Below the pieces are notes generated by a model. The model saw only the letters and a list, made by a program, of their open reading frames with translations, did not search any database and was not told the DNA's origin. This document shows, one piece after another, positions 1-64,000 of a DNA stretch of 64,000 nucleotides (its first letter is position 1; every line of letters begins with the position of its first letter). The DNA comes from Chromobacterium violaceum ATCC 12472 (GTDB lineage: Bacteria; Pseudomonadota; Gammaproteobacteria; Burkholderiales; Chromobacteriaceae): NCBI RefSeq assembly GCF_000007705.1, contig NC_005085.1, forward strand, positions 806,001 to 870,000, written 5' to 3'. Position numbers and translations under genes: made by a program.

Positions 1-84
1 AGCGGCCGCAGCCAGTGCCTGGCGCTGACCGTGGCGGCCAATGGGCGGGCCTGGCTGGCGGAGGTGGGCGATGCGTGCGCCTGA
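1..84 (+). CDS. Minor pseudopilin FimT/GspH-like, C-terminal fragment (gene cut by window edge)
   Basis: Only the last 27 codons are in the window; they read through to a TGA at 82-84 and end in a Cys-containing tail (DACA). The stop overlaps the start of the next gene, pilV, by 14 bases. In type IV pilus minor-pilin operons the gene before pilV is normally fimT/fimU, a GspH-type minor pilin that helps prime pilus assembly. The assignment rests on this position and on the short Cys-containing tail, because no N-terminal prepilin motif is visible. Family is inferred from context. Confidence 0.5.
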   Translation, partial: SGRSQCLALTVAANGRAWLAEVGDACA

Positions 85-565
85 GCGCGGATTCAGCCTG
101 GTCGAGGCGCTGGTGGCGCTGTTGATCTGGATGATGGCGGTGCTGGCCTTCAGCGGCGTCCAGGCGCGCGCCTTGCTGCATGCGCGCGAAGCGGAGCTGG
201 AGGGGCGCATCGCCGATGCCGCCGGCAATCTCGCCAATGCCATCCTGGCAAGTCCTGACAAGCTGTGGCCGCTATACCTGGAACAGGGCTATGACGATCA
301 TTCGGCTGGCGGCGACTGCGTGGCCGGCTGCACGGCGCAGCAACTGGCCGACGCCAATCTCGCCCGCTTCAAGCGCGAGCTGCGCCTGGCGGGCCGGAGC
401 GAGCAGGCGCGCGGCGTCGTGTGCCGCGGCGACAGCCGGGTGCGGCCGACGCTGGACAAGCCTGGCTGCGACGGCAAGGGCGAGCTGGCGATACGGGTGG
501 CATGGCGCAGCCGGCTGGACGGGAAATGGCGGGAGCAGGCCGGTGTCTGGCCGTTGCGGCCCTAG
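71..565 (+). CDS. pilV: Type IV pilus minor pilin PilV
   Basis: This 164-aa protein begins with a short basic leader followed by the class III prepilin cleavage site G7|FSLVE, with the conserved Glu at mature position 5, and then a hydrophobic helix (residues 8-30). PilD-type peptidase would cleave after G7. Minor pilins of this type form the tip or priming complex of the pilus. I chose the ATG at 71 over an in-frame ATG at 41 because only the shorter form has the usual leader length. Four Cys residues in the globular part suggest disulfides. It overlaps the preceding fimT-like gene and the following pilW, so the operon is translationally coupled. Confidence 0.85.
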   Translation: MRAPERGFSLVEALVALLIWMMAVLAFSGVQARALLHAREAELEGRIADAAGNLANAILASPDKLWPLYLEQGYDDHSAGGDCVAGCTAQQLADANLARFKRELRLAGRSEQARGVVCRGDSRVRPTLDKPGCDGKGELAIRVAWRSRLDGKWREQAGVWPLRP

Positions 566-1412
566 GCGGCAGCGCGGCGCCTTGCTGCTGGGCATTTTGC
601 TGGCGGTGGCGTTGACCTCGCTGGTTCTGGCGCTGTCGGTGGCGGCATTGGCCGCGGTGCAGCGCAGCGTGCGTGTCGCCGAGCACAGGCTGGCGCGGAG
701 TCACGACGCGCGCTGGGCGCTGAGGCAGTTGGCGCGCGACCTGGCCGGCCATGGGCGTTCGGGCTGCCGGCTTCTGCCATGGCGGGCAGGCGATTTTGCG
801 GCTGGAGAATGGCGGCTGCGACTGCCGGGACGGGAACTGGAGATCGTGCGCGCCGGCCGGTCCGGAGACGATCTGGCCAGCGTGCAGCTGGCGCGGCAAC
901 GGTCCGAGGCCTGGCGGCCGTGGTCCCGCGTCTGGCTGGGCAGTTGCGGCGGCGGCTATGCGTTGCAGGGCGGGCGTGCCCATTGGAAGGGCGGGGCCGG
1001 CGCGCCGGAATTGGTGCTGACGCCGCCGCTGCCGGTCGCGCCGGGGGCGGAGGGCGTGCATTTGTCGTCGCTGCAGCTGTGGCTGCCTCGCGAGCGGCGG
1101 TACCGGTTGGCGCCGGACGCGCGCGGCCAGCGCTTGTTGGCGAGTGAGACGGAGGGCGGGGTGGCGGACGGCGAGGAGCGGGTGTTGCTGGAGGGCGTCA
1201 AGCGGCTGGGCCTGCAGTTACTGATGCGGGATGGTTGCGGCGAGGCGGTCCGCTGGAGTTGGCGCGAGGCGTCCGAGTGGCCCGCAGGCCTGTCGCCGCA
1301 GGCCGCCCGCCTGATCCTGGAGTGGTATCCCGACGACAAGGAGGATGAGGTGAGCCTGTCCAGCCTGGATCTTGCGCTGGAGCCGGCGGCATCCTGCGAG
1401 GCATCGCCATGA
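543..1412 (+). CDS. pilW: Minor pilin PilW-like protein
   Basis: The protein is about 289 aa if translation starts at the GTG at 543, which overlaps the end of pilV by 23 bases. The N-terminus has a basic stretch (RRQRG) followed by a hydrophobic helix of about 25 residues, as in prepilins, but the residue five after the presumed cleavage glycine is Gly rather than the conserved Glu. Size, position between pilV and pilX, and the large Cys-containing C-terminal region fit PilW. PilW acts with PilV and PilX in the pilus priming/tip subcomplex. The start is uncertain because no in-frame ATG lies near the leader. The 3' end overlaps pilX by ATGA. Confidence 0.7.
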   Translation: MSGRCGPRRQRGALLLGILLAVALTSLVLALSVAALAAVQRSVRVAEHRLARSHDARWALRQLARDLAGHGRSGCRLLPWRAGDFAAGEWRLRLPGRELEIVRAGRSGDDLASVQLARQRSEAWRPWSRVWLGSCGGGYALQGGRAHWKGGAGAPELVLTPPLPVAPGAEGVHLSSLQLWLPRERRYRLAPDARGQRLLASETEGGVADGEERVLLEGVKRLGLQLLMRDGCGEAVRWSWREASEWPAGLSPQAARLILEWYPDDKEDEVSLSSLDLALEPAASCEASP

Positions 1413-2044
1413 GCAGGACTCGTCAGGCGGGAGGCGCGTTGCCGCTGGTGATGTCGCTGCTGGCGGTGCTGGGGTTGCTGGTGCTGTCGTCGTCGCGGCA
1501 GTTGGCCGGAGAGGCGCGGCTGGCATCCAACAGCCAGGACAGGCAGCGGGCAGAGACGCAGGCGCGCCAGGCCTTGCTGGGCGCCGAGCAATGGGTGTGG
1601 CGGATGGACCGCCGCCTGGGGCTGGACGCCGTGGATCCGGCGCGGCTGTACGGGGAGGGGCGCCTGTTTCCGCCCAGCTGCGACGGGATCGAAGGCAAGG
1701 GCTTGTGCGAGCCGATGGTGCCGCCTCACCGGCGCCAAGTGGGCGGCCAGTCGCTGCTCCATCCTTGCGGCAACAGCCGCGAGTACGCGCTGGAGCCGGG
1801 CCCGTCGCAGACGGCCTGCCCGCAGCGGGTGCGCGGCGGCGCGCTCAACTGGGCCAATCCGCGCTACGTGGTGGAGCTGATCGACCCTCGCTTCGGCGAG
1901 TCGGCCGGCGACAGGCTGTACCGGATCACGGTGCGCGCCTGGGGCCGGCATCCGCAGAGCGAGGTGACGCTGCAAAGCTGGTACCGGGTCGGCGAGGGCG
2001 TGGCCGAAGGCCGGCGGCTGGACTGGCGGGAGGTGGGGGAATGA
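1409..2044 (+). CDS. pilX: Minor pilin PilX (GspK-like)
   Basis: This 211-aa protein starts in an ATGA overlap with pilW. Its N-terminus is a short polar stretch ending in GG, then a hydrophobic helix (about residues 10-27), then a QARQALLGAEQW segment typical of PilX proteins. Like GspK/PilX proteins in general, it lacks the mature Glu5 that other pilins need for stacking, which fits a role at the very tip of the pseudopilus or pilus. Several Cys residues lie in the C-terminal domain. It ends by an ATGA overlap with the next pilin gene, so all five genes appear to be one transcript. Confidence 0.8.
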   Translation: MSRTRQAGGALPLVMSLLAVLGLLVLSSSRQLAGEARLASNSQDRQRAETQARQALLGAEQWVWRMDRRLGLDAVDPARLYGEGRLFPPSCDGIEGKGLCEPMVPPHRRQVGGQSLLHPCGNSREYALEPGPSQTACPQRVRGGALNWANPRYVVELIDPRFGESAGDRLYRITVRAWGRHPQSEVTLQSWYRVGEGVAEGRRLDWREVGE

Positions 2045-2463
2045 AGCGGAAACGGGGGTTCAGCCTGCTGGAGCTGGTCGGCTGCATGGCCATTTTGGCC
2101 ATCTTGCTGACGCTGGCCGTGCCGGGATACCTGCAGTATCTGCAGCGGGCGCGGATGGCGGAGGCCAGGGCGGCATTGATGGAGAATGGCCATTTCATGC
2201 AGCGCTGGTACCAGTTGCGCGGCGTTTACCACCAGGAAGGGCCGCTATCCTGGCCGCCTTTGCCGGTGCTGGAAACCGGCGCTTTCGTGATCGGCTTCAG
2301 CAGCGCGGCGCCGACGTCGGACAATATCGACCAGGCCAGCTTCATCATCGAGGCCCGTGCCAAGACGGGATCGGGCCTCGAGGAATGGCTGCTGAAGCTG
2401 GACCAGGATGGCAATATCCGCCAGTGCCGGCAGGAGGACGGCGTCGAGAACTGCCGGCTGTAG
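2041..2463 (+). CDS. pilE: PilE-like minor type IV pilin
   Basis: This 140-aa pilin has a textbook prepilin leader: KRKRG6|FSLLE with Glu11 at mature position 5, then the long hydrophobic helix (residues 7-35). Two Cys at 129 and 138 near the C-terminus would close the D-region disulfide loop usual for PilE/ComP-type pilins. The start lies in an ATGA overlap with pilX. In Pseudomonas the gene order is pilX-pilY1-pilE; here pilY1 is missing, as in Neisseria-type operons. It may be a minor pilin (ComP-like) rather than the major fibre subunit, because it is co-transcribed with minor pilins. Confidence 0.8.
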   Translation: MKRKRGFSLLELVGCMAILAILLTLAVPGYLQYLQRARMAEARAALMENGHFMQRWYQLRGVYHQEGPLSWPPLPVLETGAFVIGFSSAAPTSDNIDQASFIIEARAKTGSGLEEWLLKLDQDGNIRQCRQEDGVENCRL

Positions 2464-2483
2464 CCGGAGCCGGCGGCGCGTTC

Positions 2484-3761
2484 TCAGGCTTTTTCCGGCG
2501 CGGGATCGTCGCCCCAGGGCGCCACCCGTACCAGCAGCATCATGCCGGGCAGGGCCAGCGCCGTGCACAGGAAGAAGAACGAGGTCCAACCCACCGAGTC
2601 GACGATGTAGCCGGTGGCGGCGTTAGCCAGCGTGCGCGGCACCGCGGCCAGGCTGGTGAACAGCGCGAACTGGGTGGCGGTGTAGGCCGGGTGGGTGCTG
2701 CGGGCGATGAAGGCGACGAAGGCCGCGGTGCCGAGGCCTACGCCCAGCGCCTCGAAGCCGATCACCACCGCCAGCATGGAAAGCTCGGACGCGCCGATGT
2801 TGTCGAAGCGGCCGTAGCTGGATAGCCAGGCGAAGCCGAGTATCGACACCACCTGCACCACGCCGAAGGCCCACAGCGCTCGGTTGATGCCCAGCTTGAT
2901 CATCCATAGCCCGCCGAGCAAGCCGCCGGCCACGGCAGGCCACAGCGCCGCGTGCTTGGCCACCAGGCCGATCTGCGACTTGGCGTAGCCCATGTCGAGA
3001 TAGAACGGCGTGGCCAGCGAGGTGGCCATGCTGTCGCCCAGCTTGTACAGGAAGATGAAGCCCAGTATCCACAGCGCGCCTTGCCAGCCCTGGCGGGTGA
3101 GGAATTCGTGGAAAGGCTCCACCACCGCCTCGCGCAGCGTTTTCGGGCTGCCCGAGGCCAGCGCCGGCTCCTTCACCATCAGCGTCATCAGCGCGCCCGG
3201 CAGCATGAACAGCGCGGTGACCACGAACACGCTGGCCCAGTCCAGGTGGTCGGCCAGGATCAGCGACAGAGAGCCCGGCACCAGGCCGGCCAGCCGGTAG
3301 GCGTTGATGTGGACGGTATTGCCGAGGCCGAGCTGGGCGTCGCTGAGAATCTCGCGGCGAAAGGCGTCCAGCACGATGTCCTGGCTGGCGGAGAAGAAGG
3401 CGACCGCCAGCGCCAGGCCGGCGATGCTCCAGATGTCCTCTCGCGGATCAAATAGGCCGAGCAGCGCGAGGCCGGCCAGCAGCGCCAGCTGGGTGGCCAG
3501 CATCCAGCCGCGGCGGCGGCCCAGCAGCGGCAGCGCGAAACGGTCCAGCAGCGGCGACCACAGGAATTTCCAGGTGTAGGGCAGGCCGATCAGCGCGAAC
3601 AGGCCGATGGACTTGAGATCGACGCCTTCGCTGCGCAGCCAGGCCGGCAGCAAATTGATCAGGGTGTACAGCGGCAGGCCGGAGGCGAAGCCGGTGAACA
3701 CGCAGACGAGCATGGTGCGCGAGAACACGTCGCGCCGCCAGTTGATGGTGGCCAGGGTCAT
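2484..3761 (-). CDS. ampG: AmpG-like MFS permease (muropeptide transporter family)
   Basis: This 425-aa integral membrane protein has about 12 hydrophobic segments and the MFS loop motif between TM2 and TM3 (DRFALPLLGRRRGW). The FASGLPLYTLINLLPAWLR start and the KFLWSPLLDR segment are characteristic of AmpG-type transporters, which bring anhydro-muropeptides from the periplasm to the cytoplasm for cell-wall recycling and beta-lactamase induction. Family membership is clear, but substrate is inferred, because the AmpG/acetyl-CoA transporter family also contains members of unknown specificity. It is convergent with the pilin operon (20-bp gap). Confidence 0.75.
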   Translation of the reverse strand: MTLATINWRRDVFSRTMLVCVFTGFASGLPLYTLINLLPAWLRSEGVDLKSIGLFALIGLPYTWKFLWSPLLDRFALPLLGRRRGWMLATQLALLAGLALLGLFDPREDIWSIAGLALAVAFFSASQDIVLDAFRREILSDAQLGLGNTVHINAYRLAGLVPGSLSLILADHLDWASVFVVTALFMLPGALMTLMVKEPALASGSPKTLREAVVEPFHEFLTRQGWQGALWILGFIFLYKLGDSMATSLATPFYLDMGYAKSQIGLVAKHAALWPAVAGGLLGGLWMIKLGINRALWAFGVVQVVSILGFAWLSSYGRFDNIGASELSMLAVVIGFEALGVGLGTAAFVAFIARSTHPAYTATQFALFTSLAAVPRTLANAATGYIVDSVGWTSFFFLCTALALPGMMLLVRVAPWGDDPAPEKA

Positions 3762-3852
3762 GTGCTTGTTGTCGTGGTGGTGGACGGGCCGCCCGCGCTT
3801 GCGGGCGGGCGGAGGTCGGCGGAGGCGGGCGCGGAGCCCGTCGGGGGCGGTT

Positions 3853-4041
3853 TCAGCGCCGCAGCGCCTGCGCTATCTTTTGGTCGGTCTTGTACTGGCT
3901 GAGCGCGTACACCGACCACAGCGCGGCCGGCAGCCAGCCGATCAGCGTCAGCTGCAGGACCAGGCAGATCAGTCCGGCGAACGGTCGGCCTATGGTGAAG
4001 AACTGCAGCCAGGGCAGGAAAATGGCCAGCAACAGGCGCAT
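3853..4041 (-). CDS. Small YqaE/Pmp3-family membrane protein
   Basis: This 62-aa protein consists of two transmembrane helices (about residues 2-26 and 28-49) with the family's pattern of a short first helix, a G-R/K-P-x-x-G turn and a second helix ending in W-x-x-Y-A-L. YqaE/Pmp3 proteins are small stress-associated proteolipids of the cytoplasmic membrane; their mechanism is not well settled. It lies 25 bases upstream of metW on the same strand and may simply share its transcript. Upstream of ampG a GC-rich 8-bp hairpin (3789-3808) without a clear T tract separates the two genes. Confidence 0.7.
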   Translation of the reverse strand: MRLLLAIFLPWLQFFTIGRPFAGLICLVLQLTLIGWLPAALWSVYALSQYKTDQKIAQALRR

Positions 4042-4066
4042 GCGTCTCTCCTTGTGCGAGGCGGGG

Positions 4067-4663
4067 TCAGCCGCGGGCCACCCGGTAAAACGCCAGGCTG
4101 CCGCGCAGGTTAGGCAGCAAGGATACCTGTTTGCCCTTGTCCATGACCACCCTCTGAACCACTCGGATGCGGTTCTTGGCGCAGAGTTCCTCGAAGTCGC
4201 CCAGCATGCACCAGTGGATGTTGGGGGTGTCGTACCACTGGTAGGGGATGGTGTCGGACACCGGCATGTGGCCCTGCAGGATCTGCAGCCGGTTCTGCCA
4301 GTAGCCGAAATTGGGGAAGGTGACGATGGCCTCGCGGCCGACGCGTAGCATCTCGTTGAGGATGGCCTCGGTGTGGCGCATCGCCTGTATCGTCTGCGAC
4401 AGCACCACGTGGTCGAAGCGCTGGTCGCCGAATTCGGCGAGGCCGGTTTCCAGGTCGCCTTGCACCGCGTTGACGCCGGCGGCGACGCAGCGCACCACGT
4501 TGGCGACGTCGAAGTCCACGCCGTAACCCAGCACCTGCTTGTCCTGCTGCAGCGCCGCCAGCAGCCTGCCGTCGCCGCAGCCCAGGTCCAGCACCCGGCT
4601 GTGCGGGGCGATCCAGTCGGCGATCAGCCTGAGGTCGGAGCGGAGAGTCTGGATGGCGTTCAT
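4067..4663 (-). CDS. metW: Methionine biosynthesis protein MetW (SAM-dependent methyltransferase fold)
   Basis: This 198-aa protein carries the SAM-binding motif [13 protein letters not shown] near residues 24-35, followed by an acidic strand end and a VVLSQTIQA motif IV typical of MetW. MetW is required with MetX for homoserine acylation in many proteobacteria that use the metX-metW pair. Its ATG overlaps the metX stop by ATGA, so translation is coupled and the two proteins are probably made in fixed ratio. The fold is that of a class I methyltransferase, but a methyl acceptor is not established for the family. Confidence 0.9.
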
Positions 4664-5802
4664 GCGTTCACCTCCTTGGCCACGCGGTCCAGGTAGGCGC
4701 GCATCAGGTCCACATACGGTTGGTCGGTCATCAGGAAGGCGTCGTGGCCGTGCACCGACTCGATCTCGGCGTAGCTGACGCGCTTGCCGGCGGCGATCAG
4801 CGCCTTCACCGTCTCGCGCGAGCGCTCCGGCGAGAAGCGCCAGTCGCTGGTGAAGCTGGCCACCATGAACGCCGCCTGCGCCGGCTTCAGCGCGGCGGCC
4901 AGGTCGCCGCCGTGCGCGGCGGCGGGGTCGAAGTAGTCCAGCGCCTTGGTCATCAGCAGATAGGTGTTGGCGTCGAAGTAATCGGAGAACTTGTCGCCTT
5001 GGTAGCGCAGGTAGCTCTCGATCTCGAACTCCACGTCGTAGCCGAAGCGGTATTCCCCCGAGCGCAGCATGCGGCCGAATTTCTCGCCCATGCCATCGTC
5101 GGACAGATAGGTGATGTGGCCCAGCATCCGCGCCAGCCTGAGGCCGCGGCGGGGGATGGTGCCCTGCTGGTAGAAGTCGCCGCCGCAAAAGTCCGGGTCG
5201 GTGAGGATGGCCTGGCGCGCGACGTCGTTGAAGGCGATGTTCTGCGCCGACAGCTTGGGCGCGGAGGCGATCACCAGCGCGTGCGCGACGCGTTCCGGAT
5301 AGGCGATGCTCCAGTGCAGCGCCTGCATGCCGCCCAGCGAGCCGCCTATCACCGCCGCCCAGCGTTCAATGCCGAGCCGGTCGGCCAGGCGCGCCTGCGA
5401 GGTCACCCAGTCCGGCACCGTCATCACCGGAAAGGCCGAGCCCCACGGCTGGCCGGTGGCCGGGTTGACGCTGGACGGGCCGGTGCTGCCGTGGCAACCG
5501 CCCAGGTTGTTGACGCCGACCACGAAGAAGCGGCGGGTGTCGATCGGCTTGCCGGGGCCGATCATATTGTCCCACCAGCCCGGGGTCTTGTCGTCGGCGC
5601 GGTAATAGCCGGCGACATGGTGGTGGCCGGACAATGCGTGGCAGATCAGGATGGCGTTGCTCTTGTCGGCGTTGAGTTTGCCGTAGGTCTCGAAACGCAG
5701 CTGATAGCCCGGCAGCGCGGCGCCGCTGGCGAGCGGCAGGGGAATGTCGAACGCGGCATCCTGGGCCGCGACGATGCCTACCGAACAGTTGGTGTCGGTC
5801 AT
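4660..5802 (-). CDS. metX: Homoserine O-acyltransferase MetX
   Basis: This 380-aa alpha/beta hydrolase catalyses acyl transfer to L-homoserine, the first committed step of methionine synthesis. The nucleophile elbow is GGS155LGGM; the rest of the triad is Asp320 (in SDWRF) and His353 (in GHDAFL). The length is normal for bacterial MetX. Whether it uses acetyl- or succinyl-CoA cannot be told by eye: many betaproteobacterial MetX proteins paired with MetW are succinyltransferases. A purine-rich ribosome site (AGAGGCAAG) precedes the ATG. It forms a two-gene operon with metW. Confidence 0.92.
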
Positions 5803-5885
5803 GGGTGCTTGCCTCTTCTATTTGTCCGCGTCCGCCGCCCTCTGCCGGGGCTGGTCTGGATGCGGTCTCCTGCGGCTACCGGTCG

Positions 5886-5891
5886 ATTATA
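5886..5891 (-). promoter_or_regulatory. Possible -10 element of the metX promoter
   Basis: On the minus strand this hexamer is a perfect TATAAT, 84 bases upstream of the metX start. The local sequence is AT-rich in an otherwise GC-rich region. No good -35 hexamer is seen at 16-18 bases, so it is only a candidate. I saw no SAM riboswitch-like structure in the leader. Confidence 0.35.
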
Positions 5892-5963
5892 TCCATAACA
5901 TAAGCTTGCGCGGGAGTATGGCGCGCCGGGATAATCGGCCGGGTTCCCGCCACGGTCCCCATC

Positions 5964-6146
5964 ATGTTCGGACGCCTGTTCAAATTCTTCGTGCTGTGCC
6001 TGCTGGCCTGGGCGGTCGCCCGCTGGTTCCTCAAGCCCAGCCAGCGCCGCAACGTGCACGAGCTCGTTTCCGCGCTGGCCATCGCGCTGCTGGTCAGCGC
6101 CGGCCTGTTCTGCGTGCTTTACTGGCTGGGCTGGCGGAACATCTGA
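5964..6146 (+). CDS. Small two-helix membrane protein of unknown function
   Basis: The predicted 60-aa protein has a hydrophobic helix at residues 5-22, a basic-polar linker (KPSQRRNVHE) and a second hydrophobic segment at 36-57. I do not recognise a family. It is divergent from metX and lies 76 bases before the radical SAM gene on the same strand. Base composition and codon use match the neighbours, which supports its being a real gene. No strong ribosome-binding site is visible before the ATG. Confidence 0.55.
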   Translation: MFGRLFKFFVLCLLAWAVARWFLKPSQRRNVHELVSALAIALLVSAGLFCVLYWLGWRNI

Positions 6147-6222
6147 ATCGACAAGTCCTTGATCCGGCGCATTTTGCCGCCGGCGCCGCCGCGCTAGACT
6201 GCGGACTTTTGTCTGCAGCCCG

Positions 6223-7143
6223 ATGGATCTTACCCGCCACCTCCACACCTTCGGCCATTACCTGAAACGACGCTTCGGCGAGACTGTGCACAAGCTGTCG
6301 CTGGCCGGCGATTTCACCTGTCCCAACCGCGACGGCACGCTGGGGCGCGGCGGCTGCACCTTCTGCGATGTGCGCAGCTTCGGCCGGGAGGCCGCCAGCC
6401 TGTCCATCGCCGAGCAGATCGCGCGGGAAAAGGAAAAGACCGGCCGCGCCCGCAAGTATCTCGCCTATTTCCAGGCCTATACCAGCACCTATGCCGAAGT
6501 GGAGACGCTGCGCGCGCTGTACGACGAGGCGATGACGGCTGCCGACGTGGCCGGCTTGTGCGTCGGCACCCGGCCGGACTGCGTGCCGGACGCGGCGCTG
6601 GACCTGCTGGCCTCGTACCAGGCTGGCGGCGCCGAGGTGTGGCTGGAGCTGGGCCTGCAGACCGCGCACGACCGCACCCAGGCGCGGATCCGCCGCGGCC
6701 ACGGGCTGGCCGACTACCGCGACGCCGTCGCCCGCGCCCATGCGCGCGGCCTCAAGGTATGCGCCCACCTGATCGCCGGCCTGCCGGGCGAGGACGCGGA
6801 TGATGTCCATTCGACCCTGCGCGCCGTGCTGGACATCGGCGTGGAGGGGCTGAAGCTGCATCCGCTGATGATCGTGCGCGGCAGCCGGATGGCGGCGCAA
6901 TACCGGCGCGGCGAAGTGACGCCGATGAGCCTGGACGCCTACGCCGGCCTCGCCGCCGACCTGATCCGCCGCACGCCGCCTGAAATCGTCTACCACCGCA
7001 TCTCGGCCACCGCCCAGGCGCCGACTCTGATCGCGCCCGACTGGTGCGGGCCGCGCTGGGCGGCGCTGCAGGCGATAGGCGAGCGGCTGGCGCGGGACGG
7101 CGGGCAGGGCAGCGCGCTCGGCCGAAGCTGGAGGCCTGAATAA
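6223..7143 (+). CDS. YhcC-family radical SAM protein (TIGR01212 type)
   Basis: This 306-aa protein has a Cys cluster of the form C-x7-GGC-TFC near residues 29-47 (CPNRDGTLGRGGCTFCD), which binds the 4Fe-4S cluster used to cleave SAM. It also has the family motifs TYAEVETLR, VGTRPDC and WLELGLQTAHD, which form the radical SAM barrel. YhcC-type proteins are widespread and conserved, but their substrate is not established to my knowledge; an elongator-protein-like relation is known for the domain. No partner gene is adjacent, and neighbours give no functional hint. Confidence 0.85.
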   Translation: MDLTRHLHTFGHYLKRRFGETVHKLSLAGDFTCPNRDGTLGRGGCTFCDVRSFGREAASLSIAEQIAREKEKTGRARKYLAYFQAYTSTYAEVETLRALYDEAMTAADVAGLCVGTRPDCVPDAALDLLASYQAGGAEVWLELGLQTAHDRTQARIRRGHGLADYRDAVARAHARGLKVCAHLIAGLPGEDADDVHSTLRAVLDIGVEGLKLHPLMIVRGSRMAAQYRRGEVTPMSLDAYAGLAADLIRRTPPEIVYHRISATAQAPTLIAPDWCGPRWAALQAIGERLARDGGQGSALGRSWRPE

Positions 7144-7227
7144 CACGGGCTGGAAAAACTGTTTGCATGCGCTACTGTCAGAATCCGGAAGGTCATCCGA
7201 CCAAATGGAAACGACAGGAGAGCCGCC

Positions 7228-8145
7228 ATGTTGATCAGGAAACCCGCCGACCATTTGCCGTCGGAAATCACCAGCGAATCGGTGTATTTCAACCGCCGCC
7301 AATTCATGGCCGGCGCCGCCGGCCTGCTGCTGTCGGCCGAGACGCTGGCCGGGCTGGCCGCCAAGAAGAGCCCGCTGTCGCAGCTGGCCGCCAACGACAA
7401 GCCCAACAGCCTGAAGGACATCACCAGCTACAACAATTTCTACGAGTTCGGCACCGACAAGTCCGATCCGGCGGAGAACGCGCACACGCTGCGCGCCCGG
7501 CCGTGGAGCGTGCTGGTGGACGGCGAAGTGGCCAAGCCGCGCCGCTTCTCTATCGAGGAGCTGCTGAAATTTCCGCTGGAGGAGCGCGTCTACCGGCTGC
7601 GCTGCGTCGAAGGCTGGAGCATGGTGATTCCCTGGGTGGGCTTTCCGCTGGCCAGCCTGATCAAGCAGATGAACCCCACCTCGCGTGCCAAGTACGTGGC
7701 GTTCGAGACCCTGCAGCGGCCCAGCGAAATGCCGGGCCAGCGCCAGGCGGTGCTGGACTGGCCGTACCGCGAAGGCCTGCGCATCGACGAGGTGATGCAT
7801 CCGCTGGCCATTCTCGCCGTCGGCCTGTACGGCAATGCGCTGCCCAATCAGAACGGCGCGCCGATCCGGCTGGTGGTGCCGTGGAAATACGGTTTCAAGA
7901 GCATCAAGTCCATCGTCCGCATCCGGCTGCAGGAAACGATGCCGGCCACCAGCTGGAATATGGCCAACGCCCATGAGTACGGCTTCTATTCCAATGTGAA
8001 CCCGGATGTCGACCACCCGCGCTGGAGCCAGGCTTCCGAGCGCCGCATCGGCGAGTTCTTCAAACGCAAGACGCTGCCGTTCAACGGCTACGCCGAGCAG
8101 GTGGCCGGGCTGTACCGCGGCATGGACCTGAGGAAGAACTTTTGA
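7228..8145 (+). CDS. msrP: MsrP: periplasmic methionine-sulfoxide reductase, molybdopterin catalytic subunit
   Basis: This 305-aa enzyme reduces methionine sulfoxide in periplasmic proteins, receiving electrons from membrane-bound MsrQ. The N-terminus has a twin-arginine export motif ([10 protein letters not shown] at 22-31) followed by a short hydrophobic stretch, so it is exported folded with its cofactor. The molybdenum-ligating Cys is C126 in LRCVEGW. The start is preceded by a GGAGAG ribosome site. Its last codons overlap msrQ by ATGA, giving the standard msrPQ operon. Confidence 0.93.
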
Positions 8146-8762
8146 TGACGACGCTGCGCATGAGATTTCCCGCCATTCCGGCCGAACGCCGGCTTGCCGT
8201 CGGCAAGGTCTTGCTGTTCATCGCCTGCCTGCTGCCGCTCGCGCGCGCGGCGTGGATCGTGCTCATGGGCGAAGCGGTGAACCCGGTGGAGTTCATCACC
8301 CGCTCCACCGGCACCTGGACGCTGGTGTGGCTGCTGGCCACGCTGTCCATGACGCCGCTGCGTCGTCTCAGCGGCCAGGCCTGGCCGCTGAAATGCCGGC
8401 GCATGCTGGGCCTGTTCGCCTTCTTCTACGCCAGCCTGCACTTCACCACCTATGTCTGGCTGGACCAGTTCTTCGACTGGCCGCACATCCTGAAGGACAT
8501 CGCCAAGCGGCCGTTCATCACCGTCGGCTTCGCCGCCATCGTCTTGATGTCGCCGCTGGCGCTGACCTCCACCCAGGGCTGGATGCGGCGTCTGAAGCGC
8601 AACTGGGGCAAGCTGCACCGGCTGGTGTACCCGGTGGCGGTGCTGGCGGTGGTCCATTACTGGTGGCTGGTGAAGAAGGACATCACCCAGCCACTGATCT
8701 ACGCCGCCGTGCTGGTCGGCTTGCTGGGCCTGCGCGCGTGGTGGCGCGCGCGCAAGGCTTGA
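8142..8762 (+). CDS. msrQ: MsrQ: heme-binding membrane subunit of the MsrPQ system
   Basis: This 206-aa membrane protein has about six transmembrane helices of the ferric-reductase-like fold. Histidines suited to heme ligation lie in [11 protein letters not shown] (around residue 101) and [19 protein letters not shown] (around 158-172). It passes electrons from the quinone pool or a flavin reductase to MsrP. The start overlaps the msrP stop (ATGA), and length and order are as expected for the family. Confidence 0.92.
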
Positions 8763-8763
8763 T

Positions 8764-8795
8764 CCCGCCGCTTGGCAAGGGGGCGGGCGGGTTTT
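8764..8795 (+). terminator. Possible terminator after msrPQ
   Basis: A GC-rich inverted repeat (CCCGCC at 8764-8769 with GGCGGG at 8786-8791) is followed directly by TTTT just after the msrQ stop. The stem is short and alternative pairings exist, so this is a weak call. Confidence 0.35.
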
Positions 8796-8827
8796 AAAGT
8801 GTGGCGTTTTGTATCGGAAAGAACGTC

Positions 8828-9307
8828 ATGTCCAGCAAGGCTCCCGTCACCCAGGCCATCCGCGTGCTGCGCGAGCACAAGGTCGATTACACCGAACACC
8901 TGTACAAGTACGAGGAAAAGGGCGGCACCACGGTGTCGGCGCGGGAGCTGGGCGTCGACGAGCACGCGGTGGTGAAAACGCTGATCATGGAGGACGAGAA
9001 CAAGCGTCCGCTGATCGTGCTGATGCACGGCGACCGCGAGGTCGGCACCGGCATGCTGGCCAAGCAGATCGGCGCCAAGAAAGTCCACCCCTGCGACCCC
9101 AAGACCGCGGACAAGCACAGCGGCTATCAGGTGGGCGGCACCAGTCCCTTCGGCACCCGCCACGCGATGCCGGTGTACATGGAGGCCAGCATCGCGGAAT
9201 TGCCGGTCATCTACATCAATGGCGGCAAGCGCGGCTTCCTGGTCGGCGTGAGCCCGCGGGACGTGATCCGGGTGTTGAGCCCGACGCTGGTCAGCGCGGC
9301 GGCGTAG
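8828..9307 (+). CDS. ybaK: YbaK/EbsC-type Cys-tRNA(Pro) deacylase
   Basis: This 159-aa protein belongs to the YbaK/ProX trans-editing family that hydrolyses Cys-tRNA made in error by prolyl-tRNA synthetase. Family features are the VKTL near residue 44, the GTGMLAKQIGAKKV helix, the GGTSPFG loop and the YINGGKRGFLVGVSP C-terminus. I chose the ATG at 8828 because it has a GGAAAGAA ribosome site; an in-frame ATG at 8801 would add nine poorly conserved residues. The last 17 bases overlap the convergent gene that ends at 9291. Confidence 0.87.
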   Translation: MSSKAPVTQAIRVLREHKVDYTEHLYKYEEKGGTTVSARELGVDEHAVVKTLIMEDENKRPLIVLMHGDREVGTGMLAKQIGAKKVHPCDPKTADKHSGYQVGGTSPFGTRHAMPVYMEASIAELPVIYINGGKRGFLVGVSPRDVIRVLSPTLVSAAA

Positions 9308-10055
9308 TGTCGGGGAAGTTGCGCTGGTAGATCGCATTCAGGCTGCCGTCCTTTTCCATCTGCCCCAGCGCCCGGCCGAAGTCGTCGCGTATCCGCGTCG
9401 CTTGCGGGTAGCTGCGCGAGAACATCAGCGCCAGCGGCGTCTCTTTGTCGAGCGGCGTCGGAATGTAGCCGAACTCCTTCTCGCGCCCGGGGAAGACGCT
9501 GTGGATCTGGTACAGCCCGCGCTCCAGCACCATGGGAACCAGGTCCAGATGCCCCAGGTAGAGCTGCCGCAGCGCGTTGACCTCGTCGCTGGTCATCAGC
9601 GTGTTCAGCCGGTGGCGCTGGAACAACGGGAGATACCAGTAGCCCAGCTGGATGGCGACGCGATAGCCGCGCAATTCGTCCAGCGACTTGAAGGGCTGCG
9701 GCGGATTCGGCTGATGGGGCTTGTGATAGAACAGGTAGCTGGTGGAATGCATCAGCGGAGCGGAAAAGTCGAAATCCTTTTCCCGCTCGGGCGTCGGGCG
9801 ATAGGGAAAGGCGGCGGCGGCCTTGCCGGACTTGGTCAGCAGCTCCGTCTGCGGCCAGCTCTGGAAGGAAATGCGGACTTGGTAGCCGGCGCGGCGAAAG
9901 GCTTCGCGGACGATCTCGGTGTACACGCCCTGTTCCGGCAGCTGTTGCGACACGTAAGGTGGCCACTCCCCGCTGGCGAGGTCCACTGTCAGCTCGGCGG
10001 CCTGGGCGCGGCAGGCCAAGCACAAGGCGAGAGCGGGTAGCAGTAGACGCCACAT
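9291..10055 (-). CDS. Periplasmic solute-binding protein, family 3 (amino-acid type)
   Basis: This 254-aa protein has a signal peptide (MWRLL..., hydrophobic to about residue 16, cleavage near AQA|AELT) and the bacterial extracellular solute-binding family 3 pattern: SGEWPPYV near the start, EIVREAFRRAGY, and a PYRPTPEREKDFDFSAPL segment. No ABC permease or ATPase gene is adjacent, so it may be an orphan receptor-like binding protein rather than part of an importer. The ATG at 10055 was chosen over an upstream in-frame codon because it gives a normal signal peptide. Ligand unknown. Confidence 0.75.
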   Translation of the reverse strand: MWRLLLPALALCLACRAQAAELTVDLASGEWPPYVSQQLPEQGVYTEIVREAFRRAGYQVRISFQSWPQTELLTKSGKAAAAFPYRPTPEREKDFDFSAPLMHSTSYLFYHKPHQPNPPQPFKSLDELRGYRVAIQLGYWYLPLFQRHRLNTLMTSDEVNALRQLYLGHLDLVPMVLERGLYQIHSVFPGREKEFGYIPTPLDKETPLALMFSRSYPQATRIRDDFGRALGQMEKDGSLNAIYQRNFPDTTPPR

Positions 10056-10115
10056 GGCTTTTCCTAGCGGGGGGACACTGTAGTTATCGCACAGCGCCAT
10101 CCCCCCACCAAGGTT

Positions 10116-11573
10116 TTACCACCACCAGAACATGAAGCCCCAGGCGCAGTCGACCAGCGCCAGCGCGCCGCAGAACGGCAACAGCGCGATCCAGCGGCGC
10201 AGGCCGCCGTTCCAGCGCGCCAGGATGCGGCGCGCCAGATGCAGCGCCCACAGATTGGCGCCGGCGAGCAGCGCCAGGCGGGCGTCGTTGACCCAGTGCA
10301 TGCCGAAGCCTTCGGCCTTCAGCAGCGTCACCGTCAGCGCCGACAGGCCGAGGAAGACGCCGCAGCCGGCCAGCGGGATCAGCGCCTGCGCCAGATGATG
10401 CAGACGCTGCGTGCGCCAGCCGCCGGAGACCGCCACCGAAAGGGCGAGCGAGGCCAGGATGCCGGTGCCGAGAACCAGCGCGGTGGCGGCGACGTAGGCG
10501 ATCAGCGACGCGCCGTCCAGCCAGGAGAACACATCGTTGTGCTGCGGATAGTGGGTGAGCAGCCACCACGGGGCCTCGGTGTCCAGCGGCCACATGATGT
10601 CGCGGTCCACCAGCCATTCGGCCGCCGCCTGCTTCAGCGCCACGAACCAGGGGCTGACCGTCCAGTGGAAGGCGCCCATCGCCACGCCCAAGAGGCCGTA
10701 GGCGATCAGCGCGGTTTGCCAGCCGTCGGCCTCTTTCTCCGCCACGCGGACCACTTCGTCGCTGGACGAGCGCAGGCTGAGTTCGATCGCGCCGCGGTGG
10801 TCGCTGCAGCGGCCGCACATATGGCAGCCGCTGCCGCCCTGCATGTGGCGCAAGGGTTGCAGCGGCGCGCAGTCGACCGCCGGCGTGCGTTCGTGGGCGG
10901 ATTGCGAGCGCTTCCAGGCGGCCTCGTCGACGCGGTAGTACAGCGGCGCCAGCTTGGATAGCAGACCGAACACGCCGTTGACCGGACACAGGTGGCGGCA
11001 CCAGGCGCGCTTGCCGCGGGTGTAGACGAAGCCGATGGCCACGGCGGCCACGGTGGAGCCGCCCAGCACCAGCAGCGCGGCTTTCGGGTATTGGTAGACG
11101 CTGACCAGCTGGCCGTAGACCGTGGTCAGCACGAAGGCGACGAAAGGCCAGCCTCCCCAGCGCATCCAGCGCGGGATCGGCCTGCCCATGCCCTTGCGCG
11201 CGGCCCATTCCGACAGCGCGCCCTCGGGGCACAGCACCCCGCACCACAGGCGGCCGAACAGCACCATCGACAGCAGCACGAACGGCCACCAGATGCCCCA
11301 GAACACGAACTGGGCGAAGATGGTCAGGTTGTTCCACATCCTTGCCGTGTCTTCCGGCAGCGAGAGGCAGGCGGGGACGATCAGCAAGAAAGCGTAAACC
11401 AGCACCACCGCCCACTGCAGCTTGCGCAGCAGCGAGGCGTGGTCGCGCAGCCAGATGCCCGCGAGCGCCAGCAGGCCGCGCGGCTGCCGCTCGGGGCTAC
11501 AGGAGCCGCCGCCGGAGGCTGCGGCGATGGGAATCACCCGCTGCGGCGGGCGCTGGGCGCGGCCGGATTTCAT
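10116..11573 (-). CDS. ftrD: FtrD-like polyferredoxin membrane protein of the iron uptake system
   Basis: This 485-aa membrane protein has NapH/NosR-type 4Fe-4S motifs: CGVLCPEGA after TM2, CRHLCPVNG after TM4, and CHMCGRC-SDHRGA in a soluble loop. These are surrounded by about ten hydrophobic helices. In FtrABCD systems FtrD is thought to re-supply electrons or complete the oxidation-coupled iron transport started by FtrA and FtrB. The ATG at 11573 overlaps the ftrC stop by ATGA. Gene order matches the Bordetella/Brucella operons. Confidence 0.82.
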   Translation of the reverse strand: MKSGRAQRPPQRVIPIAAASGGGSCSPERQPRGLLALAGIWLRDHASLLRKLQWAVVLVYAFLLIVPACLSLPEDTARMWNNLTIFAQFVFWGIWWPFVLLSMVLFGRLWCGVLCPEGALSEWAARKGMGRPIPRWMRWGGWPFVAFVLTTVYGQLVSVYQYPKAALLVLGGSTVAAVAIGFVYTRGKRAWCRHLCPVNGVFGLLSKLAPLYYRVDEAAWKRSQSAHERTPAVDCAPLQPLRHMQGGSGCHMCGRCSDHRGAIELSLRSSSDEVVRVAEKEADGWQTALIAYGLLGVAMGAFHWTVSPWFVALKQAAAEWLVDRDIMWPLDTEAPWWLLTHYPQHNDVFSWLDGASLIAYVAATALVLGTGILASLALSVAVSGGWRTQRLHHLAQALIPLAGCGVFLGLSALTVTLLKAEGFGMHWVNDARLALLAGANLWALHLARRILARWNGGLRRWIALLPFCGALALVDCAWGFMFWWW

Positions 11574-12394
11574 GCGGCGACGGCCAGGCGGCGGTTGCGC
11601 CACTGGAACAGCGACCAGATCGCCGCCCAGAACAGCGCGTAGGCGATCAGGCTCATCAGCGCCGGGTGCGAGCGGTAGCCGGTCAGCGCCGCCACCACGC
11701 CGCCGAAGGGGCTCATGTCGTCAAGCAGCGCCGAGCTGTCCCACAGCGGGTCCACCAGCGCCGGCAGCACGTCCATCGAGATCAGCTTCTCCACGCCGGA
11801 CAGGAACAGCGAAGCGCCCAGGAGCAGCAGCATGATCTCGGTGACGCGGAAGAACAGCCGCCATGACAGCACCTTGCCGCCCAGTTGCAGCAGGTAGAAG
11901 GTGAGGAAGGCCAGCAGCAGGCCGACCAGGCCGGCGGCGCCCATCCGGGCCAGCTCCATGCCGCCGGCTTCGGCCAGCATGCCGTACAGGAAGACCACGG
12001 TCTCGCTGCCCTCGCGGGCGATGGCCAGCGCGGCCAGCACGGTCACGCCCCACCAGTTGTTGCTGGCGGCTTTCTCGGACAGCCCGCTTTCCAGTTCCTT
12101 TTTCAGCGTGCGGCCGTGCTCGCGCATCCACAGCACCATCTGCACGATCAGCGCTGCGGCGATGAACACCATGCCGGTCTGGAAGTAATCCTGGGCGCCG
12201 GCCATCAGGCTGCCGGCGGTGAACAGCGCCACCGCCAGCGCGATCGCCATCGCGAGGCCCAGCGCCACGCCGCCCCACAGCCAGGGTTTGCCGGCGCGGC
12301 CGGCCGGATTGTGGTTCATCCAGGCATTGAGGATGCCGACCACCAGCAGCGCCTCGACGCTTTCGCGCCAGACGATGAAGAGTACCTGTCCCAT
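11570..12394 (-). CDS. ftrC: FTR1-family high-affinity iron permease FtrC
   Basis: This 274-aa permease has seven or so transmembrane segments and both REXXE iron-binding motifs of the FTR1/OFeT family: RESVE at residues 10-14 and REGSE in the fourth helix region. It transports iron across the cytoplasmic membrane after oxidation by its periplasmic partners. It starts 17 bases after ftrB and overlaps ftrD. Length matches bacterial FTR1 permeases without the fused periplasmic domain of EfeU-type proteins. Confidence 0.92.
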   Translation of the reverse strand: MGQVLFIVWRESVEALLVVGILNAWMNHNPAGRAGKPWLWGGVALGLAMAIALAVALFTAGSLMAGAQDYFQTGMVFIAAALIVQMVLWMREHGRTLKKELESGLSEKAASNNWWGVTVLAALAIAREGSETVVFLYGMLAEAGGMELARMGAAGLVGLLLAFLTFYLLQLGGKVLSWRLFFRVTEIMLLLLGASLFLSGVEKLISMDVLPALVDPLWDSSALLDDMSPFGGVVAALTGYRSHPALMSLIAYALFWAAIWSLFQWRNRRLAVAA

Positions 12395-12411
12395 TCGCGT
12401 TTACCTCTGTG

Positions 12412-12747
12412 TTACTTGGCGACGATGACGCCCTGGCCGGTCTTCATGTGGAATTCGTCGAAGAACTTGTATTCGCCGGGCGACAGCGGCTGGAACACCA
12501 GGAAGGACTCGGCGCCGGGGCCCAGCACCTTTTCCTTGCGCAGCGGCGTGCTTTCGAACTCGGCGGGCGTCTTGCCGATATTCATCACTTCGATCTTGAA
12601 TTTCTTGCCGGCCGGCACCACCAGTCGGGCGGGAATCAGCTGCCCGTCTTTCATTTGCAGCTTGAACACCGGCATGTCTTCGGCAAAGGCCGGGGAGGAG
12701 AGCAGGCCGGCCAGCAGGGCGGCGGCCATCAGGCGCAGAACAGTCAT
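12412..12747 (-). CDS. ftrB: FtrB-like periplasmic cupredoxin
   Basis: This 111-aa protein has a cleavable signal peptide (to about AFA|ED, residue 22) and a short cupredoxin-like beta domain with the VVPAGKKFKIEVMN and PGEYKFFDEFHMK segments. The His-Met pair near the C-terminus could serve as copper ligands. In FtrABCD systems FtrB is proposed to oxidise ferrous iron bound by FtrA. It lies between ftrA (99-bp gap) and ftrC (17-bp gap). Confidence 0.82.
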   Translation of the reverse strand: MTVLRLMAAALLAGLLSSPAFAEDMPVFKLQMKDGQLIPARLVVPAGKKFKIEVMNIGKTPAEFESTPLRKEKVLGPGAESFLVFQPLSPGEYKFFDEFHMKTGQGVIVAK

Positions 12748-12846
12748 GGTTAGCAGGGTTCCGAATGAGAAACAGCGCGGCAGGCCCGCGCCGTTTCATT
12801 GTATCGCAGTCAAGAATGCTTTGCGTTTACATTCTCACTATGCGGA

Positions 12847-13392
12847 TCAGTAGCCGCCCTTCTTGCCGATGCCGGCGAAGGTGAACTCGTAGTTGAGATC
12901 GAACGGCTTGAACCAGGCGGCCACGCCGGTTTCCTTGTCCACGTGGCGGCCGAAGTGGGCATGCTCGTTGGCGGTCGGCGGCATGATGGTGTACTTCAGC
13001 TTGTACTTGCCCGGGCCTTGCAGCTTGATGTTGTCGCCGTAGTGCGGGCCGTCGTTGGCCACCATCGGCATCAGTTCGCCTTTCTGGGTCTTGCCGCCCA
13101 CCTTGGTCAGTTCGTACTTGACCACCAGATAGGGCATCCAGGCGCCTTCCTCGAAGCCGTTCGGGTTGTTCTTGGTGGCGTGGATGTCGGCTTCCAGGTG
13201 GATGTCCGACGCCTCCGGCTTCAGCATCATGCCATCCGGCTCCATCTTGGTCGGCTGCAGGTAGACCGCGCCGATTTCCATGCCGTTTTTCAGGGCGGGC
13301 TTGCCGATCGGGTATTCCTTGGCCATGGCGGCGAAGGAGGCGGACAGGGCGATGCTGGCGACAGCCAGCTGGCAGACAAAGCGACGCATCAT
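12847..13392 (-). CDS. ftrA: FtrA/P19-type periplasmic iron-binding protein
   Basis: This 181-aa protein has a signal peptide (cleavage near AMA|KEYP, residue 24) and the P19 family motifs GMEIGAVYLQP, LEADIHA, GPHYGDNI and HFGRHVDKET. The conserved His and Met residues bind copper and iron in homologues such as Campylobacter P19. It is the first gene of ftrABCD and begins with an AAGGA ribosome site. A Fur box 47 bases upstream indicates iron-repressed expression. Confidence 0.9.
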   Translation of the reverse strand: MMRRFVCQLAVASIALSASFAAMAKEYPIGKPALKNGMEIGAVYLQPTKMEPDGMMLKPEASDIHLEADIHATKNNPNGFEEGAWMPYLVVKYELTKVGGKTQKGELMPMVANDGPHYGDNIKLQGPGKYKLKYTIMPPTANEHAHFGRHVDKETGVAAWFKPFDLNYEFTFAGIGKKGGY

Positions 13393-13438
13393 GTTTTCCT
13401 TATAAATTAGGGCTGAGATACCGGCCTGTGAAGCACAT

Positions 13439-13457
13439 GATAATGCTAGTAATTATC
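13439..13457. promoter_or_regulatory. Fur box upstream of ftrABCD
   Basis: The 19-base site GATAATGCTAGTAATTATC matches the classical Fur consensus at 16 of 19 positions by direct comparison and has perfect GATAAT/ATTATC arms. It lies 47 bases before the ftrA ATG. This predicts repression by Fur under iron-replete conditions. Confidence 0.8.
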
Positions 13458-13606
13458 GTTTGCAAACCTGCATCGTCTGGGAATGGGCAGGAAAATCATG
13501 AATTTGTATGACTTCGTCAATTCGTGATTCCAATGCGGTCCCGGATGTATTTTCTCGGTCGGAAAGAGAGGCTAGCCCGGCGCAGGCCGGGCCGAAAAGG
13601 CAATAA

Positions 13607-15463
13607 TCAACCCAGCTCGCGGCACAGCCGGCGCAGCTGCGTCAGGCTCTCGTCCAGGATCAGCAGCTGCAGCATCTGCTCGGCCAGATGGCCGGCGCCG
13701 TCGCGATAGGCGCGGGCGAAGGCGTCCACGGCTCCGGCGTCCAGCTGGCCGCCGCTGGCCTCGGCCAGCCGCGAGCCCAGGCCGTCGAAGCGCGGCGCCA
13801 GGCTGGTTTTCAGCCAGCCGGACAAGGGCGGATTGAAGCCGCGCTTCTTGCGCTGGAAGAAGTCGGTCGGCAGCGCCGGGTGGATGGCGCGGCGGAAGAT
13901 CAGCTTGGCCGGGCGGGTGTAGCGCTCGGCTGCGGAGGTGCTCAGCAGGCGCTGGTAGAAGCCGTGGTCCAGCAGCGGCGCGCGGCCTTCCAGGCCATGC
14001 GCCATCGTGCACAGGTCGGACTTCTGCAGGATGTAATCGGGCAGGTAGTTGGCGAAGTCCAGCTCCAGCAGCTGGTGCAGGCCGGGCGAGCCGTCGCCGG
14101 GCTCCGGGCCGATGTCGTCGGGCGCGCGCCAGTGGCACAGTTTCTCCAGCTTGCGCCCGCCTTGCAGAAAGCTGCGCTGTCCCGGCGTGAAGCCGGAGAA
14201 GCGCAGCGAATAGGCGCTCTTCCAGTCCATCGCCAGCTCGGTGGCCAGCTTGCCACGCTTGCTGTCCAGCTGCGGCTTGATCGGCAGCGGCAGGCGGATG
14301 TTTTGCCGCCAGCGGGTGCGCAGATGCTTGCCCATGCGCTTGTAGCCGGCCAGCAGTTCGTCGCCGCCGTCGCCCACCAGCACCACCTTGACATGCTTGG
14401 TGACTTCGCGCGCCAGATACCAGGTGGGGAAGCTGGACGGATCGGCGAAGGGCTGGTCCAGGTCGGCGACGATGCGCTCGAAATCGGCGGCCAGGTTTTC
14501 CGGCATGTCCACCCTGACATTGGGCAGGCCCATGCGCCGCGCGGAATCCGCGGCGTCGCCGGATTCGTCCAGCGTGGAGCCGGGAAAGGCGGCGGTGAAG
14601 CTGGAGAACTGGGTCAGCTGCTGGATGGCGAGCCGGCTGGCGATCACGGTGGAGTCGATGCCGCCGGACAGCAGCACGCCCAGCGGACGGTCGGCCACGG
14701 TGCGCATCGCCACCGCGCGATCCAGCTCCGGCAGCCAGTCGCCGGACTCCGCCTTCGGCTGCCAGTAGCGCTGTTTGGTCAACTGGCGGGTATTCAGGTC
14801 GAATTCCAGCCGGTAGCCGTTCTCCAGCCGGTTGATATGGCTGAACACGGTGGCCGGCGACGGGATGTAGCGGTGGGCCAGATAGGCGTCTATCGCCGCG
14901 GGGCTGAAAGCCCGCTTGTCGGCCGGCAGGAAGGGCAGTACCGCGCGCACCAGCGAGCCGTAGGCGAAGTCGCCGTCCTGCAGCGAGTACAGCAGCGGTT
15001 TTTCGCCCATGCGGTCGCGGGCGAGATGGACCTTTTCGCAGCGCTTGTCCAGGATGGCGAAGGCGAACATGCCGCGCAGCCGTTCCAGCAAGCCTTCGAT
15101 GCCCCAGGCCTGGTAGCCGCGCAGGATGAATTCGGTGTCGGAATGGGTGCGGAAAACGGCGCCGCCGGCTTCCAGCTCGGCCTTGCCGATTTCCCAGTCG
15201 TAGACCTCGCCGTTGTAGCAGATCCAGACCTGGCCGTCATCGCTGGCCATCGGCTGGTTGGCGACCGGGCGCGGATCGACGATGGCGAGCCGGGCATGCA
15301 GCATCGCGTTGTGGATGGCGCCGCCATCGGCCGGGTTCAGCTCCGAATCCAGCAGCAGGCGGCTGGCATCGTCCGGCCCGCGGCGATGCAGCTCGTCCAG
15401 CATGGCTTGCGGGACGGCGGGATTGACGGGGCGGCGCGAGAAGAAGCCGGCGATTCCACACAT
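13607..15463 (-). CDS. asnB: Asparagine synthase (glutamine-hydrolysing), AsnB type
   Basis: This 618-aa protein starts M-C-G-I-A-G-F-F, so Cys2 is the N-terminal nucleophile of a class II glutaminase domain (about residues 2-220; HRRGPDD near 30). The synthetase domain has the pyrophosphate loop LSGGIDST. It converts aspartate and glutamine with ATP to asparagine, or amidates another carboxylate if it is a specialised paralogue. I set the start at the MCG codon, although the frame stays open upstream, because Cys must become the N-terminal residue. It is flanked by a GC-rich hairpin downstream (13574-13591) lacking a good T tract. No neighbours suggest a dedicated pathway. Confidence 0.88.
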   Translation of the reverse strand: MCGIAGFFSRRPVNPAVPQAMLDELHRRGPDDASRLLLDSELNPADGGAIHNAMLHARLAIVDPRPVANQPMASDDGQVWICYNGEVYDWEIGKAELEAGGAVFRTHSDTEFILRGYQAWGIEGLLERLRGMFAFAILDKRCEKVHLARDRMGEKPLLYSLQDGDFAYGSLVRAVLPFLPADKRAFSPAAIDAYLAHRYIPSPATVFSHINRLENGYRLEFDLNTRQLTKQRYWQPKAESGDWLPELDRAVAMRTVADRPLGVLLSGGIDSTVIASRLAIQQLTQFSSFTAAFPGSTLDESGDAADSARRMGLPNVRVDMPENLAADFERIVADLDQPFADPSSFPTWYLAREVTKHVKVVLVGDGGDELLAGYKRMGKHLRTRWRQNIRLPLPIKPQLDSKRGKLATELAMDWKSAYSLRFSGFTPGQRSFLQGGRKLEKLCHWRAPDDIGPEPGDGSPGLHQLLELDFANYLPDYILQKSDLCTMAHGLEGRAPLLDHGFYQRLLSTSAAERYTRPAKLIFRRAIHPALPTDFFQRKKRGFNPPLSGWLKTSLAPRFDGLGSRLAEASGGQLDAGAVDAFARAYRDGAGHLAEQMLQLLILDESLTQLRRLCRELG

Positions 15464-15560
15464 GATGACTGCGCTTCCGAATGCGCGGAACGCCAGCCTG
15501 TGCCCGGCGTCCCGCTTGGGTTTCAATGCCGCGCAGTATCCGGCGCGCCGCCGGACGGTG

Positions 15561-16760
15561 TCAAACCCTGGCCTTGCGATGCAGATCCGGCAGCGCCACC
15601 GCCGCGATGCCCAGCAGCGGCAGGAAGGCGCACAACTGGTAGACGAATTCGATGCCCCTGAGGTCCGCCAGTTCGCCCAGCACCGCGGCGCCGATGCCGC
15701 CGATGCCGAAGGCGAAGCCGAAGAACATGCCGGACACCATGCCCACCTTGCCCGGCAGCAGCTCCTGCGCATAGATCAGGATGGCTGGGAAAGCCGAGGC
15801 CAGGATGAAGCCGATGGGCAACGACAGCGCCGCGGTCCAGAACAGGTTGGCGTGCGGCAGCGCCAGCGCCAGCGGCGCCACGCCCAAGATGGAGAAGCCT
15901 ATCACCCGCTTGCGGCCGATGGCGTCGCCGATCGGGCCGCCCAGCACGGTGCCGGCGGCCACCGCGAACAGGAACAGGAACAGGTACAGCTGCGCCGACT
16001 GCACGCCCACCTGGAAGTGGTGGATCAGGTAGAAGGTGTAGTAGCTGGTGATGCTGGCGAGGTAAAAGTGCTTGGAGAACACCAGCAGCAGCAACAGCAG
16101 CAGCGTCAGCCTGACCCGGGCCGAGGACAGGTCGGGCGGGACGGCCGCGCTGGCTTTCTTCGCCTGGCGCTGCTGGTGCGCGTACCACTGGCCGACGCGG
16201 AACAGCACGTACATCGCCAGCAGCGCGGCCAGACCGAACCAGGCCACGCTGCGCTGGCCCAGCGGGATCACGATCAGCGCCGCCAGCAAGGGACCGGTGG
16301 CGCTGCCGGCGTTGCCGCCGACCTGGAAGATCGACTGGGCGAGGCCGGGGCGGCCGCCCGACGCCATCCGCGCCACGCGCGACGATTCCGGGTGGAAAAT
16401 GGACGAACCGGTGCCCACCAGCGCGGCGGCCAGCAGCAGCAGCGGGAAGCTGGTGGCGCCGGACAGCAGCAGCAGGCCGATCAGCGTCGAACCCATGCCG
16501 AATACCAGCGAATAGGGCTGAGGCCGCTTGTCGGTATAGATGCCCACCAGCGGCTGCAGCAGCGACGCGGTGCACTGGTAGGTGAAGGTCATCAGGCCGA
16601 TCTCGGCGAAGCTGAGGTGGTAGTTGCCCTTCAGCAGCGGGTACAGCGCCACCAGCAGCGACTGCAGCATGTCGTTGAGAAAATGGGAAAAACTGATCGC
16701 GCCGAGCACGCGGAAGCGGGTGTCCTGCGCGGCGGCGAGTGTGGGACTGCTGGTAGTCAT
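15561..16760 (-). CDS. MFS efflux pump of the fosmidomycin-resistance (Fsr) family
   Basis: This 399-aa transporter has 12 predicted helices and Fsr-like segments: SHFLNDMLQSL in TM1, GLMTFTYQCTASLLQPLVG in TM2, and GTGSSIFHPESSRVA in TM4. Fsr-type pumps export small molecules by proton antiport. Its start is 96 bases from the divergent AraC regulator gene, an arrangement typical of a pump controlled by its neighbour. Substrate unknown. Confidence 0.82.
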   Translation of the reverse strand: MTTSSPTLAAAQDTRFRVLGAISFSHFLNDMLQSLLVALYPLLKGNYHLSFAEIGLMTFTYQCTASLLQPLVGIYTDKRPQPYSLVFGMGSTLIGLLLLSGATSFPLLLLAAALVGTGSSIFHPESSRVARMASGGRPGLAQSIFQVGGNAGSATGPLLAALIVIPLGQRSVAWFGLAALLAMYVLFRVGQWYAHQQRQAKKASAAVPPDLSSARVRLTLLLLLLLVFSKHFYLASITSYYTFYLIHHFQVGVQSAQLYLFLFLFAVAAGTVLGGPIGDAIGRKRVIGFSILGVAPLALALPHANLFWTAALSLPIGFILASAFPAILIYAQELLPGKVGMVSGMFFGFAFGIGGIGAAVLGELADLRGIEFVYQLCAFLPLLGIAAVALPDLHRKARV

Positions 16761-16856
16761 CGTGCGATACTCATTCTGGGTGGTAGGACCATGCTAGCAA
16801 GCACGTTTCCGCCAGTCCTGCGAAAATGAGGCAATCATCTTATCGAAAGAGGCAGA

Positions 16857-17630
16857 GTGGACAGCCTGGAACCCCGAGACGAGTTCGACCTGGGCCTGGA
16901 GCCGGTGGTGGGCAAACCGCGCGACTACCCGGCCGGGAAGGAAACCGAACGCCACCGCCATCCCACCGCCCAGCTCTTGTACGCGGTGGAGGGCCTGATG
17001 CTGGTCGGCACCGAGCGCGGCCAGTGGGTGGTGCCGCCGACGCGCGCCATCTGGCTGCCGATCGGCACCTGGCATCAGGTAAGCATGGTCAGCAAGGTGC
17101 GGATGCGCAGCATCTACGTGCGCGGCGACCGGCTGGAAGGGCTGCCCGCCGATTGCTGCGTGCTGGAGGTGTCGCCGCTGCTGCGCGAGCTGATCGTCGC
17201 CGCGGTGGCGGTGGGGCGCGCCTGCGCGCCTGGCTCGCGCGACGAGAAGGTGATGGATCTGCTGCTGGCGGAAATCGGCCGCGCGCCGGTGCTGCCGCTG
17301 TCGCTGCCGCAACCGTCGTCCGCCGCGCTGCGCCAGCTGTGCGACGTGTGGCTGGCGCGCCCGGACGACGCGCGCGGCGCGGCCGAATGGGCGCGCGAGC
17401 TGGCGCTGGACCCGCGCACGCTGCAGCGCCGCTTCCGCCGCGAAACCGGCCTCAGCTTCGGCCAGTGGCGGCGGCAGGCGAGGCTGATGCAGGCGCTGCA
17501 GCGGCTGGCCTGCGGCGACAGCGTGCTGAAAGTGGCGCTGGACCTGGGTTACGCCAGCCCCAGCGCCTTCGCCACCATGTTCAAGCGCGAACTGGGCGCG
17601 CCGCCGAGCAGCTTCTTCGCCGCCTCGTAA
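16857..17630 (+). CDS. AraC-family transcriptional regulator with N-terminal cupin
   Basis: This 257-aa protein uses a GTG start behind an AAAGAGGCAG ribosome site. Residues 20-110 form a cupin-like sensor (HRHPTAQLLYAVEG, VVPPTRAIWLPIGTWHQV). Residues 170-255 contain the double helix-turn-helix of AraC proteins, with LQRRFRRETGLSFGQWRRQARL and the second HTH ending in ASPSAFATMFKRELG. It is divergent from the MFS pump and probably regulates it and itself. Confidence 0.87.
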   Translation: MDSLEPRDEFDLGLEPVVGKPRDYPAGKETERHRHPTAQLLYAVEGLMLVGTERGQWVVPPTRAIWLPIGTWHQVSMVSKVRMRSIYVRGDRLEGLPADCCVLEVSPLLRELIVAAVAVGRACAPGSRDEKVMDLLLAEIGRAPVLPLSLPQPSSAALRQLCDVWLARPDDARGAAEWARELALDPRTLQRRFRRETGLSFGQWRRQARLMQALQRLACGDSVLKVALDLGYASPSAFATMFKRELGAPPSSFFAAS

Positions 17631-17681
17631 ACCGCGTTTGGGGCGGCCGGGGTATCGTCAGCGGCCGAAGCCCGCATGCAG

Positions 17682-19280
17682 TCAATGGCGGATGATGTAG
17701 ATGTCTTTGCTGCGATAGCGTCCCAGCGGATTTTGGCCATAGCCGCCGACATAGGGCTTGACCAGCCTGGAGTCGGAGTATTGCAGCAAGGGAATGATGG
17801 TGTAGTCCTGCATGATGAGGCGATTGGCTTCTGTCAACAGCGCGCTTCTCTGTTCTGGGTCGGGGGACAGGTTGGCGCGCTCGATCAAGTCTTCCGCGGT
17901 CTGGTTGCAACCGCCGGAAACATTCTCGGCGTCGCCGCAGCGGACGATGCCGAGCATGGAAATCGCGTCGTTGTAGTCTGCCGTCCAACCGTTGCGAGCG
18001 ATCTGGAATTGTCCCTGATGCCGCTTTTGCATCAGCTTGGGATAGTCGGTCGATTCCAGCTGGGAATCGAGGCCCAGCTTGCTTTTCCATTCGCTGGCCA
18101 AGTACTCGCTCAAGGTTTTCTGGTAGTCGCTGGTATTGTAAATCAGCCGCAATTGGCGATGCGGCGCCACGCCCGCCTCCTTCAGCAGCTGCCGGGCGGC
18201 TGCCACCCTGTGGGCCATGGACCATGATTGCCATTCATAGGACGAGGGCGCCGCGCCTCTCAAGCCTTGCAGAATCACGCTATATGCCGGGCTTTGCCCA
18301 TCCGCCGTGATGGATTCCGCCAGTTTGTCGCGATCCACCACCATGGACAAGGCCTTACGCACCCGCACATCGCGCAGCAGAGGATCGCGCAGGTTGAGGC
18401 TGAAGTAGCGCAAGCTCAGCAACGGGCTGTTTTTGACCTCGGCGGGGTGAGAGAGTCTCAGCTTGTCGAATTGGCCGGGGGGGAGTTGGAAAACGAAATC
18501 GGTTTTGCCGGAGAAATAAAGCGAGACATCCTGGCCCAAATCCTCTACCGGCAAATAGTTGACTCGCTGCAATACCACCGAGTCGGCATCCCAGTACTGC
18601 CTGTTTTTTTCTAGGACGATACTTTGCCCCGCTGTCCACGCGACCAGCCGGAAGGCGCCGCTGGAAACCAATTTCCCCGGGTTCACCCAGTCTTTTCCCC
18701 AGCGCTGGATCGCATGCCTGGGCACCGGCCCCCATTGCGCATTGGCCAGCAATTCTGGCAAGAACGCCACCGGGTAAGCAGTCATCAGCTCCACCGTATA
18801 GTCATCGACTGCTCGCACGCCGACCTCAGCCAGCGGCATTTTCCCTGCCGTTACGGCCATGCCATTCTTCAGCACGCCGCCAAAGCCGTTCGCGTAAGGG
18901 GAATGCAAAGCCGGATCCAGCAGTCGCTGGATGCTATAGACGACGTCCGCAGCTCGAATGGGGACGCCATCGCTCCAGCGCGCATCCGGCCGTAGATGGA
19001 ATATCCAGGTGTCAGGATTTTTCCGTTCCCATGATACGGCCAGACCGGCTTGCAGGCGGCCGGCATTGTCCATAGCGGTCAGGCCTTCGAATAGGTCGTG
19101 GGTGATCATATTGTCGGGCAGCGCTTCCGCCAGTTGCGGATCCAGCGTCGCAGGCTCCGATCCGTTGCTGCGGATCAGTTCTTGCCGTTCCGCCAAGTCA
19201 GCGCCGGCTGGAATGACGGCGGCCGGTGCCGGCATGGCGATGAGCGTAATAAGAAACAACAGGGATGCTGAGGCCTTCAT
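17682..19280 (-). CDS. OppA-type oligopeptide-binding protein (solute-binding family 5)
   Basis: This 532-aa protein has a signal peptide (hydrophobic to about residue 20, cleavage near PAPA|AVIP) and family 5 motifs: GSEPATLDPQLAE, DLFEGLTAMDNAG, and WSDGVPIRAADVVYSIQRLLDP. It matches OppA/MppA proteins in length and order of motifs. No opp permease or ATPase genes are near; instead it lies behind an MFS carrier (190-bp gap) next to a biosynthetic operon. It may capture a peptide-like product, precursor or signal in the periplasm. Codon use is lower in GC than in the flanking core genes. Confidence 0.8.
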   Translation of the reverse strand: MKASASLLFLITLIAMPAPAAVIPAGADLAERQELIRSNGSEPATLDPQLAEALPDNMITHDLFEGLTAMDNAGRLQAGLAVSWERKNPDTWIFHLRPDARWSDGVPIRAADVVYSIQRLLDPALHSPYANGFGGVLKNGMAVTAGKMPLAEVGVRAVDDYTVELMTAYPVAFLPELLANAQWGPVPRHAIQRWGKDWVNPGKLVSSGAFRLVAWTAGQSIVLEKNRQYWDADSVVLQRVNYLPVEDLGQDVSLYFSGKTDFVFQLPPGQFDKLRLSHPAEVKNSPLLSLRYFSLNLRDPLLRDVRVRKALSMVVDRDKLAESITADGQSPAYSVILQGLRGAAPSSYEWQSWSMAHRVAAARQLLKEAGVAPHRQLRLIYNTSDYQKTLSEYLASEWKSKLGLDSQLESTDYPKLMQKRHQGQFQIARNGWTADYNDAISMLGIVRCGDAENVSGGCNQTAEDLIERANLSPDPEQRSALLTEANRLIMQDYTIIPLLQYSDSRLVKPYVGGYGQNPLGRYRSKDIYIIRH

Positions 19281-19470
19281 AAAAGGGACTCCTGCCAGGC
19301 GAAAATTGTTAGGGAAAGTTTCAATGCTTTCTCACGATTGGAATGGAAGCTGCGCGGTCCAGAAAAGTGGATGGGTGTTATCGCGCAAGCTGATGAGATC
19401 TGTCTGGGCTTGATTAGGGGGGATGCATTTTTCCCGCCAGCACCGCTGGCAGGAAGATCTCTTAGGATGG

Positions 19471-20718
19471 TCAGGCGTGGATGGGCTGGAATCGGTAGGC
19501 AACCCATAGCGATAGCATGAAAAAACACATCATGATCAGCGCGCAGCCTTGCAAGGCGAAGGAGAAGGAAATGCGCGACATATTGCTGACCAAGGGCATG
19601 GAGAGCGCGGTCCCCAGTCCAATTGAAAGCAAACGCAAGGAAGCCATTTTGCCTTTGTCGCTTTCCGAGGCTTGCCGCTGCAGGGCGGTTAAAAGCCAAG
19701 TGATGCTATTCAAGCTGGCGAAACCAATGATGAAAAAAGCGGCGAAGTGCCATAGCGGCGCCGTTGCCAGCGATAGCAGCAAAGTCGAGCCAGCCTGCAG
19801 AAACAGCCAGATGGGAAGCATTTTTTGCGCCAGGGTGCGCCGAGTGAAGAATGAGGCCGCGATCATGCCGATCGCCATCGTTCCTTCCATGGCGGAAATC
19901 GGCCAGCTCGCGCCGGCGTAATATTTAGCCACCAAGGGCACAACCAATACGTTGAGGCTGTAGGACAAAATAAAATCCGCCGAGCAAAGCGCCAGCATGA
20001 CCAGCACGGTGCTCTGTTTGGCCGCTTGTCTCAGCAGATGCAGCCAGCCATGCAGCACTTGTTGCAACAGCGCGCCAGGGCGCCAGCCCGTTTGCGCTGC
20101 ATTGTCCCGCGGGGCTGCAGAAACCGAGGGTTGCCGGGCCATGATCCACGCTGAAATCAGTGAGCCCAATACATCGAAAATCAGCGCGTAAATTGGGCTG
20201 GAGCGATACAGGATGATGCCTAGCAATGCCATGCCGCTCAATACGCCGATTTGAAACATTACCCCTATCTTTGCATTCAATTCGCCCTGTAGTTCGTCAG
20301 GAATATTCAATCCCGTAAATTTGAATAAGGCGCTGCGATGGACGTTGTCTATCAATGCGAGAAAGATCGCGGCCACGGTAATCAGCAGGACCATGCCATC
20401 TATTCTGGAGGCGGCTAGCAGAATGATGATGGCCATGGTCGCGGCGCGGGAGAGATCACATGCCAGATAAACCTTTTTCGCATCGAGATGATCGACCAGC
20501 GGGCCGGCAAAGGGCAAAACACAGATGGCTCCCAAGCCCTGGAAACTCAAAATTGTTGCCATGGCGGTAATGCTGCCAGTTAGTTCGAATAGCAATTGTC
20601 CCATTGCAAGAATGTGCACGCCGACGCCAATGCTGGAGCATAGAATCGCCAAGAGCAGGTTCTTTGCTACTCTGTTTTTGAAGATGGACATAATTTGTAT
20701 ATTTGATGCTATTGGCAT
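19471..20718 (-). CDS. MFS transporter associated with the biosynthetic cluster
   Basis: This 415-aa protein has about 12 transmembrane segments and resembles MFS carriers of the enterobactin-exporter/macrolide-efflux type (short N-terminus, LLFELTGSITAMATI near TM2, DLSRAATMAIIILLA near TM4). The start may instead be the ATG at 20691; neither has a clear ribosome site. It is divergent from the aminolevulinate-synthase-like gene across a 156-bp AT-rich region with palindromic sites, so it is likely co-regulated and exports the cluster product. Substrate is inferred from context only. Confidence 0.7.
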   Translation of the reverse strand: MPIASNIQIMSIFKNRVAKNLLLAILCSSIGVGVHILAMGQLLFELTGSITAMATILSFQGLGAICVLPFAGPLVDHLDAKKVYLACDLSRAATMAIIILLAASRIDGMVLLITVAAIFLALIDNVHRSALFKFTGLNIPDELQGELNAKIGVMFQIGVLSGMALLGIILYRSSPIYALIFDVLGSLISAWIMARQPSVSAAPRDNAAQTGWRPGALLQQVLHGWLHLLRQAAKQSTVLVMLALCSADFILSYSLNVLVVPLVAKYYAGASWPISAMEGTMAIGMIAASFFTRRTLAQKMLPIWLFLQAGSTLLLSLATAPLWHFAAFFIIGFASLNSITWLLTALQRQASESDKGKMASLRLLSIGLGTALSMPLVSNMSRISFSFALQGCALIMMCFFMLSLWVAYRFQPIHA

Positions 20719-20727
20719 TGTGCGGGA

Positions 20728-20739
20728 GTGTAGCTACAC
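20728..20739. promoter_or_regulatory. 12-bp perfect palindrome, possible operator
   Basis: GTGTAGCTACAC reads the same on both strands. It lies in the divergent regulatory region, 9 bases upstream of the MFS start, where a repressor dimer could bind. No regulator gene lies next to it. Confidence 0.4.
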
Positions 20740-20748
20740 GCAGATGGT

Positions 20749-20822
20749 CCGTCAACATAATTATCTAATACGAATTTTATATTTGACGGTACTTGCATTT
20801 GTCATTATTGTGGCGCCGTCAA
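20749..20822. repeat. Three regularly spaced CCGTCAA half-sites in the divergent promoter region
   Basis: The heptamer CCGTCAA occurs at 20749-20755 and 20816-20822, with its exact reverse complement TTGACGG at 20783-20789. Centres are 34 and 33 bases apart, about three helical turns. The middle copy overlaps the predicted -35 box of the biosynthetic operon. This looks like a regulator array, but chance cannot be excluded for heptamers. Confidence 0.45.
20783..20811 (+). promoter_or_regulatory. Predicted sigma-70 promoter of the biosynthetic operon
   Basis: A TTGACG -35 box (20783-20788), a 17-base spacer and a TATTGT -10 box (20806-20811) lie about 63 bases upstream of the first operon gene. 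The region is AT-rich relative to its surroundings. The -35 lies inside one of the CCGTCAA/TTGACGG half-sites, which would allow direct regulation. Confidence 0.5.
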
Positions 20823-20874
20823 TCAGGAAGCGCATGATCGGCAATCCAAAAATCCATATGACGGGAGTCTGTAG

Positions 20875-22086
20875 ATGAGCACTGACAACGCTACGATTGA
20901 GCTGAACTTGGACCGGGAGCTGCGTGTCCTTTTTGAAGATCGACTGACGCAACTTAAGTCGGAAGGCCTGTATCGCAGTTTCATGCCCTGCGAGCACGAT
21001 GCGAGCCATCCTGGCACGACGCGCTATCGGCAACGCCAGGTTGAGGTTTGGTGCAGCAATGACTATCTCGGGCTGAGCCAGGATCCGCAGGTGATCGAGC
21101 GCTTGCGCGAATCCGCGGCCTTGCATGGTTCGGGCACGGGCGGCTCTCGCAATATAGCCGGCACCAGCATCTCCCATGTCGAGCTGGAGCGCCAGTTGGC
21201 GCAATGGCATGGCAAGGAGCAGGCGCTGGTTTTCAATGGCGGCTATACCGCCAATTTCGAGTTTTTGAGCACCTTGATCGCAGCCGTGCCCGACATGGCG
21301 ATATTTTCTGACAGCCTGAATCACCGTTCACTGATAGAAGGCATACGCCGCCATCCGTGCCAGAAATTCATCTTTCCGCACAACGATGTAGAAACGCTGG
21401 AAAAGCAGCTGGCCAGCGTGCCGCTGTCTCAACCCAAGCTGATCGTTTTCGAGTCCATCTATTCGATGGATGGTGATATCGCGCCAATCCAGGTCATTCT
21501 GGATCTGGCGGATCGTTACCAAGCCTGGACCTTCCTGGACGAAACCCATGCCATCGGCCTGTATGGCGGAAGCGGCGCCGGCCTCTGCGAAGAGATAGAG
21601 GAAACCAGGGCCACATTCATTCAAGGCGTATTCGGCAAAGCCATGGGCACCTTGGGCGGCTATATCGCCGGTCCGGCCTCGGTGGTGGATTTTGTCCGCT
21701 CCAGCGCGCCTGGCTTCATCTTCACCACCGCGCTGCCGCAAGCGCTGTTGGACGCGACGCTATGCAGTTTCGAGAGAGTGCGCGAAGACCGGCAATTGGT
21801 GCAGGATCTGCACAGCAACGTCATTTTCTTCCGCGCGCAGCTGGATGCGGCGGGGATCCCTTATCTGCCGGCTCAAAGCCACCTGGTGCTGGTGCCAGTG
21901 GCGGGGGCGGAGCGCATCAAAACCGTCGCTCGTCGCCTGCTGGAAGAGTTCGATATCTATGTGCAGCCGATCAACTACCCTTCCGTGCCGCGCGGAGGCG
22001 AACGCTTCCGCCTGACCGTGGGTCCTCGACGCAGTCATGAAGAGATTCAGCGGTTTGTCGCGGCGCTGAAGCATTGCCTTGCCTGA
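20875..22086 (+). CDS. 5-Aminolevulinate-synthase-like alpha-oxoamine synthase (specialised metabolism)
   Basis: This 403-aa PLP enzyme belongs to the alpha-oxoamine synthase family, which condenses an amino acid with an acyl-CoA and releases CO2. The match to ALAS is close: VWCSNDYLGL (58-67), GTGGSRNIAGT (87-97), SDSLNHRSLIEGI (145-157), SMDGDIAPI and the PLP lysine K255 in VFGKAMG, ending with VQPINYPSVPRGGERFRLT. Betaproteobacteria make heme precursors from glutamyl-tRNA, so an ALAS here points to specialised metabolism, as in C5N-unit pathways. CqsA- or BioF-like activity with another acyl-CoA is the alternative. It is the first gene of a five-gene operon and has a GGGAG ribosome site. 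Confidence 0.82.
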   Translation: MSTDNATIELNLDRELRVLFEDRLTQLKSEGLYRSFMPCEHDASHPGTTRYRQRQVEVWCSNDYLGLSQDPQVIERLRESAALHGSGTGGSRNIAGTSISHVELERQLAQWHGKEQALVFNGGYTANFEFLSTLIAAVPDMAIFSDSLNHRSLIEGIRRHPCQKFIFPHNDVETLEKQLASVPLSQPKLIVFESIYSMDGDIAPIQVILDLADRYQAWTFLDETHAIGLYGGSGAGLCEEIEETRATFIQGVFGKAMGTLGGYIAGPASVVDFVRSSAPGFIFTTALPQALLDATLCSFERVREDRQLVQDLHSNVIFFRAQLDAAGIPYLPAQSHLVLVPVAGAERIKTVARRLLEEFDIYVQPINYPSVPRGGERFRLTVGPRRSHEEIQRFVAALKHCLA

Positions 22087-22108
22087 TTTCTTCCGGAGAA
22101 CTTGCACC

Positions 22109-22951
22109 ATGCGTTTCAATCCGCTTTTCCCGACCATCGGAACCGAGCTGACCGGCGTAACCTTCAATGACATCCTGAGTGATGCTTTGTTTCCTGAATT
22201 GGACCACGCTTTACGCCAGCATCAATTGCTGGTGATCCGCGGTTTGCAGCTGACGCCGGAGCAACAATTGTTGCTGGCGCGGAAGTTCGGCCATCCCATT
22301 CCCTTTGTGATGAGCCGTTACCATCATCCGGATCATCCAGAGTTGATGATATCGTCCAACGAGGTGAAGGATGGCAAGCCGCTGGGGGTGGCTCGGGTCG
22401 GCAATTTCTGGCACCAGGACTCGTCTTTTACTCAAGATCCAGCGGCTTACACCATGTTGTACGGCATCAACATCCCGCCGCGCAGCGGCGACACGCTGTT
22501 TGCCAGTGCGATCGATCTGTATCGCCGCCTTCCCGAAGAGTGGAAGCGACGCATAGCTGGCTTGCAGGCTCGTCATACCGTCAGCAAGCGTTTTCGCATT
22601 CGCGCCGAGCATGTCGGCCTGTCGATTGCCGAACTTAATGAGGTGATCGCCCAGGAGCACCCGACTGTGTTGCATCCCCTGGTGCAGATCGATCAGGACT
22701 CCGGCCAGCCCTATCTCTATGCCTCCAAGGAGTATGTCGACGAGGTGCTCGGGCTGGATCGGGCCAGCAGCGACGAGTTCCTCGATCTGATCGACCGACT
22801 GACGCAGGACCCCGCCCATGTGTATGTCCACCGCTGGCAGCCGGGCGATCTGCTGATTTGGAAAACCCGCACCGCTTTGCATGCCGCCACGGCAGTCGAG
22901 CCCGGACTCAGCCGCACGGTGCATAGGGCAAGCATTGAGGCACCCGTCTAA
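22109..22951 (+). CDS. TauD/TfdA-family Fe(II)/2-oxoglutarate dioxygenase
   Basis: This 280-aa oxygenase shows the facial triad H102-x-D104 (in FWHQDSS) and distal H258 (in TALHAAT), with R269 placed to bind 2-oxoglutarate. Such enzymes hydroxylate, desaturate or halogenate small molecules; the aspartate of the triad argues against a halogenase. The start at 22109 has a GGAGAA ribosome site and follows the ALAS-like gene by 22 bases. Its TAA overlaps the next ATG (TAATG). It likely tailors the product of the operon. Confidence 0.83.
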   Translation: MRFNPLFPTIGTELTGVTFNDILSDALFPELDHALRQHQLLVIRGLQLTPEQQLLLARKFGHPIPFVMSRYHHPDHPELMISSNEVKDGKPLGVARVGNFWHQDSSFTQDPAAYTMLYGINIPPRSGDTLFASAIDLYRRLPEEWKRRIAGLQARHTVSKRFRIRAEHVGLSIAELNEVIAQEHPTVLHPLVQIDQDSGQPYLYASKEYVDEVLGLDRASSDEFLDLIDRLTQDPAHVYVHRWQPGDLLIWKTRTALHAATAVEPGLSRTVHRASIEAPV

Positions 22952-23910
22952 TGCCAGGCATCGCGACACCGTCCATTTGTTATCCGCTGGGCCGGGTTGA
23001 GGCGCGCCAGCTGCACCAGTCCAGCGGCGCGCCGCTGGACGAGGTGCTGAACATCACTCGCTGCGATGGGTTTCCGGCCTTGGGGGAAGGAGAGCAAAGC
23101 TGGGAGTTGGCCGCGTCGGCGGCCCGCGACCTGTTGCGGCGGGAGGGCATTGCTCCCGATCAGATCAGTCATGTCATCTATGCCGGCACCGGCTGTTGGG
23201 ATCGGCCGTTTTGGTCGCCGTCGGCCAAGATCGCTCAGGCCATTGGCATCCATGGCGCCCATTGTTTCGAAGTCACCAACTTTTGCAATGCCGCCTGGAC
23301 GGCCATCAATCTCGCCTGCGACAAGCTAGATAGCGGCCGCGCCGATCTGGTGCTGGTGGTCACCGCCGATCAGCTCAGCCGTCTGGTGGATCGCGACAGC
23401 GCGGATTCGCTTTCTCTGTTCAACTTCGGCGATGCGGCAGCGGCGGTGCTGGTGAAGCGAGGAGGAGAGCGCTACCGCTTGCTGCATAGTGCCATGCGCA
23501 CCGACCCCGGCTGGGTGGATTACTATGCCGGCGCCTGGCGGGATGGCAAGGTTCGAGTCGAGCGGCAGCCGCACCGCCGCGGCTTGGCGCAGGCTTACCT
23601 GGATAATTTCGCGCTCTTGGTCCAGCGCACGCTGGACGCGCTGGGAAGATCGCTGGCCGAGGTGCGCTATCTGCTCATCAATCATGGCGACGAGGACATG
23701 CATCGAAGCTTGCTGGCGCGGCTGGACTTGAGCGAGGAGCGCACGGTTTTCAATTATCACCGGCTGGGGCATATGGGGAGCGCCGATACCTTGATCGCGC
23801 TGGAACAACTCGAGCGCGAGCAGCAGCTGCAGGCCGGAGATCTGATTCTGCTGGCCAGCAGCGCGATGGGCTTTAGCTGGGGCATTACCGCCGTGGAGTA
23901 CCAAGCATGA
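22951..23910 (+). CDS. KAS III-like (FabH-family) condensing or acyl-transfer enzyme with altered triad
   Basis: This 319-aa protein has the thiolase-fold pattern of ketoacyl synthase III. Cys112 in TNFC-NAAW sits at the same position as the FabH nucleophile, and His245 in LINHGDED matches the catalytic His. The Asn that completes the FabH triad (in a GN-T-S-A motif) is replaced by His274 in GHMGSAD, with Asp279 close by. This change suggests acyl transfer, or condensation with a substrate other than malonyl-ACP, as known in Cys-His-Asp type FabH relatives. It is translationally coupled to its neighbours on both sides. Confidence 0.75.
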   Translation: MPGIATPSICYPLGRVEARQLHQSSGAPLDEVLNITRCDGFPALGEGEQSWELAASAARDLLRREGIAPDQISHVIYAGTGCWDRPFWSPSAKIAQAIGIHGAHCFEVTNFCNAAWTAINLACDKLDSGRADLVLVVTADQLSRLVDRDSADSLSLFNFGDAAAAVLVKRGGERYRLLHSAMRTDPGWVDYYAGAWRDGKVRVERQPHRRGLAQAYLDNFALLVQRTLDALGRSLAEVRYLLINHGDEDMHRSLLARLDLSEERTVFNYHRLGHMGSADTLIALEQLEREQQLQAGDLILLASSAMGFSWGITAVEYQA

Positions 23911-25085
23911 AGATCCTGATCATTCACCAAGTGCCTTATCCCAAGATGCAGTACCACTTGGGGCTGGATCATCAGCAGCATGACATCACCTATATCGGCT
24001 ATCCGGCACGGATGGCGGATCTTCCCGCCTCATTGCGGGCGCAACGCCTGTTATTGAATGACGGCGAGGATTTGGCCGACGGCGTGATCCGGCAGACTTC
24101 GCCGCAGGATGGTTACCAGGCGGTGTTGTCTTTGTCGGAGTTCGGCATTCTGCAGGCCTACCGGGTCCGACAGCATCTGGGCGTGCCGGGCGATGACCTG
24201 GCGATGTTGCAGCGCGTGCGCGACAAGGTGGCAATGAAGGCGGCGCTGCATGGCTCGGGCATCGATTTCCCGCGTTTTTTCCCCGCCCAGGGGCTGAGCG
24301 CGCCAGACTGGCAGGGCCAAACCGTGCTCAAGCCCCGGAAAGGCGCCTCCAGCGAGGGCGTCAGGATCTACCCGGCAATGGACCAGGCCTGGGCCGCGTT
24401 TGCTGAGCTGCAGGATGGCGAGGACTGGCAGCTGGAAGAATACATTGAAGGCAGCATCCATCATGCCGATGGCTTGGTGCAAGCCGGCCAGCTGGTCGAT
24501 CTGACCGTCAGCCGCTATCTGAACAAGCCCGTCGATTTCGCCGAGGGCAACCCGCTCGGTTCCTACCAATTGCCCACTGATCCGCGTCATTTCGCCTTCG
24601 CTGTGGACGTGGTGCAGGCCCTGGGCATACGTGACGGTTGCTTGCACCTGGAGTTTTTTGAAACCGCCGATAAGCGGCTGGTGTTCCTGGAAGTGGCAAA
24701 CCGGATGGGGGGCGCCGGCGTGGTCGACGCGCATTGGCGCCATGGCGGCATCCATTTGCCCAGCCACGAAATCGCCATCCGCCTAGGGTTGCCCAGGCCG
24801 CGGCCGCAGCCAGGCAGCGGGCGTTTCCACGGTTGGCTGGTTTTCCCCGGCCATCATCTGGGGGAAGGCGAAGCCGACCTGCGCTTGCCGGAAGACTTGG
24901 CCAGCGATCCCCGCGTGGACCGTTTGCATACGCTGCCGGCCGGGCAGGCGCTCAGCCAGCACATCACGTATCACGAGTGGCAGGTGCCGGTTTTCATCGA
25001 AGCTTCGGATGAAAGCCCGCAGGCCTTGGCGGTTTTTTTCAACGATTGCATGCGACGTATCCAAATAAACAGGAGGCCGATATGA
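23907..25085 (+). CDS. ATP-grasp carboxylate-amine ligase-like protein
   Basis: This 392-aa protein has an ATP-grasp core: a glycine-rich phosphate loop KPRKGASSEGV (142-152), the hinge QLEEYIEG (175-182) and the metal-binding FLEVANRMGGAG (260-271) with E262 and N265. ATP-grasp enzymes activate a carboxylate as acyl phosphate and join it to an amine or thiol, which here suggests amide formation between pathway intermediates or an amino acid. The start overlaps the KAS III-like stop (ATGA) and the stop overlaps the next gene (ATGA). Substrates unknown. Confidence 0.8.
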   Translation: MKILIIHQVPYPKMQYHLGLDHQQHDITYIGYPARMADLPASLRAQRLLLNDGEDLADGVIRQTSPQDGYQAVLSLSEFGILQAYRVRQHLGVPGDDLAMLQRVRDKVAMKAALHGSGIDFPRFFPAQGLSAPDWQGQTVLKPRKGASSEGVRIYPAMDQAWAAFAELQDGEDWQLEEYIEGSIHHADGLVQAGQLVDLTVSRYLNKPVDFAEGNPLGSYQLPTDPRHFAFAVDVVQALGIRDGCLHLEFFETADKRLVFLEVANRMGGAGVVDAHWRHGGIHLPSHEIAIRLGLPRPRPQPGSGRFHGWLVFPGHHLGEGEADLRLPEDLASDPRVDRLHTLPAGQALSQHITYHEWQVPVFIEASDESPQALAVFFNDCMRRIQINRRPI

Positions 25086-26977
25086 CGTATTTCCCAAGCG
25101 ATCTGTTGCTTGCCCTGGCTTCGCTCGACCGCCTGCGTCCGGATTGGGAAGGGCTGCTGGCCCAGCACCATTTGCAGCACCTGGGGCCGATGCTCGATAG
25201 CGCCGCCTTCCATGAGGCGCTGGACGCCATGCTGGATGGGATCGCCCAGTATCCTTTCCAGCCGCATCCGCACAGCGACGATGTCTCGGAATGGCTGCCG
25301 GTCGGGAGCGTGGCGCTGGTGGATGAGTGTGCCGCCAGCACGCTGCGCGGTTTGATCTGGGCGCTGGCTTGGGGCAATGAGGTTCATATCCGCAGCCAAC
25401 GGCCGGACTTTTGGCAGGGACTGGCCGCCTTGCTGAACGCGGGGGGCTGGCCTTTGCCTGGCATCCAGTCCGGAACGGCAGAGGCGCCGCCATCTGCCGT
25501 GGCAGTGTCTGTGCCTGATCTCGCGGCCCAGAGCGGGATGGAGGTCGATGCTTGGCGCGATATCGCCGTGCCGGCGAGCGGCGCCGCGCCGGGCTTGGCG
25601 GCCAGGATGCCAGGCGCGCCTGCCGCATGGTTGCCCCGCGTCTGGCAACTGGATAGACATGATGGCTGGCTGAACCAGCTTTATCGCCGCCGGCACCATC
25701 CCGGCGTGACTTTGGCTCAAGCCCGTGCCGAGCAAGGTGAGGCGGGCGCGCGCGCGCGGCTGGACGCTAAATTGCGCTATCTGGTGCAGCAAGCCAAGCG
25801 CACGCCGCACTACCGCGCGCTGCCGGACATCCGCGGCCTGCAGTCTCTGTCGGATCTGCCCATTTTGGACAAGGCGGCGCTTGAGGCCCAGTCGCTGCCA
25901 TTCAGCCGGAATCTGTGCAGCGGGGACGCGCCCAGCGGCGAGGTGCTGCGCAGCGGCGCCACGTCCAGCCAGCCGCGTTACATCGTCTATTCGCAGACGG
26001 ACTGGAGCAATATGATCCGCGAGGCGGTTCCTTTGTTCTATTCCTTGGGACTGCGGCGCGGCGACAAGCTGATCAATACCCTGTATGGCGGAGCCATGTA
26101 TGGGGGATTGACCACGACCGTCTGCGAGTTTTCCCGCATGCCGCTGGAAACCTACAGCACAGGGCAGGCGATTACGCTGGACACTTTGCTGATGTTGACC
26201 GATTGCTTCCAGGCCAATGCCATCATCGGCATTCCCGCCCTGATCCTGCCCTTGCTGCGCGAGGCCAAGGCGCAGCGGCCGCAGTTGCGGCTGGAAAAAG
26301 TCCTATATGGCGGCACGCCCATGGCGGAGGCCGACAAGCAATGGCTGCGCGAGGAATTGGGCGCGCGAACCATCACCAGCGTTTTGGCTGCCAATGACGG
26401 GGCGCAGATCGGTTACCAGTGCGGCCACTTGCAAGGCAGCCTGCATCACTTGTGCGACGATTACAATCTGCTGGAGATCGTCGATGACGATGGCCATCCA
26501 TTGCCGGACGGCCAGCCGGGCCATATTTTGATCACCAGCCTGCAAAAACAGGAAGGTCCGCTGATCCGTTACCGCATCGGCGATTACGGCCGCATCTTGC
26601 ATCAAGATTGTTCTTGCGGCGCCTCAGGGCGAGTGCTGGACTATATCGGTCGCAGTGATGGCTTGATCAAAATCCAGACCAATACTGTGCTCTACAGCGA
26701 GCTGCTCGAGTCACTGCAGCCATTTGGCGTTTCTCTATTGCAAGTCGAGATTGCGAGCGTCGCGCACAGCGAATCGCTGATTTTGCGGACCGAGTCGCCT
26801 CAGCGCGCCGATGCCGAAGCCATGCGTCTACATCTGTTGGAACGGTTTGAGACCTTGCGCGGCGACGCCGATATTGATGCCCCGCTGCAGGTGTCTGTCG
26901 AGTCGCTGGGCGAGGGCGAGCTGCCCCGCAACAGTGTCAGCGGCAAGGTGAAGCCGGTGATCGACACCCGGGTGTGA
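25082..26977 (+). CDS. PaaK/LuxE-like adenylate-forming enzyme with an extra N-terminal domain
   Basis: This 631-aa protein has two parts. Residues 230-631 resemble phenylacetate-CoA ligase and LuxE-type acyl-protein synthetases: a P-loop-like SGATSSQPRY (291-300), YGGAMYGGL, YGGTPMAEADKQWLREELG, IRYRIGDYGRI, and a CSCGASGRVLDYIGRSD segment near the C-terminal subdomain. Residues 1-200 are extra; WLPVGSVALVDECAAS with the following LAWGNEVHIRSQ faintly recalls the Rossmann part of LuxC/acyl-CoA reductases, but no catalytic Cys is evident. It probably adenylates a carboxylic acid for transfer to CoA or a protein. It is the last gene of the operon. Confidence 0.72.
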   Translation: MTYFPSDLLLALASLDRLRPDWEGLLAQHHLQHLGPMLDSAAFHEALDAMLDGIAQYPFQPHPHSDDVSEWLPVGSVALVDECAASTLRGLIWALAWGNEVHIRSQRPDFWQGLAALLNAGGWPLPGIQSGTAEAPPSAVAVSVPDLAAQSGMEVDAWRDIAVPASGAAPGLAARMPGAPAAWLPRVWQLDRHDGWLNQLYRRRHHPGVTLAQARAEQGEAGARARLDAKLRYLVQQAKRTPHYRALPDIRGLQSLSDLPILDKAALEAQSLPFSRNLCSGDAPSGEVLRSGATSSQPRYIVYSQTDWSNMIREAVPLFYSLGLRRGDKLINTLYGGAMYGGLTTTVCEFSRMPLETYSTGQAITLDTLLMLTDCFQANAIIGIPALILPLLREAKAQRPQLRLEKVLYGGTPMAEADKQWLREELGARTITSVLAANDGAQIGYQCGHLQGSLHHLCDDYNLLEIVDDDGHPLPDGQPGHILITSLQKQEGPLIRYRIGDYGRILHQDCSCGASGRVLDYIGRSDGLIKIQTNTVLYSELLESLQPFGVSLLQVEIASVAHSESLILRTESPQRADAEAMRLHLLERFETLRGDADIDAPLQVSVESLGEGELPRNSVSGKVKPVIDTRV

Positions 26978-27004
26978 AAACGGGCGCCGCATGGCGCCAA
27001 GGCT

Positions 27005-27047
27005 AGCGCCGCGCCGCGCTCCAAAACCGGAAGCGAGGCGCGGCGCT
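27005..27047. terminator. Inverted repeat between convergent genes, possible terminator
   Basis: An 11-bp stem (AGCGCCGCGCC at 27005-27015 with its complement at 27037-27047) encloses a 21-base loop between the end of the biosynthetic operon and the convergent reductase gene. It lacks a T tract on either strand, so it may only be a weak or Rho-assisted end. Confidence 0.3.
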
Positions 27048-27052
27048 TCGCA

Positions 27053-28045
27053 TTAGGCGAGCTTGATCAGCATCTTGCCCAGATTGGCCCCGGCCAGCAT
27101 GTCGACGAAGGCTTGCGCCATATTCTCCAGCCCTTCTCTAACGGTCTGTTGCGGCTGCAGCCGGCCCGACTGCAGATGGGGAACGACAAAAGCCTCCAAT
27201 TCGTCTTGCAGGTGGCGGTAGTTGCGCACCAAAAAACCCTCCAGCCGCAGGCTTTTCCCCACGATGTCGTAGAGATTGCGCGCCAGTTCGGGCGACTCCG
27301 CATGGTTATATTGGCCCACCGCGCCTACCCAGGCGATGCGGCCATGATCGCGGATATGCCGGATCGCCGCCTCCTGGTGCTTGCCGCCGACATTATCGAT
27401 ATAGATGTCGAATCCTTCCGGAGCGGCCTCGCCCAGGGCCTGGGACAGGTCTTGGCTGTGGTAGTCAATGGCAAAATCATAGTCCAGCGTTTCCGTCAGG
27501 TAGCGGGCCTTGGCGGCAGAGCCGGTGCTGCCGATCAGGCGGCCGGCCCCCATCAGCCTGGCCAACTGCGCGATCGCGCTTCCGACGCCGCCAGCGGCCG
27601 CCGAGACGAAGATATCTTCGCCGGCCTGCAGCTTGGCGATGCGGCTAAGCGCCACATAGGCGGTCAGTCCGGTGCCCCCCATGATGCTCAGGAAGGCGCT
27701 GGCGGAGACGCCGGGGTATTCTTTCAGTACCCGCAGCTCCTCCGCCGCCACCGCCGCATGGCTACGCCAACCTTCGCGATGGAAAACCAGCTCCCCCACA
27801 TTCAAACCGCTGCTGCCGGCATCGATGACGCGGCCTATGCTGCGGCCTTCCAGCGGCGTGTGCAATGGCCATTCCTCTTCCAAATCCATGCATTCCCGCA
27901 TATAGGGGTCGACGGATAAGTACAGGTTTTCAATAAGCGCCTGGCCGGTTTGCAGCTTGGGGAGCGCCACTTCTTCGAGCGCGAATAGATCGGCGCTGGG
28001 CATGCCAGTCGGGCGGCGGATCAGATGGATTTCCAAACTCTTCAT
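27053..28045 (-). CDS. CurA-like NADPH-dependent enal/enone reductase (MDR superfamily)
   Basis: This 330-aa protein is a zinc-free medium-chain dehydrogenase of the CurA/YncB/leukotriene-B4-reductase group. It shows NLYLSVDPYMRE near the N-terminus, the dinucleotide-binding AAAGGVGSAIAQLA, the IDYHSQDL pocket segment and DIYIDNVGG. Such enzymes reduce activated C=C bonds with NADPH. It is convergent with the biosynthetic operon and may be a tailoring enzyme or an unrelated detoxification enzyme. I chose the ATG at 28045 over an in-frame TTG at 28060. Confidence 0.82.
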   Translation of the reverse strand: MKSLEIHLIRRPTGMPSADLFALEEVALPKLQTGQALIENLYLSVDPYMRECMDLEEEWPLHTPLEGRSIGRVIDAGSSGLNVGELVFHREGWRSHAAVAAEELRVLKEYPGVSASAFLSIMGGTGLTAYVALSRIAKLQAGEDIFVSAAAGGVGSAIAQLARLMGAGRLIGSTGSAAKARYLTETLDYDFAIDYHSQDLSQALGEAAPEGFDIYIDNVGGKHQEAAIRHIRDHGRIAWVGAVGQYNHAESPELARNLYDIVGKSLRLEGFLVRNYRHLQDELEAFVVPHLQSGRLQPQQTVREGLENMAQAFVDMLAGANLGKMLIKLA

Positions 28046-28235
28046 GCGGTCAGCTTTCAAATTTCAAGGAAATATCACATTATCATAAAAGTGACTGACT
28101 CTCGATCTGTCTGCGATGGTTTCCCTGCCGCGAGCGCGCGGGTCGAATGCGCTCGGCAGGCGGCCCGCCCGGTTTGGTGTGTTGTCGCCAAGACTTTCCG
28201 CAAGCTGCGCGGATCCCGGATGCGGCGCCATCACA

Positions 28236-28916
<681 letters not shown>

Positions 28917-28930
28917 TTACCTTTGCCGCC

Positions 28931-30139
28931 ATGCAAGTCCAACGCCTAGAACCCTATTTCGGCTTCGCCCGCTTCATCGCGCGGCGCATGAGCTGCCTGC
29001 GCGTGCTGCAGATTTCGGGCAGCCTGACCTTCACCACGCTGCTGGCGCTGGTGCCGCTGTTCACCATCGCGCTGTCGGTGATTTCGGCGTTTCCGGTGTT
29101 TTCCGACTACAGCACCCGCTTCAAGATCATGCTGCTGTCGACGCTGGTGCCGGAGTTCGCCGGCAAGGTGATCACCGTTTACATGCGCCAGTTCGCCGAC
29201 AACGCGGAGAAGCTCACCGCCGCCGGCATCGTGATGCTGGGCGTCACCGCGCTGATGCTGATGTCCACCATAGAGCGCACCTTCAACGCGATCTGGGGCG
29301 TCAGGCGCGGCCGGCCGTGGCTGCAGCAGAGCATGGTGTACTGGACGGTGCTGACGCTGGGGCCGCTGGTGCTGGGCGGCAGCCTGCTGTCCTGGCGCTG
29401 GCTGTTCAAGGCTACCCGGCTGGAGAAGAACCTGCCGCTGCTGGCAAGCGTGCTGGAGGCCGGCGGCACCATCGTGCTGACCGCGCTGGTGCTGGCGCTG
29501 CTGTACCGCATCGTGCCCAACCGCTTCGTGCCCTTCCGCCACGCGGTGTGGGGCGCGCTGGTCACCTCGGTGCTGCTGGAGCTCACCAAGATGGGCTTCG
29601 GCTTCTACATCGGCCAGGTGGCCAGCTACCAGCTGGTGTACGGCGCCTTCGCCAGCATTCCGATCTTCCTGCTGTGGGTGTATTGCCTGTGGCTGGTGGT
29701 GCTGGCCGGCGCGGTGTTCACCTCGGCGCTGTCCTATTGGGAGGGCGACGCCTGGCGCCGCCGCAACGAGCCGCACCGCCGCTTCCAGGACGCGCTGGAA
29801 GTATTGCTGCTGCTGGACGCCGCCCACGCGCGCGGCGAGGCGCTGACGCCGCGCCAGCTGCGGCAGCAGGTGAAGGTGGGTTACGACGAGCTGGGCCTGG
29901 TGCTGGACCGGCTGGCGCAGCGCGGCTATGTGCAGAAGGGCCACGGCGACGCCTGGGTGCTGATGCGGCGCGCGGCGGCCATCAATCTGTCCGACCTATT
30001 CCAGATCTTCGTCTATCGCCGCGACGCCAGCGCGGGGGATGCGCTGGATGCGACCCTGGCCGAGCTGCTGGGGCCGCTGACCGAGCAGCTTCAGGCGGTG
30101 ACGGTGGCCGATTTGGCGCGGCGCGTCGGCCGGAAATAA
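28931..30139 (+). CDS. YihY/BrkB-family inner-membrane protein
   Basis: This 402-aa protein has about six transmembrane helices over residues 30-270, with the family segments LTFTTLLALVPLFTIALSVISAFP and NAIWGVRRGRPWLQ, GAFASIPIFLLWVYCLWLVVLAGA. The C-terminal 130 residues are soluble and look like a winged-helix domain (LTPRQLRQQVKVGYDELGLVLDRLAQRGYV). The family was once called RNase BN by mistake; its function remains unclear. The last 49 bases overlap the convergent DUF3025 gene. Confidence 0.85.
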   Translation: MQVQRLEPYFGFARFIARRMSCLRVLQISGSLTFTTLLALVPLFTIALSVISAFPVFSDYSTRFKIMLLSTLVPEFAGKVITVYMRQFADNAEKLTAAGIVMLGVTALMLMSTIERTFNAIWGVRRGRPWLQQSMVYWTVLTLGPLVLGGSLLSWRWLFKATRLEKNLPLLASVLEAGGTIVLTALVLALLYRIVPNRFVPFRHAVWGALVTSVLLELTKMGFGFYIGQVASYQLVYGAFASIPIFLLWVYCLWLVVLAGAVFTSALSYWEGDAWRRRNEPHRRFQDALEVLLLLDAAHARGEALTPRQLRQQVKVGYDELGLVLDRLAQRGYVQKGHGDAWVLMRRAAAINLSDLFQIFVYRRDASAGDALDATLAELLGPLTEQLQAVTVADLARRVGRK

Positions 30140-30927
30140 TCGGCATTGTCGTAGAAGGCCGGGTCTTCGTTGTCCGGCCACCAGCCCGGAATGCCCAAGA
30201 GCGGCAGCGGGCACAGCGCGCGCGGGCTGGCGAGGAAACCATCGTCGTCCAGCCGCGCCGCCAGTTGCGCGTCCAGCCGGGCGGTCTGCTCGTCCTCGTC
30301 CTGTCCGAAGAAATCCTCGTCCACCTCCACGATCAGCGCCTTGCCGCACCAGCCGATATGCGGCGCTAGCCCGGTTTCCATCAGCGCGTGGCCCAGCGTG
30401 AAGGCGGCGATGCGGCGGCCCCAGTCCTGCCGGCGTTCGATGAACAGCGCTTGCCAGCGCATATCGTCCAGCAACTGGCCCAGCTGCGGGTCGGCGGTCG
30501 CCACGACGACGCCGCACTCGTCCAGCAAGGTGGCGGCGTCGCGCAGCGGGCCGCGTTTCACTTCGCCGCGGCCGATCGCGCGCACGTGGCGCCGGTTCAG
30601 CGCCGCCTTGCTTCGCGGCCAGGCCAGCCAGGCCAGCGCGTTGAACCAGTCATGCCAGTTTTCCGCGCGGGTGGGGACCTCGCCGGTCGCGCCGATGTGC
30701 GTCTCGTAATAGCCGTCGGGCTCCAGTCCGCAGACGAAGCGCAGGCCAGCCGGCAACGGCGAGCCGGCGGCGCGGGCGCGCGCCAGCAGCGCGTCGTAGC
30801 CGGCTTGGTCGGGCCAGCCGGCGAGCGCGGGCAGGAAGCGCCGCGTCGGGCGGTACAGCGGATGGGACAGGTAGTCGGTGTGCCAGCGGTTCACGGGAAA
30901 GCAGAGGGATGCGGTCGAAGCCGGCAT
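30091..30927 (-). CDS. DUF3025-family protein of unknown function
   Basis: This 278-aa soluble protein has the features I associate with DUF3025: LRFV-x9-YYETHI near residue 70, ENWHDWFNALAWLAWPRSKAALNRRHV near 85-110, and a W-C-G-K-A-L segment. No catalytic motif is evident. It begins one base after the stop of the upstream diguanylate cyclase gene on the same strand, so the two may be co-transcribed. It overlaps the convergent yihY-like gene tail to tail by 49 bases. I picked the ATG at 30927 because upstream residues are low-complexity. Confidence 0.7.
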   Translation of the reverse strand: MPASTASLCFPVNRWHTDYLSHPLYRPTRRFLPALAGWPDQAGYDALLARARAAGSPLPAGLRFVCGLEPDGYYETHIGATGEVPTRAENWHDWFNALAWLAWPRSKAALNRRHVRAIGRGEVKRGPLRDAATLLDECGVVVATADPQLGQLLDDMRWQALFIERRQDWGRRIAAFTLGHALMETGLAPHIGWCGKALIVEVDEDFFGQDEDEQTARLDAQLAARLDDDGFLASPRALCPLPLLGIPGWWPDNEDPAFYDNADYFRPTRRAKSATVTA

Positions 30928-30928
30928 T

Positions 30929-32950
30929 CTAGCCGCAATGGGCGGGCGCCGCGCCGCTGACGCGGTTGCGGCCGTCGCGCTTGGCCTGGTACAGCTGCTT
31001 GTCGGCGCGGCCCAGCACTTCGTCGATGTCGGTTTCGTCGGCATGGCGCTCGGCGACGCCGATGCTGACGGTGTAGCCCAAGGATCCCGACACGGCGGAC
31101 AGTCTGGCGGAGGAGGCCAGGCTGCGCAGGCGTTCGGCCACCTGGCGCGCGTCGTCCAGGCCGGTGTCCGGCAGCACGGCGGCGAACTCCTCGCCGCCCA
31201 GGCGGCCGCACAGATCGCTGGCGCGCAGCACTTCGCGGCAGACCTGGGAGAAGTGGCGTATCACTTCGTCGCCGACGGCGTGGCCGTAGTGGTCGTTGAT
31301 GTCCTTGAAATGGTCCAGGTCCATCATCAGCACGCTCATCCGGCTGCCGTGGCGGCGGCTGCGCTCGATCTCCCGGTCGGCCAGCTCGATGAACTGGCGG
31401 CGGTTGTTCAGCTCGGTCAGTCCGTCCTGGGTGGCCAGCCGGTACAGTTGCTTTTCGTGGCCGTCCCGCTGCAGCGCGATGGCGATGATGCGGGTGATGC
31501 GCTGGGCCAGCGCCAGCTCTTCCTGGGACGGGCTGCGCGGCTCGCGGTAATAGGTGGCCAGCGTGCCAAGCAGCTGGCGGTCGCTGGAGAAGATCGGCAT
31601 CGACCAGCAGGCGCGCAGGCCGAAGGGCTGCACCTTGTGCAGCGCGTGCGCCCACAGCGGGCTGGTCTGGATGTCGTCGACGACGATGGTGCGCTTCCAG
31701 TGCGCGGCGGTGCCGCAGGAGCCGACGCTGGGGCCGACCGCCACGCGTTCGGACAGCTTGCGGTAGGCCGGCGGCAGGCTGAGGCCGGCGGCGAAGCGCA
31801 GCGACTGGCCATCCTCCTCCAGCAGCAGCACGCTGCACATCGAGCCCGGCTGCTGCGACTCCATCATCTGGCAGATCTGTTCCAGCGTTTGCGGCAACGG
31901 ATGGTTGCCGGCGATCATTTCCAGCACCTCGTTTTCCTCGGCCAGCAGCCGCTCGCCCTGGCGGGTGGCGGTGACGTCGCGGTCCACCGACAGGATGGAT
32001 TTGAGCATGCCGGCCTTGTCGAACTCCGGGAACAGGCGGATTTCGAAGATGTGGCGCTGCTGGCCGTGCTGCAGCTCCAACTCGAAGCGGCGCGCCTCCC
32101 AGTTGTTGATCAACAGCTGGCATTCCTGTTCGAAGCGCGCGCTGGCCTCGTCCGACCAGCCCTTCTGGCGCGGCGTCTTGCCCAGGTGCTCCTCCAGCGG
32201 CAGATCGGAGAAGCGGCAGACGCTGCGGTTGATGAACAGGCAGCGCAGCTCCAGATCGTAGCGCGCGATGATGTCCTCGGCATTCTCCACCAGGGTGCGG
32301 AACTGCTGTTCGCGCTGCAGCATCGCCGCCTCGTCGTGCTTGCGCGCGGTGATCACGCGGCAGATCGCGGTCAACTGCTGCACCTTGCCGTTGCGCCAGG
32401 TGGGCTGCAGGTTCATCTCCAGCCATTCCCAGTGGCCGCTGTGGTGGCGGATGCGCATTTCGTAGCCGGTTTCCGGCGTGCCCGGCGGATGCAGCAGCAG
32501 GTTGGAGAACAGTTGGCGGTCTTCCGGGTGCAGCAGCATCAGCCAGCGGGCGCAGTTCATGCCGCGGGTGTGGGCGGGCAGGCCCAGCAGCCGTTGCAGG
32601 GTGTGGACGCTGCCGCGCACGTATTGCTGGGCCAGATCGAATTCCAGCAAGCCCAGGCAGGCATCCTGCAAGGTGGCGCGCGCCTTGCGCCGCTGGCCGC
32701 GGCCGTACAGCCACAGCGTGCCGCAGCCGAGCGCGGCCAGCCAGCCGGCCTGGCCCAGCAGCAACGCGTGCTGGTCCGCCGCCAGCGCGTATAGCGGGAC
32801 GGACAGCAGCAGCGGCAGGCAGAACAGCGCGGAAACGGCCGACTGGCGGACAAGGGGACGGGGAATCAAACTGCGCTCCACGGCGACGGCGGTGAATCGA
32901 ATCGGGAATTTTGACATCTGCGGCCCGACCGCCGCCGGATGAGTCCTCAT
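30929..32950 (-). CDS. Diguanylate cyclase with membrane anchor, PAS and GAF sensor domains
   Basis: This 673-aa protein has two N-terminal hydrophobic helices (about 40-82), two PAS-like domains (about 95-215 with a PAC motif HSGHWEWLEMNL, and 225-340), a GAF domain (about 355-500), and a GGDEF domain (about 510-665). The cyclase motif is GGEEF with an I-site RASD five residues before it, so c-di-GMP synthesis and product inhibition are expected. c-di-GMP would steer motility, pili and biofilm. A downstream ATG at 32917 is an alternative start. Confidence 0.87.
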   Translation of the reverse strand: MRTHPAAVGPQMSKFPIRFTAVAVERSLIPRPLVRQSAVSALFCLPLLLSVPLYALAADQHALLLGQAGWLAALGCGTLWLYGRGQRRKARATLQDACLGLLEFDLAQQYVRGSVHTLQRLLGLPAHTRGMNCARWLMLLHPEDRQLFSNLLLHPPGTPETGYEMRIRHHSGHWEWLEMNLQPTWRNGKVQQLTAICRVITARKHDEAAMLQREQQFRTLVENAEDIIARYDLELRCLFINRSVCRFSDLPLEEHLGKTPRQKGWSDEASARFEQECQLLINNWEARRFELELQHGQQRHIFEIRLFPEFDKAGMLKSILSVDRDVTATRQGERLLAEENEVLEMIAGNHPLPQTLEQICQMMESQQPGSMCSVLLLEEDGQSLRFAAGLSLPPAYRKLSERVAVGPSVGSCGTAAHWKRTIVVDDIQTSPLWAHALHKVQPFGLRACWSMPIFSSDRQLLGTLATYYREPRSPSQEELALAQRITRIIAIALQRDGHEKQLYRLATQDGLTELNNRRQFIELADREIERSRRHGSRMSVLMMDLDHFKDINDHYGHAVGDEVIRHFSQVCREVLRASDLCGRLGGEEFAAVLPDTGLDDARQVAERLRSLASSARLSAVSGSLGYTVSIGVAERHADETDIDEVLGRADKQLYQAKRDGRNRVSGAAPAHCG

Positions 32951-33064
32951 TGCCGAGGTTTTGCGTCGTATTTATGCAACAAATACAGTATGCTTGGACG
33001 CAATGACGAACCCGCGCCCAGCGCGCGGACAAGGCGGCGACAGGCCCCTGGCATGGAGTGTGGC

Positions 33065-34477
33065 ATGGAGTTTTTTCCGATATTTCTCAAGCTGCGGCAT
33101 CAGCGCTGCCTGCTGGTGGGCGGCGGCGAGGTGGCCTTGCGCAAGGCGCGGCTGCTGCTGGCGGCCGGCGCGTCGCTGCAGGTGGTTGCACCCGAGCTGG
33201 CGCCGGAATTGGCTGACTTGGCCGAGCGCGGCGAGCTGGAGCACCTGCCCGGACGCTACGCGCCCGCGCTGCTGGACGGCATGCGGCTGGCGGTGGCGGC
33301 CACCGACGACGCCGAGGTGAACCGCGCGGTGGCGGCCGACGCCGAAGCGCGCGGCATCCTGGTGAACGTGGTGGACGACGCCGAGGCGTCGCGCTACATC
33401 AGCCCGGCCATCATAGACCGTTCGCCGCTGATGGTGGCGGTGGCCAGCGGCGGCAGCGTGCCGGTGCTGGCGCGCTCGATCCGCGCGCGGCTGGAAAGCC
33501 TGATCCCGGCGGGCTACGGCCGGCTGGCGCGCTTCGGTTCCTCTTTCCGCGACGCGGTGAAGGCGCGCTTCCCCGATGTCGATGCCCGCCGCCGTTTCTG
33601 GGAAACCGTGCTGGAAGGGCCGCTGGCCGACGCGGTGATGAACGGAGACGAGGCCGCGGCGCGCGCCGAGATGGAGAAGCGGATCGCCGCCGGCGGCGCC
33701 GACCGCGCCGGCGCGGTCTACCTGGTGGGCGCCGGCCCCGGCAACCCGGACTTGCTGACCTTCCGCGCGTTGCGGCTGATGCAGCAGGCCGACGTGGTGC
33801 TGTACGACAAGCTGGTGGCGCCGGAGTTGCTGGAGCTGGTGCGGCGCGACGCCGAGCGCGTCTACGTCGGCAAGGCGCGGGCCAACCACGCGCTGCCGCA
33901 GGACGACATCAACCAACTGCTGGTGGATCTGGCGCGGCAAGGCAAGCGGGTGCTCAGGCTCAAGGGCGGGGATCCGTTCACCTTCGGCCGCGGCGGCGAG
34001 GAGATCGCCACGCTGGCCGAGCACGGCATCGCCTTCGAGGTGGTGCCTGGCATCACTTCCGCCAGCGGCGCGGCCGCCTACGCCGGCATCCCGCTGACCC
34101 ACCGCGACTACGCGCAGTCGGTGACCTTCGTCACCGGCCACAAGCAGGACGGCAGCATTGATCTCGACTGGCAGGCGCTGACCCGTCCGCAGCAGACGGT
34201 GGTGGTCTATATGGGCGTGTCCACCGCGGCCGAGCTGTGCCAGGCCTTCGTCGACAATGGCCGCGCGGCGTCCACGCCGGCGGCGGCGGTGGAGTGGGCC
34301 ACCACCGAGCGACAGCGCACGGTATGCGGCACTTTGGCCGCGCTGCCCGGTCTGATGGCCTCGCACGGCATCGCGTCGCCGGCGCTGATCATCGTCGGGG
34401 AAGTGGTGGAATTGGCGGACAAGCTGTCCTGGTACCGCCGCAGCGAGAATTCAGCTGTTACAATTCAGGAAGATTGA
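33065..34477 (+). CDS. cysG: CysG siroheme synthase (trifunctional)
   Basis: This 470-aa fusion has an N-terminal precorrin-2 dehydrogenase/sirohydrochlorin ferrochelatase part (1-210; NAD motif VGGGEVALRKARLLL, SGGSVPVLARSIR) and a C-terminal uroporphyrinogen-III methyltransferase part (215-460; VGAGPGNPDLLTFRAL, LKGGDPFTFGRGGEE, VTFVTGHKQDGS). It makes siroheme for sulfite or nitrite reductase. The start at 33065 gives the normal MEFFPIFLKL N-terminus; the frame is open further upstream, but those residues are not conserved. Confidence 0.93.
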   Translation: MEFFPIFLKLRHQRCLLVGGGEVALRKARLLLAAGASLQVVAPELAPELADLAERGELEHLPGRYAPALLDGMRLAVAATDDAEVNRAVAADAEARGILVNVVDDAEASRYISPAIIDRSPLMVAVASGGSVPVLARSIRARLESLIPAGYGRLARFGSSFRDAVKARFPDVDARRRFWETVLEGPLADAVMNGDEAAARAEMEKRIAAGGADRAGAVYLVGAGPGNPDLLTFRALRLMQQADVVLYDKLVAPELLELVRRDAERVYVGKARANHALPQDDINQLLVDLARQGKRVLRLKGGDPFTFGRGGEEIATLAEHGIAFEVVPGITSASGAAAYAGIPLTHRDYAQSVTFVTGHKQDGSIDLDWQALTRPQQTVVVYMGVSTAAELCQAFVDNGRAASTPAAAVEWATTERQRTVCGTLAALPGLMASHGIASPALIIVGEVVELADKLSWYRRSENSAVTIQED

Positions 34478-34576
34478 TTTCGCGGATGCGCGGCGCGCCG
34501 GCCGGTCTGGCGGACGCCGCGCGGTTCAAATCAAGCGGCTGGATTCATTCCGGCCCACCAATTCGAAGACTCGGGC

Positions 34577-34984
34577 ATGGTAGGTGTTCTGATAATTGCA
34601 CATGGGGACCTGGGGCGTAGCCTGGCCGATTGCGCCAAGCACATCCTGGGCCGAGAGCCGGACAATCTGGCTGTGATGGCGGTGGACAAGACCGAAGACC
34701 CGGAGCGCAAGCTGGCCGAGGCGCAGGGCCTGGTGGACAGGCTGGACGGCGGCGATGGCGTGGTGGTGTTGACCGACATGTACGGCGGCACCCCGTCCAA
34801 CATCGCCAGCCGGCTGATACGGCCGGGCCGCGTCGAAGCGGTGGCCGGGGCCAGTCTGCCGATGCTGGTGCGCGCGCTGTGCTACAGCAGCCAGCCGCTG
34901 GAGATCGTCGTCAGCAAGGCGATCACCGGCGGTCTGGAAGGCGTGCTTTATATAATCCCGGGGGAAGGAAATGCTGCGATCTGA
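34577..34984 (+). CDS. PTS EIIA component, mannose family
   Basis: This 135-aa protein is a mannose-class EIIA domain with phospho-accepting His9 in IIAHGDLG and the TDMYGGTPSNIA loop. It receives phosphate from HPr. No EIIB/EIIC permease genes are in the window, so, as in other betaproteobacteria with an incomplete PTS, it probably has a regulatory role (for example in carbon or nitrogen control). Its end overlaps the HPr start by 14 bases. Confidence 0.9.
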   Translation: MVGVLIIAHGDLGRSLADCAKHILGREPDNLAVMAVDKTEDPERKLAEAQGLVDRLDGGDGVVVLTDMYGGTPSNIASRLIRPGRVEAVAGASLPMLVRALCYSSQPLEIVVSKAITGGLEGVLYIIPGEGNAAI

Positions 34985-35240
34985 AGTCGAAATCATCAAC
35001 AAGCTGGGCCTGCACGCGCGCGCTTCGAGCAAGTTCACCCAGCTGGCCAGCCGTTACAAAAGCGATATTTTCATTTCCCGCAACAACCGCCGCGTCAACG
35101 GCAAGAGCATCATGGGCGTGATGATGCTGGCGGCGGCCAAGGGCGCCAAGGTCGAACTGGAGATCAGCGGCGACGACGAACAGCAGGCACTGGAGGCGCT
35201 GACCGCGCTGATCAACAACCGCTTCGACGAAGCGGAGTAA
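34971..35240 (+). CDS. ptsH: PTS phosphocarrier HPr
   Basis: This 89-aa protein has the active-site His15 in GLHARASS and Ser46 in NGKSIMGVMML, the site that HPr kinase phosphorylates in species that have it. It shuttles phosphate from enzyme I to EIIA. A GGGGGAAGG ribosome site lies within the end of the EIIA gene, and the overlap indicates translational coupling. Confidence 0.93.
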   Translation: MLRSEVEIINKLGLHARASSKFTQLASRYKSDIFISRNNRRVNGKSIMGVMMLAAAKGAKVELEISGDDEQQALEALTALINNRFDEAE

Positions 35241-35414
35241 GGCGCGGCGGGATGGAAGGCCGGATTTCCCCGGCTTTCAGGGAGCCCGCTTGAGGCTGCC
35301 GACCCGAATGCGCGGCTGTCCGGGACGTGGACAGCAAGCGGCGGTCAGGCGGCCCTCGGGGCGGAGACAGCGGCAGGCACAGCACAATAACACCCGCCTG
35401 CCAGGGAGGGGGAA

Positions 35415-37178
35415 ATGAGCATCATCCTGCATGGGGTAGCCATTGGCGGCGGCATCGCCATCGGCCGAGCCCACCTGATTTCGCGCAGCATGGACGATGT
35501 TGCGCACTACCTGCTGGAAGACGACGAGATTCCCGCGGAGAAGACGCGTTTCGACGAGGCGGTGAAGGCCACGCGCAAGGAGCTGGAGATGCTGTGGGGC
35601 AGCATCCCGGAGAACGCGCCGGCGGAGCTGGGCGCCTTCCTGTCGCTGCACATCATGCTGCTGGGCGACGTCACCATTTCGCGCGAGCCGCGCGAAATCA
35701 TCGAGAAGCAGCGCTGCAACGCCGAGTGGGCGCTGAAGCTGCAGTGCGACCACCTGGTCGAGCAGTTCGACGCGATCGAGGAGGACTACCTGCGCGAGCG
35801 CAAGAACGACGTGCTGCAGGTGATCGAGCGCATCTTCACCAATCTCGACGGCGATTCGCCGCAGCTGCCGGCGCCGGAGGACCTGGTCGAGGACCACATC
35901 CTGGTTGCCCACGACCTGTCGCCGGCCGACATGGTCTATTTCAAGGATTCCAATTTCGCCGCCTTCGTCACCGACGTCGGCGGCGCCACCTCGCATACCG
36001 CCATTCTGGGCCGCAGCCTGGACTTGCCGTCGGTGATCGCGCTGCACCACGCGCGCGAGCTGATCCGCGAGGACGAGATGATCATCGTCGACGGCGAGCA
36101 GGGCGTGGTGATCATCAATCCGGACGCGCTGGTGCTGGCCGAGTACCGCCGCCGGCTGCGCGCCTGGCGCGGCGCGCGGCGCAAGCTGTCGTCGATCCGC
36201 AAGTCCAACGCGGTGACGCGCGACGGCACGGTGATCGAGCTCCTGGCCAATATCGAGCGGCCGCAGGACGTGGAGGAGGTGCGCGAATCCGGCGTGGTGG
36301 GCATCGGCCTGTTCCGCAGCGAGTTCCTGTTCCTCGGCCGCGACACGCTGCCCACCGAGGACGAGCAGTACGAGGCCTATCGCCACGTGGCGACGGCGAT
36401 GAAGGGCATGCCGGTCACCATCCGCACCATGGACCTGGGCGCCGACAAGAGCCCGAAATGGCTGAACCACTGCCAGGCGGAGAATCCGGCGCTGGGCCTG
36501 ACCGGCATCCGGCTGTGCCTGGCCGAGCCGCTGATGTTCCGCGCCCAGCTGCGCGCGCTGCTGCGCGCCCAGCTGCGCGCGCTGCTGCGCGCCTCGGTGC
36601 ACGGCCGGATACGGGTGCTGTTCCCGATGCTGAATTCGCTGCCCGAGCTGAGGCAGGCGATCGCGCAGTTCGAGTACGCGAAGGAAGAGCTGCGAGACGA
36701 GGGCATAGGCTACGCCGACGACGTCGAAGTGGGCGCGATGATAGAAATCCCGTCGGCGGCGCTGGTGGCCGGCAGCCTGGCCAAGCACGTGGACTTCCTG
36801 TCGATCGGCACCAACGACCTGATCCAGTACACGCTGGCGATCGACCGCAACGACGATACCGTCAGCCACTTGTACGACCCCATCCACCCGGCGGTGCTGA
36901 AGCTGATCCTGCACACCATCAAGACCGGGACCAAGGCCAACCTGCCGGTGTCGGTGTGCGGCGAGATGGCAGGCGACGCGCGGCTGACCCGGCTGCTGCT
37001 GGGCATGGGCCTGCGCAAGTTCTCCATGCACCCGGCCAACCTGCTGTCGGTCAAGCAGCGGGTGCTGACCAGCCATCTCGACGAGATCGCGCCCATCGCG
37101 ACGCGCATGCTCAGATCGGAAGACCCTGATAAAATAGCCGATCTGTTGCAAATGCTGAATGCAGAGCCGGGCACCTAA
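35415..37178 (+). CDS. ptsI: PTS enzyme I (phosphoenolpyruvate-protein phosphotransferase)
   Basis: This 587-aa enzyme autophosphorylates from PEP at His194 (GGATSHTAI) and passes phosphate to HPr. The C-terminal barrel shows GIGLFRSEFLFLGR, TIRTMDLGADK, FLSIGTNDLIQYTLA and the VCGEMAGD catalytic Cys region. At residues 376-391 the segment RAQLRALL occurs twice in tandem, where E. coli enzyme I has one copy (RDQLRAIL). This makes the protein 8 residues longer at that point. It follows ptsH by 174 bases and ends in a strong terminator. Confidence 0.93.
   Translation: MSIILHGVAIGGGIAIGRAHLISRSMDDVAHYLLEDDEIPAEKTRFDEAVKATRKELEMLWGSIPENAPAELGAFLSLHIMLLGDVTISREPREIIEKQRCNAEWALKLQCDHLVEQFDAIEEDYLRERKNDVLQVIERIFTNLDGDSPQLPAPEDLVEDHILVAHDLSPADMVYFKDSNFAAFVTDVGGATSHTAILGRSLDLPSVIALHHARELIREDEMIIVDGEQGVVIINPDALVLAEYRRRLRAWRGARRKLSSIRKSNAVTRDGTVIELLANIERPQDVEEVRESGVVGIGLFRSEFLFLGRDTLPTEDEQYEAYRHVATAMKGMPVTIRTMDLGADKSPKWLNHCQAENPALGLTGIRLCLAEPLMFRAQLRALLRAQLRALLRASVHGRIRVLFPMLNSLPELRQAIAQFEYAKEELRDEGIGYADDVEVGAMIEIPSAALVAGSLAKHVDFLSIGTNDLIQYTLAIDRNDDTVSHLYDPIHPAVLKLILHTIKTGTKANLPVSVCGEMAGDARLTRLLLGMGLRKFSMHPANLLSVKQRVLTSHLDEIAPIATRMLRSEDPDKIADLLQMLNAEPGT
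36540..36587 (+). repeat. Exact 24-bp tandem duplication inside ptsI
   Basis: Two identical 24-base units sit head to tail (36540-36563 and 36564-36587), encoding the duplicated RAQLRALL. The frame is kept. It is consistent with replication slippage on a GC-rich unit. Confidence 0.9.
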
Positions 37179-37189
37179 CCCGGCTTTTT
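37165..37189 (+). terminator. Rho-independent terminator of the pts operon
   Basis: A 7-bp stem (AGCCGGG with CCCGGCT) and 7-base loop are followed by a run of five T. It overlaps the ptsI stop codon. Confidence 0.85.
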
Positions 37190-37218
37190 AGTTTCCGGAT
37201 TTCGAGAGGTCTCCCCGC

Positions 37219-38361
37219 ATGACACGCTTGGCCATTGTCCGTCAGAAATACAACCCCGCTGGCGGTGCCGAGCGCTTTGTCAGCCGCGCGCTGGCTGCTT
37301 TGCGCGATAAGGGCGAACTGGAGGTGTCGTTGATCGCGCGCCGCTGGGAGCCTGTGGAGGGCGTCAAGGCTTATCAGGTTGATGGCCCTTATCTGGGCAA
37401 TGTCTGGCGGGATTGGAGCTTTGCCCGGAAAGCCCGGCGGATATGGCTGCGGGAAGGGTTCGATCTTGTCCAGTCGCATGAACGCATACCGGGGTGTGAT
37501 GTTTATCGGGCAGGAGATGGCGTTCATCGTCGTTGGCTGCAACTGAGGCGGCAGGGCATGTCGGCATGGGGCCGGTTTGTATTGTGGTGCAACCCCTACC
37601 ATCATTATATCCAGCGGGCTGAGTCCGAGATGTTCCATCACCCCCGGTTGAAGCGGGTGATCTGCAACTCTCAGATGGTAAAACGCGAGATACAGCAATA
37701 TTTCGGCCTGTCCGATCAGCAGATCGTCGTCATCTACAACGGGGTGGACTTGCAGTCCTTCCATCCAGGCCTTCGTTCCGAGCATAGGCAGGCGATGCGC
37801 AGCCAGTGGGGCGTGCCTGGCGATGCGCCGCTGCTGCTGTATGTCGGTTCCGGCTTCGAGCGCAAAGGCGTGGCGCGCGCCTTGAAGGCATTGCAGGCGA
37901 ATCCAGGAGCGTGGCTGATGGTGGTGGGGGGTGACAAGCGGCTGGCTCGCTACCGCCGATTGGCTGACGAATTGGGCGTGGATGCCCGGGTGGTTTTTGC
38001 CGGCGCGCAAGGAGAGGTCAGGCCTTTTTATGGCATGGCGGATGCTTTCATTCTGCCTACATTGTATGACCCTTTCCCCAACGTTTGCGTCGAGGCGCTT
38101 GCCAGCGGCTTGCCGGTTCTGACAACGCGTCAGTGTGGCGCGGCGGAGTTCGTCAGACAGGGAGAAAACGGTTGGGTATGCGATGCGTTCGACGAGGAGG
38201 CGCTGGCCCGAAGCGTGGCTGAGTGGTTATCCGTTAGCCGGAACTGGCCGGTTCTGGCGGAGGCGGCTCGGCGCAGCGTGGAAGGGTTGAGCTTGGGGGC
38301 GATGGCGGAGCGGATGTTGAACTGTTACCGGGATTTGTTGTCGGTTAGCGCTGTTGCTTGA
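37219..38361 (+). CDS. GT4-family glycosyltransferase (WaaG-like)
   Basis: This 380-aa GT-B enzyme begins with RQKYNPAGGAERFVSRAL and has the GT4 donor-site pattern: YVGSGFERKGVARALKAL (about 200-218), then ADAFILPTLYDPFPNVCVEALASGLPV with the E-x7-E signature. It resembles WaaG-type LPS core glucosyltransferases, which transfer a hexose to heptose. It is the first of a run of surface-glycan genes after the pts terminator. Exact sugar unknown. Confidence 0.82.
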   Translation: MTRLAIVRQKYNPAGGAERFVSRALAALRDKGELEVSLIARRWEPVEGVKAYQVDGPYLGNVWRDWSFARKARRIWLREGFDLVQSHERIPGCDVYRAGDGVHRRWLQLRRQGMSAWGRFVLWCNPYHHYIQRAESEMFHHPRLKRVICNSQMVKREIQQYFGLSDQQIVVIYNGVDLQSFHPGLRSEHRQAMRSQWGVPGDAPLLLYVGSGFERKGVARALKALQANPGAWLMVVGGDKRLARYRRLADELGVDARVVFAGAQGEVRPFYGMADAFILPTLYDPFPNVCVEALASGLPVLTTRQCGAAEFVRQGENGWVCDAFDEEALARSVAEWLSVSRNWPVLAEAARRSVEGLSLGAMAERMLNCYRDLLSVSAVA

Positions 38362-38379
38362 AGAAAGGTTCATGAGTTG

Positions 38380-39303
38380 ATGTTGCTAAGTATCATCATG
38401 CCGGCGCATAACGCTGCAGCTTATCTGGAGCGGACACTGGCGTTGCTGGCACAGCAAATCGCCGGATTGGAGCAGGTGGAGGTGGTCGCGATTGATGATG
38501 CCTCTACCGATGAGACGGCCAAGATACTTGTGGAGTTTGCGCGGACCCATTCCTGGTTGAAGGCGATTTCGGTTGATTTCGCAAATGTAGGTTTGGCGCG
38601 CCAGGCCGGGATCGGCCTGGCGGGTGGACAATATGTGACCTTTCTTGACAGCGACGACGCCTTTTTATCTGGCGGTCTGGCCTGGATGGTGAATGTGCTG
38701 CGTCAGCGCGCGCCGGACTTGCTGATGACGCCGCTGCAGGAAACCGGTCAGCCGTTGGATGGGACGGAAGTTGCAGGATTGTTTCAAGATGTAGTGCCGT
38801 TGTCGACTCAGCAAGCCTGCGATTTGTTTTGCGAGCATCAGCGTTTGCAAGGGCACTTCGCCGGAAAGTGCGTGACGCGTCAGATTCTGCTGCAGCACGA
38901 TCTTGCCGCCATGGAGTGTTACGAGGACATGATGACAACGCCCCACTGGATCGTTGAAGCGAAGTCTATCGTATGGGGCGAGGTGCCTGTCTATGCCTAT
39001 TACAAGCGGCCGGGCAGTCTGTCCGATCGCGGTCAGACATGGCGCTATGGCAAGGAGTACATCAGGGCATTGCAGAGCATAGAGGCTGCGTTTGCAGGGC
39101 GCATCGCTGTCTGGCAGACCGCGCATTTGTGGATCGGCTTTGCCAAAGATCTGCTCAAAACGTCTACAGGACGACAGTTCCTGGATACACAGCCTGCGGT
39201 TGCTGAGAAAATTCAGTCCATTTCGGTATGGAAATATCTTGTGGCTACACAAGTTTCCTGCAAATGGAAAATACGCTTCCTGCGAGTGCGGCTGCGATTG
39301 TAA
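38380..39303 (+). CDS. GT2-family glycosyltransferase
   Basis: This 307-aa GT-A enzyme opens with LLSIIMPAHNAAAYLERTL, followed by VVAIDDASTDET and the metal-binding TFLDSDDAFL (DxD), the standard GT2 layout. The C-terminal third is variable. The ATG at 38380 is preceded by an in-frame TTG; a GAAAGG ribosome site lies 13 bases upstream. Lower GC than the neighbouring core genes is typical of O-antigen or outer-core loci. Acceptor and donor are unknown. Confidence 0.8.
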   Translation: MLLSIIMPAHNAAAYLERTLALLAQQIAGLEQVEVVAIDDASTDETAKILVEFARTHSWLKAISVDFANVGLARQAGIGLAGGQYVTFLDSDDAFLSGGLAWMVNVLRQRAPDLLMTPLQETGQPLDGTEVAGLFQDVVPLSTQQACDLFCEHQRLQGHFAGKCVTRQILLQHDLAAMECYEDMMTTPHWIVEAKSIVWGEVPVYAYYKRPGSLSDRGQTWRYGKEYIRALQSIEAAFAGRIAVWQTAHLWIGFAKDLLKTSTGRQFLDTQPAVAEKIQSISVWKYLVATQVSCKWKIRFLRVRLRL

Positions 39304-39369
39304 CAGTCGGATTCTGACTGGTGTGAATGTAATAAGTGATGGTTCTGCAGAGTGGACACAAGGTATTCA

Positions 39370-40341
39370 ATGACAAAGATTCTGGTGACCGGCGCCGCCG
39401 GTTTTATTGGTCGGGCAGTATGCGAGAAGCTGCTGGAGCGGCGAGATGTTCAGGTTGTCGGAATCGATAATCTGAATGACTACTACGCGGTCGAGCTCAA
39501 GCATGCCAGGCTGGCGACTCTGCAGGGACGGTCCAATTTCAGTTTTCATCGGCAGGACATCGCGGACTGGCCTGCGATGGAACGCTTGTTCTCGGCTGAA
39601 AAATTCGATTATGTCATTCATCTGGCAGCCCAGGCCGGGGTGCGTTATTCGCTGCAGAATCCCCATGCTTATGCGGAAAGCAATTTGTTGGGCTTTACCA
39701 ATGTACTGGAGGCCTGCCGTCGCCATCCAGTCAAGCACTTGGTTTTTGCCGGATCATCCAGTGTTTACGGAAGCGGTTCGGCTGTGCCGTTTTCGGAGGA
39801 TCAGCGAGCCGATCATCCGGTCAGCTTTTATGCTGCCACCAAACGCGCGAACGAGTTGATGGCCGCCAGCTATTCTCATTTGTATCGACTGCCTACGACC
39901 AGCTTGCGTTTCTTTACGGTCTATGGCCCATGGGGGCGGCCGGACATGGCTCCTTGGCTGTTTACCGATGCCATTCTGAACGGTCGGCCGATCAAGGTGT
40001 TCAATCACGGAAAGATGCAGCGTGACTTCACCTATATCGACGATATCGTTGAGGGGGTGGTGCGGGTGATGGAGCACGTTCCGTCCGGCGAGTTGCCGCA
40101 TACGATTTTCAATATCGGCAATCACCAGCCGGTGGAGCTGATGACCTTCATCCAACTGACCGAGAAATATTGCGGCAGAGAGGCAATCAAGGAGTACCTG
40201 CCCATGCAGGATGGTGATGTGCCGATCACTTACGCCGAAACATCTCGTTTGAGAGATGCGGTGGGTTTCACGCCATCCACTTCGCTTGAGGTTGGTATGG
40301 CCCGTTTTGTCGAATGGTTCAGGAATTATCATGCGGTTTGA
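39370..40341 (+). CDS. UDP-glucuronate 4-epimerase-like NAD-dependent epimerase
   Basis: This 323-aa short-chain epimerase has the NAD motif GAAGFIG near the N-terminus, a DNLNDYYAVELKHARL segment characteristic of UDP-glucuronate epimerases, SSSVYG and the catalytic YAATKRANE (YxxxK). It would supply UDP-galacturonate for LPS core or O-antigen. The start at 39370 was chosen over an ATG 18 bases earlier because MTKILVTGAAG is the normal N-terminus. It overlaps the next gene by 11 bases. Confidence 0.85.
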   Translation: MTKILVTGAAGFIGRAVCEKLLERRDVQVVGIDNLNDYYAVELKHARLATLQGRSNFSFHRQDIADWPAMERLFSAEKFDYVIHLAAQAGVRYSLQNPHAYAESNLLGFTNVLEACRRHPVKHLVFAGSSSVYGSGSAVPFSEDQRADHPVSFYAATKRANELMAASYSHLYRLPTTSLRFFTVYGPWGRPDMAPWLFTDAILNGRPIKVFNHGKMQRDFTYIDDIVEGVVRVMEHVPSGELPHTIFNIGNHQPVELMTFIQLTEKYCGREAIKEYLPMQDGDVPITYAETSRLRDAVGFTPSTSLEVGMARFVEWFRNYHAV

Positions 40342-41620
40342 TGGCGCAGCGGGGCTGGCGCAGAGGATGCCAATGCTGGGGCGCGTGGTTCAGGCCGCTC
40401 CATTGGCCTTGCTTTTGGGGTGTTGTCTAATCCTGACGCTTCCGGCATCCGGGCGTACGCTGTTTTACATCCTGTGCTCGTTGTCCCTGCTGTTTTTGCC
40501 GTTGGCCATGTTTCAACGCCTTGAGGCCAAGCCGAAGGCGCTGAACCTGTTGTTATCGTTTGCGCTGCTGATTTTCATTGGTTTTCGCGCCGCTTGGCTC
40601 TGGTATTTCCCCGCGCCTACTGATGCGGGCCTTTTCCCCGTGGCCTTCGCCTACCAGCTCTCAAATAAGATCTGGCTCAGCGCTTTGCCCTTGCTTCTAT
40701 TTCCTCTGTGGAGTCCATTCCGGGAGCGTTTGTCTCCCGCAGGTGCGACGCTCGCCTTGGTATCGGCGTCGGCGCTGCTGTCCATGATTACTTTGAAAGC
40801 TTGGTATGATGCACATGGTGTCAGGGTCGGTTTGGGGAGTTTGTATGCTACCGGCGCTGCTTATCTCCTCAGTGCGATTCATTTTTTCGCCTTGCTGTTG
40901 TTCCATCCCTTTCGCCTTAAAAAGTGGCAATGGCTCGGCCTCTGCTTGCTGATTGCATTGCAGTTCATGTCCATCGTGGCAACAGGCACCCGCGCGGCGC
41001 TTCTGGTTTATCTGTTTGTGCTGGGTTGCGCACTCCTGTGGCGCTTTGGTTTGCATCAGAGCTGGCGCACCTATGCGATCGCTGCGTTGCTGTCAGTGGC
41101 GACGCTCTGGCTCAGCTGGGCGGCGGTGGGCAGTAGAGTCAAGCAGGCGCAAGCGGATCTGATCGCCTATAGCCAGGGCAATGCCGATACGTCTTTGGGC
41201 ATTCGCTTTTCTCTTTGGGATGCCGGGGTGCATGCGGTAAGGGAACAACCATGGGGCCAAAGCATCCAGGCGCGAGATGTCTTGTTTCATCAGCTGGTGA
41301 AAGATGGCGCGCTCAATAAAGCCGCCCTGATCATGCGGGATGTCCATCTGCATAATGAATGGCTGGAGATTTTGTCGCTGCAAGGCTTGCCGGGCGCTTT
41401 GTCTTGGTTGATTTTCCTGCTGGGCTTCGGCGTCTACGGTTGGAAGAGGGGCGGTTTTTTCAGGCGATTCGCGCTGTTTTATATTGGATTCTGGCTGGTA
41501 TTCGGTCTGAGTGACGTGCTGTTGCTGAGTCCGCAGATTGCAATGTTTGGCGCGATGTTTGCAGCTCTTGGCTTATACCTGGCGCCGATATTCGACGCCA
41601 GGGATGAGAGGAGGCTTTAG
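40331..41620 (+). CDS. O-antigen ligase/polymerase-like (WaaL/Wzy) membrane protein
   Basis: This 429-aa protein has about 11 transmembrane helices and the long periplasmic loop with VHLHNEWLEILSLQGLPGALSW, which matches the Wzy_C/WaaL loop motif (H-x-x-N/H-x-x-L). The GTRAALL segment in a central helix is also typical. It either ligates O-antigen to lipid A-core or polymerises it. The ATG at 40331 overlaps the epimerase gene and gives the short cytosolic N-terminus usual for the family. It ends one base from the convergent GT4 gene. Confidence 0.8.
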   Translation: MRFDGAAGLAQRMPMLGRVVQAAPLALLLGCCLILTLPASGRTLFYILCSLSLLFLPLAMFQRLEAKPKALNLLLSFALLIFIGFRAAWLWYFPAPTDAGLFPVAFAYQLSNKIWLSALPLLLFPLWSPFRERLSPAGATLALVSASALLSMITLKAWYDAHGVRVGLGSLYATGAAYLLSAIHFFALLLFHPFRLKKWQWLGLCLLIALQFMSIVATGTRAALLVYLFVLGCALLWRFGLHQSWRTYAIAALLSVATLWLSWAAVGSRVKQAQADLIAYSQGNADTSLGIRFSLWDAGVHAVREQPWGQSIQARDVLFHQLVKDGALNKAALIMRDVHLHNEWLEILSLQGLPGALSWLIFLLGFGVYGWKRGGFFRRFALFYIGFWLVFGLSDVLLLSPQIAMFGAMFAALGLYLAPIFDARDERRL

Positions 41621-41621
41621 C

Positions 41622-42713
41622 TTACTGATTGACCAGCGCCAGATAACGTTCGACGACGGCGTCCTGAGCGAATGCGGCCAGTTGCTCCGGCCCGGCAAGC
41701 GGGCGCGAGGCCAGCACGCGTTTGATCGCATCGGCCAGCGCTTGGCCATTCAGCTCGCTCAGACCGATCGACAGCGGGCCGGTCAGGATTTCCGCCGGGC
41801 CTTCGGGGCAATTGGTGCTGGCCACCGGGGTGCCGCAGGCCAGCGCCTCGACCAGCACGTTGCCGAACCCTTCGTAGTCGGAGCTGAGCACCAGCGCGCG
41901 CGCGGCGCGCATGTAGGCGTATGGATTGTCCGTGAAGCCCGCGACGACCAGCCGATCCGCGACGCCCAGCCGCTCTGCCTGGACCTGGATTGCGGACAGT
42001 TCGGCCTGGCCGCCCTGGCCGAGCAGCGCCAGCTTGCCGGGATAGCCGCTCAGCTTGAATGCTTCCAGCAGCCGGTCGTGTCGTTTCTGGTGGTTGAAGC
42101 GCCCGACATGGAGGATGAAATCCTCCCCGTCCATCGGGCAGGGCTGGGCCGCGCGCCGGCGTATCCAGTCCAGGTCGAACGGATTGTAGATGGCCTCCAT
42201 CCGCGCCGGTCGTATGCCGCAGTCCAGCACGTCCCGCTGCAGCGCCTGGCAGACCGTGATCAGTTTGCGGCCTGAGTAGGTGCGGACGAGCTGGCGTTTT
42301 TTCAGCCAGCGCCGGATGCCGCTTCGCTCCGCCAGTTGCCCGGCCTGGATCGCGCAATGCAGGCACAGCCAGGCTTGTTCCAGGTAGGGGCAGGCCGCCA
42401 CGATCCTGTCGGTTTTGGGCAGGTTGGAAACGGCCAGGTCGATGCGGCGTCCTGCGAAGTGCCGGCGCAGCGCGCCGTCGAGCTGGCGGGCCCGGCGGCG
42501 GATTTCGGTCTGGCGGCGGAGCGGCCCGCGGTAGCGGTCTTCCACCAGCAGGTAGTCGACGCCGGCGGGTATCGCGTAGTCGAGGCTGGCCTGCAGCGAG
42601 GCGATCGTGACCTGATGGCCGCGGGCGGCCATCTCGCCGGCCAGCGTGATGACCACGCGCTCGGCGCCGCCCCCGGGCAGGCCGTCGATGATGAACAGAA
42701 TGGTGTGGCGCAT
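41622..42713 (-). CDS. GT4-family glycosyltransferase
   Basis: This 363-aa GT-B protein opens with ILFIIDGLPGGGAERVVITLA and has HVGRFNHQKRHDRLLEAF as the donor-site loop, then ALVLSSDYEGFGNVLVEALACGTPV with the E-x7-E pair. It is likely involved in LPS core or O-antigen assembly, because it is paired with a heptosyltransferase-like gene 3 bases upstream on the same strand. Sugar specificity is unknown. Confidence 0.82.
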   Translation of the reverse strand: MRHTILFIIDGLPGGGAERVVITLAGEMAARGHQVTIASLQASLDYAIPAGVDYLLVEDRYRGPLRRQTEIRRRARQLDGALRRHFAGRRIDLAVSNLPKTDRIVAACPYLEQAWLCLHCAIQAGQLAERSGIRRWLKKRQLVRTYSGRKLITVCQALQRDVLDCGIRPARMEAIYNPFDLDWIRRRAAQPCPMDGEDFILHVGRFNHQKRHDRLLEAFKLSGYPGKLALLGQGGQAELSAIQVQAERLGVADRLVVAGFTDNPYAYMRAARALVLSSDYEGFGNVLVEALACGTPVASTNCPEGPAEILTGPLSIGLSELNGQALADAIKRVLASRPLAGPEQLAAFAQDAVVERYLALVNQ

Positions 42714-42716
42714 GCT

Positions 42717-43790
42717 TTATTCCTGAGCTGGGGAGGACAGCAGTTCGCGGCTGGCGCGCAGCGCCGCCTCCAGCGGGATGTTTTTCAGGTAGCGCTGGCG
42801 GGTCGAGGTGTCCACCTGATCCGGATCGATCAGTTCGCCATAGTCGGCGGCGTTCAGCAGCCGGTGGCGGGTCATCCAGGGATGCCACTCGTGGATCTTG
42901 CTGGGGCCGAAGAGGGCGACGGTGTCCTTGCCGAGTGCCGCGGCCATGTGCATGGGGACGGAGTCCACGCCGATGAACATCCTGGCGCCGTCTATGATGG
43001 CCGCCAGCTGGTTCAGGGTCAGCCGGCCGGCGACGGAGACGACGCGGTCGGAGCGGATTTTCCCCTGTATGGCGGCGACCATGTCCATCTCGGCCGGGTC
43101 GGGCGCGGCGGTGAGAACGATGGACCAGCCGTCGGATGCCAGCGCTTCCGCCAGCCCGGCGAATCTATCGTCCTCCCAGCATTTGAAGAACCAGCGGGAG
43201 GATGGGTGGATGACGATGTAGGGACCGCTGACGCCGGCTTCGCGGAGCAGCGCCGCCACCGCTTCCCGGTCGGATGCCTGGATCGGCAGCACGCAGCGCT
43301 GCTCGTCGGCAGTCGGCGTGATGCCTAGCGGCGATAGCGCCAGCAGGTTCTGGCTGACAGTGTGCAGGGTGTCGCTCGGCGCCAGCGGGGCTAGGGCCGT
43401 GAAGAAACGGTGCCACGGGCTCTTGCGGCGTTTCGGGTAGTCGAAGCCGATCGCGTGCCGGCGGGCCAGCAGCTTGGCGAAAAACGCCCCCTGCATCTGG
43501 TCGCTCAGGTGGATCACCGTCTGGTAGCGCCGCCGGCGCAGTGCCAGCAGCAGGCGCAGCTGCGAGACCAGCTTGCGCCAGCCGCGCAATGAGCGGTCAA
43601 GCGTCCATACGCGGGCGATGTCGGGGTTGTGTTGCAGCAGCGGGACGGTCTCCCGGTAGACCAGCATGTCGATCTCGCACTGCGGGAAGCGCGATTTCAG
43701 CGTCCGGGCCACCGGGGTGGTGAGCAGAATGTCGCCATGATGGCGCAGCTTGATCAGAAGGATGCGGTCGGGTGCTTCGGTCTGGGGCAT
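42717..43790 (-). CDS. GT9-family heptosyltransferase (WaaQ/RfaQ-like)
   Basis: This 357-aa GT-B enzyme begins RILLIKLRHHGDILLTTPVARTLK, the GT9 heptosyltransferase signature, and has VIHPSSRWFFKCW and GVDSVPMHMAAALGKDTVALFGPS, the C-terminal ADP-heptose site. It most resembles heptosyltransferase III (WaaQ), which adds a side-chain heptose to the LPS inner core. The ATG at 43790 was chosen because upstream in-frame codons add a basic, poorly conserved tail. It is divergent from the next plus-strand gene by 243 bases. Confidence 0.85.
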   Translation of the reverse strand: MPQTEAPDRILLIKLRHHGDILLTTPVARTLKSRFPQCEIDMLVYRETVPLLQHNPDIARVWTLDRSLRGWRKLVSQLRLLLALRRRRYQTVIHLSDQMQGAFFAKLLARRHAIGFDYPKRRKSPWHRFFTALAPLAPSDTLHTVSQNLLALSPLGITPTADEQRCVLPIQASDREAVAALLREAGVSGPYIVIHPSSRWFFKCWEDDRFAGLAEALASDGWSIVLTAAPDPAEMDMVAAIQGKIRSDRVVSVAGRLTLNQLAAIIDGARMFIGVDSVPMHMAAALGKDTVALFGPSKIHEWHPWMTRHRLLNAADYGELIDPDQVDTSTRQRYLKNIPLEAALRASRELLSSPAQE

Positions 43791-44033
43791 AAGAGGGTGC
43801 GGATGTTTGTCCCGGGCGACGCCTGGGAAGGCTCGGCGGGCGCGCTGATGCGATTTAGTAGACGCCACGGCGGCATCACGATCAGGCGATTATATACGAC
43901 ATGGGAGCCTTCTTGAGGAAGCTTGCTGCCCATGATTATTGCTGCGATGATTGCGCCTCCCCAAGCATTTGGCCGAGGCGCGCCGGAAGCGGGGTGGATG
44001 TATGAAGAATAATATCTGGAGTGTGTGTGCGTA

Positions 44034-44924
44034 ATGCGTGATCTGTCCGATTTTGGCTTGGCCGACTGGCTGAGGCTGTCGCCGTGCCATGATGCGCTCA
44101 AGCAGTGGCGGAATGATGTGTGGCAATCCATGTATCTGGCCAAGCGCGCCGCGGGGCAGGAACGCTTTGTCGAGGACCTGCGCGACCCGGCCGCGAATCT
44201 GGGCCTGGTTGTCGCATTCGAGCAGCCCTGGGCGCTGAATTGGCAGCTGGAGCGGGCCCGCGTCAATATTCCGGATACCCGGATGGCGGTGTTCGACAAT
44301 TCCAGGCGTCCGGAAATGAGACGGCAGATCGAGCAGGTCTGCCGCGAGAACCAGGTGCCCTATCTGGCTTTGCCGGCCAACCCGACCCGCCATGTCAATC
44401 GCTCGCACGGTTTCGCGATGAGCTGGATTTACCGCAATGTCGTGCTTCCGGCCGCGCCCCGCAGCTTCGCCTTCATCGACCACGACATGATTCCGGTGGC
44501 GTCCAGCAGGCTGCTGGTCGACCTGGACGACCAGCCCGTGTACGGTCTCCCTAACCACGGCGAGTGGGGCTGGCACCTGTGGGCCGGGTATTGCGCGTTC
44601 CTTTTCGACCACGTGAGGCGCCGCCGGCTCAATTTCCTCTATGACTTTTCCAACGGGCTCGACACCGGCGGCCGCAACTGGCGCTCCCTGTATCGCGAGC
44701 TCGATTCTGATCGTCTGAGAATGGCCAAGCATCGCATGCGCGAGATCATTGACCCGGTCAGCAGACACCCCTTCACCATCCAGGTGATCGACGACTGCTG
44801 GTATCACATCGGCAGCATCAGCTATAACAACGGTTTCGAGTCGCAGTTCGAGCTGTGCCAGCACCTTGCCGCGGCCCTGGCCGAAGGCCTGCCGTGGGCC
44901 GAGTTGTGTCCGCCGGAGGCTTAA
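44034..44924 (+). CDS. Unrecognised GT-A-like protein in the LPS locus
   Basis: This 296-aa soluble protein does not match a family I can name. It has a nucleotide-sugar-transferase-like centre: VFDNSRRPEMRRQIEQVCRENQVPYLALPANP, then RSFAFIDHDMIPV, where DHD could act as the DxD metal site of a GT-A fold, and later YGLPNHGEWGWHLWAGYCAFLFD. Position in front of a GT4 gene, 10 bases apart, supports a role in glycan synthesis. A GTG at 44025 is an alternative start. Confidence 0.6.
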   Translation: MRDLSDFGLADWLRLSPCHDALKQWRNDVWQSMYLAKRAAGQERFVEDLRDPAANLGLVVAFEQPWALNWQLERARVNIPDTRMAVFDNSRRPEMRRQIEQVCRENQVPYLALPANPTRHVNRSHGFAMSWIYRNVVLPAAPRSFAFIDHDMIPVASSRLLVDLDDQPVYGLPNHGEWGWHLWAGYCAFLFDHVRRRRLNFLYDFSNGLDTGGRNWRSLYRELDSDRLRMAKHRMREIIDPVSRHPFTIQVIDDCWYHIGSISYNNGFESQFELCQHLAAALAEGLPWAELCPPEA

Positions 44925-44934
44925 CGGACTTCGC

Positions 44935-46038
44935 ATGTCGGATTTCATACTTTTCACCGAGTCCTCTCCGAACGTGGGCGGACAGGAACTGCAGTTGATG
45001 CAGCAGATGAAGCTGCTGGAGGGCGCGGGCTATCGTCCCGTCTTGGCGTGCCGGCCGGGTACGCGGGTGGCCGAGGTGGCGGAAGACAAGGGACTGGCCA
45101 TCCTGCCGTTCCGCTTTCGCAACAGCGCGCACCCTTCGACGATGCTGGGCTTGTGGCGCTGGATGGCCGCTCACCGGCCGGCCCTCGCCATTTGCCATAG
45201 CGGCCACGATTGCAACAACCTGGCCTTGGCGGCCAGGTTGTTGCCAAAGCGGCCTTTCCTGCTTCGCTCCCGAACCTACCAGGCCGGCTATCCTTCAGCC
45301 TGGACCTACAATCGGCTGGTGGACGCGACGATGTTGCCGAGCGAGTGCCTGCGGCAGGCCTTGCTGCGGAATCCCGCGATCCGGCCCGAGCGCCTGCATG
45401 TTGTGTATCCCGGCATCGATTTCGCCCGGCTGGACCTGGCGGCCGAACGGCCGCTGCCGGAAAACATTTCCGCCTGGCTGGCCCGGGAGCAGGGGCCGGT
45501 GCTGGTGCATGCGGCGATGCTGCGCGGAGAAAAGGGGCACCGGGTCCTGCTGCAGGCATTGGCTGCCTTGCGAGAACAATGGCCGACATTGCGGTACGTG
45601 ATCGCGGGCGAGGGAGGCGAAAGAGGCGCGATCGAAGGAGAGATCGAGCGGCTGGGGCTGCGGGACCGGGTCCTGCTGGCCGGCGTAGTCGATCCCATCG
45701 CGCCGCTGCTCCGGCGCGCCGACATCGTGGTCATGCCGTCCACTTACGAGCCGCTGGGCATGTCGCAGATCGAGTCGCTGGGGTTGGGCGTTCCGGTGGT
45801 GGCCAGCCGCACGGGAGGCATCCCGGAAACGGTATCGGATGGCGTGAGCGGTTTGCTCGCGGCGCCGGGCGACGTGGGAGAGTGGACGCAGGCCTTGGGC
45901 CGCGCCTTGTCCGACCTGCCCGGAATGCGCGCGATGGCCGATGCGGGACGGCACGATGTCCGGCAGCGGTTTTCAGTCGAGCATAATCTGGACAGCATTC
46001 TTCAATTGGCGGGACTGCCGCGCCAAGCGCGCGGATGA
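44935..46038 (+). CDS. GT4-family glycosyltransferase
   Basis: This 367-aa GT-B protein opens with FILFTESSPNVGGQELQLMQQMKLL and has HAAMLRGEKGHRVLLQALAAL followed by VVMPSTYEPLGMSQIESLGLGVPVV, the GT4 donor site. It is placed between the GT-A-like gene and msbA, whose ATG overlaps its TGA. Probably adds a sugar to the LPS core; substrate unknown. Confidence 0.8.
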   Translation: MSDFILFTESSPNVGGQELQLMQQMKLLEGAGYRPVLACRPGTRVAEVAEDKGLAILPFRFRNSAHPSTMLGLWRWMAAHRPALAICHSGHDCNNLALAARLLPKRPFLLRSRTYQAGYPSAWTYNRLVDATMLPSECLRQALLRNPAIRPERLHVVYPGIDFARLDLAAERPLPENISAWLAREQGPVLVHAAMLRGEKGHRVLLQALAALREQWPTLRYVIAGEGGERGAIEGEIERLGLRDRVLLAGVVDPIAPLLRRADIVVMPSTYEPLGMSQIESLGLGVPVVASRTGGIPETVSDGVSGLLAAPGDVGEWTQALGRALSDLPGMRAMADAGRHDVRQRFSVEHNLDSILQLAGLPRQARG

Positions 46039-47804
46039 CGGGATTTCGGATGAAAGATTCGTTCAAGAATAGTTGGGCCATCTACCGGCGGCTGCTGGGC
46101 TATCTGCTGGGCTACTGGAAAGTGCTGCTGCTGTCGATGCTGTCGATGGCGGTGGCGGCGCTGACCGAGCCGGCGGTCGCCAAGCTGCTCAAGCCGCTGA
46201 TAGACGGCGGCTTCGTCAACAAGGATCCGCAGGTGATCATGTGGGTGCCGCTGGCCATCATCGGCATCTACCTGATACGCGGCTTGGCCGGCTTCATCAA
46301 CGAATACACCGCCAGCTGGCTGACGGGGCAACTGGTGCAGCGGCTCAGGCAGCAGATGTTCGCCAAGCTGGTGAATCTGCCGGCGCGCTATTACGACGAG
46401 CACCAGTCCGGCCGGCTGATGTCGCGCATCACCAACGACGTCAACCAGGTGACCGAGGCCGGTTTCAACGTGATCACCGTCACGGTGCGCGACGGCCTGA
46501 CCGCGCTCGGCATGCTGGGGCTGATGCTGACCACCGACTGGCAGCTGACGCTGATCTGCCTGGTGGTGATGCCGGCGGTCACCTATTGCATGCGGCTGGT
46601 CGGGCAGCGCCTGCGCGGCCTGGCGCGCCAGAACCAGCAGCACATGGCGCAGATGACCCAGGTGCTGGCGGAGAGCATCCAGTGCCAGCGCGCGATCAAG
46701 GTGTACGGCGGACAAGAGCGCGAGATGGCGCGGTTCGACCACACGGCGACGTCGGTGCGCCGCAACCAGGTCAAGCAGAGCGCCGCGAGCGCCGCCAATA
46801 CCGGCGTCACGCAGCTGATGATCGCGTGCGCGCTGGCGGCGATTTTGTACTTCGCCGGTCTGCGCGCCCAGCATGGCGGACTGACCGCCGGCGACTTCAT
46901 GGTGTTCCTGACCGCGATGCTGGGCTTGTTCGCCCCGGTGAAGCGGATTTCCAGCGTATCGCAAGCGATGCAGCGCGGCTTGGCGGCGGCGGAGTCGGTA
47001 TTCGCCTTCATCGACGAGCCGGGGGAGCCGGACGACGGCGCCAGCGCCTTGCCGGCCACACGCGGCCGGCTGAGCTTCGATGCGGTCAGCTTTGCCTATC
47101 CCAATGTCGATAGCCCGGCGCTGTCGGGAATCGACCTGGAAATCCAGCCGGGCGAAACTGTGGCGCTGGTGGGTTCGTCAGGCAGCGGCAAGACCACGCT
47201 GGCTAGCCTGGTGCCCCGTTTCTACGAGCCTTCGGCCGGGCGCCTGCTGCTGGACGGCGTGCCATTGGCCGATATCCCGCTGCGGCAACTGCGCGGCCAT
47301 ATCGCGCTGGTCAGCCAGCAGGTGGAGCTGTTCAACGACACGGTGGCGGCCAATATCGCCTATGGCAGGGAAGACGCGTCGCGGGAGGAAATCGTCGAGG
47401 CGGCGAGAGCGGCCAATGCGATGGAGTTCATCGAAGGCCTGCCTGATGGGCTGGAAACCGTGATCGGCGAGAACGGCGCCCGGCTGTCAGGCGGGCAGCG
47501 CCAGCGGCTGGCGATCGCGCGCGCGCTGCTGAAGAATGCGCCGCTGCTGATCCTGGACGAGGCGACCTCGGCGCTGGATACCCAGTCGGAGCGGCTGGTG
47601 CAGGCGGCGCTGGAAAACCTGATGAAGAACCGCACCACCATCGTCATCGCGCACCGGCTGTCCACCATCGAGAACGCCGACCGCATCGTGGTGATGCACC
47701 AGGGCCGTCTGGCCGAACAGGGGCGCCACCAGGCGCTGCTGGAGCAAGGCGGCTTGTACGCCAGGCTGCACAGCCTGCAGTTCAGCGAGCCGCAGGCGGA
47801 CTGA
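46035..47804 (+). CDS. msbA: MsbA lipid A-core flippase (ABC exporter)
   Basis: This 589-aa half-transporter has six transmembrane helices (about 20-310) and an ABC domain with Walker A GSSGSGKT (about 379-386), signature LSGGQRQRLAIARALL and Walker B LLILDEATSALD. It flips lipid A-core across the cytoplasmic membrane. The N-terminal domain LLSMLSMAVAALTEPAVAKLLKPLIDGGFV is MsbA-like. Its ATG overlaps the upstream glycosyltransferase stop, consistent with an LPS operon. Confidence 0.9.
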   Translation: MTGFRMKDSFKNSWAIYRRLLGYLLGYWKVLLLSMLSMAVAALTEPAVAKLLKPLIDGGFVNKDPQVIMWVPLAIIGIYLIRGLAGFINEYTASWLTGQLVQRLRQQMFAKLVNLPARYYDEHQSGRLMSRITNDVNQVTEAGFNVITVTVRDGLTALGMLGLMLTTDWQLTLICLVVMPAVTYCMRLVGQRLRGLARQNQQHMAQMTQVLAESIQCQRAIKVYGGQEREMARFDHTATSVRRNQVKQSAASAANTGVTQLMIACALAAILYFAGLRAQHGGLTAGDFMVFLTAMLGLFAPVKRISSVSQAMQRGLAAAESVFAFIDEPGEPDDGASALPATRGRLSFDAVSFAYPNVDSPALSGIDLEIQPGETVALVGSSGSGKTTLASLVPRFYEPSAGRLLLDGVPLADIPLRQLRGHIALVSQQVELFNDTVAANIAYGREDASREEIVEAARAANAMEFIEGLPDGLETVIGENGARLSGGQRQRLAIARALLKNAPLLILDEATSALDTQSERLVQAALENLMKNRTTIVIAHRLSTIENADRIVVMHQGRLAEQGRHQALLEQGGLYARLHSLQFSEPQAD

Positions 47805-47832
47805 GCCACCCCGCGGCTGCTGGCGAAAAGCG

Positions 47833-47860
47833 ACAAGGCTGCCCTGGGGCAGCCTTGTTT
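47833..47860 (+). terminator. Rho-independent terminator after msbA
   Basis: An 11-bp perfect stem (47833-47843 with 47848-47858) with a 4-base loop ends in TTT, 28 bases after the msbA stop. The T tract is short. Confidence 0.7.
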
Positions 47861-47891
47861 CGTTGGCGATCGCGCCTGAGCGCTCAATCAC

Positions 47892-48272
47892 TCAACGTTT
47901 GGAGAACAGCGGTTCCTGCGGCGCCAGCTCGCGGCCGTTTTCCCGTATCGTGTGCCAGACCGGCTGGCCTTGCACCTGGGGATGGACATCGCGCGCCAGC
48001 GACACATAGGCCTTGCTGTCGCGGGCATTGGAGTAGGCGCGCAGCAGGGCCACTTTGGCGTGCAGATTGTCGGGATCGTCCTTCAGGGAATCTTTCAGAA
48101 CGCGAACGGCTTCGCGGGTACGGCCATAGGCCAGAAAGACTTCGGCCTCTCCGACTGGGTCGATGCCGCGCTGGACGGGTTTGGTGTAACGCATATGGCG
48201 CCAGAACTGGCGCAACGAATAATAGACGAGCATCAGGGCCAGGCTGCTGGCCAGTGCCGTAAAGACATCCAT
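47892..48272 (-). CDS. FimV C-terminal-domain-like TPR membrane protein
   Basis: This 126-aa protein has one N-terminal transmembrane helix (about 5-22) and then a pair of TPR-like helices, with AEVFLAYGRTREAVRVLKDSL-KDDPDNLHAKVALLRAYSNARDSKAY. This pattern resembles the cytoplasmic C-terminal domain of the polar hub protein FimV/TspA, which supports type IV pilus function. The periplasmic LysM part of FimV is absent. It is 120 bases upstream of aroB on the same strand, close to pilMNOPQ. Confidence 0.65.
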   Translation of the reverse strand: MDVFTALASSLALMLVYYSLRQFWRHMRYTKPVQRGIDPVGEAEVFLAYGRTREAVRVLKDSLKDDPDNLHAKVALLRAYSNARDSKAYVSLARDVHPQVQGQPVWHTIRENGRELAPQEPLFSKR

Positions 48273-48320
48273 TCTATTTCTCCCCCCCTCGTGTGAAACA
48301 ACATCTTATTTAGTCTGTTG

Positions 48321-48350
48321 ATTATTCTGACGAGGCGGGTGGCTTGGCAA
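48321..48350 (-). promoter_or_regulatory. Predicted promoter of the FimV-like gene
   Basis: On the minus strand a TTGCCA -35 box (48345-48350), 18-base spacer and AATAAT -10 box (48321-48326) lie about 49 bases before the ATG. Five of six -10 bases match consensus. Confidence 0.4.
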
Positions 48351-48391
48351 TGCGTATAAATCCGTAGCCCGGCCACCCGGACAGCCGGAGA

Positions 48392-49471
48392 TCAGCTGTT
48401 TTCGCGCAGAATCTTGTCCAGCAAGGCGGTGTCCAACCCCGACTTTATCACGGCCTGGCCCAGCTCGCGCAACAATACGAAGCGCACGGTGCCCGCCTCC
48501 ACCTTCTTGTCGTGGCTCATCAGGTTCAGCCATTGTTCGGTTGGCATGGAGGGCGCCTTGACCGGCAGTCCGGCGGCGGCGATCAGCCGACGCACGCGTT
48601 CGGCCTCGTCCCGGCCGATCCAGCCGAGCTCGGCGGACGCCGCCGCGGCCAGAACCATGCCGGCAGCCACCGCTTCGCCGTGCAGCCAGGCGCCGTAGCC
48701 CATGCCCGCCTCGATGGCGTGGCCGAAGGTATGGCCCAGGTTCAGGAGCGCGCGAACGCCGTTTTCCTTTTCGTCCTCGGCGACGATGGCGGCCTTCATT
48801 TCGCAGCTGCGTTTCACCGCGTACTGCAGCGCGTCGCCGTCGCGCGCGCGCAGCTTGGCCATATTGGCTTCCAGCCAGGCGAGGAAGCCGGCGTCGCCGA
48901 GCAGGCCGTATTTGATCACCTCGGCCAAGCCGGCCGATAGTTCGCGGTCGGGCAGCGTGGCGAGCAGCTCCATGTCCGCGATCACCGCTTTGGGCTGGTA
49001 GAAGGCGCCTATCATGTTCTTGCCCAGCGGGTGGTTGATCGCGGTCTTGCCGCCGACCGAGGAGTCCACCTGGGCGAGCAGCGTGGTGGGAATCTGGATG
49101 AAGGGCGCGCCGCGCTGGTAGCAGGCGGCGGCGAAGCCGGTCATGTCGCCGATCACGCCTCCGCCCAGCGCGATCAGCGTGGTCTTGCGCTCGGCGTTGC
49201 CGGACAGCAGCGCGTCGAAGATCAGGTTGAGCGTCTGCCAGTCCTTGTGCTGCTCGCCGTCGGGCAGCACTACGCTGGAGCAGGCCACGCCGCGCGCTTC
49301 CAGCGCCTGTTGCAGCCGCTGCAGGTACAGCGGGGCCACGGTGGCGTTGCTGACGATGGCCGCCTTGGGCAGCGGCAGGTGGGGTAGCAGCAGGTCGACC
49401 TGTTCCAGAAGTCCGTGGCCAATGTGTATCGGGTATCGGGTGTCGGGCAGGATCAGGTCGAGGGTGATCAC
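48392..49471 (-). CDS. aroB: 3-Dehydroquinate synthase AroB
   Basis: This 359-aa enzyme converts DAHP to 3-dehydroquinate, the second step of the shikimate pathway. Motifs include the NAD-binding [40 protein letters not shown] and the zinc-site His in [12 protein letters not shown] and [10 protein letters not shown]. It starts with GTG, sharing one base with the aroK stop TAG. The aroK-aroB pair upstream-linked to pilMNOPQ is a common proteobacterial arrangement. Confidence 0.95.
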
Positions 49472-50016
49472 TAGTCGGTTTCCTTGGGATGGTGCGGGGA
49501 GTCCAACAACTGGTCGACCAGACGGCCGACCAGCAGATTGACGTTCTGCTGGGTGGTGTCGATGATGATGTCGGCGATTTCGCGGTAAAACGGATCGCGC
49601 TCGTTGAACAGGCTTTCCAGTTTGGCGCGAGGGTCGGCGATCTGCAGCAGCGGACGGTTCTTGTCGTGCTGGGTGCGGGCCAGAAGGTCGTCTATCGAGG
49701 CGCGCAGGTAGATCACTGTGCCGTGGCTGGCCAGCACCTTGCGGTTTTCCTCGCGCAGCACAGCGCCGCCGCCGGTGGCGAGCACGATGTCGCGCTGCTG
49801 GGCCAGGTCGCGGATCACGCAGGCCTCGCGGTTGCGGAAGCGCATTTCGCCTTCGATGTCGAAGATGGTGGCCACGCGCACGCCGGTGCGCGCCTCGATC
49901 TCCTGGTCGGAGTCGTAGAACGTTTTGCCGGTGCGGCGCGCCAGCGCTCTGCCCACCGTGGTCTTGCCCGCGCCCATCAGACCGACCAGAAAAAAGTTGC
50001 CTGCCAGTTTCTCCAT
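49471..50016 (-). CDS. aroK: Shikimate kinase AroK
   Basis: This 181-aa P-loop kinase has Walker [10 protein letters not shown] near the N-terminus, the shikimate-binding DSDQEIE and FRNRE, GGGAV and the lid R-x-x-x-x-RPLL. It phosphorylates shikimate using ATP. An in-frame ATG 9 bases earlier (50025) is possible. It directly precedes aroB and lies 44 bases after pilQ. Confidence 0.93.
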
Positions 50017-50059
50017 GGCAGGCATTGTAGCCGATCGTTAACGAATCTGTCTTGGCCGC

Positions 50060-52153
50060 TTAGCGAGACTCGGCGACCAGGTCGTTGATCACTTTGGGCG
50101 TGATGAAAATCAGCAGTTCGCTGCGTTTGTCGATCTTCTGCGAGCTGCGGAACAGCGCGCCCAGCAAGGGGATGTCGCCGAGGAAGGGCACCTTGTTGAT
50201 CACATCGTTCAGCTGTTGCTGGTAGATGCCGCCCAGCACTACTGTGCCGCCGTTTTCCACCAGCACCTGGGTGATGATCTTCTCGGTCGACAGCGACGGC
50301 GTGCCGTTGACGGTTTTCTCGAAGTTGGCTGAATCCTTGTTGACGGTGATGTCCATGATCACGTGGTTGTCCGGCGTGATCTGCGGCTTGACGTTGAGGC
50401 GGAGCACCGCCTTCTTGAACGACACCGAGGTCGCGCCGCTGGAGCTGGCCTCCTGGTAGGGGATTTCCGTGCCCTGCTCGATGGAGGCTTCCTGGCGGTC
50501 GGCGGTCATCACCCGCGGGCTGGAAATGATGCGGCCCTTGTCCTCGGCCTGCATCGCCTGCAGCTCCAGTCCCAGGATCACCGAGTGGCCGACGTTGTAC
50601 AGCGCGGACAACGTGCCGTACGGGGTGGCGATAGGCAGGTTGACGCCGGCGGGCGTGGTCTGGATCACGTAGGGTTGGTTGTTGTTCAGGTTGGTGACGT
50701 TGTTGACGTTGGTGCCGAGCGGGTTGCCGGAAATGATGCCCTTGGGGTCCATTCTGTCGTAGGTGAGCTTGATGCCCAGATCGCGTTCCCAGTTGTCGGT
50801 GGCCTCGACGATGCGGGCCTCGATCAACACCTGCTTCACGGGGATGTCGGTCTTGGTGATGACGTCGCGGATCTTGTCTATCGCCGTGCCGATGTCGTTG
50901 ACGATCAGCGTGTTGGTCTTGGGGTCGATCAGCACGCTGCCGCGTTCGGACAGCAGGCTCTCCTTCTTGCCAGAGTTGTTGTCGCCATCCAGCACCTTCT
51001 TGAAGTCCTCGGCCGAGCGGTAGCGCAGCACGAAGGTTTCCGAGCGCAGCGGCTCCAGCGTCGCCAGCTGTTGCCGCGCCTCCTGCACCTGCTTGTCGCG
51101 CGCCAGCAGTTCGTCGCGCGGCGCGATCTGGATGATGTTGCCGTTGCGGCGCTGGTCCAGTCCCTTGCTCTGCAGGATCAGGTCAAGCGCCTGGTCCCAG
51201 GGCACGTCCTTCAGCCTGAGCGTGATGTTGCCGGTGACGGAGTCGCTGGTGACGACGTTGAGGCCGGTGAATTCGGCGATCACCTGCAGCACGGTGCGGA
51301 CTTCGATGTTCTGGAAATTCAGCGACAGCTTGTCGCCCTTGTACTGGGGCTTGCCGGCCGCGCCGCCAGCCGTTTCGAGCGCCGGTCGGCGCACTTCCAC
51401 CACCAGCTTGCCGTCGGTCTGGTATGACGAGTATTCCCAGTCGCCCTGCGGAATCACCGTGACGCGGATGTTGCCGCCCAGGTTGGCGGCATCCACCTTG
51501 GCCACCGGGGTGCCGAAGTCGGTGACGTCGACGCGGCGCACCAATTGGGGCGGCAGCGAGGCGCCGGCGATGTCCACCACCAGGTTGGCGCCGTCTCGGC
51601 GGATGTCCACCGGCGTGTTGGCGCTGGGGAGCGCCAGCTCGACCCGGCCCTCGCCATTGCGGCCGCGGCGGAAGTCCAGGCCGGCCGCGCCTTTTGCGGC
51701 GATCTGCGCCTGCGCGTCGGCGCGGGACGTCGGCACCAGCTCCTGCGGCGTGGCGGCCTGTTCGGTCGACATCGAGCCGTCCAGCGTCAGCAGCAGGCGG
51801 TTGCCGCTGACCTCGCTGCGATAGCTGGCGTTGCGGGCCAGGCTCAGCACCAGCCGCGAGCGGCCGCTGGCCTCCACCGCGACGGCCGAACGCAGCAGCG
51901 GGCTGTCGACATTGAGCGAAGGCTTGGCCATCTTGACCCCGGTGTTGGCGAAATCCAGCGCGATGCGGGGCGGATTGGACAGGGCGAAGCTGTTGGGCTT
52001 GACCGCGGGGCCGTCGAAGGTGATCTGCAGCGTCTGCCGGTTGCCGTCCACCTTGCCCGCGTCCAGCGCGGTGATGGCCGGCGCGGCGGCGGCGAGTCCC
52101 CCGCTCAGGCACAAGGCCAGGCCTGTCCACAATGCGATGCCGAGTCTTTTCAT
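50060..52153 (-). CDS. pilQ: Type IV pilus secretin PilQ
   Basis: This 697-aa outer-membrane secretin has a signal peptide (cleavage near AAA|APAI, residue 22), two AMIN domains for peptidoglycan binding (about 28-130 and 155-260), an STN/N0 domain with SLNFQNIEVRTVLQVIAEFTGLNV, an N1 domain, and the C-terminal secretin barrel with VPFLGDIPLLGALFRSSQ. It forms the ring through which the pilus passes. The start was set at MKRLGIALW, because the frame is open far upstream. It overlaps pilP by 4 bases. Confidence 0.95.
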   Translation of the reverse strand: MKRLGIALWTGLALCLSGGLAAAAPAITALDAGKVDGNRQTLQITFDGPAVKPNSFALSNPPRIALDFANTGVKMAKPSLNVDSPLLRSAVAVEASGRSRLVLSLARNASYRSEVSGNRLLLTLDGSMSTEQAATPQELVPTSRADAQAQIAAKGAAGLDFRRGRNGEGRVELALPSANTPVDIRRDGANLVVDIAGASLPPQLVRRVDVTDFGTPVAKVDAANLGGNIRVTVIPQGDWEYSSYQTDGKLVVEVRRPALETAGGAAGKPQYKGDKLSLNFQNIEVRTVLQVIAEFTGLNVVTSDSVTGNITLRLKDVPWDQALDLILQSKGLDQRRNGNIIQIAPRDELLARDKQVQEARQQLATLEPLRSETFVLRYRSAEDFKKVLDGDNNSGKKESLLSERGSVLIDPKTNTLIVNDIGTAIDKIRDVITKTDIPVKQVLIEARIVEATDNWERDLGIKLTYDRMDPKGIISGNPLGTNVNNVTNLNNNQPYVIQTTPAGVNLPIATPYGTLSALYNVGHSVILGLELQAMQAEDKGRIISSPRVMTADRQEASIEQGTEIPYQEASSSGATSVSFKKAVLRLNVKPQITPDNHVIMDITVNKDSANFEKTVNGTPSLSTEKIITQVLVENGGTVVLGGIYQQQLNDVINKVPFLGDIPLLGALFRSSQKIDKRSELLIFITPKVINDLVAESR

Positions 52154-52668
52154 TTGTTCTGCCCTTGTTCTTCCAGATGCAGGCCGCTGCTGCGCTGCAC
52201 CCACTCTCCATTCAGGTCTTCGACGGTTTCGGCAAGCTGCACCTCCGCATCGCTGATCGAGGTGATCTTGCCGAAGTTGAGGCCCAGGTAATTGCCCGGC
52301 TGCACCCGGTAGACCGCCCCCTCCGGCGTGCGGATCAGCGCGTAGACAGCGCCGCCGCGCCGTATCGTGCCCACCATCGCCAGCTTGTCCAGATCGTAAT
52401 TCTCCAGCGCCTCGCGCGGGCGCTTCAGGTCCGGCGCGTTGGCCGCGTTCTGCTGCTTGCCGGCCTGCAGTTTCTGCGGATTGAACGGGTCGGTCAGATC
52501 GTAGGCCTGGTAGTTGAACGGCTTGTAGGTTTGCACTTGCGGCAAGGGTTCGATCTGGCCGCGCAAGCCCAGGCTGCTGTTGGCCATCCATTGTTTCAGG
52601 TCTTCGCTGCTGTTGTCGCCGCAGGCGCTCAAAAGCAGGGGCAGCAGGCAGATCGCTATGGTTCTCAT
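52150..52668 (-). CDS. pilP: Pilus inner-membrane lipoprotein PilP
   Basis: This 172-aa lipoprotein has the lipobox LLLSAC|GDN, so Cys at about residue 15 is lipidated. The C-terminal beta-domain (LAMVGTIRRGG... YRVQPGNYLGLNFGKI) contacts the PilQ N0 domain. It links the PilMNO platform to the secretin. The ATG at 52668 has a GGGAGG ribosome site; a GTG at 52686 is in-frame but less likely. Confidence 0.92.
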   Translation of the reverse strand: MRTIAICLLPLLLSACGDNSSEDLKQWMANSSLGLRGQIEPLPQVQTYKPFNYQAYDLTDPFNPQKLQAGKQQNAANAPDLKRPREALENYDLDKLAMVGTIRRGGAVYALIRTPEGAVYRVQPGNYLGLNFGKITSISDAEVQLAETVEDLNGEWVQRSSGLHLEEQGQNK

Positions 52669-52682
52669 CGCGCGCGCCTCCC

Positions 52683-53288
52683 TCACTTTTGCGCCTGCAC
52701 GCTCATCCGCTCGCCGGGTTCGAGCGCGCGGTAGGTGCGTGCGGTGGCGTCCATGGTGAGCCGGTTGCCGCTGGTCGGGGTGAGGCTGATCTCGCCGATG
52801 GTGACAATGCGGGACAGCTGGGCCACGTCGTTGACGAAGGCTGCCAGATCGTTATACGTGCCTGTCAGGCGGAGGGTGATCGGCACTTCGGCCATTTCCG
52901 CGGTGCGGGTTTCGCCGCCGGGCTTGAACAGGTCGAACTGCAGGCCGCGGCCGATGCCGGCCTGGTTGATCTCGGTGAGCAGCGTATCCATGTCGGACTT
53001 GGTGGGCAGCTGTTTGAGCAGGGCGCCGAACGAGGCGTCGATTTCCTTTAGCTGCTGCTCCAGCGCGTCAAGGTTCACCGCCTGGCGTTTCTTGTCGACG
53101 AAGGTCTGCTTTAACGTGGCCTCCTGCTGGCGAGACTGGTTCAGCTTGTCCAGCTGTTCGCCCAGCACGAAGAAATAGCCTAGCCCGACCACCAGCAGCA
53201 GCAGCAGAAACATCATCAGTCCCTGCGCCTGCAGCGGCCAGTTGGGCATGTCCTTGGGGTCGAGCGCGCGCAGTTCGTCCAGCGTCAT
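52683..53288 (-). CDS. pilO: Pilus alignment protein PilO
   Basis: This 201-aa protein has a transmembrane helix at about 22-44, a coiled-coil (45-90) and a ferredoxin-like C-terminal domain with LTGTYNDLAAFVNDVAQLSRIVTI. It forms a heterodimer with PilN in the inner membrane. Order pilN-pilO-pilP and overlap by 4 bases with pilN are standard. Confidence 0.93.
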   Translation of the reverse strand: MTLDELRALDPKDMPNWPLQAQGLMMFLLLLLVVGLGYFFVLGEQLDKLNQSRQQEATLKQTFVDKKRQAVNLDALEQQLKEIDASFGALLKQLPTKSDMDTLLTEINQAGIGRGLQFDLFKPGGETRTAEMAEVPITLRLTGTYNDLAAFVNDVAQLSRIVTIGEISLTPTSGNRLTMDATARTYRALEPGERMSVQAQK

Positions 53289-53860
53289 GGCGTGGCTCCG
53301 GCGGGTTTGTTGGCGGGCGGGCTTTGCCTTATGCCCGCATTAAGGGTAAACGCGCTGACGCGCTGGTTGTTGACGATGCTTGAGCTGACTTCCACCAGCA
53401 CCGGCGCGTCGAAGGTCTCGGACTGGCCGAGCAGGCGCATATAGCTGGAGACCCTTGCTCCCGATTGGGCGTAGCCGGTCAGCGTCACCTGGTTGCCGGT
53501 CTGTTTGAAGCTTTTCAGGTAGACGCCGTCCGGCGTCTGGCGCACGAGTTGGTCGAACAGGTGCACCGCGGAGTTGCGGCCTTCCTGCAGCCGCTCTACC
53601 AGCTGCTTGCGCGCCAGCAGGTCGTCGCGTTGTTTCTTCAGCTTGCCGATGTCCTTAATCTGCCGGTCCAGCTTGCCGATTTCCTTTTGCAGAAAGAGGT
53701 TGCGCGCTTCCTGGCCGGCTATCTGGTGCTGCAGCGTCAGATAGCCTATGGTCAGCAGCAGCAGCGAAGCGAGCACGGTGGCGCCCAGCATCAGTTGGAA
53801 GCGCAGCCGATGGGCTGCCTTTTTCTGCTCTCGGTGGGGAAGGAGGTTGATCCGTATCAT
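53285..53860 (-). CDS. pilN: Pilus alignment protein PilN
   Basis: This 191-aa protein begins with the conserved PilM-binding MIRINLLPHRE, then a transmembrane helix (about 22-42), a coiled-coil (45-95) and a PilN ferredoxin-like domain. Its N-terminal peptide binds PilM in the cytoplasm. It overlaps pilO and abuts pilM. Confidence 0.94.
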   Translation of the reverse strand: MIRINLLPHREQKKAAHRLRFQLMLGATVLASLLLLTIGYLTLQHQIAGQEARNLFLQKEIGKLDRQIKDIGKLKKQRDDLLARKQLVERLQEGRNSAVHLFDQLVRQTPDGVYLKSFKQTGNQVTLTGYAQSGARVSSYMRLLGQSETFDAPVLVEVSSSIVNNQRVSAFTLNAGIRQSPPANKPAGATP

Positions 53861-54973
53861 TCAGTCGAACCTCCTGAGCGCCAGGCCGCAGGCGATCAGC
53901 AGCGATGGCGCGTCCATCAACAGCTCCTTCAGCCGGATGCCGGGCGCCTGCACCAGGGTGGTGAACGGGTTGGCGATCATGGTGCTGATCTGAGAGCGTC
54001 CGGCCACTGCGTCGTCCAGTCCGGGCAGCATGCTGCAGCCGCCGGCCAGCAGGATGTAGTCGACGCGCAGGTACTGCGACACGCTGACCGTGGTGTAGAA
54101 GAACTGCAGCGCGCGCTGGATTTCCTGGGCCAGCGAATCGATGAACGGGTGCATCAGCTCGGATTCGTAGCCGTCCGGCAGCGCCATGCTGCGTTTGCCG
54201 CTTTCCGCCTCCTCGAAGCTGACGTTGTAGCGGCGCTGGACGTCGCGGGTCAGCTGGTGTCCGCCGAACATCTGCTCGCGGTAGTAGATCTGCTGGTTGT
54301 TGCGGATGATGTTGCAGTGGATGCGGGTGGCGCCGATATCGAACAGGGCGAAGGTCTGGTTCATGCCTTCTTCCGGCAGCTGCTGCTGGATCTGCTCGAA
54401 AGCGGTCATCATCGCGAACGATTCCACGTCCACCACGTGCGCGCGCAGGCCGGCCATCTCCACCACTGCCACCCGCTCCTCCACTTTTTCCTTGCGCGCG
54501 GCGCACAGCAGCACTTCCAGGTCGTCCATGCTGGACGGCGACGGGCCCAGCACCTGGTGGTCGAGGTTCACCTCGTCGAGCGGAAAGGGAATGATCTGGT
54601 TGGCCTCGGACTCGATCAGCTCGTCCATGTCCTCGGTCTGGCTGGCCGGCACCAGCAGCTTCTTGTAGATGGCCATCGGCGTGGGGATGGCGATGGCGAC
54701 GCTGCGTATCGGACTGCCCAGCCGTTTCCAGCCGCGGCGCAGCGCCTCGGCGATGCCTTCGATGTCGACCAGGTTGCCGTCGTTGACCGCATCCTTGGGC
54801 AGCGGCTCGATCACGTACCGCTCAACCTGGATGTTGCGGCCGTTTCGCGAGAGTTCTACCAGCTTGATTGCGGTGCTGCTGATGTCCAGTCCCAGCAGCG
54901 GCGAATTATGGGATTTCCCCAGCCCCAGTTGTTCGAGCAAGGAGCGCCCGAGCCTCAATTTATCGACTAGCAT
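53861..54973 (-). CDS. pilM: Pilus assembly ATPase-fold protein PilM
   Basis: This 370-aa cytoplasmic protein has an actin/FtsA-like fold, with LLGLDISSTAIKLVELSR near the N-terminus (ATP-binding phosphate-1 loop) and LLAGGCSMLPGLDDAV near the C-terminus. It binds the PilN N-terminal peptide. It is the first gene of pilMNOPQ and is divergent from the PBP1A gene, the usual arrangement in Neisseria and Pseudomonas. Confidence 0.94.
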   Translation of the reverse strand: MLVDKLRLGRSLLEQLGLGKSHNSPLLGLDISSTAIKLVELSRNGRNIQVERYVIEPLPKDAVNDGNLVDIEGIAEALRRGWKRLGSPIRSVAIAIPTPMAIYKKLLVPASQTEDMDELIESEANQIIPFPLDEVNLDHQVLGPSPSSMDDLEVLLCAARKEKVEERVAVVEMAGLRAHVVDVESFAMMTAFEQIQQQLPEEGMNQTFALFDIGATRIHCNIIRNNQQIYYREQMFGGHQLTRDVQRRYNVSFEEAESGKRSMALPDGYESELMHPFIDSLAQEIQRALQFFYTTVSVSQYLRVDYILLAGGCSMLPGLDDAVAGRSQISTMIANPFTTLVQAPGIRLKELLMDAPSLLIACGLALRRFD

Positions 54974-55053
54974 CCGCGCCTCGATCCGGTCTCATGCAAC
55001 AGAAATTCGAACTGTTGCCGCCATTGTTTGTCTTGTTGGCTTTCACAAGACGT

Positions 55054-55059
55054 TATAAT
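55054..55059 (+). promoter_or_regulatory. -10 element of the PBP1A promoter
   Basis: A perfect TATAAT lies 29 bases before the PBP1A ATG. A TTGTTG at 55033-55038 could act as -35, though the 15-base spacer is short. Confidence 0.45.
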
Positions 55060-55088
55060 CCGGTTTCCAGTGAAAGCCCATCGTAAAT

Positions 55089-57452
55089 ATGCTCAGACGA
55101 TTTCTTGCTATCTTGGCAGGCGTATTCCTAGGTGGCGTGGTGTTGCTTGCGGGTGCCGCCGCGATTGCAATCATCATAACCTACCCGCGCCTGCAAAGCC
55201 TTGATGTAATCACGGATTACCGTCCGAAAATTCCGCTCCGCGTCTACTCCGCCGACAACCAGCTGTTGGGCGAGTTCGGCGAAGAGCGGCGTTCGTTTTC
55301 CCGCATCCATGAAGTGCCGCAGTTGATGAAGCAGGCGGTGCTCGCCGCCGAGGATGAACGCTTCTACCAGCACAGCGGCATCGACTATCTCGGCATCATG
55401 CGCGCCGCCGTCGGCAACCTGGTGTCCGGACACGCGCGTTCCGGCGCCAGCACCATCACCATGCAGGTGGCGAAGAACTTCTTCCTGTCCAGCGAGAAAA
55501 CCTTCACCCGCAAGTTCAACGAGGCGCTGCTGGCGTTCAAGATCGAGCACACGCTGAGCAAGGACCAGATCCTGGAGCTGTATTTCAACCAGATCTACCT
55601 GGGTCAGCGCGCCTATGGCTTCGCCGCCGCCGCGCAGACCTACTATGGCAAGTCGCTTAACGATCTGAGTCCCGCCCAGATGGCGATGCTGGCCGGCCTG
55701 CCCAAGGCGCCATCGGCGTACAACCCCATCGTCAATCCCGACCGCGCCAAGCTGCGCCAGCAATACGTGCTGCGCCGCATGCGCGAGCTGAACTTCATCA
55801 CCCAGGACCAGTACGAGCAAGCGCTGAACGAGCCGCTGCACCTGGCCGGCCAGGCGGCCGAAACCAGCCAACCCGGCCAGTATGTTGCGGAAATGGTACG
55901 CCAGGCGATGTACGAGCGTTACAAGGAAGCCGCTTACACCGAGGGCTTCAAGGTCTACACCACGGTGGACAGCCGCCACCAGAAATGGGCGTACGACGCG
56001 CTGCGCGCCGGCCTGATCGACTACGACCGCAAGACCGGCTACCGCGGCCCGGAAAGCTTCCTCGACCTGCCCGGCGGTGACGGCGAGGACGCCACCGAGG
56101 CATTGGACGAGGCGATGGGCGATCTGCGCGACAGCGGCGACATGCTGCCGGCCATCGTGCTGTCGGCCAGCCCATCCGAGGTGCGCGCCTATATGCGCGG
56201 CGGCAAGATCGCGTCCATCAAGGGCGCGGGCCTCGATTTCGCGCGCCGCGCGCTGAGCAGCAAGGCCTCGGCCCAGCTGCAGATCCGCCGCGGCGCGGTG
56301 ATCCGCGTGCAGGCCAATCCCAAGGGCTACTGGGAGATCGTGGAGATGCCGGAAGTGGAGGGCGCCTTCGTGTCGCTGGACACCCGCACCGGCGCGATCA
56401 AGTCGCTGATCGGCGGCTTCGACTTCAACCGCCGCAGCTTCAACCACGTGACCCAGGCCTGGCGCCAGCCGGGCTCCTCGTTCAAGCCCTTCATCTATTC
56501 GTCGGGCATCGAGCGCGGCATCACGCCGTCCACGCTGATCAACGACGCGCCGCTGTCGGTGCCCGGCGTCAACGGCCAGCTGTGGACGCCGAAGAACGAC
56601 GACGGCAAGTTCTCCGGCATGATCACCCTGCGCCAGGGCCTGACCCGGTCCAAGAACCTGGTGTCGGTGCGCGTGCTGATGGCGGTGGGCACCGATTACG
56701 CCCAGCAGTACATCCAGCGTTTTGGCTTCTCCGCCAAGCAGCACCCCGCCTATCTGCCGATGGCGCTGGGCGCGGGCTCGGTCACGCCGCTGCAGATGGT
56801 GGAGGGCTACTCGGTGTTCGCCAACGGCGGCTACCGCACCAAGGCCTTCTTCATTGACCGCATCGAGGACCAGTCCGGCCGCGTGCTGGCCAAGACCGTG
56901 CCCACCGTGGCCGGCCAGAACGCCCAGCAGGCGATCGACCCGCGCAACGCCTTCATCATGCGTTCGATGTTGGGCGACGTGGTCCGCTACGGCACCGGCT
57001 TCCGCGCGATGAGCCTGGGCCGCACCGACCTGGCCGGCAAGACCGGCACCACCTCGGACTGGAAGGATGCCTGGTTCGTCGGCTTCAACCCCAACCTGGT
57101 GGCCGCCACCTGGGTGGGCTTCGACCAGCCGCGCTCGTTGGGCCGCTACGGCTACGGCGGCACCGCGGCGCTGCCGATCTGGATCAACTACATGGGCAAC
57201 GCCTTGAAGGGGCAGCCAGAAGTGGAGCTGCCGGTGCCGCAGGGCATCGTGGTGAAACCGGGCGCCGGCCAGCGCGGCGGCGACGAGTACTACTACGAAG
57301 AATTCCAGAAGACCAATCCGGAACTGCGCATCGACAACCAGGGCACGGTGCCGGGCGGCGAGGGCGACGCCAGCGCGCCGCAGGCGGATACCGACAGCGG
57401 CAAGCCCGCCGCCCAGGACGCGGTGGAGAACGTCAAGGATCAGCTGTTCTGA
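55089..57452 (+). CDS. mrcA: Penicillin-binding protein 1A (bifunctional transglycosylase/transpeptidase)
   Basis: This 787-aa class A PBP has an N-terminal transmembrane anchor (6-32), a GT51 glycosyltransferase domain (about 50-230; catalytic Glu88 in AAEDERFY and GASTITMQVAKN), an OB-like insertion and a transpeptidase domain with the nucleophile Ser463 in SSFK, the SKN motif in TRSKNLVS, and KTGT in GKTGTTSDW. It polymerises and crosslinks peptidoglycan. It is divergent from pilM and followed by a strong terminator. Confidence 0.95.
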   Translation: MLRRFLAILAGVFLGGVVLLAGAAAIAIIITYPRLQSLDVITDYRPKIPLRVYSADNQLLGEFGEERRSFSRIHEVPQLMKQAVLAAEDERFYQHSGIDYLGIMRAAVGNLVSGHARSGASTITMQVAKNFFLSSEKTFTRKFNEALLAFKIEHTLSKDQILELYFNQIYLGQRAYGFAAAAQTYYGKSLNDLSPAQMAMLAGLPKAPSAYNPIVNPDRAKLRQQYVLRRMRELNFITQDQYEQALNEPLHLAGQAAETSQPGQYVAEMVRQAMYERYKEAAYTEGFKVYTTVDSRHQKWAYDALRAGLIDYDRKTGYRGPESFLDLPGGDGEDATEALDEAMGDLRDSGDMLPAIVLSASPSEVRAYMRGGKIASIKGAGLDFARRALSSKASAQLQIRRGAVIRVQANPKGYWEIVEMPEVEGAFVSLDTRTGAIKSLIGGFDFNRRSFNHVTQAWRQPGSSFKPFIYSSGIERGITPSTLINDAPLSVPGVNGQLWTPKNDDGKFSGMITLRQGLTRSKNLVSVRVLMAVGTDYAQQYIQRFGFSAKQHPAYLPMALGAGSVTPLQMVEGYSVFANGGYRTKAFFIDRIEDQSGRVLAKTVPTVAGQNAQQAIDPRNAFIMRSMLGDVVRYGTGFRAMSLGRTDLAGKTGTTSDWKDAWFVGFNPNLVAATWVGFDQPRSLGRYGYGGTAALPIWINYMGNALKGQPEVELPVPQGIVVKPGAGQRGGDEYYYEEFQKTNPELRIDNQGTVPGGEGDASAPQADTDSGKPAAQDAVENVKDQLF

Positions 57453-57474
57453 TCCCCCCTCTGCGGGCGCGAAC

Positions 57475-57503
57475 AACCGGCGGGCTGACCCGCCGGTTTT
57501 TTT
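57475..57503 (+). terminator. Rho-independent terminator after the PBP1A gene
   Basis: A 10-bp perfect stem (57475-57484 with 57489-57498), CTGA loop and a run of seven T (57497-57503) lie 22 bases past the stop. Confidence 0.9.
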
Positions 57504-57567
57504 ATGGCTGTGCCGGCGCGCCGCCTGGGCGATAATCGATGACTTCGACATGAAAGCGGGGCAGAAG

Positions 57568-58302
57568 ATGAGAATCGCGCAATTGACCGACCTGCACTTG
57601 TTCGCGGACAGGCAAGGCCGCTTGCTGGGACGCGATACCCACGCCGCGCTGGACGGGGTGCTGGCTGCGCTGCGGACGGTGGAGGGCGTGGAGGCCGTCT
57701 TGCTGACCGGCGACGTGTCGCAGGACGAATCGGAGGCGTCGTACCATTTGGCGGCGGAAGCGCTGGCCGCGCTGGGCGTGCCGGTGCACTGGATCGCCGG
57801 CAACCACGACGACCGCGCGGCGATGACGCGGGTGTTCGCCGGCTACGCCTTCCTGCGGCCGCTGGAGACACTGGCGCTGGGCGGCTGGACCTTTATCGGC
57901 GTCGACAGCTGCGTGGCGGGGCAGGATGGCGGCCGGCTATCCGATGCCGGGCTGGACCGATTGCGCCGATTGCTGGATGAGGCGGGCGACGGGCCGGCCG
58001 CCGTGGTGCTGCACCACCACCCGCTGGCGGTGGGCACGCCCTTGCTGGACGACTGCATGCTGGCGCCGGCCTCGCCGTTCTGGCGGATCGCGGCGGCATC
58101 GGCCGCGCTGAAGCTGGCGATCTGCGGCCACGTGCATGGCGAGCACAGCATCGCTTACCGCGGCAAGATGCTGGAAGTGGGGCCGGCCACCTGCTTCCAG
58201 TGGAGGCGGGATGCGTGCGACATCGAGATCGACGACCGGCATGGATACCGGCTGTTCGACTTCGACGGAGATGGCTATTTGGTGCGAACCGTATTTGTCT
58301 AA
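57568..58302 (+). CDS. cpdA: CpdA-like metallophosphoesterase (3',5'-cAMP phosphodiesterase family)
   Basis: This 244-aa protein has the metallophosphoesterase motifs in order: DLHL (about 8-11), GDVSQD, GNHDD, HHHP and GHVHGEH. These bind two metals. The layout matches CpdA, which hydrolyses cyclic AMP, but other substrates in the family are possible. The start at 57568 gives the normal MRIAQLTDLHL; the GGGGCAGA ribosome site fits. Confidence 0.82.
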   Translation: MRIAQLTDLHLFADRQGRLLGRDTHAALDGVLAALRTVEGVEAVLLTGDVSQDESEASYHLAAEALAALGVPVHWIAGNHDDRAAMTRVFAGYAFLRPLETLALGGWTFIGVDSCVAGQDGGRLSDAGLDRLRRLLDEAGDGPAAVVLHHHPLAVGTPLLDDCMLAPASPFWRIAAASAALKLAICGHVHGEHSIAYRGKMLEVGPATCFQWRRDACDIEIDDRHGYRLFDFDGDGYLVRTVFV

Positions 58303-58306
58303 AAGT

Positions 58307-58341
58307 GTACAAAAACAGGAAGATAGGGCAATTTTTTGTAC
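58307..58341. repeat. Inverted repeat between cpdA-like gene and lpxO
   Basis: GTACAAAAA (58307-58315) and TTTTTGTAC (58333-58341) pair exactly over 9 bases around a 17-base centre. It could be an operator or a weak AT-rich terminator; it lies upstream of lpxO and just after the cpdA-like stop. Confidence 0.4.
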
Positions 58342-58424
58342 CTTGCGGCCAGTTTTTACCTGAATGAGCCTGCGCGGGCGGTCTGGTCGTTTTAGAATAC
58401 CGGTCTGATTGTCTGGAGTTGCCG

Positions 58425-59345
58425 ATGCCTTATTTCAAGATCCTGGTGGTGGCCGTTTTCGTGCTGTCCACGCTTTACGTGCACTTCCGCGGCCGCGTGC
58501 GGCTGGGGTTCTGGCGCCAGTTGAGCGACCACTCCACCATCATGGCCCCGATCAACTGTTTCATGTACCTGTTTTCCAAGGTGCCGCCCAAACCCTATCT
58601 GCCGGTGGAGCGCTTCCCCGAACTGCAGGCGCTGACCGCCAATTGGGAGAAGATCCGCGAAGAGGCGGTGGCCCTGTACGACCGCGGCAACATCAAGGCC
58701 TCGGACAAGTACGACGATCTGGGCTTCAATTCCTTCTTCAAGACCGGCTGGAAGCGCTTCTACCTGAAGTGGTACGGCCAGGACCACCCGTCCGCCCAGG
58801 CGTTGTGCCCGTACACCACCGAGCTGTTGAAGCAGTTTCCCAACATCAAGGCGGCGATGTTCACCGCGCTGCCGCCCGGCAGCCGCCTGGTGCGCCACCG
58901 CGACCCGTTCGCCGGATCGGTGCGCTACCACCTGGGCCTGATCACGCCCAACGACGACCGCTGCTATATCGACGTGGACGGCCAGCAGTACAGCTGGCGC
59001 GACGGCGAGGCGGTGATCTTCGACGAAACCTACCTGCACTACGCGGAGAACACCACCGACCAAAACCGCATCATCCTGTTCTGCGACGTGGAGCGGCCGA
59101 TGTGGTTCTGGCCGGCGCGGGTGGTCAACCGCATCGTCAGCCGGGTGCTGGTGGGCGCGGCCAATTCGCCGAACGAGGCCGGCGACCGCGTCGGCGCGCT
59201 GAATCGCGCCTTCCGCTACATCCAGCAGGTGCGATTGCTGGGCAAGAAGATCAAGGCGCAAAGCCGTTTCGTCTATTACCTGCTGAAGTGGCTGATCCTG
59301 GGCGGCCCCATCGTGCTGTGGTTGTTCTGGGGCGCGTGGCGCTGA
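58425..59345 (+). CDS. lpxO: LpxO-type lipid A hydroxylase (aspartyl/asparaginyl beta-hydroxylase family)
   Basis: This 306-aa membrane-associated Fe(II)/2-oxoglutarate dioxygenase has an N-terminal helix (about 4-20) and a C-terminal hydrophobic segment (290-305). The iron site is in RLVRHRDPF (HxD) and YLHYAENTTDQNR with a following Arg. LpxO adds a 2-hydroxyl to a lipid A acyl chain. The ATG at 58425 was preferred over a TTG 6 bases upstream. A TAGAAT -10-like hexamer lies at 58393-58398. Confidence 0.85.
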   Translation: MPYFKILVVAVFVLSTLYVHFRGRVRLGFWRQLSDHSTIMAPINCFMYLFSKVPPKPYLPVERFPELQALTANWEKIREEAVALYDRGNIKASDKYDDLGFNSFFKTGWKRFYLKWYGQDHPSAQALCPYTTELLKQFPNIKAAMFTALPPGSRLVRHRDPFAGSVRYHLGLITPNDDRCYIDVDGQQYSWRDGEAVIFDETYLHYAENTTDQNRIILFCDVERPMWFWPARVVNRIVSRVLVGAANSPNEAGDRVGALNRAFRYIQQVRLLGKKIKAQSRFVYYLLKWLILGGPIVLWLFWGAWR

Positions 59346-59370
59346 GCATAGCCTCGCAGTGAAAAACGCA

Positions 59371-59396
59371 AACCGCGCTTACTGGCGCGGTTTTTT
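59371..59396 (+). terminator. Rho-independent terminator after lpxO
   Basis: An 8-bp stem (AACCGCGC with GCGCGGTT), 6-base loop and a run of six or more T lie 25 bases beyond the lpxO stop. Confidence 0.88.
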
Positions 59397-59496
59397 CATG
59401 CCGGTTGCCGGCTGAGGGCTGGCGTCGCATGGGGGAGCTTGGCCGCTGGCCCTGGCTTTATGCATCCTTGGATGGAAATAGGCCGGGCTTGAAATG

Positions 59497-59527
59497 AAAA
59501 AGGCTGCTTTCAAGTCTGAAAGCAGCC
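59497..59527 (-). terminator. Rho-independent terminator of the autotransporter gene
   Basis: Read on the minus strand, an 11-bp perfect stem (59517-59527 with 59502-59512), 4-base loop and a run of five T lie 85 bases after the autotransporter stop. Confidence 0.85.
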
Positions 59528-59611
59528 GTCAGGGCATCGACAAAATCCAGGCTTCGCTTCACTCCAGGCCAAGACCCGGTTTGCAGGCTACGGTTTTGTC
59601 GAGGTTCTAGA

Positions 59612-62600
59612 TTACCAGTGGTAGCGCGCGCCGAGCATGCCGCCCGCGGTGTAGCCGGCGTTGCCGCCCAGCGCGTGGCGGTAGTTCAATTCCACGTATG
59701 TATCCACGGTACGCTTGGCATTGCTCCAGTTTCCTCCCACTCCCAGCTCCATGCTGTTTCTGGACGACTGGAACGCCAGAGGCGTGCCGCTGAACGTCAC
59801 CAAGCCGCTGTTCTGGAAGCTATGCAGCAGGTCGGCCTTGACATAGCCGTTGAAGCCGCGTCCTTCCGCCTCAGGCTTGGCATAGCGCATGGCCACGCCG
59901 AGACGGCCCATCAGATTGCGGTCATTGTCAGCCTGCTGCTTGACGCCGTTGGAGTCGGTATAGCCATCCAGGCGGTTGTCCTGCCAGACCAGTTGCAGCT
60001 GGGGAACCACGCTCCAGTCGCGGCTGATGGCGCGCTGATAGCCGGTTTCCAGGCTGAATAAGGCGCTGTGGCCATCGGGGCTGCCATTCACGCCGGTGGC
60101 CGCCAGCCGGGTGCCGATGCGGCTCCACTTGCCAAGCATGTCCAGGTAATAGCCGTTATTGCCATACCAGGTCGCCGCCAAGCCCAGGCTGTTGCTGCTG
60201 AGGTCGGCGCGGCCATCCGCGCCATTTTGCAGCTTCATGCTGCCATTGCCATGGCTGCCGAACAGGCTGCCGATCCAGGATCCCTTGCCGCTCTGCCACA
60301 AACGGTGGTCGGCGCCGATTTCGATGAAGTCGTCGTTCAACTGGTACGAGGAGGCGTAGCTGAAGCCGTTGCCGGCGATGCTGCCTTCCGTGTAGCCGCG
60401 GTGGCCGCCGGCGCGGACCCACGCTGCCGGCCGGCCGGCTTCTTCCTGCTGCTGCGGCTGGTAGCGGCGGCTTCCCACGCGCTGCCACAGCGTGCCCAGC
60501 GTGTCCAGGCCGTATTGGCTCAGCGCCACCGGCAACATGGCCTGTATCTTGGCAAGCGGCACCAGGTCGGTTGTTTGCAGATACCAGTTCTGGCCATCCG
60601 CTTGACGCAGGCTGTACTGGAACGCCCCCGCCCCCAGCGGCGCCGCCAGGGAGAACGCATTGGCCGCCGAGTAGCCGGCATCCAGCACCTTGATCAACTC
60701 GATGCCGTCGCTGGGGCCATTGCCGGTGTAGCCGCCCAGGCCCCCCACATTGTTCACCGACACCCGGGTGGCGCCGCCGCTGCCCACCGCAGTGCGGTCT
60801 ACCACCAGCATGTCGTTCAGGCTAGCCGCGCCGCCCTGGTTCAGCACCGCGTCCAAACGCAGCTGGCCGCCATTGGAGGTGTAGGTGCCGCCGCCGGAGG
60901 CGCCTGCGGTTTGGCCGCCGGTGATGACCAGCAGTTTCCCCGCCACGGCTTGCGCCGCGCCGATATCCGCGCTCTGCAGGGTGATGGTGCCGCTATTGTT
61001 GAAGTTGCTGACGCCGGTCAGCTGGCCTTGCACCACGCCATTGCCCGGCAGCTGGCTGCCGCCGGTTTGCCAGGCGCCAGCGTTATTGACGCTTTGCGGC
61101 GCATTCACCGCCAGCACGCGCAGCACGCCGTCGGCGTTGTTGTTGAACACGCCATTGATTTGCGCCACGGCCACGTTTTGCACGCCGGCGACGTAGTTGC
61201 GCAGGTCCAGGGAGTGCGAAGAGTTGTTGTTGAAGGTATTGCCGCTGCCTTGCAAGGTCACGTAGCCGGTGATCGTGCCGTCGTTGTTGACGGTGACGTT
61301 CCCATTGCGGCCATTGACGGCGAAATCGCCGGCGCCCGCCAGCAGGGCGCCGGCATGGTTGTTGACGATGGCGCTGCCGGCATTCACGTCCACCGCTGCA
61401 ACCGAAACGCTCTGGGTCGTCGCGCTGGCGTAATTGTCCACGGTGGCCTGGACCGCATTGGCGACCTGCAAGGCCGCGCCGGACAGCTGGTTGCCGCTCA
61501 AGGCGACAGCGCCGGTGCCGGTGGTGTTGGCATTGGCTGTCAGCGCCACGTTGCCGCTGGCGGAGCTGCCGCGGATGGCGGTGACGCCGGTGACGGCGCC
61601 GTTGGCGGTCACGCTGACATTGCCGCCGGCCGAGCTTGCGCTGATGCCGTGGCCTTGCTGGCTGGACAACGCGGCCTGGCTGACGATGGCAACGTTCCCG
61701 TTGCCCGCCGTCGAGCCGGCGATGGCCGTGCGCACCGCGTTGACGGTGTTGTTCAGCTGCATCTGCACGTTCGCATTGTTGCCGGAGGCCGTGATGCTGC
61801 CGATGACGCCGTTCCTGACGGCTTGCGCGCCGCCGATCGTGCCGTTGGTCGTCACGCTGATGCCGCCGTTATTGCCCTGGGAGGTAACGGCGATGCCTGC
61901 AAATGAGGTGCTGATATCGGTGCCGGCTGCCGTATTCAACGACACCCCGCCCGCGTTGGCATTGCTGCCCGTGTAGGTCACCACTACGGCGTTGCTGTTG
62001 CTGGCTATATTGCCCACCGTCGCCTGCACGCCGCCATTGTTGGCGGTGACGAAGATGCTGCCATTGACCGATCCGGCGCGGGTATCAATGCCGACCTGCC
62101 CGCCGTTGCTGTTCACGCCGATCGCGGCAGCGGCGGTGCCGGCCTGATTGATCGTGCCGCTGCTGTTGATGGTGATGTTTCCCGCGCCGGTATTGCTTGC
62201 CGTGATCGCGGTTCCGCCGGCCACGACCTGGCCGTTGTTCTGGATGGCGATATTGCCGCCATTGCTGGTGCTGTTGATGCCGGAGGCGTTGCCTGTGGAT
62301 ATCGCGCTGCCGTTGTTGACGATCACCGTGTCGCCGGATGCGCCATTGCTGTGCGTATCGATGGCGTTTCCATTGCTGGCCTGAGTCTGTCCGCCGGACG
62401 CGTTGGTGATGCTGATGGAGCCGCCCGCCGCAGTCGTGGCGCCCAGCCCGGACTGGTTGTTGCTGACAACCGATCCGCTATTGCTCATCGTGATGGAGCC
62501 GCTTCCGTTGTTCCACGTCAGCAGGCCGCCCTTGCCGCTGACGCTGGCGGCGCTGTTGAGCAGGATATCCCCGGTATTGCTGGTGCTGGTCGTGAGCGAA

Positions 62601-62998
62601 ACCGCGCCCGATCCGCTGTTCGGGCTGGTGATCTGACTCGCCGCGTCGAGACTCATGCTAAGCGCGCCATTGGCGTTGTTCACGGAGAAGGCTTGGCCGG
62701 TATTGGTCGACAGGGTACTGCCGCTGATCGTGATGACGCTGGGCCCGGTCGGATTATTCCAGGTGACAGTGCCGCTGAGGTTGGCGTTGACGAGGTCGAT
62801 CTCGCTCGTGCCGCTGCCGTAACTGAGGCTGCCGCTGAGGCTGCCGGTACAGCTGACGGTGCTGCTTCCGGAGCATGCCGCATGAGCCTGCTGCGGTACG
62901 CAGAATGCAGCTGCCACTGCCAGCGAGGTGATTTTGAACAGTGGGGGAGGCGCGATCTGTCCTTTTACTGGAGCCTGTTTTTGTTGGTACGTTTTCAT
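59612..62998 (-). CDS. Classical (type Va) autotransporter, putative adhesin
   Basis: This 1128-aa protein has a long signal peptide (cleavage near AHA|ACSG, residue 41) with an extended polar N-region, a repetitive passenger (about 42-850) rich in Gly, Asn, Ser and Thr and built of short G-N/S repeats as in beta-helix adhesins, and a C-terminal autotransporter beta-barrel (about 860-1128, starting WVRAGGHRGY and ending in RYHW). No protease or lipase motif is seen in the passenger, so adhesion or aggregation is more likely. Four Cys are confined to the first 15 residues of the mature passenger. A terminator follows. Confidence 0.85.
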   Translation of the reverse strand: MKTYQQKQAPVKGQIAPPPLFKITSLAVAAAFCVPQQAHAACSGSSTVSCTGSLSGSLSYGSGTSEIDLVNANLSGTVTWNNPTGPSVITISGSTLSTNTGQAFSVNNANGALSMSLDAASQITSPNSGSGAVSLTTSTSNTGDILLNSAASVSGKGGLLTWNNGSGSITMSNSGSVVSNNQSGLGATTAAGGSISITNASGGQTQASNGNAIDTHSNGASGDTVIVNNGSAISTGNASGINSTSNGGNIAIQNNGQVVAGGTAITASNTGAGNITINSSGTINQAGTAAAAIGVNSNGGQVGIDTRAGSVNGSIFVTANNGGVQATVGNIASNSNAVVVTYTGSNANAGGVSLNTAAGTDISTSFAGIAVTSQGNNGGISVTTNGTIGGAQAVRNGVIGSITASGNNANVQMQLNNTVNAVRTAIAGSTAGNGNVAIVSQAALSSQQGHGISASSAGGNVSVTANGAVTGVTAIRGSSASGNVALTANANTTGTGAVALSGNQLSGAALQVANAVQATVDNYASATTQSVSVAAVDVNAGSAIVNNHAGALLAGAGDFAVNGRNGNVTVNNDGTITGYVTLQGSGNTFNNNSSHSLDLRNYVAGVQNVAVAQINGVFNNNADGVLRVLAVNAPQSVNNAGAWQTGGSQLPGNGVVQGQLTGVSNFNNSGTITLQSADIGAAQAVAGKLLVITGGQTAGASGGGTYTSNGGQLRLDAVLNQGGAASLNDMLVVDRTAVGSGGATRVSVNNVGGLGGYTGNGPSDGIELIKVLDAGYSAANAFSLAAPLGAGAFQYSLRQADGQNWYLQTTDLVPLAKIQAMLPVALSQYGLDTLGTLWQRVGSRRYQPQQQEEAGRPAAWVRAGGHRGYTEGSIAGNGFSYASSYQLNDDFIEIGADHRLWQSGKGSWIGSLFGSHGNGSMKLQNGADGRADLSSNSLGLAATWYGNNGYYLDMLGKWSRIGTRLAATGVNGSPDGHSALFSLETGYQRAISRDWSVVPQLQLVWQDNRLDGYTDSNGVKQQADNDRNLMGRLGVAMRYAKPEAEGRGFNGYVKADLLHSFQNSGLVTFSGTPLAFQSSRNSMELGVGGNWSNAKRTVDTYVELNYRHALGGNAGYTAGGMLGARYHW

Positions 62999-63041
62999 GT
63001 CCCGATGAATCTCTTTGTTTATTGTGAAGAAAACCCCGAAA

Positions 63042-63053
63042 TGGCCGTGGCCA
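63042..63053. repeat. 12-bp perfect palindrome upstream of the autotransporter
   Basis: CCGTGGCCACGG is self-complementary and lies 44 bases upstream of the autotransporter start. Confidence 0.4.
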
Positions 63054-63078
63054 CGGTGTTAGCTTCCCCTTGTGAAAT

Positions 63079-63096
63079 GCCGCGGCATGCCGCGGC
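63079..63096. repeat. 18-bp perfect palindrome upstream of the autotransporter
   Basis: GCCGCGGCATGCCGCGGC is fully self-complementary and lies about 81 bases upstream of the autotransporter start. It may be an operator or a cruciform-forming element. Confidence 0.5.
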
Positions 63097-64000
63097 GTAG
63101 CTCCTCGAGGGAGTCTGTTTTTGTTATGAGAATTTTTTCGACGACGACTTCCTGAGAAGTCGATGGGTGTGAATGCGTGCGCGGGTTCGTTGTCGAGAGG
63201 GCGCGGCGCATCGGGCAGGAACACCCGCTCCGCACGTGTGGCGTGACGGAAGGTGTCCAGCGGCTGGCCTCGGATTCGCTTTGGGCTTGCCGAAGTAGGG
63301 ATCGTCTCTTGATAGAATGTTGAGGATGGGGCAATCCGGATAGAAGCCATTGCCGGCCTGCGCTACGGAATCGTTATCCTCACCAGGCCGGGAATAGATC
63401 GGGCGGCCCAGGCGCTGGCAGCCGCGCCCGCGGGCCACGGCGTCTTCGTTGTTGCCGGCGAGGAGTCGTTTGGGGCTATTCACCCAAGGCCATTGCGGCA
63501 AGATATCGATCGTTCCGCTGATTTTTGCCAGTCCCGGGCGATGCGTGGTTTCGCAGCCGCGCTTGCCGGCCGGCTTTTGGCCGCCCGGTCTTTCTGCCCG
63601 AGCCAGCGCGGCGATTCCCAGCGGCAAGCTCAGCCCGCGCTGGAACTGCGCCGTGTGTTCATGGAAACCGGACGAAGCGCGCAGAAACCGCAAAAGGGGC
63701 CGTGGAGGCAAACATGGCGCCGGCGGCATGCCGCGCGGCTTGCCAAACCAAGGGGCGCGATCGGTGGGAATGGCGACTTCCGCCTGCCGCAATACCGAAG
63801 GCCGTTCCTTTTCGCCACCCGATCTTGTCAGGTTCGCCCTCGATAAGTCCTCTGTACCGCCCAGTTTCATCTACGAAGTTACCCGATCCATCAATGACTA
63901 AGTTGCTGAAGTTGCTGGGTAATTCTCGTCTTTATATCATTCAATGTAAAATGAATTAATAGAATGGATTAAGTCGATTTTTCCATGAATCCATCCTTGG

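Follow-up and report, generated by a model that had tools for sequence, protein, structure and literature searches.

In ketomemicin biosynthesis a PLP C-acyltransferase is followed by an ATP-grasp peptide ligase and an exporter, and the dipeptide pathways to dapdiamide and bacilysin combine an ATP-grasp amino-acid ligase with an MFS exporter, the dapdiamide pathway also using a 2-oxoglutarate oxygenase; neither dipeptide pathway is known to use an ALAS or a KAS III. Arphamenines, reported from a strain of Chromobacterium violaceum, are ketomethylene pseudodipeptides. According to PMC9239090, stand-alone enzymes of the ALAS PLP superfamily make the pseudopeptides in ketomemicin (enzyme KtmB) and dynaplanin biosynthesis, arphamenines are thought to be made likewise by stand-alone PLP enzymes, and the dynaplanin cluster dynVWXYZ is small and was missed by antiSMASH. 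‘Blue branch I’ hemA loci, common to C. violaceum and actinomycetes, were noted in 2015 to be horizontally shared; their gene context was not considered conserved, and they were judged unrelated to secondary metabolism (PMC4525017, Fig. 7A).

The window, the whole 64,000-nucleotide stretch of C. violaceum DNA that was analysed, contains an eight-gene genomic island (Table 1) whose ALAS locus is very probably the hemA locus reported as shared in 2015; its context, not seen as conserved at that time, is conserved across phyla in the present analysis. Among the papers listed by literature searches on the enzyme combinations, none assigns a product to this enzyme set, and its original description as undescribed is mostly right, the earlier publication of the hemA locus excepted. 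The likeness to ketomemicin lies in a stand-alone PLP C-acyltransferase forming the ketomethylene bond, followed by peptide ligase and exporter; a PLP C-acyltransferase and a peptide ligase in one cluster, which define the ketomemicin type, are present in the island by family resemblance. It differs in having a true ALAS-clade enzyme together with KAS III, TauD, PaaK-like and CurA-like enzymes, and in having no aldolase or amidinotransferase among its eight genes. A ligase and an exporter are shared with the dapdiamide and bacilysin pathways, and an oxygenase with the former; in this comparison ALAS and KAS III set the island apart. The dyn cluster (PMC9239090) is likewise small and centred on an ALAS-superfamily enzyme, but uses an N-acyltransferase, and ATP-grasp, TauD and ketoacyl enzymes are not mentioned for it in that text.

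Table 1. The island and its genes, in window coordinates.
Feature	Position	Strand	Basis
Genomic island, eight genes	17630..~28240		blastn borders, GC3 drop, short sites in relatives
OppA-like periplasmic solute-binding protein, 532 aa	17682..19280	-	PF00496, 256 bits
MFS exporter, 406 aa	19471..20691 (ORF opens at 20718)	-	PF07690 / MFS_1
ALAS-type alpha-oxoamine synthase, 403 aa	20875..22086	+	TIGR01821, 441 bits; alignment; tree
TauD-type Fe(II)/2-oxoglutarate oxygenase, 280 aa	22109..22951	+	PF02668
KAS III-fold protein, 319 aa, Cys112-Asn244-His274	22951..23910	+	KAS III domains, alignment, predicted FabH fold
ATP-grasp ligase, 392 aa, L-amino-acid-ligase-like	23907..25085	+	nearest solved structures 4wd3, 3vot
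PaaK/LuxE-like adenylating enzyme, 631 aa, extra ~230-aa N-terminal part	25082..26977	+	4r1l match
CurA/PTGR-like NADPH alkenone reductase	27053..28045 (alternative TTG start 28060)	-	PF16884; NF058644, 260 bits

The five plus-strand genes (20875-26977) are joined as originally predicted, by a 22-base gap between ALAS and TauD, a TAATG at 22949 and ATGA overlaps at 23907 and 25082, with the MFS and OppA-like genes divergent from them and the CurA-like gene convergent. All eight reading frames lie where the prediction placed them, and the profile matches agree with the families that it named; for the MFS gene the family was right, but the start is probably 20691 and not 20718, because in C. sinusclupearum a stop codon interrupts the longer reading frame at codon 8. 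The five-gene operon is real, although the proper unit is the whole island, with an AraC-type regulator gene on one side and a WrbA-like gene on the other. In blastn comparisons with the short sites of four relatives, the match stops at 17623-17629 and resumes at the right island edge, 28233-28246; the same site measures only 20-1,390 bases in 15 of 19 genus genomes, and the cluster is present in only 2 of the 19. The lower GC content noted in the original prediction was borne out, with GC 0.53-0.63 and GC3 0.65-0.77 in the eight island genes against 0.67-0.73 and 0.91-0.93 in four flanking genes. All eight genes are under purifying selection (dN/dS 0.03-0.14 between a pair of Chromobacterium species, the MFS value computed with the corrected start; 0.034 for ALAS). 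No common 9-base repeat was found at the two island ends, promoter and terminator scans gave matches at chance level, and CviR-type binding sites, sought with a consensus sequence, were not enriched (60 found, 68.6 expected).

The gene order ALAS-TauD-KAS is kept in 24 of the 34 KAS-bearing loci examined, a set that does not count FabHs and takes in five of six weak Streptomycetaceae KAS matches (all but G407). The collinear loci span Chromobacterium, Burkholderia, where the version is carried on a plasmid, and four actinobacterial genera; the ATP-grasp gene comes next in 23 of them, and a LuxE/PaaK-like gene is present in 20 and a CurA-like gene in 16. The linkage is kept, contrary to the alternative that the genes lie scattered in relatives, and strongly supports the original view of a conserved small-molecule operon with export. 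Of 394 Streptomycetaceae genomes searched, 14 have a KAS gene with adjoining ALAS and TauD genes. Among 369 sampled genomes of Gammaproteobacteria in the GTDB sense, the island was seen in its own genome only; that this sample overlooks some carriers is clear from the Burkholderia plasmid. Across 14-23 loci (L064, whose ALAS is cut by the contig end, left out), the pairwise distances between proteins correlate from one to another of the six enzymes (r = 0.80-0.96). Four Streptomyces loci (L008, L009, L010 and L015) have no LuxE/PaaK-like gene, and L010 also no ATP-grasp gene, so the core does not strictly require either; for L008, L009 and L015, the best match in the rest of the genome is only 33-35% identical. 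A second ATP-grasp-like gene occurs in 12 of 22 relatives tested (in one of them, the circularly permuted ATP-grasp Pfam match is below cut-off) and a tricorn-type peptidase gene in two relatives, one of them typed, and both fit a peptide-like product.

The ALAS-type enzyme scores well above the curated TIGR01821 cut-off of 338.55 and keeps the succinate-binding Arg21 position. Alignment of 23 cluster ALASs showed Ser at both the Thr83 and Thr365 positions, and Ile rather than Leu or Val at position 149, in all 23. In the tree these form their own clade, apart from seven Streptomycetaceae ALASs with all three cyclizing markers; the tree has long branches, leaves the placement of the Burkholderia and L081 enzymes unsure, omits L064 with its truncated ALAS, and took in 11 of 13 non-cluster Streptomycetaceae ALAS matches above cut-off, the other two having no locus. 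Two other Streptomycetaceae ALASs (L079 and L080) likewise carry Ser-Ile-Ser.

In the KAS III-fold protein the active-site His and Asn are swapped relative to the FabH-type Cys112-His244-Asn274. Cys-Asn-His is found in the window protein, in 24 kin and in the Burkholderia protein, whereas all 16 readable FabHs have Cys-His-Asn, in a count that omits six of 18 FabH loci (L024, L025, L027, L029, L032 and L035). The predicted model has a FabH fold (pLDDT 80.9), but residues 270-274 have pLDDT below 50, so the assignment of His274 rests on the sequence alignment. At two loci without ALAS (L055, L062), close KAS kin adjoin genes of an FkbH/ACP-type set; kin at a greater distance stand next to clavam-type and aldo-keto-reductase genes. 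The TauD alignment keeps the HxD..H..R motif of TauD-type Fe(II)/2-oxoglutarate oxygenases. The Pfam match of the ATP-grasp protein is weak (27.4 bits, cut-off 27); its nearest solved structures are the L-amino-acid ligases 4wd3 and 3vot (E ~3e-8; residues 72-273 and 37-273 of 392).

Taken together with the known systems, the island can be read, with a probability of about 0.5, as a horizontally shared, self-contained pathway whose product is small, secreted and peptide-like and has an amino ketone at its core, a ketomethylene-type pseudopeptide of the ketomemicin/dynaplanin kind. We infer the steps, the ALAS reaction included, from the enzyme families. The ALAS-type enzyme would condense, with decarboxylation, an amino acid with succinyl-CoA or a related acyl-CoA as putative substrates, the amino acid being perhaps glycine or a larger one admitted by the Ser83 pocket. 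The product would be 5-aminolevulinate or a 5-substituted form, which imitates a dipeptide with a ketomethylene link. A carboxylate would be activated by the PaaK-like enzyme, the KAS III with the swapped active site might, at a guess, transfer or condense the activated acyl group, the TauD enzyme may hydroxylate or desaturate the unit, and the ATP-grasp ligase could add an amino acid. The MFS protein would export the product, the OppA-like protein may bind it, if dipeptide-like, or a precursor, and the CurA-like reductase could reduce an enone in tailoring or self-protection. The amide ligation and amino-ketone unit of the original prediction are both plausible.

The C5N unit that was also predicted has weaker footing. 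It would require a cyclizing ALAS giving 2-amino-3-hydroxycyclopent-2-enone for the ligases to couple with an acyl chain, in the manner of asukamycin, and this is unlikely here. Two of the three tested cyclizing-ALAS markers of PMC4525017, Ser83 and Ser365, are present, as in the secondary-metabolism ALASs of C5N clusters, and the island has an adenylating enzyme and a putative amide ligase. TauD, ALAS and MFS genes also occur together in the C5N cluster for limocrocin, and the same paper cites ‘atypical KAS III homologues’ for asukamycin (PMC11727611); this reading is weighted somewhat higher because of both. Against it stand Ile149 and the separate clade of the island ALAS, the placing of the C. 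violaceum-like hemA group outside the cyclizing ALASs with no C5N operon adjoining (PMC4525017), and the lack of polyketide synthase genes among the typed or labelled parts of the stretches. The asukamycin-type triad is likewise missing: amide-synthase and aminolevulinate-ligase genes are absent beside hemA, whose neighbours are instead the TauD, KAS, ATP-grasp and PaaK-like genes. An isonitrile pathway, with the TauD enzyme as a ScoE-type oxidase/decarboxylase, is very improbable, even though no solved structure is closer than that of ScoE (E 2.3e-38) and its profile NF049937 is the best NCBIfam match, because the scores of 148.4 bits (window) and 144.3 bits (Kitasatospora protein) are far under the cut-off of 400, and the partner genes of that pathway are not among the families found. 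ScoE Tyr101 and Arg195, substitution of which leaves no product, are kept at the aligned positions, but Tyr96 is replaced by Phe, the change that abolishes the ScoE product (PMC7949033), and Tyr97 and Lys193 by Val and Arg.

Arphamenine synthesis, in which the ALAS-type enzyme would join L-arginine to 2-benzylsuccinyl-CoA, would suit the genus and the bond type, with an aromatic acid as a possible substrate for activation by the PaaK-like enzyme; the eight genes include no benzylmalate-type synthase, however, the TauD, KAS and ATP-grasp enzymes would stand idle, the cluster is rare in the genus, and the enzyme has the score of a true ALAS and retains Arg21, all of which makes this a poor prospect. 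That the operon supplies heme synthesis with 5-aminolevulinate, or is a horizontally acquired remnant without a pathway role, agrees with the published view of the hemA group (PMC4525017) and with the ALAS score, yet is hardly credible: a GluTR is present in the genome, so ALAS is dispensable for heme and heme supply was rejected as its role, and the linkage across phyla and the low ALAS dN/dS also speak against this reading.

The ketomethylene reading has a bolder form, possible but doubtful, in which the cluster enzymes would be a third class of secondary-metabolism ALAS, serving neither heme nor C5N, and would supply the building block of ketomethylene peptide antimetabolites, a new family common to actinobacteria and two proteobacterial genera, while the KAS III-fold enzyme with its thiolase-like Cys-Asn-His would make a bond made by no described KAS III. 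Automatic detection can overlook clusters that have no PKS, NRPS or terpene genes, as it did with dynaplanin (PMC9239090), and the island could lead to a new family of peptide-like inhibitors; it offers a likely function for hemA genes left unexplained in 2015, and the exchanged catalytic residues of the KAS III subclass represent chemistry open to direct test.

A second, resistant porphobilinogen synthase was considered as a clue to the target and rejected, only one copy being found in the genome. A second ketomethylene cluster was rejected from the identities of the three other ALAS-like matches in the genome: a Kbl-like gene adjoining a threonine-dehydrogenase-like gene and a bioF-like gene inside a biotin-type region (both by eye), and a PRK07505-type gene adjoining exporter and carboxylase genes.

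Among the peripheral genes, the MFS protein is 43-46% identical to those of three Streptomyces clusters, and the CurA-like reductase, which matches PF16884 and scores below the NF058644 cut-off of 440, is 58% identical to its counterparts in two Streptomyces clusters and 51% in Burkholderia. Some Streptomyces, Amycolatopsis and Burkholderia versions hold SBP_bac_5 proteins only distantly similar to the window OppA; its tie to the pathway is weak, because it is only 21-26% identical to OppAs near actinobacterial clusters. In a 643-residue reading of the PaaK-like protein, residues 248-600 match 4r1l with an E value of 1.7e-23, and the predicted model of this protein, though poor (pLDDT 56.5), has PaaK as a Foldseek match. 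A Pfam search gave no match for the N-terminal part, which by eye resembles an aldehyde-dehydrogenase domain.

The five-gene operon of the original prediction is present and tightly packed, with coordinates and joins read directly from the open reading frames. The family names proposed for it match family scans, with the score of the ATP-grasp gene lying near threshold and that of the CurA-like gene below the curated cut-off. No assigned product for this enzyme set was found in searches of open-licence literature on enzyme combinations and candidate locus tags.

Genes of the operon and their positions in the window
Gene	Coordinates
ALAS	20875-22086
TauD	22109-22951
KAS	22951-23910
ATP-grasp	23907-25085
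LuxE/PaaK-like	25082-26977

Together with genes for OppA-like, MFS and CurA-like proteins, the operon makes up an eight-gene island in a one-contig genome of 4,751,080 bases, of which the window covers positions 806001-870000. The island edges, at 17630 and 28233-28246, were defined by aligning the window to four short-gap relatives, and are flanked by a WrbA-like gene and an AraC-type gene. The AraC gene was found in 18 of the 19 genus genomes (the window's own included), and the gap between it and the WrbA-like gene is 20-1,390 bases in 15 of the 19; the window's genome has 10.6 kb there, C. sinusclupearum 10.8 kb and genome G026 37.6 kb. In the last of these, the junction is filled by about 37 kb of other DNA (L043 and L044, G026:C1:293000-332400), so the site may be an insertion hotspot. 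Cluster-type KAS, at 89% identity or more, occurs in only 2 of 61 family genomes, the remaining matches being distant KAS III or thiolase-type proteins (E 3e-23 or weaker). As originally noted, the region is lower in GC than its flanks: its GC3 is 0.65-0.77, and four flanking genes reach 0.91-0.93. Comparing the islands of the two Chromobacterium genomes gives dN/dS values from 0.034 (ALAS) to 0.135 (LuxE/PaaK-like) for the eight genes, with 0.081 for MFS. The drop in GC3 and the low dN/dS values indicate that the island is foreign in make-up yet under purifying selection. A second low-GC stretch of the window (37219-41617, GC 0.54-0.59) carries an O-antigen-ligase-like gene along with genes for glycosyltransferases and an epimerase, and is probably a locus for surface polysaccharide.

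A scan across named genomes yielded 12 KAS relatives, from C. sinusclupearum, Kitasatospora, Streptomyces, Amycolatopsis and Streptosporangium, 9 of which keep the ALAS-TauD-KAS order. A search of 394 Streptomycetaceae genomes turned up 16 with a KAS 63-100% identical to that of S. abikoensis, accompanied by ALAS and TauD in 14 loci; 6 more have one at 44-48%, and ALAS is missing from all 5 of these loci that were fetched. Searching 11 genomes with the LuxE/PaaK-like protein gave two further clusters. The single match in 72,556 plasmid records, Burkholderia stagnalis YJ-2 plas2, has the row CurA-like, hemA, TauD, KAS, ATP-grasp, LuxE-like and MFS, with an SgrR-type regulator bearing an SBP_bac_5 domain nearby. 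The neighbourhood check proposed earlier thereby bore out conserved linkage: across Chromobacterium, Burkholderia and actinobacteria, ALAS-TauD-KAS is found in 24 of 34 KAS loci (counting the window and leaving out FabHs), followed by ATP-grasp in 23 of the 24 and including LuxE/PaaK-like in 20 and, within the stretch examined per locus, CurA-like in 16. Across 14-23 loci, the six enzymes have correlated protein distances (r = 0.80-0.96). The cluster is a conserved, horizontally shared, real pathway.

Related KAS proteins also occur in other settings. In two Streptomycetaceae loci, L055 and L062, a KAS 64-66% identical to the cluster type stands without ALAS beside FkbH-type, ACP-like, acyl-CoA-dehydrogenase-like and AMP-ligase genes (L062 by family search, L055 by eye), L062 additionally having a thioesterase fused to S-adenosylmethionine synthetase. 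In S. cinnamoneus and S. olivoreticuli (L012:9989-17518, L013:10001-17558), a same-subfamily KAS III with Thr244 and His274 adjoins a clavam-like set named by eye: CEAS, beta-lactam synthetase, PAH and clavaminate synthase.

The window's genome has GluTR, the ALA route for heme, and one porphobilinogen synthase, whose gene, the sole one found (L110:5640-9349, G000:C1 about 1785639-1789348), lies directly upstream of Kbl-like and threonine-dehydrogenase-like genes, both named by eye. A maximum-likelihood tree with 39 rows, in which some long branches leave details unsure, places the 23 cluster ALASs in one group (support 99/100) that excludes three rhizobial HemA proteins as well as 11 further Streptomycetaceae ALASs. 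PMC4525017 assigns to Thr83 a role in placing the carboxyl of the succinyl group and in steering which amino acid is used; as signs of a cyclizing ALAS it names Ser83, Leu/Val149 and Ser365. All three markers occur in 7 of the 11 other Streptomycetaceae ALASs; all 23 cluster ALASs combine Ser in place of both Thr83 and Thr365 with Ile149, a pattern shared by two of the 11 (L079 and L080). Carrying two of the three markers examined, the cluster ALASs are thus not clearly of the C5N type, and the C5N unit first proposed is less likely, the third marker and the separate tree group speaking against it. An altered choice of amino acid or acyl-CoA is possible.

The same paper calls C. violaceum-like hemA genes non-cyclizing, in line with the tree; the cluster sequences nevertheless carry Ser83. 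Its Fig. 7A legend gives shared flanking regions for the actinomycete hemA genes closest to C. violaceum, the context of which was judged there to be unconserved and without link to secondary metabolism (PMC4525017). That hemA group is very probably the island's ALAS locus, and the wider sampling here contradicts that conclusion as stated there.

The TauD protein keeps the iron and 2-oxoglutarate residues of its motif in the alignment. Its closest solved structure is ScoE, of which Tyr101 and Arg195 are retained and the Tyr96 position is Phe; Tyr96 to Phe in ScoE is described as abolishing product (PMC7949033). L-amino-acid ligases are the closest solved relatives of the ATP-grasp protein. In the LuxE/PaaK-like protein, the PaaK-like adenylating region is preceded by an N-terminal stretch without any Pfam match. 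Accessory genes vary: a second ATP-grasp-like gene is present in 12 of 22 relatives tested (one Pfam match below cut-off), an aminotransferase gene in L066 (by family search) and L073 (by eye), and a methyltransferase gene takes the expected place of ATP-grasp in L010. Two relatives, L060 (by family search) and L067 (by eye), have a tricorn-type peptidase gene, located after the LuxE/PaaK-like gene (L060:13471-16890, L067:13615-16794), possibly a clue to target or self-protection.

With its ketomethylene group, ALA mimics the dipeptide Gly-Gly, and the E. coli dipeptide permease takes it up. The ALAS product would be extended by the amino-acid ligase (ATP-grasp), exported by the MFS protein and recognised by the OppA-like protein; together these steps make a coherent picture, in which the product is most likely a pseudopeptide. 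Predicted oxidation by TauD and the presence of a CurA-like alkenone reductase hint that this product contains an enone or hydroxy ketone. Pseudopeptides are already known to arise from stand-alone PLP enzymes of the ALAS superfamily in the ketomemicin and dynaplanin pathways, and for arphamenines the same kind of origin is assumed (PMC9239090). The cluster of limocrocin, a C5N polyketide, is described as containing TauD, ALAS and MFS genes with polyketide genes (PMC11727611), and the pairing of ALAS with TauD is therefore not unique to the island. With its unusual KAS III, the island probably adds a new form to the small pseudopeptide pathways that are based on alpha-oxoamine synthases. Elsewhere in the genome, a PRK07505-type alpha-oxoamine synthase gene (L109:1656-7665, G000:C1 about 22655-28664) adjoins MFS exporter and biotin-dependent carboxylase genes, with a VgrG gene nearby, and is possibly part of another small pathway.
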